From contig JAGCVW010000034.1 of assembly GCA_017962165.1 (NCBI GenBank), positions 1-45,487 of the forward strand: a stretch of DNA of 45,487 nucleotides. Direction: 5' to 3'. Under the pieces are notes generated by a model, which saw nothing but the letters and a program-made list of their open reading frames with translations, ran no database searches and was not told the DNA's origin. This DNA comes from Bacteroidales bacterium (GTDB lineage Bacteria > Bacteroidota > Bacteroidia > Bacteroidales > UBA932). Positions 1 to 45,487 of the stretch are shown piece after piece. Numbering within the stretch: position 1 is the first letter of the stretch; the number at the start of each line of letters is the position of its first letter. A program made the translations under genes and the position numbers.

Positions 1-3
1 ACA

Positions 4-35
4 TTTGGGACACCTTTGACGACGTCTTATTTTTG
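4..35 (+). promoter_or_regulatory. Candidate Bacteroidetes-type promoter without a downstream gene
   Basis: TTTG at 4-7, a 20-nt spacer and TATTTTTG at 28-35 match the Bacteroidetes sigma-ABfr pattern (TTTG, N19-21, TAnnTTTG). A start would fall near position 42, at the edge of the palindrome at 44-75. No plus-strand gene follows before 3599, so this would make a short non-coding transcript or an antisense transcript toward the aldolase. The region is AT-rich and chance matches are possible. Confidence 0.3.
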
Positions 36-43
36 CCATATCA

Positions 44-75
44 CTAAATAGATGAAACGCGTTTCATCTATTTAG
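44..75. promoter_or_regulatory. Perfect 32-bp palindrome, LacI-operator-like centre
   Basis: Positions 44-59 are the exact reverse complement of 60-75, with no loop. The central 14 bases, TGAAACGCGTTTCA, have the form of LacI-family operators (TGnAA..CG..TTnCA). It lies just after the candidate promoter at 4-35. It could be a repressor site for a gene left of the window or a cruciform or RNA hairpin. No U-tract follows, so it is not an ordinary intrinsic terminator. Confidence 0.5.
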
Positions 76-141
76 CTATAATTCTCTATAAATCAAAGGG
101 TTATACCGGGTCTCACCAACCGAAAATGTCCATTAAACCGA

Positions 142-293
142 GGCTACCTTGATTGGGGGACCGGATTCCCCCAAACCCCCTTGCCTTGTTAAAGCACTGC
201 GTCTACATTGATTGAGGGGGCGGACCCCCTCAAACACCCCTGCCTTTATTAAGACGCTCGATGAGACTTCGTCTACATTGATTGGGGACCGGA
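142..293. repeat. Three imperfect direct repeats with GC-rich hairpins, 3' of the aldolase
   Basis: Units start at 142, 201 and 271 and share GTCTACATTGATTG (diverged in the first), a G-run, CGGA and a C-run. The first two then continue with CAAAC, CCCC, TGCCTT and TTAA. In unit 1 TTGGGGG pairs with CCCCCAA, and in unit 2 TTGAGGGG pairs with CCCCTCAA, so pairing is kept although the stem differs. The third unit is cut short by the aldolase stop codon at 294-296. They may serve as transcript ends for the minus-strand aldolase. Nothing else is recognised in 1-293. Confidence 0.5.
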
Positions 294-1121
294 TTAGGAG
301 CGTTTCGCGCCGGTCATGAGGTACTTTTCTTTGAGGAGGTCGACGACGGGTTCCATGGCCTTGGGGAAGACCTTGCGGAGGTCGATTTCATCGCTTTCGG
401 AAAGAACCTTCTTAAGAGCGCGCATGAAGTTGTCCTTGATTTCGGTAGCGAGATTCACCTTGACGATTCCGTTGGCGATGGCCTCGCGGACTTGGTCGTG
501 GGGGATGCCCGACGAGCCGTGGAGCACGAGGGCGACCGGCGCGGCGGCGTGGATCGCGGCGAGGCGCGGGATGTCCAGATGCGGCGGGAGCTTATAGAAA
601 CCGTGGGCCGAGCCTATCGAGACCGCCAGCGCGTCCACGCCGGTCGCTCCGACAAACTCCACGGCCTGCTCGGGAGTGGTAAAACCTCCGCCCTGCTCCT
701 GTCCGAGTTTCGCGACATAGCCCAGTTCTGCTTCGACATTGGCTCCGTATGGACGGGCCATCTCAACGGCCTTGGCCGAAGTTTCCACGTTCTCCGCAAA
801 GGGCTTTTCGGAAGCGTCTATCATCACCGAGTCGAAGCCCTCGTCGAGGCAGCGCTGGACAAGTTCGAGCGACGGGCCGTGGTCGAGGTGAATGTAGCCC
901 TGGAGACCGTAATCCTCGATAACCTGCCGGCCCATCTTGTATGCCGTATGCAGACCCATGTAATCGATGGACGAGCGGGTGAGCTGCAGCATCACGGGCG
1001 CTCCGACGGCCTGGGCGGCGCGGGCCACGCATACAAGGGTTTCGTAATTGTAAAAGTTGGTCGCCAGAACCGCGGTTTTCTTCGCCTGGCAATCGTAAAG
1101 TACTTCTTTAATCGTCTTCAT
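294..1121 (-). CDS. fba: Class II (zinc) fructose-bisphosphate / ketose-bisphosphate aldolase
   Basis: A 275-residue cytosolic TIM-barrel aldolase that reversibly cleaves a ketose 1,6-bisphosphate to dihydroxyacetone phosphate and an aldehyde. The family metal and catalytic residues are visible: Asp80-His81 in HLDHGPS, Glu132 in VEAELGYV, His173 in SAHGFYK, His201 in LVLHGSSGIP, and the phosphate-binding stretch KVNLATE near 221-227. The length suits the short FbaA/GatY/KbaY type. Fructose bisphosphate is the likeliest substrate, but tagatose bisphosphate cannot be excluded from sequence alone. The ATG at 1121 opens directly on the family N-terminus. Hairpin repeats follow the stop codon. Confidence 0.9.
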   Translation of the reverse strand: MKTIKEVLYDCQAKKTAVLATNFYNYETLVCVARAAQAVGAPVMLQLTRSSIDYMGLHTAYKMGRQVIEDYGLQGYIHLDHGPSLELVQRCLDEGFDSVMIDASEKPFAENVETSAKAVEMARPYGANVEAELGYVAKLGQEQGGGFTTPEQAVEFVGATGVDALAVSIGSAHGFYKLPPHLDIPRLAAIHAAAPVALVLHGSSGIPHDQVREAIANGIVKVNLATEIKDNFMRALKKVLSESDEIDLRKVFPKAMEPVVDLLKEKYLMTGAKRS

Positions 1122-1138
1122 ATACTAGAAAGTATGTA

Positions 1139-1225
1139 TTAACCGTTGTCCCACGAAACGTCGCTGTTTGAAAGGCGGATCGAGCAGGCTTCGGTGGTTT
1201 GGAGTCCCAAGGTCTTGTCCGGCAT
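1139..1225 (-). CDS. Possible 28-residue small protein upstream of the aldolase
   Basis: A short ATG-to-TAA frame fills most of the 129-nt gap between the acyltransferase-like gene and the aldolase. The peptide starts MPDKTLGLQTTEAC and ends NSDVSWDNG. Its codons are GC-rich at third positions (GAC, AAG, ACC, CTC, GCC, AGC), like the neighbouring genes. I do not recognise the peptide. It has no signal peptide or membrane segment. It could be a small protein, a leader peptide for the aldolase, or chance. Confidence 0.25.
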   Translation of the reverse strand: MPDKTLGLQTTEACSIRLSNSDVSWDNG

Positions 1226-1250
1226 CCACATTAAGAGTAGTTACTTACCG

Positions 1251-2132
1251 CTATTTCTTAAAACTGTGTTTATCGATGACTTTGGTATCTTCCGTCAGAT
1301 TCTCAAGAGGCTCGGCCATGCGTGTCGGGTCTGCGAGCAGGATGCGCAGCTGCTTGAGTGCGCTGACGAAGTAGAATCCGTCGCAGAAGCGCTCGTCGGT
1401 CACTATCCAGAGGGGCAGGCGCTTGCCGATGACTATTTCCTTGCCCTGGACTACTGGAACCATCGCCTCCTTGCCCATGGAGAAGAACATTCCCGTGTTG
1501 CCGAAATCGTAGAGATGGTGGTAGATCGAAGGCCCCTTGATGGACTTGAGGTTGGTGACAAAGCAAGTCGTGTGGAAGGGACTTACGTTAATTACAGCCT
1601 TTGGCAGCAGGCCGTGCTTGTCGAGCAGCTTAATAAGACCTACCAGCGCCCCGATAACGATATTGGGGGTGAATGTAATCAGACGTGCGAGCTTGTCTGT
1701 GCCGTTGTTGGCGTCCATGTGGCTGTTCTTAGCAATCGCCTCGTCTATTTTGTCGCGTACCTGCGAGATGCTCTCATGGCCGGTGAAATCCAGCTTGACC
1801 GTAGTGTCCGGAGCTTCAGCGCTCAGGCCCTTCTTAACTACGAACGATATCTGGATGCAGTTTCTCTGGTAAATACGGCCGTTCATGATGAAGCGGTTCG
1901 TCCTGGGGTACAACGCAATCAGACGCACAAGCGATGCAATCACTACATGCATGTAGTTATACTTTTCCCCTTTCTCGGCCTCGGCCTTGATGAAATCGTC
2001 GATGGGCTCGCAGGGGCATTCGTAAGTCGTCATGTTCTGCGAATCATGCCTGTGCTTCATGATATGCGGCATGATCCTCTGTATCGGGTCGATATCTTTG
2101 ATTTTCTTCCCGTCTGGTCTGTATCCGAACAT
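1251..2132 (-). CDS. 2-oxoacid dehydrogenase E2-like acyltransferase without lipoyl domain; catalytic His replaced
   Basis: A 293-residue protein with the fold of the E2 / chloramphenicol-acetyltransferase superfamily. The N-terminal stretch (DPIQRIMPHIMKHRHDSQN), the central INVSPFHTTCFVTNLKS segment and the terminal TDERFCDG at 245-252 correspond to the catalytic domain. There is no lipoyl or peripheral-subunit-binding domain. The usual DHRxxDG motif reads DERFCDG here, so the active-site His is Glu247 while Asp251 and Gly252 remain. This argues against normal CoA-dependent acyl transfer. It lies 4 nt after the alanine symporter stop and is probably co-transcribed with it. Confidence 0.75.
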   Translation of the reverse strand: MFGYRPDGKKIKDIDPIQRIMPHIMKHRHDSQNMTTYECPCEPIDDFIKAEAEKGEKYNYMHVVIASLVRLIALYPRTNRFIMNGRIYQRNCIQISFVVKKGLSAEAPDTTVKLDFTGHESISQVRDKIDEAIAKNSHMDANNGTDKLARLITFTPNIVIGALVGLIKLLDKHGLLPKAVINVSPFHTTCFVTNLKSIKGPSIYHHLYDFGNTGMFFSMGKEAMVPVVQGKEIVIGKRLPLWIVTDERFCDGFYFVSALKQLRILLADPTRMAEPLENLTEDTKVIDKHSFKK

Positions 2133-2136
2133 ATTG

Positions 2137-3510
2137 TTAAGGTTTAAGGTTTTCGAATTCTTTCAGTGATTTGATGGCCTGGGAGCCGAGGATGAGGATG
2201 GTGATTACGGTACCCCATGCCATGAGGCCGACGCCTATGTCGCCGAGCATCCAGACCACGTCGGCCTCGCGGACCGATCCGAAGATTACGGCGCCGAGAA
2301 CGGCGATCTGCAGCACTCTCACGCAGATCTTCTCCCACTTGGGATTCTTCCCGAGGAACAGGTATATGAGGCTGGATTCGGAGTAGAAGTAGTAGGCGAG
2401 CATGGTCGTGAACGAGAAGAAGACCATGGCCACCGAAATGAACTGGCTGCCAAAGCCGGGGAAGACGGTATCGACCGCGTTCTGCGTAAAGCCGGCGTAG
2501 TTGTTTCCCAGCTCAGGGGCGTTCAGAAGCAGGTAGCCGCCCTCGCCGTCAAGGATGTTGTACGTCCCGGAGGTCAGGATCATCAGGGCGGTGGCGGTGC
2601 AGACCAGCAGCGTGTCTACATACACCGAGAATGCCTGGGCCAGGCCCTGCTGGGCGGGATGGGGCACGTCCGCGGCGGCCGAAACGATGGCTCCGGTACC
2701 CTGGCCGGCTTCGTTGGAGAAGATGCCGCGCTTGACGCCCATGGCGATGGCGGAGCCGACTATGCCGCTGCACAGCGGGCCGACCCCGAAGGCGCTCTTG
2801 AAGATGGACGCGAACACGGCGGGAATATCCTGGATATGGGCGATGATGACGACCAGCGCGAGGATGAGGTAGCCCAGCGCCATGATCGGCGTTATCACCC
2901 TGGCGACCCTGGCTATGCGCCGCGCGCCGCCTATGATGACCAGGCCGAGCAGCAGGGCCATCGTAAGGCCGGTTGCCAGCGGGGGCACGGGGAATCCGTT
3001 CTGCATGGCGGTTGATGCGCCGTTGGACTGGACAGTCGACAGGAAAAGGCCGCAGCCGATTATCGTGACCACGGCGAAGATCGCTCCCAGCCAGCGCTTC
3101 CCGAGCCCTTTGTCCAGCAGGCTGAACGGGCCGCCGCGGTATCCGTCGCCATGGCGGAACTTGTAAAGCTGGGAGAGGGTGGATTCCACGAAAGCGGTGG
3201 ATGCGCCGAGAAAGGCCACCACCCACATCCAGAAGACCGCCCCCGGTCCTCCGAAGGCGATTGCGGTCGCCACGCCGACTATGTTACCGGTTCCGACCCT
3301 GCCGGAAAGGGCGAGGCAGAACGCTTCGAACGAGGACATGCCGCCCTCTTTGCCGGCCCTGTTGCTGAACAGCGAACGGAGCATGGTCCCGAAACGGCGA
3401 ACCTGCACAAAACGCGTCCTGATGGAGAAATATAGCCCCGCCACGAGCAGCAGCCCCACAAGCGCGGGGTTCCATACTATGTCGTTGATGGCGGACACTA
3501 CTTTTTCCAT
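2137..3510 (-). CDS. Sodium:alanine/amino-acid symporter (AgcS family)
   Basis: A 457-residue inner-membrane protein with about ten hydrophobic helices. Family features include the conserved segment SSFEAFCLALSGRVGTGNIVG near 59-79 and KRGIFSNEAGQGTGAIVSAA in the middle. AgcS proteins import alanine or glycine with sodium. The ATG at 3510 starts MEKVVSAINDIVWNP, typical of the family. A TATATTTG box lies only 5 nt upstream of it. The E2-like gene follows after 4 nt. Confidence 0.9.
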   Translation of the reverse strand: MEKVVSAINDIVWNPALVGLLLVAGLYFSIRTRFVQVRRFGTMLRSLFSNRAGKEGGMSSFEAFCLALSGRVGTGNIVGVATAIAFGGPGAVFWMWVVAFLGASTAFVESTLSQLYKFRHGDGYRGGPFSLLDKGLGKRWLGAIFAVVTIIGCGLFLSTVQSNGASTAMQNGFPVPPLATGLTMALLLGLVIIGGARRIARVARVITPIMALGYLILALVVIIAHIQDIPAVFASIFKSAFGVGPLCSGIVGSAIAMGVKRGIFSNEAGQGTGAIVSAAADVPHPAQQGLAQAFSVYVDTLLVCTATALMILTSGTYNILDGEGGYLLLNAPELGNNYAGFTQNAVDTVFPGFGSQFISVAMVFFSFTTMLAYYFYSESSLIYLFLGKNPKWEKICVRVLQIAVLGAVIFGSVREADVVWMLGDIGVGLMAWGTVITILILGSQAIKSLKEFENLKP

Positions 3511-3515
3511 TGGGC

Positions 3516-3523
3516 CAAATATA
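3516..3523 (-). promoter_or_regulatory. TAnnTTTG box 5 nt before the symporter ATG
   Basis: On the minus strand TATATTTG is followed by five bases and the ATG at 3510. Bacteroidetes start sites usually lie about 5-8 nt past this box, so the mRNA would have essentially no leader. Confidence 0.45.
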
Positions 3524-3552
3524 CGAAAAACTCTCGCTCCGCTGTTGGTTTT

Positions 3553-3586
3553 TGGGCGAATTTATGTAAATTCGCGCCCAGTTTTT
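3553..3586 (+). promoter_or_regulatory. Hairpin with T-run in front of typA
   Basis: GGGCGAATTT at 3554-3563 pairs with AAATT and CGCCC at 3568-3579 around a short ATGT loop and a 2-nt bulge, and AGTTTTTC follows at 3580. It looks like an intrinsic terminator or attenuator 12 nt before the typA start codon. It could instead overlap the typA promoter, since a degenerate TAAATTCG lies inside the stem. Confidence 0.4.
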
Positions 3587-3598
3587 CAGTTGGTTGGA

Positions 3599-5404
3599 AT
3601 GACGGATATCAGAAACATAGCTATTATCGCCCACGTCGACCACGGCAAGACGACGCTCGTGGACAGGATGATTTACCAGGCCAATCTCGTGCGTCAGCCC
3701 GAGAATCTCGGCCAGCTCATCCTGGACAGCAACGACCTCGAGCGCGAGAGGGGAATCACCATCCTCGCCAAGAACGTGTCCGTGACTTACAAGGGCGTTA
3801 AGATCAATATCATCGACACCCCCGGCCACAGCGATTTCGGCGGGGAAGTGGAGCGCGTGCTCAACATGTGCGACGGCGTGCTGCTGCTCGTGGACGCTTT
3901 CGAGGGCTGCATGCCCCAGACGCGTTTCGTGCTCCAGAAAGCCCTCCAGCTCGGCAAGAAGCCGGTGGTGGTAGTCAACAAAGTCGACAAGCAGAACTGC
4001 CGCCCCGACGAAGTTCAGGAAGAGGTGTTCGACCTCATGTTCAACCTGAACGCGACGGAGGAGCAGCTCGATTTCAAGACCGTTTTCGGCTCGGCCAAGC
4101 AGGGCTGGATGTCGCTGGACTGGCGCAAGCCCGGCACAGACATTACGCCGCTGCTGGACGTGATACTCGAAGAGATTCCGGCCCCCCAGGTAGTCGAAGG
4201 AACGCCTCAGATGCTCATCTCCTCGCTCGAATACAGCCCGTATGTGGGCCGTATCGCGGTGGGCAAGGTGACGCGCGGCTCGATCAAGGCCGGCCAGCAG
4301 ATTACCCTTTGCAAGCGCTACGATGTGCAGCAGAAGCAGAAGATCAAGCAACTCATGGTCTTCGAAGGCCTCGGAAAGACCGAGACCCAGGAGGTCCACT
4401 GCGGCGATATCTGCGCAGTAGTCGGCATAGACGGTTTCGAGATCGGAGACACGATCGCAGATTTCGAGAATCCGGAGGCCCTGCCGCCAATCGCGGTCGA
4501 CGAGCCTACGATGAGCATGCTCTTCACGATCAACAACTCGCCGTTCTTTGGTAAGGACGGCAAGTACGTAACTTCGCGCCACATCAAGGAACGCCTCGAG
4601 AAGGAACTTGAGAAGAACCTGGCCCTGCGCGTCAAGCCCGGCCTCACCGCCGACTCTTTCGTGGTTTACGGCAGGGGAGTACTGCACCTCTCTATCCTTA
4701 TTGAGACCATGCGCCGCGAAGGCTTCGAACTTCAGGTCGGCCAGCCCAAGGTCCTTGACAAGATGATAGGCGGCCAGAGGTGCGAACCCATCGAAGAGCT
4801 GTCGGTCGAGGTGCCCGAGCAGTTCGTGGGCGCGGCGATTGAGATTGCGACCCGCCGCAAGGGAGCGCTGGTCCACATGGAGCCCAGAGGCGACAGGACC
4901 CTCCTTGAGTTCGAGATCCCGACCCGCGGTCTGATGGGCCTTCGCAGCAACATGCTCACCGCCACCCAGGGCGAGGCGGTCGTAGCGCACCGCTTCAAGG
5001 AATACCAGCCGTTCAAGGGAGAGATCGAGCACCGCAACAACGGCTCGCTCGTCTCGCTTGAGACCGGCCAGGCGATAGCATATTCGATCAACAAGCTTCT
5101 TGACCGCGGACGCTTCTTCGTGGAGCCCGGAGAGGATATCTACGGAGGACAGGTTGTAGGCGAGCACACGCGCGAGCGCGACCTCAACATCAACATCTGC
5201 AAGACCAAGAAACTCAGCAATGTGCGCGCAGCAGGTTCGGACGAGAAGATTATTCTCCCTCCGGCCATCAAGTTCACCCTTGAAGAGGCGCTTGAATACA
5301 TCCAGGAAGACGAGCTGGTGGAGGTGACCCCTCACCACATGCGTCTGCGCAAGATTTTGCTCGATCCGCTTGCCCGCAAAAGAAATAGCGACACCGAAGA
5401 TTGA
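3599..5404 (+). CDS. typA: Ribosome-associated translational GTPase TypA/BipA
   Basis: A 601-residue GTPase related to EF-G and LepA that acts on the ribosome in stress responses and subunit assembly. Visible motifs are G1 (AHVDHGKTT), the switch I region RERGITI, G3 (DTPGHSDF), G4 (VVNKVDK) and the TypA C-terminal region with [18 protein letters not shown] place the start at 3599 ([17 protein letters not shown]) because the frame upstream is not family-like and crosses the hairpin. The stop overlaps the next gene's TTG codon as TTGA, which implies translational coupling. Confidence 0.95.
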
Positions 5405-5430
5405 TTTATTCTAAAATATTGTTAACTTTG
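5400..5430 (+). promoter_or_regulatory. Internal promoter at the typA/DUF177 junction
   Basis: ATTG at 5400-5403, a 19-nt spacer and TAACTTTG at 5423-5430 fit the Bacteroidetes consensus well. Transcription would start near 5436, inside the DUF177 frame and past its possible TTG starts, so it may mainly serve rpmF and the tRNA region. Confidence 0.5.
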
Positions 5431-5814
5431 CAGCCCTTTGTAGTAAATCTGAATGATCTGGGCAGAGGCGTCAGCCGGCTCAGTCAGAGTGCAGGAAAAG
5501 AGTTCTTTGAAGGCTTCGGGAATCAGGAGATACTCGATGCGGATATAAAAGTAGAGGCTCAGATCCATAACCGCGGGGTTTCCGTGGATGTGGAGGCGGA
5601 GATCAGCGGCACCGTCACGGTGCTCTGTGACCGTTGCCTCGAGAAGCTGGACATCCCGGTTGAGACCGGGTTCGAAGAGACGTACACCCCGGAGGGTGCC
5701 GAACTCGATTTCAGCCAGGAAGTCTACGACTTCGTCTGCATCGCAATCCCTATCCAGAGGGTTCACGAAGACGGAAAATGCAACCCGGAGACTACAAAGT
5801 ATTTGAGCAAATAA
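5401..5814 (+). CDS. DUF177 / YceD-family protein upstream of L32
   Basis: A protein of up to 137 residues of the DUF177 family, which is normally encoded beside rpmF and is linked to 23S rRNA and ribosome maturation in other bacteria. The CxxC pair in VLCDRCLE and the later Cys in DGKCNPE are the characteristic cysteines. The start is uncertain. TTG at 5401 overlaps the typA stop, and TTG at 5428 (then QPFVVNLNDLG) would match the usual N-terminus; no ATG is available in frame. rpmF follows after 20 nt, the conserved yceD-rpmF order. Confidence 0.8.
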   Translation: MIYSKILLTLQPFVVNLNDLGRGVSRLSQSAGKEFFEGFGNQEILDADIKVEAQIHNRGVSVDVEAEISGTVTVLCDRCLEKLDIPVETGFEETYTPEGAELDFSQEVYDFVCIAIPIQRVHEDGKCNPETTKYLSK

Positions 5815-5834
5815 TAATTAAAAAAGTATAAGTT

Positions 5835-6017
5835 ATGGCACATCCGAAACACAAATTCTCCAAGCAGAGAACAGCAAAGAGGCGTACGCACGACTTCGCT
5901 CCCGTACCTACCCTCGCTACATGCCCCAACTGTGGCGCTACCGTCATCTCCCATCGCATCTGCCCTGAGTGCGGTTACTACCACGGACGTCAGATCATCG
6001 AAAAGTCTGCCGAATAA
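5835..6017 (+). CDS. rpmF: 50S ribosomal protein L32 (bL32)
   Basis: A 60-residue basic protein of the large ribosomal subunit. It begins MAHPKHKFSKQRTAKRRTH and carries a zinc ribbon with two CxxC pairs, CPNCGATV and CPECGYY, so it is the zinc-binding form. Length and order match bL32. In Proteobacteria plsX and fabH often follow; here a palindromic repeat begins at the base directly after the TAA, then a tRNA. Confidence 0.97.
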   Translation: MAHPKHKFSKQRTAKRRTHDFAPVPTLATCPNCGATVISHRICPECGYYHGRQIIEKSAE

Positions 6018-6087
6018 AGATTTCTCCACTCGCTCCGCTCAGTTGAAATGACAATCATTTGTCATCCCGAGCGTAGTCGAGGGATCT
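6018..6087. repeat. 70-bp imperfect palindrome abutting the rpmF stop codon
   Basis: The left half starts AGATTTCTCCACTCGCTCCG and ends GAAATGACA. The right half, TGTCATCCCGAGCGTAGTCG followed by AGGGATCT, is its near reverse complement around ATCATT. It begins at the first base after the rpmF TAA and ends two bases before the tRNA. Motifs such as TGTCATCCCGAGCG are typical of dispersed REP/MITE-like repeats in several phyla. It may also end or protect the rpmF transcript. Confidence 0.7.
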
Positions 6088-6089
6088 CC

Positions 6090-6161
6090 GGCTCGATAGT
6101 TCAACGGATAGAACGGAAGTTTCCTAAACTTTAAATAGAGGTTCGATTCCTCTTCGGGCTA
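6090..6161 (+). tRNA. tRNA-Arg (anticodon CCT)
   Basis: A full cloverleaf can be drawn. The acceptor GGCTCGA (6090-6096) pairs with TCGGGCT (6154-6160), with G-T wobbles. The D stem is GTTC/GAAC. The anticodon stem GAAGT/ACTTT closes the loop TTCCTAA, with anticodon CCT at 6123-6125. The T stem AGAGG/CCTCT closes TTCGATT. The discriminator is A6161 and CCA is not encoded. It reads the rare AGG arginine codon. Confidence 0.93.
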
Positions 6162-6167
6162 CTTGAA

Positions 6168-6196
6168 AGGAAAATTCTTCGGAGTTTTCCTTTTTT
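6168..6196 (+). terminator. Intrinsic terminator after tRNA-Arg
   Basis: AGGAAAATTC (6168-6177) pairs over ten positions with GAGTTTTCCT (6182-6191) around a TTCG tetraloop, followed by six T. This is a canonical rho-independent terminator. Confidence 0.9.
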
Positions 6197-6224
6197 GTAT
6201 TGTCGCCGGAAATCTATAACTTTG
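6194..6224 (+). promoter_or_regulatory. Promoter of the 6251 gene
   Basis: TTTG at 6194-6197, a 19-nt spacer and TAACTTTG at 6217-6224 match the consensus exactly. The -33 element reuses the T-run of the preceding terminator. A start near 6231 leaves about a 20-nt leader before ATG 6251. Confidence 0.7.
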
Positions 6225-6250
6225 AAAGAGGAAGCCAATTAATAACAGAT

Positions 6251-6793
6251 ATGAAAAGAATCCTGACCACCCTTGCACTTGCGTTCGTAACAGTGTTCGC
6301 ATTTGCCCAGAGCAACTCAATCCTTCGTAACAGAATCGAGATTGTCGAAGTATCCTCGGAAGAGAACAACATCGAAATGGAGGTATTCTACATGCATGAC
6401 GAAAGTCCCCGCATGTATTATCTTTCTGTAGGAGACCTTGGAATCGGAACCAACATCGTCCAGGTGGAATTCGACCCCGTTTTCGAACTCTTTATCCCGC
6501 TGGGAAACGACCTCAATGAAGCCGTGGCGAAGCTGGAAGAGATCAAGGCCCTGTTCAAGATGCCCAGGCTCGAAGAGACTGAAATCATGGGATGCTTCGC
6601 TGCCCTTTATCCTAACGAGAATCTGGTGCCCATCAAGGTCACTTCCAGGCGGTTTATCTTCAGCAAGCTTCTTGAGTTCAGTCTTCCTACAGGTACAGAC
6701 GGCCTCGTGCGCGCTACTTATATCTATAAGAACGACTTCGGCAGCCTCCTTGGCAGCGTGAAAATCTACAAGAAACTTCATCCGAAGGAGTAA
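6251..6793 (+). CDS. Secreted protein of unknown function
   Basis: A 180-residue protein with a clear signal peptide (MKRILTTLALAFVTVFAFAQ, cleavage after AFAQ), so it is exported. The mature part is mixed alpha/beta with no motif I recognise; it contains EEIKALFKMPRLEE and ends KIYKKLHPKE. The start at 6251 is chosen because the signal peptide begins there and a strong promoter lies at 6194-6224. The SGNH hydrolase gene follows after 12 nt, so the two are probably co-transcribed. Confidence 0.75.
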   Translation: MKRILTTLALAFVTVFAFAQSNSILRNRIEIVEVSSEENNIEMEVFYMHDESPRMYYLSVGDLGIGTNIVQVEFDPVFELFIPLGNDLNEAVAKLEEIKALFKMPRLEETEIMGCFAALYPNENLVPIKVTSRRFIFSKLLEFSLPTGTDGLVRATYIYKNDFGSLLGSVKIYKKLHPKE

Positions 6794-6805
6794 GGTTATT
6801 CTGAT

Positions 6806-7777
6806 GTGAAGCATCTTCAGGCTTTCCTTCTGTCTGTCCTGATTCTCGGCTCCTGCGCGGAAAACACGCAGGAGCGCCCTCTTGCGGCCCCAGGCGGCCT
6901 TGAGGTTACAGACACTACGGAAACGCTTGTTACAGTTCGGTGGACCGCAGTTGACGGGGCGGAAAAATACAGGTGGGCCATCGAGTCGTCCGGCTTCGTA
7001 GACCGCGGTTTTACCAATAGATGCACCCTTACGATCGATGGCCTCGATCCTGGGGAAAACTACCGTCTCAGCGTCCGCGCCGAGGCCGGAGAACGTTATT
7101 CGGAGTGGTCGGAGGTCGAATTCAGCACTGTCGCAGCTCCGGTAATTCCCGACCCTCCGGTAGATCCCGATCCTCCGGCTGCCCACACCGTCCCCGCCGT
7201 CTTCATCGGCGATTCGATCACGGAACTGTGGCCGCAGACGGACGCCGCGTTCTTCACCTCCCACGGCTATGTTGGGAAGGGAGTAAGCGGTCAGACATCA
7301 AGGACCATAGCCGCGCGCTTCAAAAATGACGTGGTGAAAAAAGATCCTTATGTCGTCCATATAATGTGCGGCATCAACGACGTGGCCGAGAACGACGGCG
7401 CCTACGTCGAGAGCAGCGCGATCCTTGCCAATATCGAAAAGATGGCCGACATGGCCGAAGAGGCCGGGATCAAGGTGGTCGTAGGCTCCCTCACTCCCGC
7501 GAACAAGTTCTGGTGGTGGGCGGACGATTGGAAACCGTCCAGGGAGGGCGTGACGATCGTCTCCCATATCCAGGAGGCCAACGCCCTTATCAAGGCATGG
7601 TGCGAGGAGCGCTCTTATCCTTTTATCGACTACTATACCCGCTTTGTTGCGGACGACGGCTCTTTCCCCGGGCCGTACGCCTACGACGGAGTCCACCCTG
7701 CCCTTGAAGGCTTCCTCGAGATGGACAAGCTGGTCCAGCCGGTCCTTGAAGAACTTCTGAAGGACGTACAGCTATGA
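6806..7777 (+). CDS. SGNH/GDSL hydrolase lipoprotein with an FN3 domain
   Basis: A 323-residue exported esterase-type hydrolase. The N-terminus (MKHLQAFLLSVLILGSC) is a lipoprotein signal with the lipobox Cys at 17. A fibronectin type III domain covers about 30-110, and a Pro/Asp-rich linker (PDPPVDPDPP) leads to the SGNH domain. Its blocks are FIGDSITE (Ser137), the GIND block III motif, and DGVH (Asp294, His297). Such enzymes deacetylate polysaccharides or cleave lipids. The start is GTG at 6806, since the ATG two bases earlier runs into a stop. The stop overlaps the mutarotase ATG. Confidence 0.88.
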   Translation: MKHLQAFLLSVLILGSCAENTQERPLAAPGGLEVTDTTETLVTVRWTAVDGAEKYRWAIESSGFVDRGFTNRCTLTIDGLDPGENYRLSVRAEAGERYSEWSEVEFSTVAAPVIPDPPVDPDPPAAHTVPAVFIGDSITELWPQTDAAFFTSHGYVGKGVSGQTSRTIAARFKNDVVKKDPYVVHIMCGINDVAENDGAYVESSAILANIEKMADMAEEAGIKVVVGSLTPANKFWWWADDWKPSREGVTIVSHIQEANALIKAWCEERSYPFIDYYTRFVADDGSFPGPYAYDGVHPALEGFLEMDKLVQPVLEELLKDVQL

Positions 7778-8856
7778 ACCACGAACCAATGAAAAAAGCA
7801 GTCTTGTTTATCCTTGCGGCCTTCTCTGTTCTGGCCTGCAGTCAGGAGATCAAAACTTACGAAATATCGGCCGGCGATATCAGCCTCAGGGCTACGAACT
7901 TCGGGGCCAGGGTGATGTCGCTTACCGTGCCCGACCGCGACGGAAATATAGACAACATAGTCGTGGGCCACAAAACGGCACGCGAGTACATCCACCCGGC
8001 GGGGGAGAGGTTCCTCGGGGCCTGCGTGGGACCGGTGGCCAACCGCATCGGGGGAGCATCCTACACGCTCGACGGGACGGAATACCATACCCCCGTCAAC
8101 GATAACGGCCACAATACCCTTCACGGCGGATTCAAGGGCGTGGACAACCTGTTCTGGGATGTTCTTTCCAATGACGACACCTCCATTGTCTTCCATCTTC
8201 TGCATCCCGACGGCCTGGAAGGCTATCCCGGAAATCTCGATATCACCATGACCTACAGCGTCAATGACGATAACGAGTTCAAGGTCACTTACCTGGCGAC
8301 AACCGACAAGCCCACTCCGGTGAACCTGACTCATCATCCGTTCTTCTGCCTGAGGGGCGAGGGCAACGGCAGCGTGGAAGACTACATAATGTGCATCAAC
8401 GCCTCGCGTTATATCCCCATAGACGCCGAAAGCATCCCGACGGGGGAGATAGCACCCGTAGAGGGCACTCCCTTCGATTTCCGCGAGCCTCACCTCATAG
8501 GCGAGCGCATCGGGGAGGATAACGAACAGATCCGCAACGCCCGCGGCTACGACCACAACTGGTGTATCGATAAGCAGACCGACGGAGTGGAATTCGTCTG
8601 CGCCGTCCACGACCCGCAGAGCGGACGCTATGTGGAAGTTCTTTCCGACCAGCCCGGCCTCCAGTTCTACAGCGGGAACTTCTTCGACGGCGGCGAGAAG
8701 GGCTCCAACGGCAATGTGCTGGGTTTCCGCAGCTCTCTCGCCCTCGAAACGCAGCGCTGGCCGGACGCGGTAAATCATGCCGAATTCGGTGATATTGTCC
8801 TGCGCCCCGGCGAAGTCTACACCCAAACCTGCATTTACCGCTTCAAGGTTTGGTAA
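7774..8856 (+). CDS. galM: Galactose mutarotase (aldose 1-epimerase), exported lipoprotein form
   Basis: A 360-residue mutarotase interconverting the alpha and beta anomers of aldoses. Family motifs are GHNTLHGG (substrate His), NLTHHPFF (catalytic His) and SLALETQRWPDA (catalytic Glu). Unlike cytosolic GalM it has a lipoprotein signal, MKKAVLFILAAFSVLAC, so it probably acts in the periplasm or on a membrane. The ATG at 7774 overlaps the upstream stop as ATGA; ATG 7789, directly at MKKAV, is an equally good start. It links to the GH3 gene that follows after 30 nt. Confidence 0.92.
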   Translation: MNHEPMKKAVLFILAAFSVLACSQEIKTYEISAGDISLRATNFGARVMSLTVPDRDGNIDNIVVGHKTAREYIHPAGERFLGACVGPVANRIGGASYTLDGTEYHTPVNDNGHNTLHGGFKGVDNLFWDVLSNDDTSIVFHLLHPDGLEGYPGNLDITMTYSVNDDNEFKVTYLATTDKPTPVNLTHHPFFCLRGEGNGSVEDYIMCINASRYIPIDAESIPTGEIAPVEGTPFDFREPHLIGERIGEDNEQIRNARGYDHNWCIDKQTDGVEFVCAVHDPQSGRYVEVLSDQPGLQFYSGNFFDGGEKGSNGNVLGFRSSLALETQRWPDAVNHAEFGDIVLRPGEVYTQTCIYRFKVW

Positions 8857-8886
8857 TAATCCAAGCCAATAACCATTATTTTCTGT

Positions 8887-11223
8887 ATGAAAAAAATACT
8901 CTTTGCAGTAATGACATTGCTTTACACAGGGGCAGCATTAGCACAGCCCCAACTCACTAAGGACAACATCGACGAAGTCCTTGCCGCGATGACCCTCGAA
9001 GAGAAGGCCGCGCTCTGCGTCGGCGGCGGATGGGGCTCGATGGTAGCCGGCTCGCTCACGGCCTCCGACGACGTCCTCGTGCCCGGCGCTGCGGGAACCA
9101 CCCGCGCCATCCCGCGCCTCGGCATCCCGGCGACGGTCCTGGCCGACGGCCCTGCTGGCCTGCGAATCAATCCCAAACGTTCCGGAAGTGAAGACACTTT
9201 CTTCTGCACCGGCTTCCCTGTAGGAACCGTGCTGGCTTCGATGTGGAACCCGGCCCTTGTCGAGGAACTTACTTCCGCAATGGGAGATGAGGTAAAGGAA
9301 TACGGAGTCGACGTCCTGCTCGCTCCCGGCCAGAACCTCCACCGCAACCCCCTCTGCGGCCGTAACTTCGAGTATTTCTCCGAGGATCCTGTTCTCTGCG
9401 GCAAGACCTCCGCGGCATATGTCAGGGGAGTCCAGAGCAACGGAGTCGGAGTGAGCGCCAAACATTTCGCGTTCAACGACCAGGAAGTCAACCGTCTTCT
9501 CAACGACGCCAGAATCAACCCCCGCGCCATCAGGGAGCTCTATCTCAAAGGCTTCGAAATCACGGTCAAAGAGGCCGATCCCTGGACCCTTATGAGTTCC
9601 TACAACGGCATCAACGGAACCTTCACCCAGCAGAGCCCGGATCTCCTTACCGATATTCTCCGCGGCGAATGGGGCTTCAAGGGAATCGTGATGACCGACT
9701 GGGGCTCCAAGGACGGAACCGTAGCGGCCGTCTACGCAGGCAATGACCTGATGGAGCCCGGTAATGATGTGGAGATCCAGCGCATCATAGCGGCCGTTAA
9801 TGACGGCAGCCTCGCAGTCGAGGACCTCGACCGCAACGTCAAGCGCCTCCTGGAATACATCGTCCGCACTCTCCGCTTCGCCGGCTACAAATTCTCCAAC
9901 AAGCCCGACCTTAAGGCCCATGCCGAACTTGTCCGCAAGGCTACTCCCGAAGGACTCATCCTTCTCGAAAACAACGGCGTGCTCCCTCTCAAAGACGTTA
10001 AGAAAGTAGCCCTGTTCGGTACCGGTTCCTACGACTTCATCGCAGGCGGCACCGGCTCCGGAAACGTCAATAAGGCCTATGTGCGCAACATCGCCGACGG
10101 CCTTCGCGAGAACGGCTTTGAGGTAGACAAGGACATCGAAGACTGGTACAACCAGTACATCGCCTTCTCTAAGACAAAGCTCCGCAACAACGGCGGTTCG
10201 AGCATCCTTCTCGGAGATCCCGTGGTCCCTGAGATGGAAGTCTCCAGAACCTTTATCGAGAGAAAGGAAAAGGCGACGGACATTGCAGTTTTTACAATCT
10301 CCAGAAATGCCGGAGAGGGCGACGACCGCAAGGCCGAAGACGGAGACTGGACCCTGAGCGGAACCGAGCGTCAGCTCCTTCAGGAACTGGCAGACGTTTA
10401 CCATGCCGCCGGCAAGAAGCTGATCGTGGTCCTCAATATCGGCGGAGTAATAGAGACTGCTTCCTGGAAGCATATTCCTGACGGCATCCTCCTCGCCTGG
10501 ACTCCCGGTCAGGAAGGCGGATATGCGGTCGCTGATGTCCTTTCCGGTGCAGTAAATCCTTCCGGAAAGCTCCCCATGACCTTCCCGGTCAGCTATTTCG
10601 ACATTCCTTCGTCTTATAATTTCCCGTACAATTATCACGGCAGACCTTCGATCGGAGACTTCGCCTCTATTCTTGGCGCGAACATGCATCCCGTCAAGAA
10701 TGTGGACTACACTAATTACGAAGAAGGCATCTGGGTGGGTTACCGCTATTTCAATACTGCAGGCAAGAAGGTCTCCTATCCGTTCGGTTACGGCCTCAAC
10801 TACACCACCTTCGAGTATTCCAAACCTCAGGTGAAGGTGGCCAAGGCCGGTGAAGTGACCTTCTCCGTGACCGTAAAGAACACCGGTAAGGTGGCAGGTA
10901 AAGAGATCGTCGAGGTTTATGTGACCGCTCCCGACGGCGGACTCGTAAAGCCCGCACGCGAGCTCAAGGCATTCGCTAAGACCAGGGAACTTAAGCCCGG
11001 CGAGTCCGAGACTCTCACCATGAAGGTCGACACATATGCCCTCGCTTCGTTCAACGAGGCGACTAGCGCATGGGAAACCGCCAAGGGCGTCTACACCGCC
11101 CAGTTCGGCGCCTCGGTCGAGGATATCCGCGGCAAGGTGTCGTTCAAACTGAACGGCAAGTCATGGGAGGTCCACAAAGCTCTCCTCCCCGCAGAGCCCG
11201 TTAAGGAGATCAGCGTGAAGTAA
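8887..11223 (+). CDS. Glycoside hydrolase family 3 (beta-glucosidase-like), secreted
   Basis: A 778-residue GH3 enzyme releasing terminal beta-linked sugars from oligosaccharides. It has a signal peptide (MKKILFAVMTLLYTGAALAQ), the N-terminal barrel with KHFAFNDQEVNR and nucleophile Asp271 in VMTDWGSKDG, the second alpha/beta domain with GTGSGNVNKAYV, and a C-terminal FN3-like domain after GYGLNYTTFEYS. The length suits the three-domain type. Substrate (glucoside, xyloside or other) cannot be set from sequence. With the SGNH hydrolase and mutarotase it suggests glycan side-chain trimming, though no SusC/SusD pair is in the window. Confidence 0.93.
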   Translation: MKKILFAVMTLLYTGAALAQPQLTKDNIDEVLAAMTLEEKAALCVGGGWGSMVAGSLTASDDVLVPGAAGTTRAIPRLGIPATVLADGPAGLRINPKRSGSEDTFFCTGFPVGTVLASMWNPALVEELTSAMGDEVKEYGVDVLLAPGQNLHRNPLCGRNFEYFSEDPVLCGKTSAAYVRGVQSNGVGVSAKHFAFNDQEVNRLLNDARINPRAIRELYLKGFEITVKEADPWTLMSSYNGINGTFTQQSPDLLTDILRGEWGFKGIVMTDWGSKDGTVAAVYAGNDLMEPGNDVEIQRIIAAVNDGSLAVEDLDRNVKRLLEYIVRTLRFAGYKFSNKPDLKAHAELVRKATPEGLILLENNGVLPLKDVKKVALFGTGSYDFIAGGTGSGNVNKAYVRNIADGLRENGFEVDKDIEDWYNQYIAFSKTKLRNNGGSSILLGDPVVPEMEVSRTFIERKEKATDIAVFTISRNAGEGDDRKAEDGDWTLSGTERQLLQELADVYHAAGKKLIVVLNIGGVIETASWKHIPDGILLAWTPGQEGGYAVADVLSGAVNPSGKLPMTFPVSYFDIPSSYNFPYNYHGRPSIGDFASILGANMHPVKNVDYTNYEEGIWVGYRYFNTAGKKVSYPFGYGLNYTTFEYSKPQVKVAKAGEVTFSVTVKNTGKVAGKEIVEVYVTAPDGGLVKPARELKAFAKTRELKPGESETLTMKVDTYALASFNEATSAWETAKGVYTAQFGASVEDIRGKVSFKLNGKSWEVHKALLPAEPVKEISVK

Positions 11224-11225
11224 CG

Positions 11226-11288
11226 CTATCCCATATACTCCGAAGGAGGCACGCCGAACTGTTTCTTGAACGACGCGGAGGTGGAAAT
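11226..11288 (-). pseudogene. Remnant of an AraC-family regulator C-terminus
   Basis: Directly after the stop of the small membrane protein, and in the same frame, the minus strand reads ISTSASFKKQFGVPPSEYMG and then TAG. This matches the last turn of an AraC-type DNA-binding domain (FSxxFKKxFGxxPSEY), as found at the end of AraC regulators and hybrid two-component systems. Only about 20 codons are left. It ends two bases from the GH3 stop, where a carbohydrate-responsive regulator would be expected. A deletion appears to have removed the rest. Confidence 0.65.
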
Positions 11289-11711
11289 TTAAATAGCCCC
11301 GCCGCCCTGGGCTTTAAGCTCTTCGTCGACCTTTTCCTTTTCCTGCATCAGCAGGTCCAGGAGCCAGTCTTTCTGTTCGTCGAGGAGGCCCAGGTCGCGA
11401 CAGGCGCTCTCATATCGGCCTATCACTGCTTCCTGATAGCGGTGGTAGGTCATTGATTTGCGGATTTCGTCCTCAATAGTCTCGTGTTCGATTTCGTAGC
11501 TGTCTTTGTAGTAGTCTTTGTAGACTTTCTCTGAGGTATAGCGGATACAGAAGAAGAACAGGCCGGTGGCCAGTATCACTATGCCGAGTATGCCTACCAC
11601 CAGAGGGACTTTCTGGATAAGGCCCAGCATTCCCAGGGTGGAGCCTGAGAGGAAAATCAGGATTGCGGCGAGTTCGTTGCCGTGGTATTTGAGTAAGTCT
11701 TTGGCTTTCAT
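11289..11711 (-). CDS. Small two-helix membrane protein, last gene of the TPR signalling operon
   Basis: A 140-residue protein with two adjacent hydrophobic helices at about 13-55 (AAILIFLSGSTLGMLGLI and VVGILGIVILATGLFFFC), then a charged, probably helical cytosolic tail of Glu, Lys and Tyr. I do not recognise the family. The start at 11711 is chosen because its ATGA overlaps the upstream stop; the longer frame runs back through the upstream gene. Its stop is followed in frame by the AraC remnant. Confidence 0.6.
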   Translation of the reverse strand: MKAKDLLKYHGNELAAILIFLSGSTLGMLGLIQKVPLVVGILGIVILATGLFFFCIRYTSEKVYKDYYKDSYEIEHETIEDEIRKSMTYHRYQEAVIGRYESACRDLGLLDEQKDWLLDLLMQEKEKVDEELKAQGGGAI

Positions 11712-13021
11712 AATCTCAGCATATTGGTCTTGCGGTTCTGAAGGATCTTGATTTTGTATTCGTTTTCGGATTCCTTGGCCTCCATCGCCTTCTGGAAGGC
11801 GCGGCGGGTCGCGAGCATCTGGCTGTTCTTGCGCCTCATCTCGTCGAGGTTTTCGCGAAGCCGCCACTGGCCAAGCAGGATGGCAAGGCCGGCGATGGCG
11901 AACATCACCAGGAAGCCTATCATGATAGTCATCTGGTTCTGGGCCTTGAGCTTCTGGGCCTCTTCGCGCAGCTGGGCGTTGTTCATCTCGGCGTCGAGGA
12001 TCGCGAGGTCTTCGTTCTGCACCCTGATGTAGGTGGAGTCTTTCTCTCCCATGAGCATCGCGAGGTGGCCGTAGGCTTCGTCGTAGGCGTGCATATCGGC
12101 GTAGATGCCCTGTTTCTGCTCGAGGCGGCCGCGGAGGGTCCCGAGCGAGTCGGCCTTGGCGAGGGCCTTGGCGAGCATGCCGCGGCTGCGAAGATAGCTG
12201 ATGTCAAGCCCGACGCGCGAATCGGAGTCGGCCTGGACTGTATAGAGGGGCTCCTGAAGCAGGGTGCGGTAGGTTGCCTCGAAGGTGTCGGTATCTCCTG
12301 CAGCATAGTAAAGGCAGGCCCTGGTCATCAGGGCCTTCAGGCGCACCGAAGGGAAGAAGCGCTGGAATTCTTCGGCCTTCCCTACGTATTCCTCGGCCTT
12401 GACGAAGTCCTTCATCTTTACACATTCCTGCGCCATGAGTATGTACAGGGTCGGGAGATCCTGCTCGGCGCGGGCGTCGCGGCAGAACTTCGCGGCCTTC
12501 TCCATGTTAAGGATCGCTAGGTAGTGGTTGTCGCGGGCGCTTTGGATAAGGCCGATGATGCGGTATGCGTACATCTTTCCGAGGGGCCGGCGCTCCGCGG
12601 AGGCGAGGCGTTCCATGGCCCTGGCCTCGAGCATCGCCTCCGCCGCCCTGCCGGTCTGGACGAGATACTCGCAGTATTCGTGCAGGAAGGGGAAGTAGAA
12701 CTCGCGCAGTTCCTTGCGCTCGCCTATGAGTTGCTTGACTTCGGCTACCGTCGAATCCATCCTCGCATAGTTGCCCTGCGCAAAGCGGATTGGCATCTCC
12801 AGCGAGAGCGCGAGGCACTTGTAGCGGAAGTCGAGCTTGCGCTCGCCTAGGGTGTAGAGCGAATCGGCGAGTGCGAGGTTATCGGGGTTGAACTGCTGCA
12901 TGCGGCCGTAGGCATAGCGGAGGAAAGTAGCCTGATCCACACGCAGGCGGTTTACGATCTGCGCGTCGGAAAACAGGCACACCAGCGCTGCCGACAGGGT
13001 AAGCAGGAGTTTGCGCATCAT
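11708..13021 (-). CDS. Kinase-less sensor-like TPR membrane protein
   Basis: A 437-residue protein with a signal peptide (MMRKLLLTLSAALVCLFSDAQ), a long periplasmic helical TPR-type region with YAYGRMQQFNPDN and LADSLYTLGERK, one transmembrane helix (MTIMIGFLVMFAIAGLAILL, about 368-387) and a short cytosolic coiled coil that stops at NRKTNMLRL. This is the layout of Bacteroidetes periplasmic-TPR sensor kinases up to the point where the kinase dimerisation helix would begin; no kinase domain follows. The start overlaps the receiver stop as ATGA. Confidence 0.7.
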   Translation of the reverse strand: MMRKLLLTLSAALVCLFSDAQIVNRLRVDQATFLRYAYGRMQQFNPDNLALADSLYTLGERKLDFRYKCLALSLEMPIRFAQGNYARMDSTVAEVKQLIGERKELREFYFPFLHEYCEYLVQTGRAAEAMLEARAMERLASAERRPLGKMYAYRIIGLIQSARDNHYLAILNMEKAAKFCRDARAEQDLPTLYILMAQECVKMKDFVKAEEYVGKAEEFQRFFPSVRLKALMTRACLYYAAGDTDTFEATYRTLLQEPLYTVQADSDSRVGLDISYLRSRGMLAKALAKADSLGTLRGRLEQKQGIYADMHAYDEAYGHLAMLMGEKDSTYIRVQNEDLAILDAEMNNAQLREEAQKLKAQNQMTIMIGFLVMFAIAGLAILLGQWRLRENLDEMRRKNSQMLATRRAFQKAMEAKESENEYKIKILQNRKTNMLRL

Positions 13022-13431
13022 TTGCCCGCCACTATCTGCATCTGGGTTACAATGCTCGTGAGGAGTTTTTCCATGATTATCGGCTTCATGATGAAGTCGT
13101 TGGCGCCCATGTTGTAGCCCTTCACTACGTCGTCGTTGGAGTTCAGTGCACTCAGAATTACTATCCTGATGTCAGCTGTCTCCGGGTTTTCCCTGAGACG
13201 GCGCAGCACTTCGAAGCCGTCGATGCCGGGCATCATGAGGTCCAGCAGTATAAGGTCAGGCTTCTGTTGCGCGACCGCGTCGAGGGCCTGCTGGCCGTTG
13301 GCGGCAGTACGTATTGTGAAGTTGAAACGGCTGAGCATCTTCTGCACAAGCAGGAGGTTCAGGGGAATGTCGTCCACGGCAAGTACGTTGTACTTCGAAT
13401 AATCGTGGTCTTGTGCGTACAGAGGAGTCAT
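13018..13431 (-). CDS. Stand-alone response regulator receiver domain
   Basis: A 137-residue CheY-like protein with no output domain. The acidic pair is Asp20-Asp21 (LAVDDIPLN), the phospho-acceptor is Asp64 (LILLDLMMPGIDG), the switch Ser is Ser94 (VILSALN) and the conserved Lys is Lys116 (FIMKPI), so it should be phosphorylatable. It probably takes phosphate from the histidine kinase encoded two genes upstream. It starts 3 nt after the preceding stop. How the signal leaves this domain is unclear, since the AraC fragment at 11226 is no longer functional. Confidence 0.9.
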   Translation of the reverse strand: MTPLYAQDHDYSKYNVLAVDDIPLNLLLVQKMLSRFNFTIRTAANGQQALDAVAQQKPDLILLDLMMPGIDGFEVLRRLRENPETADIRIVILSALNSNDDVVKGYNMGANDFIMKPIIMEKLLTSIVTQMQIVAGK

Positions 13432-13434
13432 ATA

Positions 13435-14643
13435 TTATTTGTTTTTCTTCTTTTTCCTTTGAATCAGGATGCCCGCGACCAAGCCAACGATAGCAGCGGT
13501 CAGGACGGCCAAAAGGACGAAAAGCAGGCGTATTCGCTTCTCCTGTTTCTCCATCGCGGCTGTCATCTCATTGTTACGCTGAACGTCGGCTATCTCCTCC
13601 ATCTTCATATCGTTGAGGTAGCTGATGTCGGAGTACAGGGTAAGGATAATATTGGTGCCCATCCATGCTGCGACTTCCGGGCGCCCATAGGCTATTGCGA
13701 GGTCGCGGAGGAAGATCATCTGCTGGCGGACCGCGACTTTTTCGGCTACGGGAGTAATCTCTTCAAGCGGTTTCTGCTCTATGATTCCGTCGATGGTAGC
13801 GAAGCAGAGGTCTCCGCCATAGAGCTGACTGAGGAAGCCGTCGTCGTACAGGCAGTAATCCCTGAGTTTGCGGTAACGGGCAGGCTGCTTGTCGAGGGCC
13901 GCGAGCTGGGCCCTGTAATAGGCGACCCGAACAGTGTCGTTGTGGAGAATCGCAGTCTTCTCCGCGAGGTCGTAGTAGAAACGTGCGGAGTCGGAGCCTT
14001 TGGGGTAGGTGTCTGCCATGTCGCAGCACGGGCGGGTGAGGCTCTGGCGGCGTATGGTAGGATTATCGGTGTTGAGGTAAATGTTGATTACCTGACGAAG
14101 GTATTTTCGAGTGTTGAGAAGGTCGTTTTGTCTCTGGAACAGCATGGACAGGTAGCGCTGACTCTGCCACAGGCCGTATTCATTGCCGTCCTTGGAAGCG
14201 TAGTCCATCATCTGTTGGAGTAGCGTCTGCCCGTGGACCTGCTGTCGGGTATTGATGTAGTAGTTCTGAGCGAGTTCGTAGCCGTAATAGAAGTACTGCA
14301 TGTAGCCTGTTTCACGGGCTACATCCATCAATTCCTGGTGGCGCTTGTCGACCAGCCTGTTGGCTTCCTGCCTGTTGTCCATGAACCTCGCGATGCGGCA
14401 GGCCCTCTTGAGACGGCATACCCAGTAGAGCGTGCGCGCTTTCTGGTCGCCGACTTCATGGGCCCTCTTCAACAGCGCTTCGTTGGCGACGTCGAACGCG
14501 TCGTTGGACAGGTCGTCGACGAGGGTTTCGGCCATCTTGAAATACTCGTAGCACAGGTCATCAATGGAGTAGACGTTGTTCTGCGCCCGCGCTGCGGAGA
14601 GCACGGCCGACAGAAGAATTGCTATGAAGGCGAGGCGTTTCAT
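13435..14643 (-). CDS. Kinase-less paralogue of the adjacent TPR sensor kinase
   Basis: A 402-residue protein with a signal peptide (MKRLAFIAILLSAVLSAARAQ), a TPR-like periplasmic region and one membrane helix near the end (LFVLLAVLTAAIVGLVAGIL), stopping at QRKKKKNK. It is clearly paralogous to the sensor part of the upstream kinase: INIYLNTDNPTIRRQS against INIYNSTDNEAIRRES, and CCDMADTYPKGSDSAR against YCDLADTYPIASDSVR. It lacks any kinase domain. The start overlaps the kinase stop as ATGA. It may heterodimerise with the kinase or titrate its ligand. Confidence 0.8.
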   Translation of the reverse strand: MKRLAFIAILLSAVLSAARAQNNVYSIDDLCYEYFKMAETLVDDLSNDAFDVANEALLKRAHEVGDQKARTLYWVCRLKRACRIARFMDNRQEANRLVDKRHQELMDVARETGYMQYFYYGYELAQNYYINTRQQVHGQTLLQQMMDYASKDGNEYGLWQSQRYLSMLFQRQNDLLNTRKYLRQVINIYLNTDNPTIRRQSLTRPCCDMADTYPKGSDSARFYYDLAEKTAILHNDTVRVAYYRAQLAALDKQPARYRKLRDYCLYDDGFLSQLYGGDLCFATIDGIIEQKPLEEITPVAEKVAVRQQMIFLRDLAIAYGRPEVAAWMGTNIILTLYSDISYLNDMKMEEIADVQRNNEMTAAMEKQEKRIRLLFVLLAVLTAAIVGLVAGILIQRKKKKNK

Positions 14644-16589
14644 GCTGCGTCGGGGGTTGTTTCGGGCACGGCGGGCACCATGAATACGAAGCGGGCCCCC
14701 GGTCCGGGGTGGGTGGTGTCAAGGAAGACCTTGGCGCCCATGCGTGATGCTATGTCGCGGCAGATGCTCAGGCCCAGGCCAGTGCCCTGCACGAATTCGT
14801 TGAGTTTGGTGAAGCGCTCGAAGATCTTCTCGGCCTGGTCCGCCGGCACACCGGTTCCAGTGTCGGTCACGGAGAAGGTGACATAGCCCTCGTGCTCGGT
14901 AAGGGAACTGGAGAGCCTGATCTCGCCCTGTGCTGTGTGCTTGCAGGCGTTGGTCAGGAGGTTTATCAGAATCTGCTGGACGCGTCGGGGATCGGTCGTA
15001 AAGGTGTAAGGTGCCGGATCTTCGGGATCGTAGTACATTTTCACGCCCGGTTGCAGGCGATGCTCCGCGCTGGAAATCGCAGCTTCGCACATGAAATTCT
15101 TCTCTCCCTCTTCGTAGGAAATGCTGTAGCTGCCTTTGTCCATTGCCGAGGCGTTGAGGATGTCGTCGAGGAGCATGGTCAGCATCTTGGTGTTGTTGAT
15201 GATGTGGCCGGCGTATTCGCCCTTCTCCTCGGGAGAGAGAGTTCCATCTGGCAGTGACAACAACTGGGAGAAGCCTACTATGGCGTTAAGCGGGGTGCGG
15301 ACTTCGTGGCTCATGTTCTGGACGAAGCGGGTCTTGGCCGCGTCTGCCATTTTCACCTTTTCGTTGGCTTCCTTGAGCGAGGCAATCTGCTGCTCATCCT
15401 TACGCTTCGCCCTGTTGAGCGCGCTGATGTAGATGAACGCGAAGGTGGTTATGGCGATGAGGAGAATTCCCAACAGAATTGCGACCACATAGGAGATCCT
15501 TGATATCTGATGCTCTTTGGTGACAAGTTCGGCGTTGAGGGCGGCCTTTCCCATCGTCACGTCGAGTTCGGAGATGCGCGAATGGTTTGTGTTGGAAAGC
15601 TCTGTCTCCATGATTGCGAGGAGCTTTTTCTCCACTATGAAGGCGAAGTCTTTATAGCCGGCGTTCTCGCACAGGTTAGCTATGACCTTCATTTCGCGGA
15701 CGGTGGAAAGATGGTAGATTTCCTCCTCGCGGTCGAGGATGGAGCCGTCGCGGGTGGCGTCGATAAGAGAGAAAAACAGTTTGGAGTCCGGAGAGATGTT
15801 GGCTAAGTCTGGATCGTCAAGACAAATGTCCCTCAGGCGCTCATAGTTTGGCCTGTCGTTGTCGAGGGCCGCAAGACGCAGAAGGTAGTAGTGGCAGCGA
15901 AGCGAATCCATCCTGCCCTTGGCGCCGGACATTGCCTTTTGGACGTTGATGCGAACTGAGTCAGAGGCGATGGGATAGGTGTCAGCGAGGTCGCAATACA
16001 GGCGCGACGGGGACTCGCGGCGTATCGCTTCGTTGTCAGTGGAGTTGTAAATGTTGATGGCCTGGATGAGGTGAGGCTTTGCGCTGACATAATCGTTGTG
16101 CTTGATGTACATGTCAGCCAGGAACTTCGAGCTGGTCCAGATTCCGTAGGCATCTCCGTCCTTTATGGCATGTTCCTGCATTTCCTGAAGAAGCAGCAGG
16201 GCGCGGTAATCTTCACCCCTTCTGCCGTAGTACTGCTGGGATAGTTGATACGACTGATAGAAGTACTCCGGGAATCCCTTGTCCAAGGCGGCCTGCTTGA
16301 TAGATTCGCGGGCGGCATCCACCAGGACGTCGTTGTCCTGGGTCACGGGCCTTGCCATGAGGTCCTTGAGCACCTGGACGTAGTACAGGACCTGGGCCCT
16401 TTCGTCTTTACGTTCGGTCGCGGCCTGCAGGAATAGTTCGTTTGCCGGAGCGAAGCCTGGCTTTCCCAGCTGCTTTTCAGTCTCCCTGTAGAGGGCGTAG
16501 CAGGTGTTGTCTATGCCAAGAGGGTTCTTCTGGGCGGCGACTGGGAGTACCAGTGCCAGCGCCAGCACGATGAGGATAAACTTTTTCAT
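14640..16589 (-). CDS. Sensor histidine kinase with periplasmic TPR sensor
   Basis: A 649-residue inner-membrane kinase. It has a signal peptide (MKKFILIVLALALVLPVAAQ), a periplasmic TPR-like sensor to about 360, a membrane helix (VVAILLGILLIAITTFAFIY), a coiled coil, then a dimerisation domain with phospho-acceptor His428 in MSHEVRTPLNAIVGFS. The ATPase domain has N box (NLLTNACKHT), G1 (VTDTGTGVP), F box (FERFTK) and G2 (GTGLGLSICRDI). All catalytic boxes are intact. It carries no receiver of its own; the lone receiver at 13018 is the natural partner. Confidence 0.93.
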   Translation of the reverse strand: MKKFILIVLALALVLPVAAQKNPLGIDNTCYALYRETEKQLGKPGFAPANELFLQAATERKDERAQVLYYVQVLKDLMARPVTQDNDVLVDAARESIKQAALDKGFPEYFYQSYQLSQQYYGRRGEDYRALLLLQEMQEHAIKDGDAYGIWTSSKFLADMYIKHNDYVSAKPHLIQAINIYNSTDNEAIRRESPSRLYCDLADTYPIASDSVRINVQKAMSGAKGRMDSLRCHYYLLRLAALDNDRPNYERLRDICLDDPDLANISPDSKLFFSLIDATRDGSILDREEEIYHLSTVREMKVIANLCENAGYKDFAFIVEKKLLAIMETELSNTNHSRISELDVTMGKAALNAELVTKEHQISRISYVVAILLGILLIAITTFAFIYISALNRAKRKDEQQIASLKEANEKVKMADAAKTRFVQNMSHEVRTPLNAIVGFSQLLSLPDGTLSPEEKGEYAGHIINNTKMLTMLLDDILNASAMDKGSYSISYEEGEKNFMCEAAISSAEHRLQPGVKMYYDPEDPAPYTFTTDPRRVQQILINLLTNACKHTAQGEIRLSSSLTEHEGYVTFSVTDTGTGVPADQAEKIFERFTKLNEFVQGTGLGLSICRDIASRMGAKVFLDTTHPGPGARFVFMVPAVPETTPDAA

Positions 16590-16596
16590 GGGCGGC

Positions 16597-17673
16597 CTAG
16601 AAGTCGTCGTTGTTTTCGTAGATCTTTGTCTCCCAGTCGCTTACGGTAGGGGCGAAGGTGATTTCGTGGTAGAGCTTGCCGGTGTCGAGCCCAAGGTGGA
16701 AGGTGTACTGCTTTCCGTAGGCCATGATGTTATCGGGCAGGACACCGTAGAGCATGAAGTGGGCTTTCTGGTCCTTCAGGGCGCCGTATTCGAAGCCGTG
16801 GAGGGTGAAGCCGTCTACGTCGTATTCTACCTCTACGCACTGCTTGCCCATGATGATTTCATCGGGGATAGCGTAGTAGCGGTGGCTGAAGGCCATGCGC
16901 TCCACCAGGTCGGTCTTGCCGATAAACTTCTCGTTCTCCATCCCCACTCCGACGATGGCGTCGCCTTCGAAAACCACCACGTCGCGGTAATAGCCGCGCC
17001 TGTGCCAGAATCCCTCGCCGGCCACGATATCGTTGACGAAGATACCTGCGGAAGCCACCTTTGTCGCGGTGACCTTGCGGAGGTGGATAAGACCCTGGAG
17101 CCCGGGCTCGGTAGTGACGTCGCAGATCTTGAAGCCGATATCGTTCGTAATGTGCTGGAACTCAAGAGGAACCATATTGAGCTGCTCCACTGCGGCCAGC
17201 ACCGTCTTGCTGACGAGCGGGCCGGCTTCGGTCTCGGCGCTGGTAAAGGGGATGCTGTAGCTCTCCAGGTCGTCGCCGTAGACTATGCTGTTCACATAGG
17301 GATAGTATGCGCTGAAGGAAACTGTCGCCGGGACGTCCCACAAGGCCGCGTCGAAGAAGCCTTTGTACTGCCCGCCCGTGCTGTACACGGTTTCGTTGTC
17401 CAGCAGGAGCGAGCCTGTCTCTATGTCAATGCCTATAATGCCGAAGGGGATGCTCTGGTCCATGGTCGCGATCATGTTGGCAGATTCCACCTCGCCGCCT
17501 TTTGTGATGGCTGCGTCGGGGATGGTCTTGCCTTCGCGGGTTACCTTCACTGGGAAGGAGACCTGTTTTGTTCCGGCATTGCGTTCGGGGCTGTTGGGAA
17601 GCTCCATGTCTAAGGAGCAGGCCGTCGCCGAGAGGGCGAGGCAAAGGATGGGTATTAGTATTCTGCGCGTCAT
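16597..17673 (-). CDS. Fimbrillin-family (Mfa/FimA-like) lipoprotein
   Basis: A 358-residue lipoprotein whose signal (MTRRILIPILCLALSATAC, lipobox Cys19) and body resemble Bacteroidales fimbrillins and related anchored proteins: an ITKGG stretch after the N-terminus, and FSAYYPY and PLEFQHITNDIGFKI in the middle. Fimbrillins are exported as lipoproteins and assembled into surface fibres. I choose ATG 17673 because the longer TTG start would lie inside the promoter box TATCTTTG. It is the first gene of the signalling operon; the kinase begins 7 nt after its stop. Confidence 0.75.
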   Translation of the reverse strand: MTRRILIPILCLALSATACSLDMELPNSPERNAGTKQVSFPVKVTREGKTIPDAAITKGGEVESANMIATMDQSIPFGIIGIDIETGSLLLDNETVYSTGGQYKGFFDAALWDVPATVSFSAYYPYVNSIVYGDDLESYSIPFTSAETEAGPLVSKTVLAAVEQLNMVPLEFQHITNDIGFKICDVTTEPGLQGLIHLRKVTATKVASAGIFVNDIVAGEGFWHRRGYYRDVVVFEGDAIVGVGMENEKFIGKTDLVERMAFSHRYYAIPDEIIMGKQCVEVEYDVDGFTLHGFEYGALKDQKAHFMLYGVLPDNIMAYGKQYTFHLGLDTGKLYHEITFAPTVSDWETKIYENNDDF

Positions 17674-17679
17674 TAGTTT

Positions 17680-17687
17680 CAAAGATA
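17680..17687 (-). promoter_or_regulatory. TAnnTTTG box 6 nt before the fimbrillin ATG
   Basis: TATCTTTG on the minus strand is followed by AAACTA and the ATG at 17673. It is probably the -7 element of the six-gene signalling operon, giving a nearly leaderless mRNA. Confidence 0.5.
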
Positions 17688-17721
17688 TGAAATATTTTTT
17701 TGAAAAATTTCGGGTGCTTGT

Positions 17722-17752
17722 ATTGCATATTTAAAAAATAGGCGTACCTTTG
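17722..17752 (+). promoter_or_regulatory. Promoter of the ABC transporter/GntR operon
   Basis: ATTG at 17722-17725, a 19-nt spacer and TACCTTTG at 17745-17752. The predicted start site falls inside the inverted repeat at 17754-17777. Confidence 0.65.
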
Positions 17753-17753
17753 C

Positions 17754-17777
17754 AGTGTACTATTGAACTAATACACA
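17754..17777. promoter_or_regulatory. Probable GntR (YtrA-type) operator
   Basis: An inverted repeat of the form GTGTA-C-TA, six bases, TA-A-TACAC, placed directly after the -7 box and ending 10 nt before the ABC start codon. The operon's third gene encodes a YtrA-like GntR repressor, and such repressors often bind GTGTA/TACAC-type palindromes in their own promoter. Autoregulation is inferred. Confidence 0.6.
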
Positions 17778-17787
17778 CAAAAGGGAT

Positions 17788-18618
17788 ATGATTGAAATCA
17801 AGAATCTGGCCTTCAGCTACGGCAAAACAAACGTGCTGGACAACATTTCGATGACGCTTGAGGCAGGGAAGATCTACGGTCTTCTCGGAGAGAACGGAGT
17901 GGGCAAGACAACGCTCCTGACTCTCCTTTGCGGCCTCAAGAAACCCATTGAGGGAAGCATCTCCGCGGGCGGAGTCGATCCCTACAGGCGCCTGCCTTCT
18001 TTCCTTGAGAACCTCTACTACCTCCCCGACGAGGTGGCTCCCCTCAATTCGAGCGCTCTCGACTGGGCCCGCAACTGCGGAAAGTTCTGGCCCGCCTTCA
18101 GCCTCGATACCTTTAATAATATAATGGCGGAGTTTGAGACGGACCCACTGCAGAAAATGAAAGCAATGTCGGCTGGCCAGCTCAAGAAGGCCTATATAGC
18201 CTTCGCGCTCGCGGCTGGAACTCAGTACCTTCTGATGGACGAGCCTACCAACGGCCTTGACATTCCCTCCAAGGCTCAGTTCCGCGCGGCCATAATGAAG
18301 TACACCCGTGAGGATTCGACCATCGTGATCAGCACCCACCAGGTGCGCGACCTCGAAAACGTGATCGATCCCATCGTCATCCTCGACCGCAGGGATGTGC
18401 TCCTGAACGCCTCAATCGCCGAGATCAGCGAAAAGCTCTACTTCGACTACGGCACTGAACTCCGCAGCGACGCTCTCTATTCGGAGCGCCTGCCCGGCGG
18501 CTTCATTCAGGTTTGTCCCAATACTTCCGGAAAGGAGAGTAAGGTCAATGTCGAGGCCCTCTTCAACACCGTCCACAACAACAAAGAACTCGTAAAAGGA
18601 ATTTTCAGCCATGAATAA
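17788..18618 (+). CDS. ABC transporter ATP-binding protein
   Basis: A 276-residue nucleotide-binding subunit. Walker A is GENGVGKT (34-41), the signature is MSAGQ (127-131, a variant of LSGGQ), Walker B is YLLMDEP with the D-loop NGLD, and the switch His is in ISTHQ. The length and the partner permease and GntR regulator match YtrB-type ABC systems, which export or sense cell-envelope-active compounds. Its last 8 bases overlap the permease gene. Confidence 0.92.
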   Translation: MIEIKNLAFSYGKTNVLDNISMTLEAGKIYGLLGENGVGKTTLLTLLCGLKKPIEGSISAGGVDPYRRLPSFLENLYYLPDEVAPLNSSALDWARNCGKFWPAFSLDTFNNIMAEFETDPLQKMKAMSAGQLKKAYIAFALAAGTQYLLMDEPTNGLDIPSKAQFRAAIMKYTREDSTIVISTHQVRDLENVIDPIVILDRRDVLLNASIAEISEKLYFDYGTELRSDALYSERLPGGFIQVCPNTSGKESKVNVEALFNTVHNNKELVKGIFSHE

Positions 18619-19432
18619 CGTATTCTCACCCAAAAGGTTCGGCAAGTATTTCTGCTACGACCTCTTCAACGTTAAGAACAATTTCGGCCTGACCCTCCTG
18701 ATTCTCGGCCTTCTGCCGTTTATTCTCTTCGTGGTCTTCCAGCTGATCAACATTCTTTTCCACGGTACGTTCTACGTCAATTCTGACGGCTTCATGCCCG
18801 CGAGGGTCATCACCGGAATAGTCTGTGTGACGGTCGCCATCCTGGCGTTCCCGACTAAAGTCTACGGCTCCGTGACCGACAGGCGCGCCGGATCATCTTT
18901 CCTTATGCTGCCTGCATCCACCTTCGAGAAGTGGCTGTCGATGGTTCTGATGGGCTGCGTCCTCGTGCCGCTCTGTCTGAGCATACTTTATGTCGGATCC
19001 GACACCGTCATGGGACTCGTTTTCCCCAAGGCATACGGAACTCCTATAATCAATATGCCTTTCGATGACATTATCGGAGAAACCGACATGCCTATAGACA
19101 TCCACTTCAGCTTCACCGGCCTGGTCTGGGGCAACTGGAGCGCAAGTATGCTGTTCTTCACCCTCGGAGCCATCTGCTTCAAAAAGGGCAAGGTCGGAAA
19201 ATCCATCCTGGTGCTTTTCGTCCTCACTATCCTGGCCTCTCTGATCGTCGTCGCGATCGTGGGTAATTTCGACGCCGATTTCGCAAATGATACGCTCCTT
19301 CTCAACGCAGTCGATGCGGATCCCGAAACCGCCGCCCGCAAGATAATCGCCCTCGGCAAGGCCCTGCTCTATTTCCAGCTGGTGCTCTTCCTCGGCCTCA
19401 ACTACTGGCGCCTCCGCACCATCAAACACTAG
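18611..19432 (+). CDS. ABC transporter membrane subunit
   Basis: A 273-residue integral membrane protein with six likely helices, for example LTLLILGLLPFILFVVFQLI near the N-terminus and ALLYFQLVLFLGLNYW near the C-terminus. No family motif beyond the ABC-2-like layout is evident. It is the membrane partner of the preceding ATPase by position and overlap. Substrate unknown. The GntR gene starts 6 nt after the stop. Confidence 0.8.
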   Translation: MNNVFSPKRFGKYFCYDLFNVKNNFGLTLLILGLLPFILFVVFQLINILFHGTFYVNSDGFMPARVITGIVCVTVAILAFPTKVYGSVTDRRAGSSFLMLPASTFEKWLSMVLMGCVLVPLCLSILYVGSDTVMGLVFPKAYGTPIINMPFDDIIGETDMPIDIHFSFTGLVWGNWSASMLFFTLGAICFKKGKVGKSILVLFVLTILASLIVVAIVGNFDADFANDTLLLNAVDADPETAARKIIALGKALLYFQLVLFLGLNYWRLRTIKH

Positions 19433-19438
19433 ACGCAT

Positions 19439-19774
19439 ATGGAATTCAACGAGAATAAACCCATCTACATCCAGATTGCCGACGACATCTGCGAGCAGGT
19501 GCTATCCGGCAAGCTGGCCCCCGGCGGCCGCATCGCGTCGGTGCGCGAATGGGGTGCGACCATAGGCGTGAACCCCAACACCGTGGCCCGTTCCTACGAC
19601 GAACTCACCGACCGCGGCGTCATCTTCCAGAAAAGGGGAATAGGCTTCTTCGTGGCCGATCAGGCGCGTGAGGCCATCCTCAGTACCGAAAAACGCAAGT
19701 TCATCACCGAAGAACTGCCCGAATTTGTAAAACGCGCCAACCTGCTTGGCATAAACCTCAAAGAATTGATATGA
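19439..19774 (+). CDS. GntR-family transcriptional regulator (YtrA subfamily)
   Basis: A 111-residue repressor: an N-terminal winged helix (PIYIQIADDICEQVLSGKL, PGGRIASVREWGATIGVNPN, TVARSYDELTDRGVI) followed by a short helical tail of about 35 residues, typical of YtrA-type GntR proteins that lack a large effector domain. It lies behind the ABC genes it most likely controls, through the inverted repeat at 17754-17777. Its stop overlaps the next ATG (ATGA). Confidence 0.9.
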   Translation: MEFNENKPIYIQIADDICEQVLSGKLAPGGRIASVREWGATIGVNPNTVARSYDELTDRGVIFQKRGIGFFVADQAREAILSTEKRKFITEELPEFVKRANLLGINLKELI

Positions 19775-20457
19775 AAAGGATTATTATGTTCGCAGTAGCC
19801 TGCTGCTTCTGTCTTACTTCCTGTGTCTTCACCGTCAGCGGCTCCAACGGCGGCAGCGATTCCGCCATCGGCTCCGGCGCCGACCAGACCCGCACCTTCG
19901 ACGCCGCTCCTTTCGACATCCTTACGGTCAACATCCCCTGCGATGTCGTGTATGAGACTGGCGAGCGTAAGGTGGTGATAGTCGCAAGCGAGAAATACAT
20001 GGAACACATCCTGGTCGAGCAGGACGGCAACAGCCTCGTGGTCAAGACCGACGACAAGAAGATACGCTCGTTCAAGAGCACTAAGATATACGTCACCTCC
20101 GATCTCCTCTCCTCCCTTACCGTCAACGGTGCGGTCGATATGGAGTGCAGGCACGGCATCCGTTCGGCGGGCGATTTCGCGCTGACGATTAACGGAGCAG
20201 GCGATGTGGAAATCAAGGGGCTCGATGCAGACGCCATCATGGTTCGCTGCAACGGAGCTGCTGATCTCGAAATACTCGATATCACGGCGGCCGGAATCGA
20301 TGTTACCATCAACGGCGCGGGCGACGCGACCCTTACCGGCGCCGTCGACTACGCCAACCTTACGATCAACGGCGCCGGCGACATCAACGCCCGCGGCCTT
20401 GTGGCCAACACGATACGTCCCTCTGTTAGAGGAGTTGGATCGATAGTAACCAGATAG
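19771..20457 (+). CDS. DUF2807 (head-GIN) lipoprotein
   Basis: A 228-residue lipoprotein with signal MKRIIMFAVACCFCLTSC. The rest is a beta-helix-like domain built on TINGAGD repeats (also RCNGAADL and VRGVGSI), characteristic of DUF2807 proteins that are common in Bacteroidetes. The molecular function is unknown; an envelope role is likely. The ATGA overlap with the GntR gene puts it in the same operon, which hints that the transporter and this protein answer the same envelope signal. Confidence 0.85.
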   Translation: MKRIIMFAVACCFCLTSCVFTVSGSNGGSDSAIGSGADQTRTFDAAPFDILTVNIPCDVVYETGERKVVIVASEKYMEHILVEQDGNSLVVKTDDKKIRSFKSTKIYVTSDLLSSLTVNGAVDMECRHGIRSAGDFALTINGAGDVEIKGLDADAIMVRCNGAADLEILDITAAGIDVTINGAGDATLTGAVDYANLTINGAGDINARGLVANTIRPSVRGVGSIVTR

Positions 20458-20467
20458 ACTCTAAGCA

Positions 20468-20576
20468 GCAGAATCAAACTGCACCCCTGAGCCGCTTTTT
20501 ACCCGGACTAGGGTCGCTCACAGACGCGCAGCGTCATACGAGCGATAGCGGTATCAGGGGTGCAGTTTGCTTCTGC
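20468..20576. repeat. Variable-arm hairpin element, copy 1
   Basis: The left arm (from 20468, GCAGAATCAAACTGCACCCC...) and the right arm (ending 20576) pair with one mismatch and a small bulge. Between them lies the shared core: TTTTTACCCGGACTAGG, GTCGCTC, a GACGC-GCA-GCGTC mini-hairpin, then GAGCGATAGCGG. It starts 10 nt after the DUF2807 stop. The core matches copies 2-4 while the arms do not. No U-tract follows. Confidence 0.85.
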
Positions 20577-20598
20577 CTGAACTCCATCTGCGTCACAG

Positions 20599-20686
20599 CG
20601 TGCATACCTGGTATGTTTTTCGACCAGGTGTGAGCATTTTGGCCCCTTTTTGCACATACCTGGCATATTTCTGAACCAGGTGTGCA
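20599..20686. repeat. Tandem pair of ACCTGG/CCAGGT hairpins
   Basis: Two copies about 52 nt apart, at 20599-20634 and 20651-20686. Each has the order ATACCTGG, a T-rich loop, then ACCAGGTGTG. Copy 2 extends into a longer stem (GCAC with GTGC, with an AT bulge). They lie between convergent genes and could be terminators, protein sites or a small RNA. Confidence 0.5.
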
Positions 20687-20699
20687 CGGTGGCTGGAAA

Positions 20700-20898
20700 T
20701 ATTCAGCTAAACCGAAGAACGATTAGAGGCCCGAAGGGCCGAGGGCGGCATCAGCCGCCGTGCCGAGAGGGAGGAGCGGAGAGCGAGCCCGTAAGGCACC
20801 CGCCGTGAGCGTAGCGGAGGCGGCATGCCCCACCGGGGCAGCTGCGGAGCAGCGGGGGTAGAAGTCGGTCGAAGACCGATGATTCGCTGGAGGACCTG
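20700..20898. other. GC-rich intergenic stretch with small palindromes
   Basis: About 200 nt between convergent genes. It holds several short perfect hairpins: GGCCCGAAGGGCC, GGCGGCATCAGCCGCC, GCCCCACCGGGGC and TCGGTCGAAGACCGA. The GTGAGCGTAGCGGAGG string resembles the right window edge read on the other strand. I see no credible gene. Confidence 0.35.
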
Positions 20899-21720
20899 CT
20901 ACAGCAGGGCCGAAAGCGAATCGTAGTAAGTTTTGCTTACAGGAATCGGGGGAGTGCCGGGAGTATCGAGGTCGGCGAAGACGAAGCCGGCGGAATCCTT
21001 GCGCAGGACAGTAACGTGCGAAGGGTTCACGAAGAATGCCCTCTGGCAACGCTGGAGGCCCTGTTTGTGGAGCATCTCCTCAAGACGCTTCATCGATGAG
21101 CGAAGCTGATACTTCTTCACGCTCTCGCCGTCGAGATAGACGATGTTGACATAATTCTCATTCGCCTCGACATAAAGCAGCGACGATGCCGCCACCGCCA
21201 GCTTGAGCTTCTGGTTCGCATCCTTGAAGCGCACGAGATTATCGTCTGCTGCGGGCTCGAGCTTCTCGCGGCGGTATGCGTAGATGATAGTTCCCATCTC
21301 GATGAGCAGATAGGGAAGGACCAGCACGCCGAAGAAGTCGATAAGGCAGCGCGGCAGCGCGTAGAAGAAGCTGTACTGCTCGCGGCCTATAGTGATCAGG
21401 GCCATGTACATAGCTCCGAAGCAGGCGAAGAAAAACACCTCGAGGATACACCAGGCGGCGTATGAGAGGTAGGTCGGATCCATTTTCTTCCTCAGAAAGA
21501 AGAAGGTAAGGCGCGTTCCGACAAGGATAAGTAAAAGTATCGTCGAAAGGATGGTGACGTTGAACTCGAGAACCATCACTCCTGCATCGAGGAATTCAAT
21601 TATTCCGGCCGGCCTGAAGACCAGCAAAAAGAGCAGGAAGAATACCGGCAGCCCTACGAAATGGACTATCTGAGCCGGAAACCTGAAGAAAGCTTTTGGA
21701 ATACCTGTGTTGTTCTGCAT
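20899..21720 (-). CDS. Membrane-bound LytTR-family transcriptional regulator
   Basis: A 273-residue protein with four likely transmembrane helices in the first 150 residues (for example FVGLPVFFLLFLLVF) and a C-terminal LytTR DNA-binding domain (LYVEANENYVNIVYLDG, LRSSMKRLEEML, FVNPSHV). This architecture senses a membrane signal and binds DNA directly. The ATG at 21720 (MQNNTGIPKAFFRF) is chosen because a TATCTTTG box lies 6 nt ahead; a longer reading would cross the divergent gene's promoter. It probably controls itself or the divergent lipoprotein. Confidence 0.85.
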   Translation of the reverse strand: MQNNTGIPKAFFRFPAQIVHFVGLPVFFLLFLLVFRPAGIIEFLDAGVMVLEFNVTILSTILLLILVGTRLTFFFLRKKMDPTYLSYAAWCILEVFFFACFGAMYMALITIGREQYSFFYALPRCLIDFFGVLVLPYLLIEMGTIIYAYRREKLEPAADDNLVRFKDANQKLKLAVAASSLLYVEANENYVNIVYLDGESVKKYQLRSSMKRLEEMLHKQGLQRCQRAFFVNPSHVTVLRKDSAGFVFADLDTPGTPPIPVSKTYYDSLSALL

Positions 21721-21726
21721 AACGCA

Positions 21727-21754
21727 CAAAGATAAATATATATTGTTATCTTTG
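21727..21754. promoter_or_regulatory. Face-to-face divergent promoter boxes
   Basis: TATCTTTG occurs on the minus strand at 21727-21734 and on the plus strand at 21747-21754, each 6 nt before the ATG it serves (21720 and 21761). The boxes are 12 bp apart, so only one polymerase could bind at a time. Both mRNAs would be nearly leaderless. Confidence 0.6.
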
Positions 21755-21760
21755 CAAAGT

Positions 21761-23086
21761 ATGTCTAAAACCTGGATCAAGACGCTGGCCGCGCTCGCGG
21801 CGATTATCCTGACAAGTTCCTGCCAATGGTTCGGCCGGAACACTTCCGGCGACGCTTTCCCCGAAGTGAAGGGTTTCGAACTCCTCAGCTATGTCCCTTC
21901 GGATGCTTGCGGAGTGATAGTCTGCGAGAAAGTCGCCGACGGTCTCGAGATTCTCTTCGATTCTGGCAGCGTCTTCCGCGAGCTCTCCTACGGGAACCTC
22001 GCCGACTCCAGGATGGTAATCTCATACCATTTCGTAGGCGCCCTTACCCCGATGATAGCCATAGATGCAGGCAGGCCCCAGTCGGCCGCGAAGGAGATTG
22101 CGGCCGTGACGGAAGGGGCAGCGAAGCTGGATCTGGCTTCGCGCGTGATCCAGGCCCATGGCCGTCGCGGCCGCAGGAGCATCCTGCTCCTTAGCCCCTC
22201 GGCCGGCATCCTCGACGCCGCCGAGCGCCACATGGAGGCCCACACTTCCGTGCTGGAGGTGGTCGGCCTCACCGATGCGCTCGAGAAAGCGCCCGCCCGC
22301 GGCGATGTAGTGATATTCCGTAACGACGCTATCTCCAATCTGCTTCCCAAGGACTTCCTCTCGAAGTATCTTACGCGCAAGCAGCTTGTCAATTTCATCA
22401 AGGGCTATTCGGAGTGGACTGTTATGCACCTGACGGGCGCCGAGCCCGCCGGCAGGGGAGTGTACCTCAGCTATGAGGTCCGTAGCGTCCATCCCGACGA
22501 TTTCTCCAAGTCCGCACAGGTCTTCGAGCAGCAGGGCTACGGAGAAAGCAGACTCCCGACCGTGCTGCCCCAGGGTACGACCTACGTCGTGGACCAGTGC
22601 ATACCGTCGGTCGAGAGCTTGATCGAGGCCCGCAAGAAGAACCTCGACGCGCGCGGCGGCCTCAACAAATGGAGCAATACCTGCGCCCAGCTCAAGAAGC
22701 AGACCGGCCTGGATCCGGTAAAATGGGCCATTGAAACCGATATCCGGGAGGTGGCGAAAGTGCAGTGGAAAGGCGAGGAAGTCATCGTGCTGCGCCCGGC
22801 CAAACCCCTGGTCTCCCACAACGTACGCCCCAACGAACACCGCGGCTTCGTCGCCGCCCTGTTCGGCCAGGGCTACGAAATCGCCGACGAATCGCATGCC
22901 GCCTGCATAGGCAACTGGCTTATCATGGGCAGCGAAGATGCAGTCAAGCATTTCATGGCCTCCGAGGTGAGGCAGAAGCTCCATTATTGGCCAACAAAGG
23001 GAGTCAAGGCCGTCGTCCTTGCCGACGACTGCCAGCTCAGCTGGACCCGCAGCGAGCTTCGTTTCGACGTGTACAGAACCTACTAA
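21761..23086 (+). CDS. Lipoprotein of unknown function
   Basis: A 441-residue protein with a lipoprotein signal (MSKTWIKTLAALAAIILTSSC). The body is soluble with no motif I can name. Repeated alpha/beta stretches such as FELLSYVPSDACGVIVCE suggest a large Bacteroidales-specific envelope family. I start it at 21761, where the signal begins and the promoter box lies 6 nt upstream. It is divergent from the LytTR regulator and 3 nt before the acyl-CoA ligase, so it heads a four-gene plus-strand operon. Confidence 0.7.
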   Translation: MSKTWIKTLAALAAIILTSSCQWFGRNTSGDAFPEVKGFELLSYVPSDACGVIVCEKVADGLEILFDSGSVFRELSYGNLADSRMVISYHFVGALTPMIAIDAGRPQSAAKEIAAVTEGAAKLDLASRVIQAHGRRGRRSILLLSPSAGILDAAERHMEAHTSVLEVVGLTDALEKAPARGDVVIFRNDAISNLLPKDFLSKYLTRKQLVNFIKGYSEWTVMHLTGAEPAGRGVYLSYEVRSVHPDDFSKSAQVFEQQGYGESRLPTVLPQGTTYVVDQCIPSVESLIEARKKNLDARGGLNKWSNTCAQLKKQTGLDPVKWAIETDIREVAKVQWKGEEVIVLRPAKPLVSHNVRPNEHRGFVAALFGQGYEIADESHAACIGNWLIMGSEDAVKHFMASEVRQKLHYWPTKGVKAVVLADDCQLSWTRSELRFDVYRTY

Positions 23087-23089
23087 GCA

Positions 23090-24751
23090 ATGCTGAAAAT
23101 CAAATCCCTCAACAAGCAGCTCGAGCGCAGTTTCAAGAAGAACTGGTGGAGGCCCGCCCTGTCCAACTACAAGGGCGAGACCATGAACTACGCCATGCTC
23201 GCCGAGCGCATAGGGATCATCCACACACACTACAGCCGCTTCGGGGTGAAGCCCGGCGACAAGGTCGCGATCTGCGGCCGCAACCAGGCCAACTGGGGGG
23301 TAGCTTTCCTCTCGGCCATGACCTATGGAGCAGTGCCCGTGCCGCTTCTGCACGACTTCAACCCGGCAAACATTGTGGACCTCCTGAACCACGCCGAGGC
23401 GAAGGCCTTCTTCGTGGACGAGGCGATATGGGACAAGCTCGACCATTCGAAGCTCCCTGCCAGCCTGATCGGCACGCTCAACCTCGCGAACTTCCGCGTC
23501 CTTGACTCGGTGATCCCGGACCTTGCGGCCGAGCGTTCGAAGATAATTTCCGAATTCCATACTAAGTACGCGTCCGGCATGCGTCCGGAGGACCTTGACT
23601 ACTACAAGGACAGCCCCGACGAGCTTGCGCTCATCAACTATACCTCCGGTACATCCGGCTTCTCGAAGGGCGTCATGATACCCTACAGGGCCCTGATCGC
23701 CAACATCGAGTTCGCCGCAAACGAGGCCGAGCCCCAGATGGACTACACCTCCGACATGGTCGCGATGCTCCCGAGCGCCCACATGTACGGCCTCATGTTC
23801 GAGTTCCTCTTCGAGATGTGCATAGGCGCGCACACGCACTTCCTGACGAAAACCCCGAGTCCCAAGGTTATCATGACCGCATTCCAGGAAATCCACCCGG
23901 CGACGATAATCTCGGTACCGCTGATCATCGAAAAGGTCTACAAGAACCAGATCAAGCCCATGGTCCGCAGGTTCCGCTTTTTCTTCGACATACCCCTTAT
24001 CGGCCGCGTGCTCATGCGCTCGGTCCGCAAGAGGGTGAAGAACGCCTTCGGCGGCTCCTTCGAGGAAGTCATCCTTGGCGGTGCGGCCGTGAACCCGGAG
24101 GTAGAGAGGTTCTTCCATAAGATGGGCTTCCCCTTCACCGTCGGCTACGGCATGACCGAATGCGCTCCCATCATAACCTATGCCCATTGGAACCGCTGCA
24201 AGGTGGGTTCGTCGGGCAAGGCGGTGGCTGGCTGCAGGATACGCATAGATTCGAAGGACCCGGAGAAGATCCCCGGAGAGATCCAGGTCAAGGGCCCCAA
24301 CGTCTTCCTGGGCTACTACCGCAACGAAGAGGCGACGGCAGCCGCGTTCACCGAGGACGGCTGGTTCCGCACGGGCGACATGGGCGTTATCCGCAAGGGC
24401 TACCTGTACCTTAAGGGCCGCCTCAAGTGCATGATACTCTCGGCCAACGGCCAGAACATTTACCCCGAAGAGCTTGAGGCAGTAATCAACAGTGTGCAGT
24501 ATGTGGTCGAATCGCTTGTCGTGGAGGAAAAGGGCGGCCTGACTGCCATTATTTTCCCTGATTATGTCAGCGCGGCCATCGACGGCATCGAGGCCGAAGA
24601 GCTGGAAGGCAAGCTCCAGAGCCTGCTGCCCGAAATCAACGAGCAGCTTCCCAATTACGCCCACATCAGGAAGATCGAGCTCCTCAAGGAGGACTTCGAG
24701 CGCACCCCCAAACGCAGTATTAAACGTTATCTGTATCTGAAAAATGAATAA
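23090..24751 (+). CDS. AMP-forming acyl-CoA synthetase/ligase (long-chain fatty acid type)
   Basis: A 553-residue adenylate-forming enzyme that activates a carboxylic acid with ATP and joins it to CoA. It shows the P-loop-like INYTSGTSGFSKGV, the ATP/acyl motif GYGMTECAPI, GWFRTGDMG and the C-terminal hinge GRLKCMILSANGQNIYPEE, with the final Lys in TPKRSIKRYL. The sequence resembles bacterial long-chain FadD-like ligases, though shorter than the roughly 600-residue kind. The substrate is inferred. The stop overlaps the deaminase start by 8 nt. Confidence 0.88.
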   Translation: MLKIKSLNKQLERSFKKNWWRPALSNYKGETMNYAMLAERIGIIHTHYSRFGVKPGDKVAICGRNQANWGVAFLSAMTYGAVPVPLLHDFNPANIVDLLNHAEAKAFFVDEAIWDKLDHSKLPASLIGTLNLANFRVLDSVIPDLAAERSKIISEFHTKYASGMRPEDLDYYKDSPDELALINYTSGTSGFSKGVMIPYRALIANIEFAANEAEPQMDYTSDMVAMLPSAHMYGLMFEFLFEMCIGAHTHFLTKTPSPKVIMTAFQEIHPATIISVPLIIEKVYKNQIKPMVRRFRFFFDIPLIGRVLMRSVRKRVKNAFGGSFEEVILGGAAVNPEVERFFHKMGFPFTVGYGMTECAPIITYAHWNRCKVGSSGKAVAGCRIRIDSKDPEKIPGEIQVKGPNVFLGYYRNEEATAAAFTEDGWFRTGDMGVIRKGYLYLKGRLKCMILSANGQNIYPEELEAVINSVQYVVESLVVEEKGGLTAIIFPDYVSAAIDGIEAEELEGKLQSLLPEINEQLPNYAHIRKIELLKEDFERTPKRSIKRYLYLKNE

Positions 24752-25166
24752 GTTCGACGAAAGGTATCTCGAAATGGCCGAAGTCTGGGCCAAGAATTCG
24801 TATTGCAAGCGCCGTCAGGTCGGCGCCCTGCTCGTGAAGGACCGCATGATCATCTCCGACGGCTACAACGGCACCCCCGCCGGTTTCGAGAACCAGTGCG
24901 AAGACGAAAACGACGTTACGAAGCCCTATGTGCTCCACGCCGAGGCGAACGCCATCACCAAAGTGGCCAAGTCGGGCAACAGCTCGGAAGGTGCGACCCT
25001 CTATGTGACCGCATCTCCCTGCATGGAATGTGCGAAACTCATAATCCAGTCCGGGATCAAGAGGGTCGTCTACAAAGACCTTTACCGCATCACCGACGGA
25101 ATAGACCTCCTGAAGAGCGCCAACATCGAATGCGAGCAGCTTGACACCTCAAAGGATGAAAAGTAG
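24744..25166 (+). CDS. dCMP/deoxycytidylate deaminase
   Basis: A 140-residue zinc deaminase that converts dCMP to dUMP for thymidylate synthesis. The zinc site is visible as HAEANAI (His and catalytic Glu) and SPCMECAK (two Cys). The length and the N-terminus (FDERYLEMAEVWAKNSYCKR) match the ComEB/dCMP deaminase family. It overlaps both neighbours, the ligase by 8 nt and the protease by 11 nt. Confidence 0.92.
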   Translation: MNKFDERYLEMAEVWAKNSYCKRRQVGALLVKDRMIISDGYNGTPAGFENQCEDENDVTKPYVLHAEANAITKVAKSGNSSEGATLYVTASPCMECAKLIIQSGIKRVVYKDLYRITDGIDLLKSANIECEQLDTSKDEK

Positions 25167-26685
25167 CAACTGGTCAGCGATAGCCGTGGCCCTGGCGGGA
25201 ATCCTGCTGGGCGTCATGGGCGTGCTCACCGTCCAGAAGGTGTTCGCCGACAAGGCCCGCCTCAAGGCCGAGTATCAGGACTGGCGCAAGCTCAACCTTA
25301 TCCTCCAGAAGGTCGACGAGAACTATGTGGACCCGGTCGACAGGCAAAAACTCACCGACGCCGCCGTAGTCGCCGCGCTCTCGCAGCTCGACCCCCATTC
25401 GATCTACCTTCCCCCGCAGGAACTTGAAGAATCGGAAACCAGCCTTGCCGGCGGATTCGACGGCATAGGCATACAGTTCAACGTCCCCAACGACACGGCG
25501 GTCGTGATTGAGGTCATCCCCGGCGGCCCCTCGGAAAAGGTCGGCCTGCAGCCGGGTGACCGCATCCTCAAGGTCGACACGATCGAGATCGCCGGGCGCA
25601 GGTACCCGCAGGACAGCATGGTCCGCCATATGCGCGGCCCTTCCGGCACTAAAGTCACGGTCACCGTCCGCCGCGAAGGTGAGGAAATCCCCTTCGAAAT
25701 CACCCGCGACAAGATCCCGACCCACAGCGTCGACGCCGCCTTCATGGTCGGCGACACTACCGGCTACATACGCCTCTCCAAATTTGCCCGAACCACCTTC
25801 AAGGAGTTCAGCGAGGCCGCCTCGCGCCTCAGCTCCGAGGGCATGAAGGAGCTGGTCTTCGACCTGCGCGACAATTCCGGCGGCTACCTCGACCAGGCCC
25901 TCCTGCTCGCAAACGCCTTCCTGGAGAAGGGCGACACGATCGTCTATATCGAAGGACTCCACCGCAAGCGCGAAGTCTACAAGGCCGACGGCAGGGGAGC
26001 GCTCAAGGATGTGGGACTGAAGGTGCTCATCGACGAAGGTTCGGCCTCGTCCAGCGAGATCTTCTCCGGCGCGGTCCAGGACAACCGCCGTGGAACCATC
26101 TACGGCCGCCGTTCGTTCGGCAAGGGCCTTGTCCAGGAGCCCGTCTTCTTCACCGACGGCAGCGGAATCCGCCTCACGGTCGCCCGTTTCTACACGCCCT
26201 CCGGCCGCTGCATCCAGAAACCGTATACAAAGGATTACGCCTACGAAGTCTACAAGCGCTACGACGAAGGCGAGATGGTCGATGCGGACAGCATGAACGT
26301 CTCCAAGGGCGGCATCATCCCCGACGTGTTCGTCCCGATCGACACCACCCGTGCTTCCGATTTCTATATCAAGTGCAACAGGAAAGCCACAACCATGCGC
26401 TTCTCATCGGCCTATTTCGACTCCCACAAAGAGCTGACCGAAATCTCCGATTACTCCGAATTGCTGAAGTATCTGGACAAGGCCGGGCTTGACCGCCTCT
26501 TCCTGGATTATGCCCGGCAGAAAGACGGTTTCGTCCCCAAACCGGGCGAATGGGACGACTCGAAGAGTTACATGATGACCCAGATCAAGGCACTTGTCGG
26601 CCGCTACTCCAAGCTCGGCGACAATGCCTTCTACCACCTTTATCTGCAGATCGACGACGTCTTTGCCGCCGCTACTGCGCAATAA
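25156..26685 (+). CDS. S41-family C-terminal processing protease (CtpA/Prc-like)
   Basis: A 509-residue periplasmic serine protease anchored by an N-terminal helix (AIAVALAGILLGVMGVL). A PDZ domain (about 90-170, GFDGIGIQFNVPND) precedes the S41 domain. The catalytic Ser298 in GSASSSE and Lys323 in SFGKGLVQ are 25 residues apart, as in CtpA. Such enzymes trim or degrade envelope proteins with nonpolar C-termini. I choose ATG 25156; a TTG five codons earlier is possible. The 3' end overlaps the convergent TonB-like gene by 14 bp. Confidence 0.93.
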   Translation: MKSSNWSAIAVALAGILLGVMGVLTVQKVFADKARLKAEYQDWRKLNLILQKVDENYVDPVDRQKLTDAAVVAALSQLDPHSIYLPPQELEESETSLAGGFDGIGIQFNVPNDTAVVIEVIPGGPSEKVGLQPGDRILKVDTIEIAGRRYPQDSMVRHMRGPSGTKVTVTVRREGEEIPFEITRDKIPTHSVDAAFMVGDTTGYIRLSKFARTTFKEFSEAASRLSSEGMKELVFDLRDNSGGYLDQALLLANAFLEKGDTIVYIEGLHRKREVYKADGRGALKDVGLKVLIDEGSASSSEIFSGAVQDNRRGTIYGRRSFGKGLVQEPVFFTDGSGIRLTVARFYTPSGRCIQKPYTKDYAYEVYKRYDEGEMVDADSMNVSKGGIIPDVFVPIDTTRASDFYIKCNRKATTMRFSSAYFDSHKELTEISDYSELLKYLDKAGLDRLFLDYARQKDGFVPKPGEWDDSKSYMMTQIKALVGRYSKLGDNAFYHLYLQIDDVFAAATAQ

Positions 26686-27376
26686 AGCTGTATACTATAT
26701 TACCTATTTCTTTGGGATTGTTGGTTTTGCTTCGCGAGAAGCGGCTGCGGCGCGCTGCGCCCAGTGCGTAGTCCCTAAGACATTTGTCCGACGAAGACAC
26801 CTCGTCCTGGATTTTCGCATCGGTAACGTCTCCAGCGGCATTTACCGTGATGATTACCGTAACTTCCCCAGCTCCAATACACTTGTATGCCGGGATGGGC
26901 AGGTAGCTGCCCTTGCGCTCGCCAAGGGAGTAGGAGAGGACCGAGGGGCCCTGGTATGTTGGCTCGTCCCGCTCAGGCTTCTGCTTCGGAGCCGGCTCGG
27001 CAACGGTAATGGATTCCTCTTTCCGGTTGATGTTCTCGCGCGCCTGCTTCTCGATCCGGGCGGCGTCGCGATAGAGGCGCTCGGCATCGGTGCCTCGGTC
27101 GTCCTTCAGCTTACTGCGGTCTACGACCACGTTGCGCAAAGGCTCGACCTCGCGCACTCCCGCCTCGCGCAGCATCTTCTCGACCCGCGCATTGGCCGCC
27201 TTCTGGCGTGCAATCTCCTTTTCGAGCTTCTCCACCGGATCCTGCTTCGAGAAATCGAGCATGAAAGCCTGGCGCTGACTCTCGATATTGGGGTGGACAA
27301 CCGTCAGGAACAAAACGAGAATCACCGCGAGGTGGACGCTCACGGTGACCAGTATTCCTATGAGGTTGTCGCGCAT
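26672..27376 (-). CDS. TonB-like energy transducer
   Basis: A 234-residue protein with one N-terminal membrane helix (LIGILVTVSVHLAVILVLFL), a charged helical periplasmic spacer rich in Glu, Lys and Arg, and a C-terminal TonB-type domain (GEVTVIITVNAAGDVTDAKI, then LRDYALGAARRSRF). TonB proteins carry ExbB/ExbD energy to outer-membrane receptors; an exbB-exbD operon lies 2 kb upstream on the same strand. The proline-rich spacer is weak compared with classical TonB. Confidence 0.82.
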   Translation of the reverse strand: MRDNLIGILVTVSVHLAVILVLFLTVVHPNIESQRQAFMLDFSKQDPVEKLEKEIARQKAANARVEKMLREAGVREVEPLRNVVVDRSKLKDDRGTDAERLYRDAARIEKQARENINRKEESITVAEPAPKQKPERDEPTYQGPSVLSYSLGERKGSYLPIPAYKCIGAGEVTVIITVNAAGDVTDAKIQDEVSSSDKCLRDYALGAARRSRFSRSKTNNPKEIGNIVYSFIAQ

Positions 27377-27392
27377 AACGGCAGCGGCCAGG

Positions 27393-28013
27393 TTATTTCT
27401 GTGCCCTCAGTTCCTTGCGGATCGTGTTGTTGATAACGTCGATCGCGACCTTGTTGTGGCCGCCCTGGGGGATAATGATATCAGCGTAGCGCTTGCTCGG
27501 CTCGATGAACTGCAGATACATCGGCTTCACTGTCTTCGAGTAACGCTCGATCACCCAGCGCACGTCCTTGCCGCGCTCCACTATGTCGCGGGTCATCACG
27601 CGCATCAGACGGTCGTCGTCGTCCGCATCCACGAATATCTTGATGTCCATCTGGTCGCGGAGCTCCGGGCATGTGAACACCAGAATACCCTCGATGATGA
27701 TAACGTCCGCTGGATCTACGTGGACCGTCTCGGTCTTGCTGCGGCTGCAGGATATATACGAATAGATAGGCTGCTCGATGCTCTTGCCGGCCTTCAGCTC
27801 CGAAAGCTGCTGGCAGATAAGCTCCCAGTCGATAGCGTCCGGATGGTCGAAGTTGTGGTTGCGCTTCTCCTCGTCCGTCAGGTCGCTCGAATCCTTGTAA
27901 TACGAATCCAGCGGAATCGTAACGACGCTCTCGCCCTTCAGCGTTTCAGTAATAGCCCTGACTACCGTGGTCTTTCCACTGCCGGATCCCCCGGCGATAC
28001 CGATAACTAACAT
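27393..28013 (-). CDS. udk: Uridine kinase
   Basis: A 206-residue P-loop kinase that phosphorylates uridine and cytidine in pyrimidine salvage. Walker A is GIAGGSGSGKTTVV near 5-18, followed by the nucleoside-binding DSYYKD and FDHPDAIDW, and IIEGILVF. The length is normal. Hairpin copy 2 lies 16 nt upstream of the start and separates it from asnS. The TonB-like gene ends upstream by 16 nt, so they may share an mRNA. Confidence 0.95.
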   Translation of the reverse strand: MLVIGIAGGSGSGKTTVVRAITETLKGESVVTIPLDSYYKDSSDLTDEEKRNHNFDHPDAIDWELICQQLSELKAGKSIEQPIYSYISCSRSKTETVHVDPADVIIIEGILVFTCPELRDQMDIKIFVDADDDDRLMRVMTRDIVERGKDVRWVIERYSKTVKPMYLQFIEPSKRYADIIIPQGGHNKVAIDVINNTIRKELRAQK

Positions 28014-28029
28014 ATCTTATAATGTCTGA

Positions 28030-28133
28030 GTATTTCGGTTAGCTGTTTTGACCCGCATTTACCCGGAATAGGGTCGCTCCCAGCTGCGAAGCATCATTGA
28101 GCGATTGCGGGTCAAAACAGCTAACCGAAATAC
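28030..28133. repeat. Variable-arm hairpin element, copy 2
   Basis: Arms of 27 nt (GTATTTCGGTTAGCTGTTTT... to CCCGC) pair without a mismatch. The core is ATTTACCCGGAATAGG, GTCGCTC, a short GCT/AGC mini-hairpin, and GAGCGATTGCGG. The right arm stops one base before the asnS stop codon; udk starts 16 nt beyond the left arm. Confidence 0.9.
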
Positions 28134-28134
28134 G

Positions 28135-29544
28135 TTAAAACTCTGCATTTTTTGGCGTACGAGGGAACGGGATGACGTCCCTGATGTTTTGCATTCCGGT
28201 GATGAAGAGCAGTAGACGCTCGAAGCCAAGTCCGAAGCCGGAGTGGGGGCAACTGCCGAAACGGCGGGTATCCAGGTACCACTCGAGGTTGTCGCGCTTC
28301 ATGTGGAGCTCGTCGATGCGGCTCTCCAACTTCTGAAGGTCGGCCTCGCGCTCGGATCCGCCAATGATCTCCCCGATCTTCGGGAAGAGAACGTCCATCG
28401 CGCGCACGGTCTTACCGTCTTCGTTCTGCTTCATGTAGAAGGCCTTGATATCCTTCGGATAGTCCGTAAGGATCACCGGCCTCTTGAAATGCTCTTCTAC
28501 CAGATATCTTTCGTGTTCGCTCTGGAGATCGGTTCCCCAGTCAACGGGATATTCAAATGTGTGTCCGTGGGCAATCGCATCCTTGAGGATGTCGATTCCC
28601 TCGGTATAGGGCAGGCGCACGAACTCAGTGTCGATAACGCCTTCCAGACGCGCGATGAGCGTATCGTCATAGCGGTCGTTGAGGAACTGGATGTCGTCGC
28701 GGCAGTTGTCAAGGGCATACCTGACGAGGCTCTTGATGAAGTCCTCCGCCAGATCCATGTTGTCCTTGATGTCGTAGAACGCCATCTCCGGCTCTATCAT
28801 CCAGAACTCCGCAAGATGCCTAGGAGTATTGGAATTCTCGGCGCGGAAGGTAGGACCGAAGGTATAGATCTCGCCCACGGCGGTCGCCCCGAGCTCGCCT
28901 TCGAGCTGGCCGCTGACCGTAAGGCTGGTCATCTTTCCGAAGAAGTCCTTGCTGTAGTCCGGCAGGCCCTTCTTGTTCTTCGGGACGTTGTTCAGGTCGA
29001 GCGTAGTCACCTGGAACATCTGGCCGGCGCCTTCAGCGTCGGACTCGGTAATCAGCGGGGTGTTCAGGTAAACGAAGCCCCTGCTGTGGAAATACTCGTG
29101 GATGGCGAAGGCCATCTGGCTGCGAAGGCGGTAAATCGCGCCGAAGGTATTGGTCCTCGGGCGCATGTGGGCAACCGTACGCAGATACTCGAAGGAGGTG
29201 TCTTTTTTCTGGAGAGGGTAGCGCATGGGGTCGCTCTCGCCGTAGACCTCGATATTCTTAGCCTTGATCTCGACTGCCTGCCCGCTGCCTATGGACTCCA
29301 CCAGGGAGCCCTTGACCGCGATGCACGCGCCGGTGCTGATCCTGGCGAGTATCGGCTCTGTCTCCGGAGTCTTGTCGACGACTATCTGGATATTCTTGAT
29401 GGTCGAACCGTCGTTGAGCGCGATGAACGCTATTTCTTTATTTCCTCTCTTGGTCCTTACCCAACCTTTGGCAAGGACGTCCTGTCCTGCGGGCATTGCC
29501 AGCAGGTCCTTGACTTTAGTGCGGAGTATTTCCTTCTTACTCAT
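28135..29544 (-). CDS. asnS: Asparaginyl-tRNA synthetase
   Basis: A 469-residue class IIb synthetase. An N-terminal OB anticodon-binding domain ([20 protein letters not shown]) precedes the catalytic domain. Motif 2 is [20 protein letters not shown] and motif 3 is [16 protein letters not shown] followed by [10 protein letters not shown]. The length and motifs separate it from aspartyl- and lysyl-tRNA synthetases. A strong intrinsic terminator lies in the 63-nt gap to exbD, and no TAnnTTTG box is visible in that gap. Confidence 0.96.
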
Positions 29545-29556
29545 TTGCTTTCTTTT

Positions 29557-29589
29557 GATAAAAGAGCAGCCCCTGTGGCGGGGCTGCTC
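29557..29589 (-). terminator. Intrinsic terminator between exbD and asnS
   Basis: GAGCAGCCCC (29564-29573) pairs perfectly with GGGGCTGCTC (29580-29589), and the minus strand then reads TTTTATC. It ends the exb operon 12 nt before the asnS start codon. Confidence 0.88.
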
Positions 29590-29607
29590 ATATACGGTAG
29601 TCTGAGC

Positions 29608-30075
29608 TTACTCGGACGGTCTCCTTGCGGAGTACATGATCTTAAGCGCGGAGCAGCGGCGCAGCTCCTGCTTTACGTCGGTAATGATACCCATGCGGAC
29701 ATCCTGGTCGGCCCTGATGCAGACGGTCATGAGGGGGCGGTCGCCCTCGTTCATGGCCTCACGCTCGGAAGCGACGAAGTCACGGATGTCTTCCTTGGTC
29801 TTGAAGGAGTCGTTGAGCTGGATACGGGCGTCGGTACCGTACTGGGCCTGGAGGGACCTGATAGGAGTACCGATGTTGATATAAGACGAAAGGTCTTTAC
29901 GCTCCAGCTTCGTAACCTCCGAAGCCTCGGGAAGCTTCACCTGAACCTTGTTCTCGGTCTCGCGCATCTGCGTGGTGACCATGAAGAAGAACAGGAGCAT
30001 GAACACGATATCGGAGAGGGAACCCGAAGAGATTCCGGGAACTTCCTTCTTGTTGTTTCCACCAAACATTGACAT
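29608..30075 (-). CDS. exbD: ExbD/TolR-family biopolymer transport protein
   Basis: A 155-residue protein with a short cytosolic N-terminus, one membrane helix carrying the protonatable Asp in GSLSDIVFMLLFFFMVTT, and a small periplasmic domain. Together with ExbB it forms the proton-driven motor for TonB. It is the last gene of the exb operon, 15 nt after the other exbD, and is followed by a terminator. Confidence 0.92.
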   Translation of the reverse strand: MSMFGGNNKKEVPGISSGSLSDIVFMLLFFFMVTTQMRETENKVQVKLPEASEVTKLERKDLSSYINIGTPIRSLQAQYGTDARIQLNDSFKTKEDIRDFVASEREAMNEGDRPLMTVCIRADQDVRMGIITDVKQELRRCSALKIMYSARRPSE

Positions 30076-30090
30076 GGCTGAATCCTCCTA

Positions 30091-30675
30091 TTATCTTGTT
30101 GATGCGTTTACGTCCTTAGGCTCCGCTTCGGAAATGTTCTGGGGGACGGCTTTCTTCACCCATCCCTGCTCCTCCTCCGAGAGGCGGGCATACTTCTTTC
30201 CGAAATTGGCCATCGAGAATTCGTCGCGGAGTTCGTTGACTGCCTTCACAAGCTCGTTCTGCACAGCGATGTATGTAGAGTAGCTTGTACCGCGGTCGTT
30301 CTGCAGGGAGATAACACCCTTCGACACGGGGACGGCCTTGAAACCCTCGATCTCCTTAACTTCCTTTTCGGGGAGGTTGGGGTCGTTGTTGGGGTTGTCG
30401 AGGAACTCCTTGACTTTGTCCTTCAGGAAAGCTATTTCGATTCCTTCACTACCGGCAAGTACCCTGTCTGCGGAATTGATTCGCACCACGATGATGTTGC
30501 GGCGGTTGATCTTCTGGTCCTCCACCTGCTGCTTTGAATCAGGGATGGGGGGAAGACGGCGCGCAAGACCTGTCTGGCTTCCCATGGTTGTAGTCATGAG
30601 GAAGTAGCAGAGCAGAAGGAATGCGATATCCGCTGTGGAACTGGTATTTAAACCCGGAGTTTTTTTCTTGGACAT
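30091..30675 (-). CDS. exbD: ExbD-family protein, longer paralogue
   Basis: A 194-residue ExbD relative. The membrane helix with its Asp is in NTSSTADIAFLLLCYFLMTT, followed by a longer, charged periplasmic region than the second ExbD. Bacteroidetes often carry two ExbD forms per ExbB. I place the start at ATG 30675 (MSKKKTPGLN); a GTG 36 nt upstream would overlap the preceding gene by 29 nt. Confidence 0.9.
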   Translation of the reverse strand: MSKKKTPGLNTSSTADIAFLLLCYFLMTTTMGSQTGLARRLPPIPDSKQQVEDQKINRRNIIVVRINSADRVLAGSEGIEIAFLKDKVKEFLDNPNNDPNLPEKEVKEIEGFKAVPVSKGVISLQNDRGTSYSTYIAVQNELVKAVNELRDEFSMANFGKKYARLSEEEQGWVKKAVPQNISEAEPKDVNASTR

Positions 30676-30682
30676 AGTCTTG

Positions 30683-31129
30683 TTACTTTGCCTGTTTCTT
30701 GTTGCGGACACCGGCTACGATCTCTCCGACGATGATGGAGAGGATAGTCAGGCCACCGACCAGATAGGTCAGATTGAGAATAGTATCCGTGAGCTTGAGG
30801 GTCGCTTTGGAAGGCTGCTCAAGCATTCCGAGGGCCTCTGAGCCGGGGGACAGCAGGTATACTACCAGAACAACGACAGCGGTACCTCCAATGACGGCAA
30901 GAATCTTCCAGAGGAATTTCTTGTCGTTCTTCACCCCGATCCATCCGCCGATGCAGATGATGCTGGCCAGGGCGAGGCCGACCATCGCATAAGTCCAGTA
31001 GAAGAGCACGTCGACGGCCACCGCATCGTTCCTCTCGAAGCCGTAGATCCAGGCTCCGATAAAGATCACGACGCTGAGGACGAGGAGACCCAGCAGGACC
31101 CATTTGATGATTTTACTGTAGTCTTTCAT
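30683..31129 (-). CDS. Four-helix membrane protein of the exb operon
   Basis: A 148-residue integral membrane protein with four likely helices (WVLLGLLVLSVVIFIGAWIY, YAMVGLALASIICIGGWIGV, ILAVIGGTAVVVLVVYLL, YLVGGLTILSIIVGEIV). I do not know its function. Similar proteins occur between exbB and exbD in other Bacteroidales, so a role in motor assembly is possible. It sits 9 nt after exbB and 7 nt before the long exbD. Confidence 0.75.
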   Translation of the reverse strand: MKDYSKIIKWVLLGLLVLSVVIFIGAWIYGFERNDAVAVDVLFYWTYAMVGLALASIICIGGWIGVKNDKKFLWKILAVIGGTAVVVLVVYLLSPGSEALGMLEQPSKATLKLTDTILNLTYLVGGLTILSIIVGEIVAGVRNKKQAK

Positions 31130-31138
31130 GATCCTGAA

Positions 31139-31930
31139 TTATTTTGCCTTGTAAGCTGTAAGGACGTCCACGAGGTCGATCGAAGCCTCTTCCATGTCGA
31201 TGGTGATGCTGTCGATCTTTGCGAGGATGTAGTTGTAGAACACCTGGAGGATCATAGCTACGATAAGACCCGCAACGGTAGTGATAAGAGCGACCTTCAT
31301 ACCGCCAGCCACAACGTTAGGGGAGATATCACCTGCAGCCTGGATAGCGTCGAAGGCCTGGATCATACCGATAACGGTTCCAAGGAATCCGAGGGACGGG
31401 GCGATGGCGATGAAGAGGGAGATCCATGAAAGGCCGTTCTCAAGCATGCTCATCTGGATCGAGCCGGAAGAAACTACGTTCTTCTCAACTACGTCGAGGC
31501 CCTGATCATAGCGGTCGAGTCCGTCGTAGAAGATCTTCGCCACAGGACCGCGGGTCTCGCGGCATACTGCCTTTGCGGCTTCGATTCCGCCCTCCTTAAG
31601 AGCTGCCTCGACCTTCTCGACGAGAGCCTTTGCATTGGTCCTCGAGAACGAGAGATAAAGGATACGCTCGATCGAAAGAGCCATACCGAGGATAAGGCAG
31701 ATGATAACGAGTGACATGAACCCTGCACCACCCTCGATGAACTTTGTCTTGAGGGCCTGATGGAGAGGAATCTCGCTCTGAGTGTTGAACGGGTCAACCT
31801 CAGCGTCGTCTGCAGGGGCGGCTACCTCAGTGGCTTCCGGTGCAGCCTGCTCAGATTCCTGTGCCGATGCGATGCTGGCGGAGAAGACCAGGATGGCCGC
31901 TGCTGCCAAAAACATGGAAATCTTTTTCAT
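31139..31930 (-). CDS. exbB: ExbB/TolQ-family proton channel
   Basis: A 263-residue MotA/TolQ/ExbB protein. It begins with a signal-peptide-like segment (MKKISMFLAAAAILVFSASI) and an acidic Ala/Pro-rich stretch, as in Bacteroidetes ExbB, then three helices including the core SLGFLGTVIGMIQAF and VALITTVAGLIVAMI. It forms the proton channel with ExbD. The 98-nt leader up to hairpin copy 3 is A-rich with repeated AACAA, favourable for translation in this phylum. Confidence 0.94.
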   Translation of the reverse strand: MKKISMFLAAAAILVFSASIASAQESEQAAPEATEVAAPADDAEVDPFNTQSEIPLHQALKTKFIEGGAGFMSLVIICLILGMALSIERILYLSFSRTNAKALVEKVEAALKEGGIEAAKAVCRETRGPVAKIFYDGLDRYDQGLDVVEKNVVSSGSIQMSMLENGLSWISLFIAIAPSLGFLGTVIGMIQAFDAIQAAGDISPNVVAGGMKVALITTVAGLIVAMILQVFYNYILAKIDSITIDMEEASIDLVDVLTAYKAK

Positions 31931-32028
31931 AACTGTTTTTGATTGTAGTTTTTAATTGTTGTTATTGATTTGTTGTTTTTATTCCAATTCACAAATTCGA
32001 TGCAATATAGTAAAAATTATTCAATGTT

Positions 32029-32134
32029 GGAACGTGCGGGCAGACTTTTAAGGCGCAATCGCTCGACGGCGCTGCGCGTCTGGGAGCGACCCTAGTCCGG
32101 GTAAATGCGCCTTAAAAGTCTGCCCGCTCGTTCC
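32029..32134. repeat. Variable-arm hairpin element, copy 3 (inverted)
   Basis: Arms of 28 nt (GGAACGTGCGGGCAGACTTT... ) pair with one mismatch. The core is in the opposite orientation to the other copies: GCGCAATCGCTC, the mini-hairpin region, GAGCGACCCTAGTCCGGGTAAAT. The right arm reaches the last base of the tatD stop codon (32134). ExbB starts 98 nt away on the other side. Confidence 0.9.
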
Positions 32135-32916
32135 TATGGATTTGTCAATCCGAAAAGATTCTCCGCGTTAGCGGTGGTTGCGGCGGCGACCCGTTCGATG
32201 CTAATGCCTTTTATCTCAGCGAGTTTGGCCGCTATCAGAGGAATATACGAGCTTTCGTTGCGCGTCCCGCGCAGCGGAGTCGGAGCCATATACGGCGCGT
32301 CGGTCTCCAGCAGAATCATCTCGATTGGGATGTCCTTTACGGCCTCTGCGATTCCGGCCTTCTTGAAGGTCAGGACTCCGCCGATTCCCACGCTCCAGTC
32401 TCCGTATCGGCGAATTCGCGCCGCAGTCTCGGCGCTGCCGCTGAAGGCGTGGAGGTTGCCCCTCAGGCCAAGCCCGCGGCAGCTGTCCAGCACCGCGAAA
32501 AAGTCGTCAGTGGCGTCGCGCAGATGTATGTTGACCGGCAGGTCCAGCTGCGCGGCCAGCTCCAGCTGCGCCTTCAGGGCCTCTTTCTGCTGCTCCTTAA
32601 ACTCGGTGGTGAAGTGGTAATCCAGCCCGATCTCGCCTATGGCCACGAAACGCGCCGGGTCCTTCGCATGCTCGAAAACCAGATCGAGCTCGTCCTTCCA
32701 GTTCTCGCGCACCGCGCCCGGATACAGGCCGAGCATCGGGAACACCACGCCCGGATGCCTCCCCACGAGCTCGAGCATACGCGGCCGGTCGTGGCTGTCC
32801 ACGTCTGCGTGGAGCATCCGCGTCACCCCCGCCGCGATCGCCCGCGCGATCACCTCGTCCTGCTCGCTCCCGTAAGCCTCGTCGCTCGGATGGCAATGTG
32901 TATCGATAAATTCCAT
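32134..32916 (-). CDS. tatD: TatD-family metal-dependent DNase
   Basis: A 260-residue metal-dependent hydrolase of the TatD DNase family. The metal ligands are in FIDTHCHPSD, GEIGLDYH, NIHLRD, HAFSG and LETDAPYMAP. Such enzymes act as 3'-5' exonucleases in DNA repair or nucleic-acid turnover. ATG 32916 (MEFIDTHCH) is preferred over a GTG two codons earlier, since the promoter box TAAATTTG ends 5 nt before it. The gene is flanked by hairpin copies 3 and 4. Confidence 0.93.
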   Translation of the reverse strand: MEFIDTHCHPSDEAYGSEQDEVIARAIAAGVTRMLHADVDSHDRPRMLELVGRHPGVVFPMLGLYPGAVRENWKDELDLVFEHAKDPARFVAIGEIGLDYHFTTEFKEQQKEALKAQLELAAQLDLPVNIHLRDATDDFFAVLDSCRGLGLRGNLHAFSGSAETAARIRRYGDWSVGIGGVLTFKKAGIAEAVKDIPIEMILLETDAPYMAPTPLRGTRNESSYIPLIAAKLAEIKGISIERVAAATTANAENLFGLTNP

Positions 32917-32921
32917 TGACA

Positions 32922-32929
32922 CAAATTTA
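32922..32929 (-). promoter_or_regulatory. TAnnTTTG box 5 nt before the tatD ATG
   Basis: TAAATTTG on the minus strand is followed by TGTCA and the ATG at 32916. The -33 position would fall inside the arm of hairpin copy 4, and no clear TTTG is seen there. Confidence 0.4.
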
Positions 32930-32940
32930 ATAAATTATGC

Positions 32941-33042
32941 AGAAACAGCCATGTACTTTCAGCCGCATTTACCCGGACTAGGGTCGCTCCTTGACGCGCA
33001 GCGCCTTTGAGCGATAGCGGCTGAAAGTACATGGCTGTTTCT
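32941..33042. repeat. Variable-arm hairpin element, copy 4
   Basis: Arms of 26 nt (AGAAACAGCCATGTACTTTC... to CCGC) pair perfectly. The core is ATTTACCCGGACTAGG, GTCGCTC, GACGC-GCA-GCGCC, GAGCGATAGCGG. The right arm contains two bases of the dprA stop codon; the left arm lies 25 nt before the tatD ATG. Confidence 0.9.
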
Positions 33043-34210
33043 AATATTTTTTGACGAGTACGGAACAGCGTTGGAGGATGTCGGTGACGATGAAGCCCCC
33101 GGTTTCGAGGGTCCCGACGAGGGTCGCGGTGCGGACGTAGTCCAGCCCCAGTTGCTCGGCGATTTCTTCAACGCTGATTCCGCGGTTGAGCTTGATGCAG
33201 ACGGCGATGCGGCAGAGCTTGTCGACGGTGTCCGGGTCGATCTGCCCGGTATAGTGGCCGCGCACCTCCTCTTCGAGCTCGGCCTTGCGGCGACGGTTCC
33301 AGGCGCCCAGCCCGAGGGCGTCCGGCAGGGCCTCGACATCCGCGATCGGCTCGGCGACCTTCTCGCGCAGCAGTGCGTTGCAGCCCGCCGAGCGGATGTC
33401 GTCCACCCTGCCGGGCAGCGCCCACACGTCGCGGCCGTAGTCGAAGGCCGTGTGCGCGGTAATCAGGCTCCCGCCCCTGCGCTTCGATTCTACGACCAGC
33501 GTGGCGCTTGAAAGCCCGGCGATGATGCGGTTGCGCCGCAGAAAGGTCGCGGCCTGGGCCCCGGTCCCCGGAGGGAAGTCTGTCACGAGCCCACAGCCCG
33601 GAGTAGAGGCGATCTGCTCCGCCCAGCGGCTGTTCCCGGACGGATAAACGGTCTCAGGCCCCGTAGGAATCACGGCGATCGTGCGCAGTCCCGCCTCAAG
33701 CGCAGCCCGGTGGGCCATGATATCGACCCCATAGGCCAACCCGCTCACAATCACTGGCTTACGCTGCGCCTCCGCGAGCGTGAACACAATCCTGCGCGTC
33801 CATTCCTGGCCGTAGAGCGAGATGTCCCGCGTCCCCACGATCGAGATGAACGGGCCTTCGGCAAAAAGGTCGGCGGGGGTGGAAGCGCTGCGGACGTACA
33901 TGCCTGCGGGAGCGTCCGGGCACTCGGCCAGTGCAGCAGGGTAGTCCTCCTCGCCGAGCGCGACGAACTCCACGCCCTGCGCGTGCATGCCCTCCAATTC
34001 TTCTTCGCTCCGTTTGAATTCCGTGTCGGAAAGCAAGCCCTGGAAACGCGAAAAGGGACCGAGCAAAGCGTCCCTTTCACGTTCGCCCAGGCTGAACAGT
34101 GCGGCAATCGAGCCGCTTTCTTCGATAAGTCTGTGCGAGACCTTCGGATAATACCCGAAGGCGCGGTTGAGCGTACATGCGCCCACCTTTGTAAGTTTTG
34201 AAGTTTCCAT
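33041..34210 (-). CDS. dprA: DNA-processing protein DprA
   Basis: A 389-residue DprA that loads RecA on incoming single-stranded DNA. The Rossmann-like core has ISIVGTRDISLYGQEW, SGLAYGVDIMAH, FPPGTGAQAATFLRRNRIIA and GSLITAHTAFDYGRDVWALP. The C-terminal winged helix (KLNRGISVEEIAEQLGLD) is present. Length is normal. It lies 17 nt after the queA stop on the same strand. Its stop overlaps the end of hairpin copy 4. Confidence 0.94.
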   Translation of the reverse strand: METSKLTKVGACTLNRAFGYYPKVSHRLIEESGSIAALFSLGERERDALLGPFSRFQGLLSDTEFKRSEEELEGMHAQGVEFVALGEEDYPAALAECPDAPAGMYVRSASTPADLFAEGPFISIVGTRDISLYGQEWTRRIVFTLAEAQRKPVIVSGLAYGVDIMAHRAALEAGLRTIAVIPTGPETVYPSGNSRWAEQIASTPGCGLVTDFPPGTGAQAATFLRRNRIIAGLSSATLVVESKRRGGSLITAHTAFDYGRDVWALPGRVDDIRSAGCNALLREKVAEPIADVEALPDALGLGAWNRRRKAELEEEVRGHYTGQIDPDTVDKLCRIAVCIKLNRGISVEEIAEQLGLDYVRTATLVGTLETGGFIVTDILQRCSVLVKKY

Positions 34211-34227
34211 AGTTCATTATATTAATG

Positions 34228-35277
34228 TTATACGATTAACAGTGCATCTCCATATGGTCCGAATCTGTATCCTTCTTCCAGGGCGACCCTGTAGGCGTTC
34301 ATCACTTTCGCATATCCTCCGAACGCCGCCACCGTCATCAGCATCGTGGACTGAGGGAGGTGGAAGTTGCTCACTATAGCATCAGGAATCGAGAACTCGT
34401 AGGGAGGGAAGATGAACTTGTTGGTCCAGATATCGTTCTCCTTGATCTCTTTATTGGTGGTGACATAGGTCTCGAGGGCGCGTATCACGGTCACTCCGCA
34501 GGCGACCACTTTGTGGCCGGCGCGTTTTGTGGCGTTGATCTTGTCCGCCGCCTCCTTTGAGATTATCATCCTCTCTCCGTCCATCTTGTGCTTCGAAAGG
34601 TCTTCCACATCTACCGAACGGAAGTAGCCCATGCCCATGTGGACAGTGATGAATGTCTTCTCTATGTCTTTGAGTATCATTCTGTTGAAGAGCTCGCGGC
34701 TGAAGTGCAGGCCCGCCGCCGGGGCGCTCACTGCGCCTTCGTTAGCGGCGAAGATGGTCTGGTAGTTCTCCACATCCGACTCGTCAGTTTCCTCCTTCAC
34801 CCACTCGGGCACAGGTGTGTGGCCCAGCGCATAGAGCGACTGCTTGAACTCCTCGTACGGTCCGTCGTAAAGGAAACGCAGGGTCCTTCCGCGGGAGGTG
34901 GTGTTGTCGATCACTTCCGCCACCATCGAATCGTCCTCGCCGAAATAGAGTTTGTTGCCGATGCGTATCTTGCGGGCCGGCTCCACGATCACATCCCAGA
35001 GCCTCTGCTCCTTCGACAGTTCGCGCAGAAGGAACACCACGATGTCCGCCTCGGTCTTCTCCTTCTTGCCGTAAAGCTTTGCGGGGATGACCTTGGTGTC
35101 GTTCAGGACGAAGTTGTCGCCCTTACCGAAATAGTCGATGATGTTCTTGAACTGCCTGTGTTCGATCTCGCCGCTGTCCTTATGCAGAACCATAAGCCTG
35201 CATTCGTCCCTCCATCTGGTGGGTTCCTTTGCGATGTTCTCCTGCGGGAGATCGAAATTGAATTGAGAAAGTTTCAT
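34228..35277 (-). CDS. queA: tRNA preQ1 ribosyltransferase-isomerase QueA
   Basis: A 349-residue enzyme that uses the ribosyl part of S-adenosylmethionine to turn preQ1 in tRNA into epoxyqueuosine. Family segments include KLSQFNFDLPQENIA at the N-terminus, VNDTKVIPAKLYGKK (read LNDTKVIP here), SAPAAGLHFSRELF, FITVHMGMGYFRSV and SNFHLPQSTMLMTVAAFGG. Its length is typical. It starts 66 nt from MITE-like repeat copy A and precedes dprA. Confidence 0.95.
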   Translation of the reverse strand: MKLSQFNFDLPQENIAKEPTRWRDECRLMVLHKDSGEIEHRQFKNIIDYFGKGDNFVLNDTKVIPAKLYGKKEKTEADIVVFLLRELSKEQRLWDVIVEPARKIRIGNKLYFGEDDSMVAEVIDNTTSRGRTLRFLYDGPYEEFKQSLYALGHTPVPEWVKEETDESDVENYQTIFAANEGAVSAPAAGLHFSRELFNRMILKDIEKTFITVHMGMGYFRSVDVEDLSKHKMDGERMIISKEAADKINATKRAGHKVVACGVTVIRALETYVTTNKEIKENDIWTNKFIFPPYEFSIPDAIVSNFHLPQSTMLMTVAAFGGYAKVMNAYRVALEEGYRFGPYGDALLIV

Positions 35278-35343
35278 TGGTCGATATTAGATATAGTAAT
35301 TTATATACGGCCAAAAAACCGAAAAAGTTTCACTCCATTTTCC

Positions 35344-35448
35344 GTGCCGCTCAACCCCCTCACTATCAGCCACTTGCTAAAAGACGGCTCGCGATTTCGC
35401 GGAGGCGTCTTTCAATAACTCCCTGACAATCAGAGAATTGGTCGCCAC
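35344..35448. repeat. 105-bp MITE-like element, copy A
   Basis: About 88 % identical over its full length to the reverse complement of 38459-38563. It starts GTGCCGCTCAAC and ends ATTGGTCGCCAC, so the ends are imperfect inverted repeats. The inside holds a stem, AAAAGACGGCTCG with GAGGCGTCTTTC. It ends 9 nt from the Nudix stop codon at 35458. Confidence 0.8.
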
Positions 35449-35457
35449 GCAGTGCGT

Positions 35458-36063
35458 TTATGCAGCACGAAACACTTCAAGAATCGAAGGGTAGGTGTTT
35501 TTAAGGAACGGGGGCAGGGAGGATTTCGCGACCCAGACGGCCTTGGAGATGTCTTCTTCGCGCTGGGGTATCAGCTCGACCGGCTTTGTGTAGAGCATCC
35601 TGTACCACCAGGTGTGCTTCAGATGCCAGACTCCGTTCCTCAGATAGCAGTGGTCTGTGATGCAGATGAGATCCTGGAGTTCGAGTTCATCGACTCCGGT
35701 CTCTTCCTGGACTTCGCGGATTGCGGTCACTTCGATGTTCTCACCCTCTTCGCGGTGGCCCTTCGGCAGGTCCCAGAGACCGTTGCGGCTGATCAGCAGG
35801 TAGTCGTCGCGCCTGTTGACGACCAGCCCTCCGGCGGCATCTACGTTGCGGAATTGCGCGCAAAGGTCGGCGTAGGCGGCGTCGGTATCTTCTGTCGGGA
35901 TATAGATGCGGGCGATTGAATCGGTCTGCTCGAACATGCGGACAAGGGTAGCGATGTCAATCCTGTTTCCCGGATGGAAAATGACGGCGTTCGGATCCGA
36001 CAGCGAGTCGTCTGTCGGCGGGCAGATGATGATACAGCGCTTCTCGAAGTAAATCTTGTGCAT
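35458..36063 (-). CDS. Nudix hydrolase
   Basis: A 201-residue protein. The Nudix box is complete: G-HREEG-E, seven residues, REVQEETGV. The N-terminal part of about 85 residues is not Nudix and I do not recognise it. Nudix enzymes hydrolyse nucleoside diphosphates linked to other groups; the substrate is unknown. ATG 36063 (MHKIYFEKRC) is chosen because the promoter box TATATTTG lies 18 nt ahead. Confidence 0.88.
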   Translation of the reverse strand: MHKIYFEKRCIIICPPTDDSLSDPNAVIFHPGNRIDIATLVRMFEQTDSIARIYIPTEDTDAAYADLCAQFRNVDAAGGLVVNRRDDYLLISRNGLWDLPKGHREEGENIEVTAIREVQEETGVDELELQDLICITDHCYLRNGVWHLKHTWWYRMLYTKPVELIPQREEDISKAVWVAKSSLPPFLKNTYPSILEVFRAA

Positions 36064-36068
36064 TTTGC

Positions 36069-36089
36069 TATCTTTGCAGAGCAAATATA
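36069..36089. promoter_or_regulatory. Overlapping divergent promoters, Nudix and SRPBCC genes
   Basis: TATCTTTG on the plus strand (36069-36076) is 21 nt before ATG 36098. TATATTTG on the minus strand (36082-36089) is 18 nt before ATG 36063. The boxes are 5 bp apart and face each other, so the promoters exclude each other. Confidence 0.6.
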
Positions 36090-36097
36090 ATGAAAAT

Positions 36098-36505
36098 ATG
36101 GCAGAGCACTATACAAGCAAGCACGGAATAGTTGGACGGCAGCCGATGGAACTGTACATGGTCTTTACTGACCTTCGCATCTTCAAGCAGATGGTTCCGC
36201 CGGACAGGCAGGTGGAGATAGAGGCGGACTTCGATACCCTTACGGCCACTGCCCAGGGCATGTCGATAACCGTCAGGGTCGCCGAGAGGCATCCATACGA
36301 CCTTATTGTGCTGGAAGACAGAAATGCTCCGTTCCATTTCAACGTTCAGATCCACTTCGACGACGGGGGGGCCGGAAAGACCGACTTCTGGATCGAAGCC
36401 GACGTGGAACTCAACGGAATCATGAAGCTTATGATAGGCGGCAAGATACGCGAGGCCCTCGACAAGGTGGTCGACGGCCTGGTCGACGCCTCCGCGCGTA
36501 TATGA
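36098..36505 (+). CDS. SRPBCC-fold-like small protein
   Basis: A 135-residue soluble protein. The pattern of a helix pair, a beta-rich middle (ITVRVAERHPYDLIVLEDR) and a C-terminal amphipathic helix (KIREALDKVVDGLVDASARI) resembles START/SRPBCC ligand-binding proteins. No catalytic motif. The start at 36098 follows a TATCTTTG box by 21 nt. The ATGA overlap with the RNA methyltransferase suggests coupled translation. Confidence 0.65.
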   Translation: MAEHYTSKHGIVGRQPMELYMVFTDLRIFKQMVPPDRQVEIEADFDTLTATAQGMSITVRVAERHPYDLIVLEDRNAPFHFNVQIHFDDGGAGKTDFWIEADVELNGIMKLMIGGKIREALDKVVDGLVDASARI

Positions 36506-37632
36506 TAGGTACGGCAGTCAGACTGAATCCGTTCAAGGGAGGCGCGGGACCGGAGGGAACACCGGTGCCGTGGAGCCCGCACGGGCGTATCCTCGCGGAG
36601 CGTCCGGTGTTCACCCTTGACCCGCGCCTCCATGCCGGATGCTACTACGTCCAGGATTCCTCCGCCATGTACGTCGGGCATATCTTCCGCAAAGCGCTCG
36701 CCAGCCTTAAAGCCCCCGGCATCAGGGCGCTTGACCTTTGCGCGGCCCCTGGCGGAAAGTCCACGGACCTGGCGGCGAGCCTTCGCGAAGCCCTCGGAGA
36801 CGGTTTCCTTCTGGTAGCCAACGAAGTGATGCGCGATCGCAGCCGCATCCTCAGCGACAACATCGCGCTGTGGGGCGAGCCCAATGTCATGGTCACATCA
36901 GTGGACCCGGCCGCATTTGCCCGGTTCCCCGGGGCGTTCGATATCATTTTAGCCGATGTGCCGTGTTCCGGAGAGGGCATGTTCCGCAAGGACCCGGGCG
37001 CGGTGGAGCAGTGGAGCGAGCAGAACGTCCAGCTGTGCGCCGCGCGCCAGAAGCGCATCCTGGCCGACGTCTGGCCCGCCCTGCGCCATGGCGGCATCCT
37101 CATCTACTCGACTTGCACTTACGAAGACGCCGAGAACGACGCCAACCTCGAATGGGCGGCAGCAGAACTTGGCGGCGAGATCATTGCCCCCGAAGATGAA
37201 TTCCCCCAGTACGGGGTCCGGCTGACCCGCCATGGCAACCTGCTGAAAGCGGGCGAAGTGCCCGGCGAAGGCCAGTGGGTCGGCGCCATGGTCAAGACCG
37301 CCCCCTCCGGGACCTGCCGCAAACCCGATTTCGACAGTCTCCGCCCCCTCCGCTACGGCGTCCCTCAGGGCACGCTGAAAGGCGGCAAACTCATCCCCGA
37401 TCCCGACTACGCCCTCAGCCTTGGCTACAAGGGCGAGTACCCCGCGATAGAGTTTACGCGCGAGCAGGCCCTTCAGTACCTGCACCATGACCCCCTGACC
37501 TTCCCGGACGCGCCCCGCGGCTACAACACGGTCTGCTTCGAAGGCCACCCGCTGGGCTTTGTCAACAACCTCGGCAGCAGGTGCAACACCCTCCACCCCC
37601 TCGCGCGCCGCATACATATGAATATAAAATGA
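36502..37632 (+). CDS. RNA cytosine-C5 methyltransferase (RsmF/NSUN type), N-terminally short
   Basis: A 376-residue SAM-dependent rRNA methyltransferase. Motif I is LDLCAAPGGKSTDLAA, the motif IV Cys is in ADVPCSGEGMF and the catalytic Cys is in IYSTCTYEDAEND. A C-terminal domain with QALQYLHHDP and GNLLKAGEVPGEG fits the RsmF/YebU arm. Relatives carry about 35 extra N-terminal residues before the VRLNP segment, but here the ATG at 36502 lies only 7 residues before RLNP and overlaps the upstream gene. The true start may be downstream of a lost segment, or the product may be shortened. Confidence 0.85.
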   Translation: MIGTAVRLNPFKGGAGPEGTPVPWSPHGRILAERPVFTLDPRLHAGCYYVQDSSAMYVGHIFRKALASLKAPGIRALDLCAAPGGKSTDLAASLREALGDGFLLVANEVMRDRSRILSDNIALWGEPNVMVTSVDPAAFARFPGAFDIILADVPCSGEGMFRKDPGAVEQWSEQNVQLCAARQKRILADVWPALRHGGILIYSTCTYEDAENDANLEWAAAELGGEIIAPEDEFPQYGVRLTRHGNLLKAGEVPGEGQWVGAMVKTAPSGTCRKPDFDSLRPLRYGVPQGTLKGGKLIPDPDYALSLGYKGEYPAIEFTREQALQYLHHDPLTFPDAPRGYNTVCFEGHPLGFVNNLGSRCNTLHPLARRIHMNIK

Positions 37633-38453
37633 AAAGATACCTCACCGCCCTTATCGCCATGGCCCTCGGCGCGGCATGCTTCGCCCAGACCACGAGTGAA
37701 GAATTCAACGAAAAGTACCAGCGCCTTGTCGGCCGTCTCGGCTACGCGGGCGTCGGAATCGAGACCTATCTCGACAAATGGGAGGCCGCGTTCCCCGAAG
37801 ACGGCCGCCTTCTGGAGGCGCGCTGCAACTACTGCCTGGCGAAGGGTATCACCACCCAGGTCGTCCCCAAAGACCAGTCCAAGTTCCTGGGCGCAAAACC
37901 TGTCATCTCGATCCCGGACTCCACGGGCAAAAAGATAAATTACTTCGAGGAGACCTTCTACGACGATGAACTCTTCGGAGAGGCCATGACATGGCTTGAC
38001 AAAGCGGTGGAACTGTATCCACTCGACCTGATCTACCGCGCCGACAAGGTTACATGCCTGCTGGCTTACGAAAAGGAGTCCCCGGACATGGCCGTTGCGG
38101 AGCTGGACAAACTGGTTGAGATGGAAAAGAAATCACATCCAGAATGGGTTGTGGGCAGCAATTCCGCCACCTCTGAGGACTTTTCGGAGCTGATGTCCGG
38201 CTACTGCGTCAGGCTGTGGACTGTCGGGACGCCGCAGTCCTACGAAGCCTTCTTCCGGCTTTCGACCAAACTCTCAAAAATGTTCCCCAAAGATTCGAAC
38301 TATCTGGACAACATCGGCTCTTACTGGCTCGTCGCGAAAGGCAAAGACTCCAAAGCCGCGGGCTACTACAAGAAGGCCTTGAAACTCAACCCCTCCGACG
38401 AGGTCGCGAAGGCCAACCTCAAACTCATCGAAAAGCGCAAAGCCGCCAAATAA
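37629..38453 (+). CDS. Secreted TPR-containing protein
   Basis: A 274-residue protein with a signal peptide (MKRYLTALIAMALGAACFAQ). The mature region has helical TPR-like repeats, clearest at the end (GYYKKALKLNPSDEVAKANL). Role unknown, probably protein binding in the periplasm. The start at 37629 forms ATGA with the methyltransferase stop. The MITE-like copy B begins 5 nt after its stop. Confidence 0.8.
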   Translation: MKRYLTALIAMALGAACFAQTTSEEFNEKYQRLVGRLGYAGVGIETYLDKWEAAFPEDGRLLEARCNYCLAKGITTQVVPKDQSKFLGAKPVISIPDSTGKKINYFEETFYDDELFGEAMTWLDKAVELYPLDLIYRADKVTCLLAYEKESPDMAVAELDKLVEMEKKSHPEWVVGSNSATSEDFSELMSGYCVRLWTVGTPQSYEAFFRLSTKLSKMFPKDSNYLDNIGSYWLVAKGKDSKAAGYYKKALKLNPSDEVAKANLKLIEKRKAAK

Positions 38454-38458
38454 TCGGC

Positions 38459-38563
38459 GTGGCGGCCAACTCGCTGGCTGTCAAGAAGTTGCTGAAAGAC
38501 GCCTCCGCGAAATGACGAGCCGTCTTTTAGCAAGTGGCTGATAGTGAGGGGGTTGGGCGCCAC
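38459..38563. repeat. 105-bp MITE-like element, copy B
   Basis: Starts GTGGCGGCCAAC and ends GTTGGGCGCCAC: 12-bp terminal inverted repeats with one mismatch. It matches copy A in inverted orientation. It fills the space between two convergent stop codons, 5 nt after 38453 and 6 nt before 38570, so it could end transcription from both sides. Confidence 0.82.
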
Positions 38564-38569
38564 GGAGGG

Positions 38570-39688
38570 CTACAGCGTTTCGCCTTTGACGGACTGCGCG
38601 GGGTCGATGCGGGAAATCTGGCGGGCGGGGATGAGCAGAAGGAGCATGATTACTGCCCAGGCGAGGAGGTCGGTAACAAGGATGGCCGGGACGTTCAAGC
38701 TGACGGGCACATACGAGACGAAATAGTTCGAAGGGTCGAGCTTGATAATGTGCGTCAGGCCCTGGACGAGGCAGAAGAGGAGCGCGGCGGCGGTGCCGGC
38801 GGCAAGGCCTAGTACCGTGGAGCGGGAGGCGACGCGAAGGAAGGTGCGGGCGATTCCGCGGTCGGCCATGCCCAGCGCTTTGAGGGTGCCGATGGTGGGG
38901 GTGCTGCGCATGATCATGATCAGCAGACCCGATATCATGTTGAAGGCCGCCACGAGCGCCATCAGCAGCAGAATTGCCACGACGTTCATGTCGATTAGCT
39001 GCATCCAGTCAAAAAGGTTCCCGTACCGGTAGGACGATGCCGCAGCCCGCAGGCCGGTCGAGTAGCCGATCACGCCCGCCATCTCCATCATGCCCCCGCG
39101 AGTGCGGTAGTCGTCCGTCAGACGGATTTCGACCGCGCCGGCCTGGTCCGCCGAATAGCCCAGCAGCCGCTGCATGTCGGCCAGCGGGCAGTAGACGATC
39201 AGCGCTTCGTCCAGTTCTACGGCGGGAGTATAGACCTCCGCGACCGTGAACTTGCGGAGTTTGACGCGATCACCGACGAAGTAAGACAGCAGCTGGTCGC
39301 CCACGCCGATGCGGAGCTTGCGCGCCAGCTTTTCGGGCACACGGACCTGCAGGCTGCCGGTCATCTGCGGCACTCCCTTGAAGACAACGCCCTCCAGCAC
39401 TTCGCCGCTGCGCACGATTCCAGCTTCGATTATTACGGGCCCATAGCCGGCTATGCCCTCGATCCCGTCGAGCTGCCGCTTCAGTTCGGGGGTGAGGCGG
39501 ATGGCGGCCGTGTCGGTGAGCACGACGTCCGAGACTATGTCGCTGATTGCGTCATGAAGGGCCTTGCGGTAGCCGGACGCGACGCTCACCGACACTATCA
39601 TGATGAACGCGGAGATGGCGGTTGCCCAGACGGAGACCCTGCCCTTGAACTTGATTCGGGAGGCTATGAAGCTGTCGGCCCGGGTCAT
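38570..39688 (-). CDS. LolC/E-FtsX-family ABC permease
   Basis: A 372-residue membrane protein with an N-terminal helix (VWATAISAFIMIVSVSVASG), a large periplasmic domain of about 200 residues (KFTVAEVYTPAVELDE) and three C-terminal helices with an FtsX-type core (NMISGLLIMIMRSTPTIGTL, KALGMADRGIARTFL). In this family it would move lipoproteins from the inner membrane. No ATPase partner is adjacent. The start overlaps the porin stop by 4 nt. Confidence 0.9.
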   Translation of the reverse strand: MTRADSFIASRIKFKGRVSVWATAISAFIMIVSVSVASGYRKALHDAISDIVSDVVLTDTAAIRLTPELKRQLDGIEGIAGYGPVIIEAGIVRSGEVLEGVVFKGVPQMTGSLQVRVPEKLARKLRIGVGDQLLSYFVGDRVKLRKFTVAEVYTPAVELDEALIVYCPLADMQRLLGYSADQAGAVEIRLTDDYRTRGGMMEMAGVIGYSTGLRAAASSYRYGNLFDWMQLIDMNVVAILLLMALVAAFNMISGLLIMIMRSTPTIGTLKALGMADRGIARTFLRVASRSTVLGLAAGTAAALLFCLVQGLTHIIKLDPSNYFVSYVPVSLNVPAILVTDLLAWAVIMLLLLIPARQISRIDPAQSVKGETL

Positions 39689-42414
39689 CTGCTGAGAGGC
39701 TTATTTTGGACGGGCGAGAGGTAGAATGGCCACCAGATTCCCAGCTTGAGGCCGGTTCCGCCCGAGCCGGTGATGATGTGTCTGTGGGCGCTGAACAGGT
39801 CGGAGTGCTCCATGGGCCAGCCGTCGCCGGCGTTCTGGAGTTTGACGAAGACAGTGACCTGCTTCCACTGCATGTTGATGAAGGCGTCGAAGTACGGGCC
39901 GTTGTTGTAGGCCCATTCATGCTGGTTGTTGAAGGTGCCGGTGATGTAGTTCCACTCAGGGGCGTACCATTTGGTGTTCCACCAGGCGTTGACTCCGATC
40001 TGCATGTCGAGCACTCCCGGCTGCACGGGGAACTGGATGAAGTACTTGAGGTTCAGGGCCAGGTTCGGCAGGGGCAGGACGTCCTGGTTGGAGGAGAACT
40101 GCGCGAGGATTCTGTTGTCCAGGTGCAGGAAGTTCGCTATGACGAATTCCTTGCGGAGGTAGCCGGACAGGACGCTGATCACTCCGCCCGTATGCTGCCT
40201 GACGACACCGAGGGTGTCGTAGTAGACGTAGTTGCCCACGAGGGCATACCCGGCCTTGGCCTCGAGTTTCCAGTAGGGGATGTTGACCGAGCCCTCGATC
40301 TTAGTGACGGAGGTCTTGTCGAAGTTGTTGTCCCACTGCATCAGAGGGTTGACCGTAGAGTAGAGGTGGCGCTGATAATAGCTGGCGCCGGTGAGGCTCT
40401 CGCTGAAGCCCGCTTTCAGGGCGACGGGGGAGCGGCGCGCCCGCCGGAAAGGATAGAACTCCATTCCGAGGTTTGCCGATATGTCCATGTTCCCGGCGTC
40501 CGCGCCCGCGAACACCAGGTGTGCTTTGGCGTCCCACCGGGCGTTATCGGTGAACTGGCCGCGGGCTCCGGCATAGGTGTAGAGCGAGTTCTCGTAGGCC
40601 CTGGAAGTATCGACGGCGGTGACTTTGTGGTAGCTCTGGAGGTAGTCGCCCAGTCCGACGTCGATCTTGGAGATCAGGCCGTCGGAACTCCATGGCTGCA
40701 GCCGCAGGTAAATCTTGTTGTCCAGGCGGGTCTGGCCGAGCGAGTCGGCGTCGGTCCCGTTTACGAACTGGCGCTGGTATTTGGAATACTCGATTGCATG
40801 GCCGATGAAGGCCGTAGTTACTTCGGCCGTACTGTCGGGCACGAAGGTCGTGTCGCGCTTCGCTTTCCAGGTGTTGATGAAATCGAAGGGGATGCGAAGC
40901 TGCTGGTCGCCGTAGACGGTGAATTTCTTGGTCGTGCTCTGGGCCTGCTCCATCGCCACCGGGATTTCACGGATGTCGTTGTAGGTCGTGTCCCTGATGT
41001 CCCTGATGAGCTTGAGTCCGCCGTTTTCACCCATCTCCACCTTGTTGTGGATAAGGCCTGCATTGGCGAGATAGCGCTTGCCCAGGTAGTTGAGACCGAC
41101 GGCCGCCGTCTTGTTCTTGACCTTTTCGTTGATGAGCATGCCTCCGCCGCCCCATTTGTCGTAAAGGATCTGGAAGTTGAGGGCGGGGGTTATGTTCTGG
41201 GTCGAGAAGATGTGGATGTTGTCGGATTCCTTGTCTTCGCCGGCGAGCAGGGTTCCGTAGTAGGCCAGCTCGGTATGGGGAGTCTTTGTATTGTACTGAA
41301 CGAAGGTTTCGGGGTTGAAGGTCCACGTCTCGTATGGCTCATAGAAGCTCACGCCCGTCTTTTTCCGGTTCAGGAAGTTGTAGTTCTGAACCGGCGAGCC
41401 GGCGACTCCCAGCCATGTGGCGTTGACGTCTTCGCGCAGGAACCTGTAGTCGTTGAAATGGTAGTTGTAACTGGTGTCCGGGACATAGGGACTGAGCTGT
41501 CCGAAGTCGCGGTCTTCCGTCCATGCAACTATGCGCTTGAAATGGAGCGAATCCGGGATGGCGTAGGTGTCCAGGATGCGAGGAGTGTTTTCGCGGATGG
41601 AATCGCGCACGGCTTGCTTCTGATTCTTGATTTTGTCGAGGCTGTCGCGTATGGCTTTCTTGCGGAGTTCCTTCTGCTCGAAGTCGTACTTCTTACGCTC
41701 CTCCTTTGAGAGGGAGTTGTACCATGCAAGGAAGGCGGCCTTCGCGCGGGCAGTGGAGTCCGCGTAGTAGGTGGAATCTAGCCTGGCGCGTTCGCTCCAG
41801 TTGAATTCGGCGAGGGTGGAGTCGGTCCTGGCATGGTCGAATCCCGCCAGGCATGCAAGCTCGCTGCTTACGATCGATGAATCCTCCACATATTCGGCCT
41901 GCTCGCGCTCGGCGGTCTCCATCGCCTCTGAGCGGCGGCGTTCTATCGATGTCCGGACCTTGTCCAGAGAATCCTTCCAGCTGATGGAAACCTGCATGAG
42001 CGAATCACCTTCCGCCTGGAGGGAATCGGCGACTTCATGGTGGGTCAGCGAGTCCACCAGGGCCACATAGTATTTGTAGCGCCATGGATCCGTATCCTTC
42101 AGGGAGTCGGGGGCATGGATAGTGTCACGCGCGGTGAGGTGGGGGAGAGTGTCGATGAATTCCTCCTCCTCTTCGAATACCAGGGTGTCAGGACCTCCGA
42201 GCAGGGAGTCGGCGATTTCCACCTTTTCGAAGTTGCCCTTCCGGCGGGCCTTATAGTTACTGACCGGGTACACGACAGTGTCGGGAGAAGCAGCTGCCGC
42301 CGGGTCGGCGGGATCGAACTGTGCCGGACCCTCGGCCATCTCGGCTGCCACCGCTATGCAGAGGCTTCCGAAAAGCGCGAGGGGGAATATGTACCGTTTC
42401 AGGCTTGACTTCAT
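39685..42414 (-). CDS. Putative outer-membrane porin (Bacteroidetes family)
   Basis: A 909-residue protein with a short signal region (YIFPLALFGSLCIAVAAEMA), an Asp/Ser/Lys-rich periplasmic or linker region to about 300 with several coiled-coil stretches, and a C-terminal beta-barrel-like half of alternating strands (NYKARRKGNF, PHTELAYYGTLLAGEDKESD, TQNITPALNFQILYDKWGG) up to an aromatic end. It matches the Bacteroidales family annotated as putative porin. Its pore substrate is unknown. It precedes the LolC/E-like permease, with a 4-nt overlap. Confidence 0.8.
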   Translation of the reverse strand: MKSSLKRYIFPLALFGSLCIAVAAEMAEGPAQFDPADPAAAASPDTVVYPVSNYKARRKGNFEKVEIADSLLGGPDTLVFEEEEEFIDTLPHLTARDTIHAPDSLKDTDPWRYKYYVALVDSLTHHEVADSLQAEGDSLMQVSISWKDSLDKVRTSIERRRSEAMETAEREQAEYVEDSSIVSSELACLAGFDHARTDSTLAEFNWSERARLDSTYYADSTARAKAAFLAWYNSLSKEERKKYDFEQKELRKKAIRDSLDKIKNQKQAVRDSIRENTPRILDTYAIPDSLHFKRIVAWTEDRDFGQLSPYVPDTSYNYHFNDYRFLREDVNATWLGVAGSPVQNYNFLNRKKTGVSFYEPYETWTFNPETFVQYNTKTPHTELAYYGTLLAGEDKESDNIHIFSTQNITPALNFQILYDKWGGGGMLINEKVKNKTAAVGLNYLGKRYLANAGLIHNKVEMGENGGLKLIRDIRDTTYNDIREIPVAMEQAQSTTKKFTVYGDQQLRIPFDFINTWKAKRDTTFVPDSTAEVTTAFIGHAIEYSKYQRQFVNGTDADSLGQTRLDNKIYLRLQPWSSDGLISKIDVGLGDYLQSYHKVTAVDTSRAYENSLYTYAGARGQFTDNARWDAKAHLVFAGADAGNMDISANLGMEFYPFRRARRSPVALKAGFSESLTGASYYQRHLYSTVNPLMQWDNNFDKTSVTKIEGSVNIPYWKLEAKAGYALVGNYVYYDTLGVVRQHTGGVISVLSGYLRKEFVIANFLHLDNRILAQFSSNQDVLPLPNLALNLKYFIQFPVQPGVLDMQIGVNAWWNTKWYAPEWNYITGTFNNQHEWAYNNGPYFDAFINMQWKQVTVFVKLQNAGDGWPMEHSDLFSAHRHIITGSGGTGLKLGIWWPFYLSPVQNKPLSR

Positions 42415-42445
42415 CGATGATGGTGTTACCGCTAGTTTCGTGCCA

Positions 42446-42766
42446 TTATTGGATGAGGTAGACGTCGTCGCCGTGCTCGGCGAAGTTCCAGGTCTCCCGC
42501 GCGAACTTCTCCAGGGAGTCGCGGTTGCCGGTAAGGGCGTCTATCTTCGCGTCCAGGGCCTTGATCTTCGCTTCGTTCGCTTTTATCTCCTTATTCTGCC
42601 TGGCGATGGTGAATCCACCCTGGACCCACCTTACGATATTATCCTTCTTGACGAAGAGAAAAAACACCGCCAGACCCACTGCTATTATGGCTACGCGGAG
42701 CAGGGAACGCTGCTCCTTGCGGTTGCCGTCCTTGCTCTTGTCCCAAATATCTTTCAAGTAGCCCAT
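42446..42766 (-). CDS. Septum formation initiator (DivIC/FtsB-like)
   Basis: A 106-residue bitopic protein. A membrane helix (LLRVAIIAVGLAVFFLFV, about 23-40) is followed by a coiled coil (NKEIKANEAKIKALDAKIDAL) and a short extracytoplasmic end (ARETWNFAEHGDDVYLIQ), the usual DivIC/FtsB layout for divisome assembly. A TAAATTTG box lies 7 nt before its ATG. The putative porin gene follows 31 nt downstream. Confidence 0.85.
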   Translation of the reverse strand: MGYLKDIWDKSKDGNRKEQRSLLRVAIIAVGLAVFFLFVKKDNIVRWVQGGFTIARQNKEIKANEAKIKALDAKIDALTGNRDSLEKFARETWNFAEHGDDVYLIQ

Positions 42767-42773
42767 AATTGCG

Positions 42774-42791
42774 CAAATTTAACTAAATTTG
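42774..42791. promoter_or_regulatory. Divergent promoter boxes, DivIC-like and nucleotidyltransferase genes
   Basis: TAAATTTG occurs on the minus strand (42774-42781), 7 nt before ATG 42766, and on the plus strand (42784-42791), 24 nt before ATG 42816. The two boxes nearly touch. Confidence 0.55.
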
Positions 42792-42815
42792 CAGAACAAT
42801 AAAACTAGCCGATAT

Positions 42816-43748
42816 ATGAAACCTACACTTCTTGTTCTTGCTGCCGGTATGGGCAGCCGTTATGGCGGACTCAAGCAGATGGACGGCCTCGGCCCCTCCG
42901 GAGAGACCATCATAGATTATTCCATTTACGATGCGGTGCGCGCCGGATTCGGCCGCGTGGTCTATATCGTCAGGGATTATTTCCTGAAGGATATGGAGGA
43001 GCACGTCCACCAGAAATATGCGGGAGTCAAATGCCCCGACGGATCTCCGCTGGAGTTCGCTTTCGTGACCCAGGAACTGGACAAGATACCTGCAGGGTTC
43101 GTCCTTAACCCCGAGAGGCAGAAGCCGTGGGGAACAGCCCACGCCATGCTGATGGCAGCAGACGAGATCAAGACCCCGTTCGTGGTTATCAACGGCGACG
43201 ACTATTACGGAAAGGATTCCTTCCGCATCGCGGCCGAGTGGTGCAAGGCCCACGAATCTACCAAGGGAGTCTACGGTATTATCGGCTTCGAGGTTGACAA
43301 TACTTTGAGCGAGAGCGGCGGCGTTTCCCGCGGCATCTGCAGCTACGACGCCCAGAATCATCTGACCGATGTCGTCGAGCACCACAACGTAATGTTCGAG
43401 GCCGACGGAAAGCTCCGCGGAGACAATTCCGTGACAGGCGAGCGCGTAGAGCTGAAGCCCAAGGACCTGTGCTCGATGAACATGTGGTGTTTCACTCCGG
43501 ACTATTTCGAAGCGAGCCGCGACATTTTCGTGGAGTTCCTGAAGGCGAATATCAACGAACTGAAGAAGGAGTTCTACATTCCGTTCGTGGTCGACAATCT
43601 GATCAAGAAGGGCGCCGCCTCCTGCGACGTTCTCGGCACCCCGGACCGCTGGTTCGGCGTCACCTTCAAGGAAGACCGTCCCGCCGTGGTCGCGAAATTC
43701 GCCGACCTCGTCGCGAAGGGCGTTTATCCGACACCGTTGTATAAATAA
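42816..43748 (+). CDS. Sugar-phosphate nucleotidyltransferase
   Basis: A 310-residue nucleotidyltransferase of the NTP_transferase fold. The nucleotide-binding N-terminus is VLAAGMGSRYGGLKQ, followed by the substrate stretch GPSGETIIDYSIYDA and VINGDDYYG. It should activate a sugar phosphate (for example glucose-1-phosphate) with an NTP for polysaccharide synthesis; the exact sugar is unknown. The start at 42816 (MKPTLLVLAAG) fits the family and the promoter box 24 nt upstream. A strong terminator follows. Confidence 0.88.
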   Translation: MKPTLLVLAAGMGSRYGGLKQMDGLGPSGETIIDYSIYDAVRAGFGRVVYIVRDYFLKDMEEHVHQKYAGVKCPDGSPLEFAFVTQELDKIPAGFVLNPERQKPWGTAHAMLMAADEIKTPFVVINGDDYYGKDSFRIAAEWCKAHESTKGVYGIIGFEVDNTLSESGGVSRGICSYDAQNHLTDVVEHHNVMFEADGKLRGDNSVTGERVELKPKDLCSMNMWCFTPDYFEASRDIFVEFLKANINELKKEFYIPFVVDNLIKKGAASCDVLGTPDRWFGVTFKEDRPAVVAKFADLVAKGVYPTPLYK

Positions 43749-43756
43749 TAATTGTA

Positions 43757-43784
43757 ATGCCCGGCGCTGACCGGGCATCTTTTT
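43757..43784 (+). terminator. Intrinsic terminator after the nucleotidyltransferase gene
   Basis: ATGCCCGG (43757-43764) pairs perfectly with CCGGGCAT (43771-43778), followed by CTTTTT. It ends 3 nt before the CPBP protease ATG, so that gene either uses read-through or has a promoter hidden inside. Confidence 0.9.
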
Positions 43785-43787
43785 GTT

Positions 43788-44633
43788 ATGGCAAAGCGCA
43801 GAGGCAATTTCAATCTGTACCAGACCTTCGAGTATTTCAGCCCGAAGTGGCGGGGGATACTGGGTCTGGCGTTCTGGTTCCTGGTGGGCAGTCTGCTGGG
43901 TATGGCAGTGACGCTTATCGTCACTAAGTTTATGGGCCAGGAAGCTGCCCTGGACTACGGCATGCTGCTGTCGTACCCCATCATGTTCATCCCTCCGATG
44001 GTGTTCGCCGCTGCGGGCAGCCGCCGTCGCGAGATGGAAATCGAAGCCCGGCCTTCTCCGCTGGACGCCGGCTACTTCGCCCCGCTCGGCGGCTGGCTCT
44101 GCGCGGTGCTGGTGGTGGTCGTGACCCTCGCGGCAGGAGTGATATCGGATGGGATTACATCCGTGCTGCCGGAAATGCCCGAATGGCTGGAGGAGGCGCT
44201 CAAGAGCATGACCTCAGGGACGCTGTGGGTTAATTTCGTGTGCGTGTCTCTGTTTGCGCCAATCTTCGAAGAGTGGCTGTGCAGGGGTATGGTCCTTCGC
44301 GGCCTGCTGGACCGCGGCGTGAAGCCCGTATGGGCGATTCTGTTCTCCGCCGTGTTCTTCGGGATCATCCACATGAACATCTGGCAGATGGTTCCGGCGA
44401 TCCTGCTGGGCGCAATCTTCGGCTATGTCTACTACAAGACGCGCTCGCTTAAGCTGACGATGCTGATGCACTTCACGAACAATACCTTCGCGCTGATCCT
44501 GAGCCATATCGACTCTCTGAAGGATGCCGAAGGCTGGATGCAGGTGCTGGGAGAGTGGTACTGGCCGGTCTTCGCCGCCAGCCTGCTGCTCGTCGCGCTT
44601 TTCTTCGTGACTTTCCGCAGGGTACGTCAGTGA
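43788..44633 (+). CDS. CPBP-family intramembrane metalloprotease
   Basis: A 281-residue integral membrane protein with about eight helices. The CPBP active-site motifs are present: Glu161-Glu162 and Arg166 in EEWLCRG, His195 in FFGIIHMN and His228 in LMHFTNN. In bacteria these abortive-infection-like (Abi) proteases act on membrane or signalling proteins; the substrate is unknown. It has no visible promoter and follows a terminator by 3 nt. Its end overlaps the convergent DHPS-like gene by 7 bp. Confidence 0.9.
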   Translation: MAKRRGNFNLYQTFEYFSPKWRGILGLAFWFLVGSLLGMAVTLIVTKFMGQEAALDYGMLLSYPIMFIPPMVFAAAGSRRREMEIEARPSPLDAGYFAPLGGWLCAVLVVVVTLAAGVISDGITSVLPEMPEWLEEALKSMTSGTLWVNFVCVSLFAPIFEEWLCRGMVLRGLLDRGVKPVWAILFSAVFFGIIHMNIWQMVPAILLGAIFGYVYYKTRSLKLTMLMHFTNNTFALILSHIDSLKDAEGWMQVLGEWYWPVFAASLLLVALFFVTFRRVRQ

Positions 44634-45307
44634 ATTCTTAGGATATCGGCTCCGTGGGCGGCCGCGAGGCTCTCGTAGCGGGCGCTGTCGCCGTGCGTGA
44701 AACGCTTGTCGGCGACGCCCACGAGAATCGGGCGGCCGAACACTTTCAACTCTTCCAGACGTTCGATAATCTCGATGTTCTGCTCCTCGGTTTTAGCAAA
44801 GCCGAGGCCCGGATCGAGTATCCAGTCTTCGATTCCGGCGATCCGGGCCGAGCGCTCGAAGTCGCGGAAATAATCGATTAGCTGGGTGATAATGTCCGTG
44901 TCCGGGTCTGCGAGGGCGTCCATCGTGCGGGGATTGCCGCGCTTGTGCATGGCTATGTACGGCAGCCCGAGCCGACCAACCGTCGCGAGCATCTCGGGAT
45001 CGTCGTGGCCGGCGCTGATGTCGTTGACTATGAACGGTCCTACGATCGCGTAAGCCCGGCAGACTATCTCGGCGCGCGTCGTGTCGATCGAGAGCTGCTT
45101 CCCGCGCGGTCGCTCCTTCCACATCTCCAGGAACATCTCCAGACGCCTCCACTCCTCTTCGAGATCGACATCCGGCGCGCCGGGCCTTGTAGACACGGCT
45201 CCGATGTCGATTATCTCGACATCATCGCGCTCCAGCATCGCATAATTGTAGCGGCTCGGCGCCCAGAACGAGTCCGGCGTCAGATTGATGATCCCCATCA
45301 CTTTCAT
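44627..45307 (-). CDS. folP: Dihydropteroate synthase-like protein, short and divergent
   Basis: A 226-residue protein related to dihydropteroate synthase, which joins pterin and 4-aminobenzoate for folate. Recognisable blocks are MGIINLTPDSF, DIGAVSTRPG (for DVGGESTRPG), SIDTTRAE, ILDPGLGFAKTEEQN and LVGVADKRF, where Lys holds the place of the family SRK lysine. It is about 50 residues shorter than usual and stops at DILRIH, just where the family RxHDV motif would end. I start it at ATG 45307 (MKVMGIINLTPDSF). A TATTTTTG box lies 4-5 nt upstream. Confidence 0.7.
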   Translation of the reverse strand: MKVMGIINLTPDSFWAPSRYNYAMLERDDVEIIDIGAVSTRPGAPDVDLEEEWRRLEMFLEMWKERPRGKQLSIDTTRAEIVCRAYAIVGPFIVNDISAGHDDPEMLATVGRLGLPYIAMHKRGNPRTMDALADPDTDIITQLIDYFRDFERSARIAGIEDWILDPGLGFAKTEEQNIEIIERLEELKVFGRPILVGVADKRFTHGDSARYESLAAAHGADILRIH

Positions 45308-45351
45308 ACCGCAAAAATACTCACTTTTTCCGTTAGCCCTCACGAAAAGAG

Positions 45352-45390
45352 GATGACTAAAAAGTCTTAGGACTTGGAGGTCATCTTCTT
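45352..45390. terminator. Nested hairpin with T-run at the right edge
   Basis: GATGAC (45352-45357) pairs with GTCATC (45380-45385), and inside AAGTC-TTAG-GACTT (45362-45375) forms a second stem. TTCTTTTT follows on the plus strand and a CTTTTC stretch on the minus strand, so it could work in either direction. It lies upstream of the DHPS-like gene and may end a minus-strand gene from beyond the window. Confidence 0.5.
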
Positions 45391-45396
45391 TTTATG

Positions 45397-45487
45397 TTAT
45401 TCCGCCTCCGAGCGCAGGCTGCTCTCCTCCGGAAGCCTTCGCTTCGCTCACCCCTCCCACTGCGCTACGCTTGTGGGCCCCTCCCGT
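45397..45487. other. GC-rich non-coding right edge
   Basis: Runs into the window end. It holds TTCGCTTCGCTCACC and a palindrome-like CCCTCCCACTGCGCTACG... stretch resembling (on the other strand) the GC-rich region at 20700-20898. No gene is seen. Confidence 0.3.

Follow-up and report, generated by a model that had tools for sequence, protein, structure and literature searches.

Rickettsia palindromic elements (RPEs; Ogata 2000) are small palindromic repeats of 105 to 146 bp with predicted long stem-loops, placed by the consulted part of PMC2229807 both between genes and in frame within conserved genes. The same part describes the Correia/NEMIS, RU-1/2/3, and other bacterial MITEs as short mobile repeats, some of which form in-frame fusions and several of which show defined repeats at their termini, target duplications, or ends in TA. 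For TnpAREP (RAYT) subclass 2.6 of Bacteroidetes, atypical secondary structures have been reported (PMC6006769, in excerpt). Template switching is described as producing arm homogenization and spacer inversion in yeast (PMC8604942) and arm homogenization and loop inversion in RNA hairpins (PMC8794818); in the consulted parts of these two papers, the cases are sporadic and the inverted loops have a few bases, up to 7 or 8. The same excerpt of PMC8794818 (PNAS 2022) rates compensatory change combined with loop inversion as the best evidence that template switching could have, and the combination was found to be extremely rare. The persistence of perfect pairing in long stems while both strands change is a stated puzzle of RNA evolution. 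In Nematomorpha mitochondria, perfect inverted repeats are found in protein genes and their arms evolve in concert; a conserved core goes unmentioned in the excerpt of PMC6649704.

The element described here comes from a window of 45,487 nucleotides (the whole stretch of Bacteroidales DNA that was analyzed). Like the RPEs, it is a multicopy palindromic stem-loop with both intergenic copies and in-frame copies in conserved genes. In contrast to them, it appears to belong to another bacterial group, its coding copies are 76 to 100 bp long, and, as far as the partial description of RPEs allows comparison, it stands apart in its conserved core with locus-specific arms, in-place inversion of this core, and two peptides linked by the flip. 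With REP/RAYT systems it shares multicopy hairpins that are mostly extragenic in the genome of the window (G000) and in a second species (G006), but it has much longer stems, in-gene copies, no GTAG-type tag, and no linked Y1 gene in the loci examined. None of the MITE features named above is established for it. Arm homogenization and loop inversion are seen as in the template-switch cases, but here in a dispersed family with cores of 28 to 50 nt, turned at 6 of 14 sites. In a literature search (open-licence papers, judged by title and the start of the abstract), nothing that describes this family came up. Both template switching and RPEs are already known; their combination is new.

A palindrome scan of the window (arm score of at least 17, loop of at most 90) returned exactly four palindromes, whereas none of 20 dinucleotide shuffles gave any. 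These are the four hairpins with a shared core and self-paired arms that a sequence-only reading had pointed out, at 20468-20576, 28030-28133, 32029-32134, and 32941-33042. An unfiltered covariance search likewise gave 4 strong matches in the window (E values of 9e-13 to 3e-8; next match, 0.15). The sole match to an Rfam RNA family above the gathering score in the window was a tRNA. The features are as follows.

20468..20497, + strand: copy 1, 5' arm, a subfamily arm GCAGAA.CAAACTGCACCCC common to other loci
20498..20546, + strand: copy 1, core, with a CCC..GGG mini-hairpin and a GTCGCTC..GAGCGAT hairpin
20547..20576, + strand: copy 1, 3' arm
28030..28057, + strand: copy 2, 5' arm
28058..28105, + strand: copy 2, core
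28106..28133, + strand: copy 2, 3' arm
32029..32057, - strand: copy 3, 3' arm when read in the direction of the core
32058..32105, - strand: copy 3, core
32106..32134, - strand: copy 3, 5' arm when read in the direction of the core
32941..32966, + strand: copy 4, 5' arm
32967..33016, + strand: copy 4, core
33017..33042, + strand: copy 4, 3' arm
36480..36532, no strand: empty site; a short-armed copy is found at C18:50379 in G006, none in the window

The cores of these copies are 48 to 50 nt long. The ungapped arms of copies 1 to 4 measure 30, 28, 29, and 26 nt, respectively; their mismatches number 5 (plus one G-U), 0, 1, and 0, and a bulge in folded copy 1 brings back most of its inner arm pairs. 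Copy 1 begins 10 nt past the end of the open reading frame (ORF) 19771-20457, a single base lies between the 3' arm of copy 2 and the stop codon that ends ORF 28135-29544(-), which we take to encode an asparaginyl-tRNA synthetase-like protein, the 5' arm of copy 3 overlaps by 1 nt the stop codon of ORF 32134-32922(-), presumably TatD-like, and the 3' arm of copy 4 overlaps by 2 nt that of ORF 33041-34210(-), presumably DprA-like. Copies 1 and 2 are shared with G006, copy 1 at the orthologous place, and both have the same core orientation there. The core of copy 3 is inverted relative to its G006 orthologue, with the arm orientation unchanged, and copy 4 differs from its counterpart in 5 doubly changed columns that are still paired.

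Searching the own genome for the core with up to 3 mismatches gave 20 matches (control, 0), and dispersed copies are found there, in G006, and in other relatives, in agreement with the proposed mobile hairpin family that keeps pairing but not sequence. The covariance model detects the element in at least 40 of 151 genomes from the genus (at E ≤ 1e-3), at least 22 of 299 from the family, spread over 3 of 25 genera (at E ≤ 1e-4), and at least 1 of 247 from the order, the own genome included each time; these counts are lower bounds, part of the candidates having been scored by the model. An exact 15-mer (2/61, 1/199, and then 13/400 genomes, own included) had given the picture of a nearly species-specific family, which the covariance model shows to be too narrow. 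An exact core scan of genome contigs matched one locus in Gammaproteobacteria, taken as chance because no palindrome surrounds it, and the same scan of viral contigs gave no match. The genomes are drafts in which several copies fall at contig ends, and hairpins may be resolved wrongly during assembly; mis-assembly as a general cause is argued against by the coherent flanks of the six flips described below.

The arms were said to have no common sequence. Pairing is indeed kept while the sequence differs, but the arms are not wholly unrelated family-wide. The mean pairwise identity of 27 chosen G000 and G006 arms is 0.348, versus 0.264 for shuffled ones (maximum of 0.276 in 200 shuffles), and the arms of copy 1 recur in the own genome at L010, L014, partly L011, and L013 (at a contig end), as well as in G006. 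Arm similarity, which had been named as evidence against the original reading, is present in some subfamilies.

Among the 14 sites common to G000 and G006, the core is inverted at 6, and inner mismatched arm segments turn along with it at L016/L022 and L007/L034. Two further sites stand outside this set, L010/L065 (flank alignment on one side) and L014/L193 (truncated G006 copy). Stem columns changed on both sides number 37 of 349 (8.0 expected, at most 19 in 10000 permutations) and those changed on one side only number 32, some columns being misaligned around indels (e.g., in L168/L061); 28 of the 37 are Watson-Crick in both species and 9 are not. Indels are also coupled across both arms. In a covariation analysis of 15 copies, 19 of 20 arm pairs are changed on both sides, and none of 500 shuffles came up to the values observed. 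The coupled changes and the in-place loop inversion are both signatures of template switching. The conversion signal could be augmented by selection for a hairpin. On the mRNA strand, the mismatches in 31 coding copies (22 G-U, 24 A-C, and 18 other, with 638 Watson-Crick pairs) show no G-U bias of the kind associated with RNA, although this is a small test.

In the sister species G348 and G019, 18 of the 20 copies that were fetched (from 26 model matches) are found in frame inside coding sequence, in genes including those for DapF, UvrA, MurE, MetRS, and RsmH. The palindromes sit in housekeeping genes whose predicted reading is unbroken. Pfam families are recognized in 29 of 30 insert-bearing ORFs scanned, and insert-free orthologues of MurE, UvrA, RsmH, Fmt, MetRS, and WbqC are encoded in G000 or G006. 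The AtpG insert falls in a length-variable loop; its presence in 4 of 31 sequences is no frequency, as 2 of the 4 came from the element search itself. Allowing for in-place turning of the core, 32 of the 33 coding copies selected are read in one and the same frame, the gene frames having been chosen by hand and some copies being orthologous and hence not independent. All six frames of the core are open in the coding copies, where it reads FARTGSRSD or, when flipped, SLRDPVRAN. Of the 9 gene groups represented by copies in at least two species, 4 show both orientations. The arms of the coding copies are as good as those of the non-coding ones.

Empty sites bear on the origin of the arms. In stretches covering 433,587 and then 727,098 of the 1,243,704 own-genome bases (palindrome census and empty-site work), three empty sites have no palindrome with arms of at least 9 at the site, and a fourth has an intact native hairpin beside the element; the 21 congener tatD loci, taken without regard to the synteny of their neighbors, have no palindrome (score of at least 14) at either site. 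The idea of insertion into the loops of pre-existing hairpins finds no support in these empty sites, in the intact native hairpin, or in the arms common to copies. A variant in which only the core homes, entering the loops of existing hairpins so that the arms are owned by the host, would suit the arms that stay with their flanks while core variants differ between orthologues, as well as the partly host-derived outer arm suggested at three of five G006 sites absent from G000 (C25:12001, C31:84684, and C18:49245, with no such indication at C31:42035 and at C18:50379, the latter with 12-nt arms). However, the three stemless empty sites, the tatD loci, and the same arms at unrelated loci within subfamilies make it very unlikely. 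Genomic context raises a reading by RNA-level selection, in which the hairpins act as bidirectional transcription terminators or as mRNA 3' ends and ordinary compensatory mutation maintains their stems. A gene 3' end lies within 20 nt in 44 of 60 classified G000 and G006 copies, and 3 copies are found between divergent genes, versus 36 of 163 background gaps; these counts are approximate, with crude ORF calling, some wrong neighbors, and 7 of 67 copies set aside as inside an ORF. The stems are also very stable, and T runs end some arms (L008, L012, and L020). In the window lineage, where copies are mostly at gene 3' ends, the core has acquired an insert and often a TAG. Still, such a structured RNA 3' end, one of the original suggestions, fits poorly with the in-gene copies of G348 and G019 and their equally good arms, the lack of G-U excess on the mRNA strand, the core flips, the free core orientation at gene ends (16 on the strand of the ending gene, 22 opposite), and the indels coupled in both arms, and we regard it as unlikely.

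The other original suggestion, a REP-like element mobilized by a RAYT/Y1 transposase that recognizes a single-strand hairpin, was tested in part and is unsupported. The multicopy, mostly extragenic hairpins of G000 and G006, the 6 Y1_Tnp matches in each of these genomes (some below the cut-off), and the atypical structures noted above for subclass 2.6 would agree with it, but no element copy (model, E ≤ 1) is found in the 33 Y1_Tnp loci fetched (of 45 matches in a co-occurrence sample of 16 genomes; about 1.5 kb on each side), two RAYT genes lie between palindromes other than the element, and GTAG or GTGG occurs within 2 nt of the hairpin foot at just 2 of 116 feet (58 G000 and G006 copies). 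G347, rich in the element with 11 copies, gives no Y1_Tnp match, and two matches that fall short of the curated cut-off are found in G016, which lacks the element; G023 has Y1 genes and one weak element copy, so that presence or absence is a thin test of the link. Overall, this mobilization is improbable. A dedicated invertase turning the core as a phase-variation system, with arm identity as a by-product, would account for the flipped sites, including those inside genes, but not by itself for the coupled arm changes; exchange, where readable, falls within the arms, and since arms differ between loci outside subfamilies, nothing beyond the core stands out as a shared recombination site. This reading seems highly improbable. 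The copies compared show no transposition event, intermediate, target duplication, or mobilizing enzyme.

The element is probably a mobile palindrome of the RPE kind in which template switching or conversion between the arms resets these arms as well as the orientation of the core. Its dispersal, arm-sharing subfamilies, presence or absence between species, in-frame copies, and frame bias are seen directly. It would be a non-autonomous mobile palindrome of about 80 to 110 bp, with the conserved 28- to 50-nt core and arms of mostly 24 to 35 nt, that spreads to many loci and, like the RPEs, can be in frame within genes, such residence being possible because the coding-copy core is open in six frames and nearly always read in one. 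After landing, the arms would be repeatedly copied from each other, which would reset complementarity whatever the sequence and pass indels to both arms, and an exchange spanning the core would turn it round in place. We infer that this copying acts at the polymerase level. The stem may also grow outward by copying the flank, the outer arm then consisting of stop-codon-side host sequence and its inverted copy; the evidence for such growth is suggestive, with three sites of five indicating it and two without. The element itself is most likely selfish and near neutral. A bolder version, rather unlikely as a whole, is a transposase-free mobile element that spreads, grows, and repairs itself solely via template switching by host polymerases, with arms written from adjacent host sequence and a freely turning core tuned to be open in six frames, so as to hide in essential proteins and vary their surface loops.

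Two species alone provide coupled arm changes across 14 sites together with a turned core at 6, and the element is also found inside coding sequence, where RNA pairing is expected to matter least. The stem-pairing puzzle therefore becomes directly testable. The family would also bring in a second group of bacteria whose conserved genes hold palindromic insertions in frame, here with a core peptide that is open either way.

The four hairpins that had been described from the sequence alone are real, and the window contains no other palindromes of this kind. In each core, a CCC..GGG mini-hairpin is accompanied by a GTCGCTC..GAGCGAT hairpin, and the arms, 26 to 30 nt on each side, show the nearly perfect self-complementarity that had been claimed for them. 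All four copies adjoin or overlap the 3' end of an open reading frame (ORF):

20468-20576, copy 1: 10 nt past the ORF end
28030-28133, copy 2: 1 nt from the stop codon
32029-32134, copy 3, core on the minus strand: overlaps the stop by 1 nt
32941-33042, copy 4: overlaps the stop by 2 nt

Palindromic stretches (CATACCTGG and CCAGGTGTG) were also spotted by eye past copy 1, at 20609-20720.

In the genome from which the window comes (G000), whose genes suggest a member of the Bacteroidales, 20 core matches were found at up to 3 mismatches (none with a reversed control), and 14 of the 20 long palindromes in the 434 kb examined contain the core. The sister species, G006, has 44 exact core matches, with the core inside 18 of 27 long palindromes in 430 kb. 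A covariance model built on 15 short-core copies from six species detected the element in at least 40 of 151 genomes of the genus (E≤1e-3), in at least 22 of 299 genomes and 3 of 25 genera of the family (E≤1e-4), and in at least 1 of 247 genomes of the order; each count includes our genome (the sole hit in the order set), and all are lower bounds, as candidates were scored only in part for each genome. Arms vary from locus to locus in G000, G006, G568, and G302, whereas G522, G299, and G372 contain subfamilies with shared arms. The sequence-only reading that the arms have no common sequence needs correction: among 27 chosen G000/G006 copies, arm identity slightly exceeds the chance level (0.348 versus 0.264), as would fit a shared origin followed by strong divergence. 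Partial or full tandem duplications, spaced by 67 to 119 nt, occur at loci L073, L059, L069, L011/L017, and L119. Some copies lie at or beside contig ends (L013, L050, and L066); at L013 the self-mirroring continues past the arms, probably through assembly breakage at the hairpin.

We compared 14 site pairs between G000 and G006, the window's four and ten more, excluding L010/L065 (a single flank aligned) and L014/L193 (a truncated copy). Of 349 stem columns, both sides had changed in 37 (in 28 cases with Watson-Crick pairs in both species) and a single side in 32; independent sides would give 8.0 double changes, with a maximum of 19 over 10,000 permutations. At some sites, such as L015/L073 and L018/L068, gain or loss of a single base affects both arms at once. 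Six of the 14 sites, including window copy 3, have cores that point in opposite directions in the two species, with outer arms that retain the orientation of the flanks; a mismatched inner-arm segment turns along with the core (L016/L022 and L007/L034).

Pairing kept as RNA structure, as in the proposed structured RNA 3' end, predicts more G-U than A-C among mismatches on the transcribed strand. The 31 coding copies, counted from the ninth column outward, show 22 G-U versus 24 A-C. This balance, and the fact that the core can lie either way round, speak against that proposal and point to a process on DNA as what maintains arm pairing. A terminator role is nevertheless possible for some copies, given the preference for gene 3' ends in G000 and G006 (44 of 60 copies within 20 nt) and the T runs at the end of some arms. 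As for the DNA-level process, template switching between arms is described in PMC8604942 and PMC8794818 as homogenizing the arms and inverting the spacer, and the arms and core of this element behave as it predicts.

The element of G006 is missing from G000 at window positions 36480-36532, L197:4807-4814, and L166:6548-6565, and none of these empty sites has a palindrome with arms of at least 9. At a fourth site, L175:3585-3692, both species have an intact native hairpin next to the insertion place. These sites argue against the suggested insertion into the loops of existing hairpins. At C31:84684 of G006, the empty allele already contains the outer 10 to 12 nt of the gene-side arm, including the stop codon; the opposite arm bears an inverted copy of these bases. 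A host-like outer arm is also apparent at C25:12001 and C18:49245 but was not seen at C31:42035 or C18:50379; the sequences provide a lead that outer arms may derive from the host. At a fifth site, a different repeat occupies the window. This 110-nt repeat is present at 35341-35450 and, in inverted orientation with 88% complementarity, at 38457-38566; the G006 counterpart of the former, C18:49245, carries the palindromic element instead. A hairpin resembling the 110-nt repeat (TTGCTGAAAGACGGCTC..) lies at L156:6834, and a double-hairpin repeat (AGTTACTTTGCCCCCG..) with 31-nt arms is found in three copies:

L164, 10088-10172
L170, 14938-15022
L171, 4080-4164

RAYT-type Y1 matches were found in 14 of the 16 genomes examined, with 12 above the cut-off; these genomes were mostly element carriers, which makes co-occurrence a weak test. 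Mobilization by such transposases is not supported, as none of the 33 loci fetched out of the 45 matches contains an element copy and the element-rich G347 gave no Y1 match in the profile search. Two RAYT/Y1 genes have other palindromes on both sides (TACTACTCTGC.. and TTTTTGGACTTCTCCCC..) and so represent REP-RAYT pairs from different families that share these genomes with the element:

L077, 1385-1424 and 2372-2411
L080, 918-961 and 1921-1960

Many congeners carry the core CATTTGCCCGTACAGGGTCGCGAAGCGAC or a near variant; the CATTTGCCCGTACAGGGTCGCGAAGCGAC-type core is open in all six frames. Of 26 covariance-model matches in G348 and G019, 20 were fetched, and 18 of these lie inside an open frame judged to be a gene, the other two being intergenic (L251) and ambiguously placed at a contig end (L262). 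A scan of 30 ORFs with the insert, drawn from G348, G019, and further genomes, assigned a Pfam family to 29, including DapF, prephenate dehydrogenase, AtpG, AtpB, Fmt, UppP, MurE, MurB, UvrA, RsmH, MetRS, LigA, DnaX, and FabD-type acyltransferase; the thirtieth, L263, we take to be YfhO-like. Orthologues of MurE, UvrA, RsmH, Fmt, MetRS, and WbqC in G000 or G006 lack the insert. In AtpG, it sits in a loop of variable length across the genus and is present in 4 of 31 aligned sequences, two of which were included because of it. Our genome has an in-frame copy in an FHA/zinc-ribbon protein. A single open frame, L240:3-1841, joins an LptF/LptG C-terminal match to Fmt with the insert, representing either a fusion or a stop absent from the draft. 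The aligned TatD frame has one internal TGA in tatD matches of 10 congeners (e.g., L086, L089, and L090), possibly mere read-through beyond the natural end.

Among 33 selected coding copies, 11 read FARTGSRSD (forward orientation), 21 read SLRDPVRAN (reverse), and one, the divergent core of UppP, uses another reading; turning the 28-nt core around in place interchanges the first two phases. Both orientations occur in 4 of 9 multispecies gene groups (prephenate dehydrogenase, UvrA, DnaX, and AtpG), with correspondence of insertion sites judged by eye. Rickettsia palindromic elements are described in PMC2229807 as palindromic repeats tolerated in frame within genes. By that description the element studied here, likewise palindromic and tolerated in frame, works like them.
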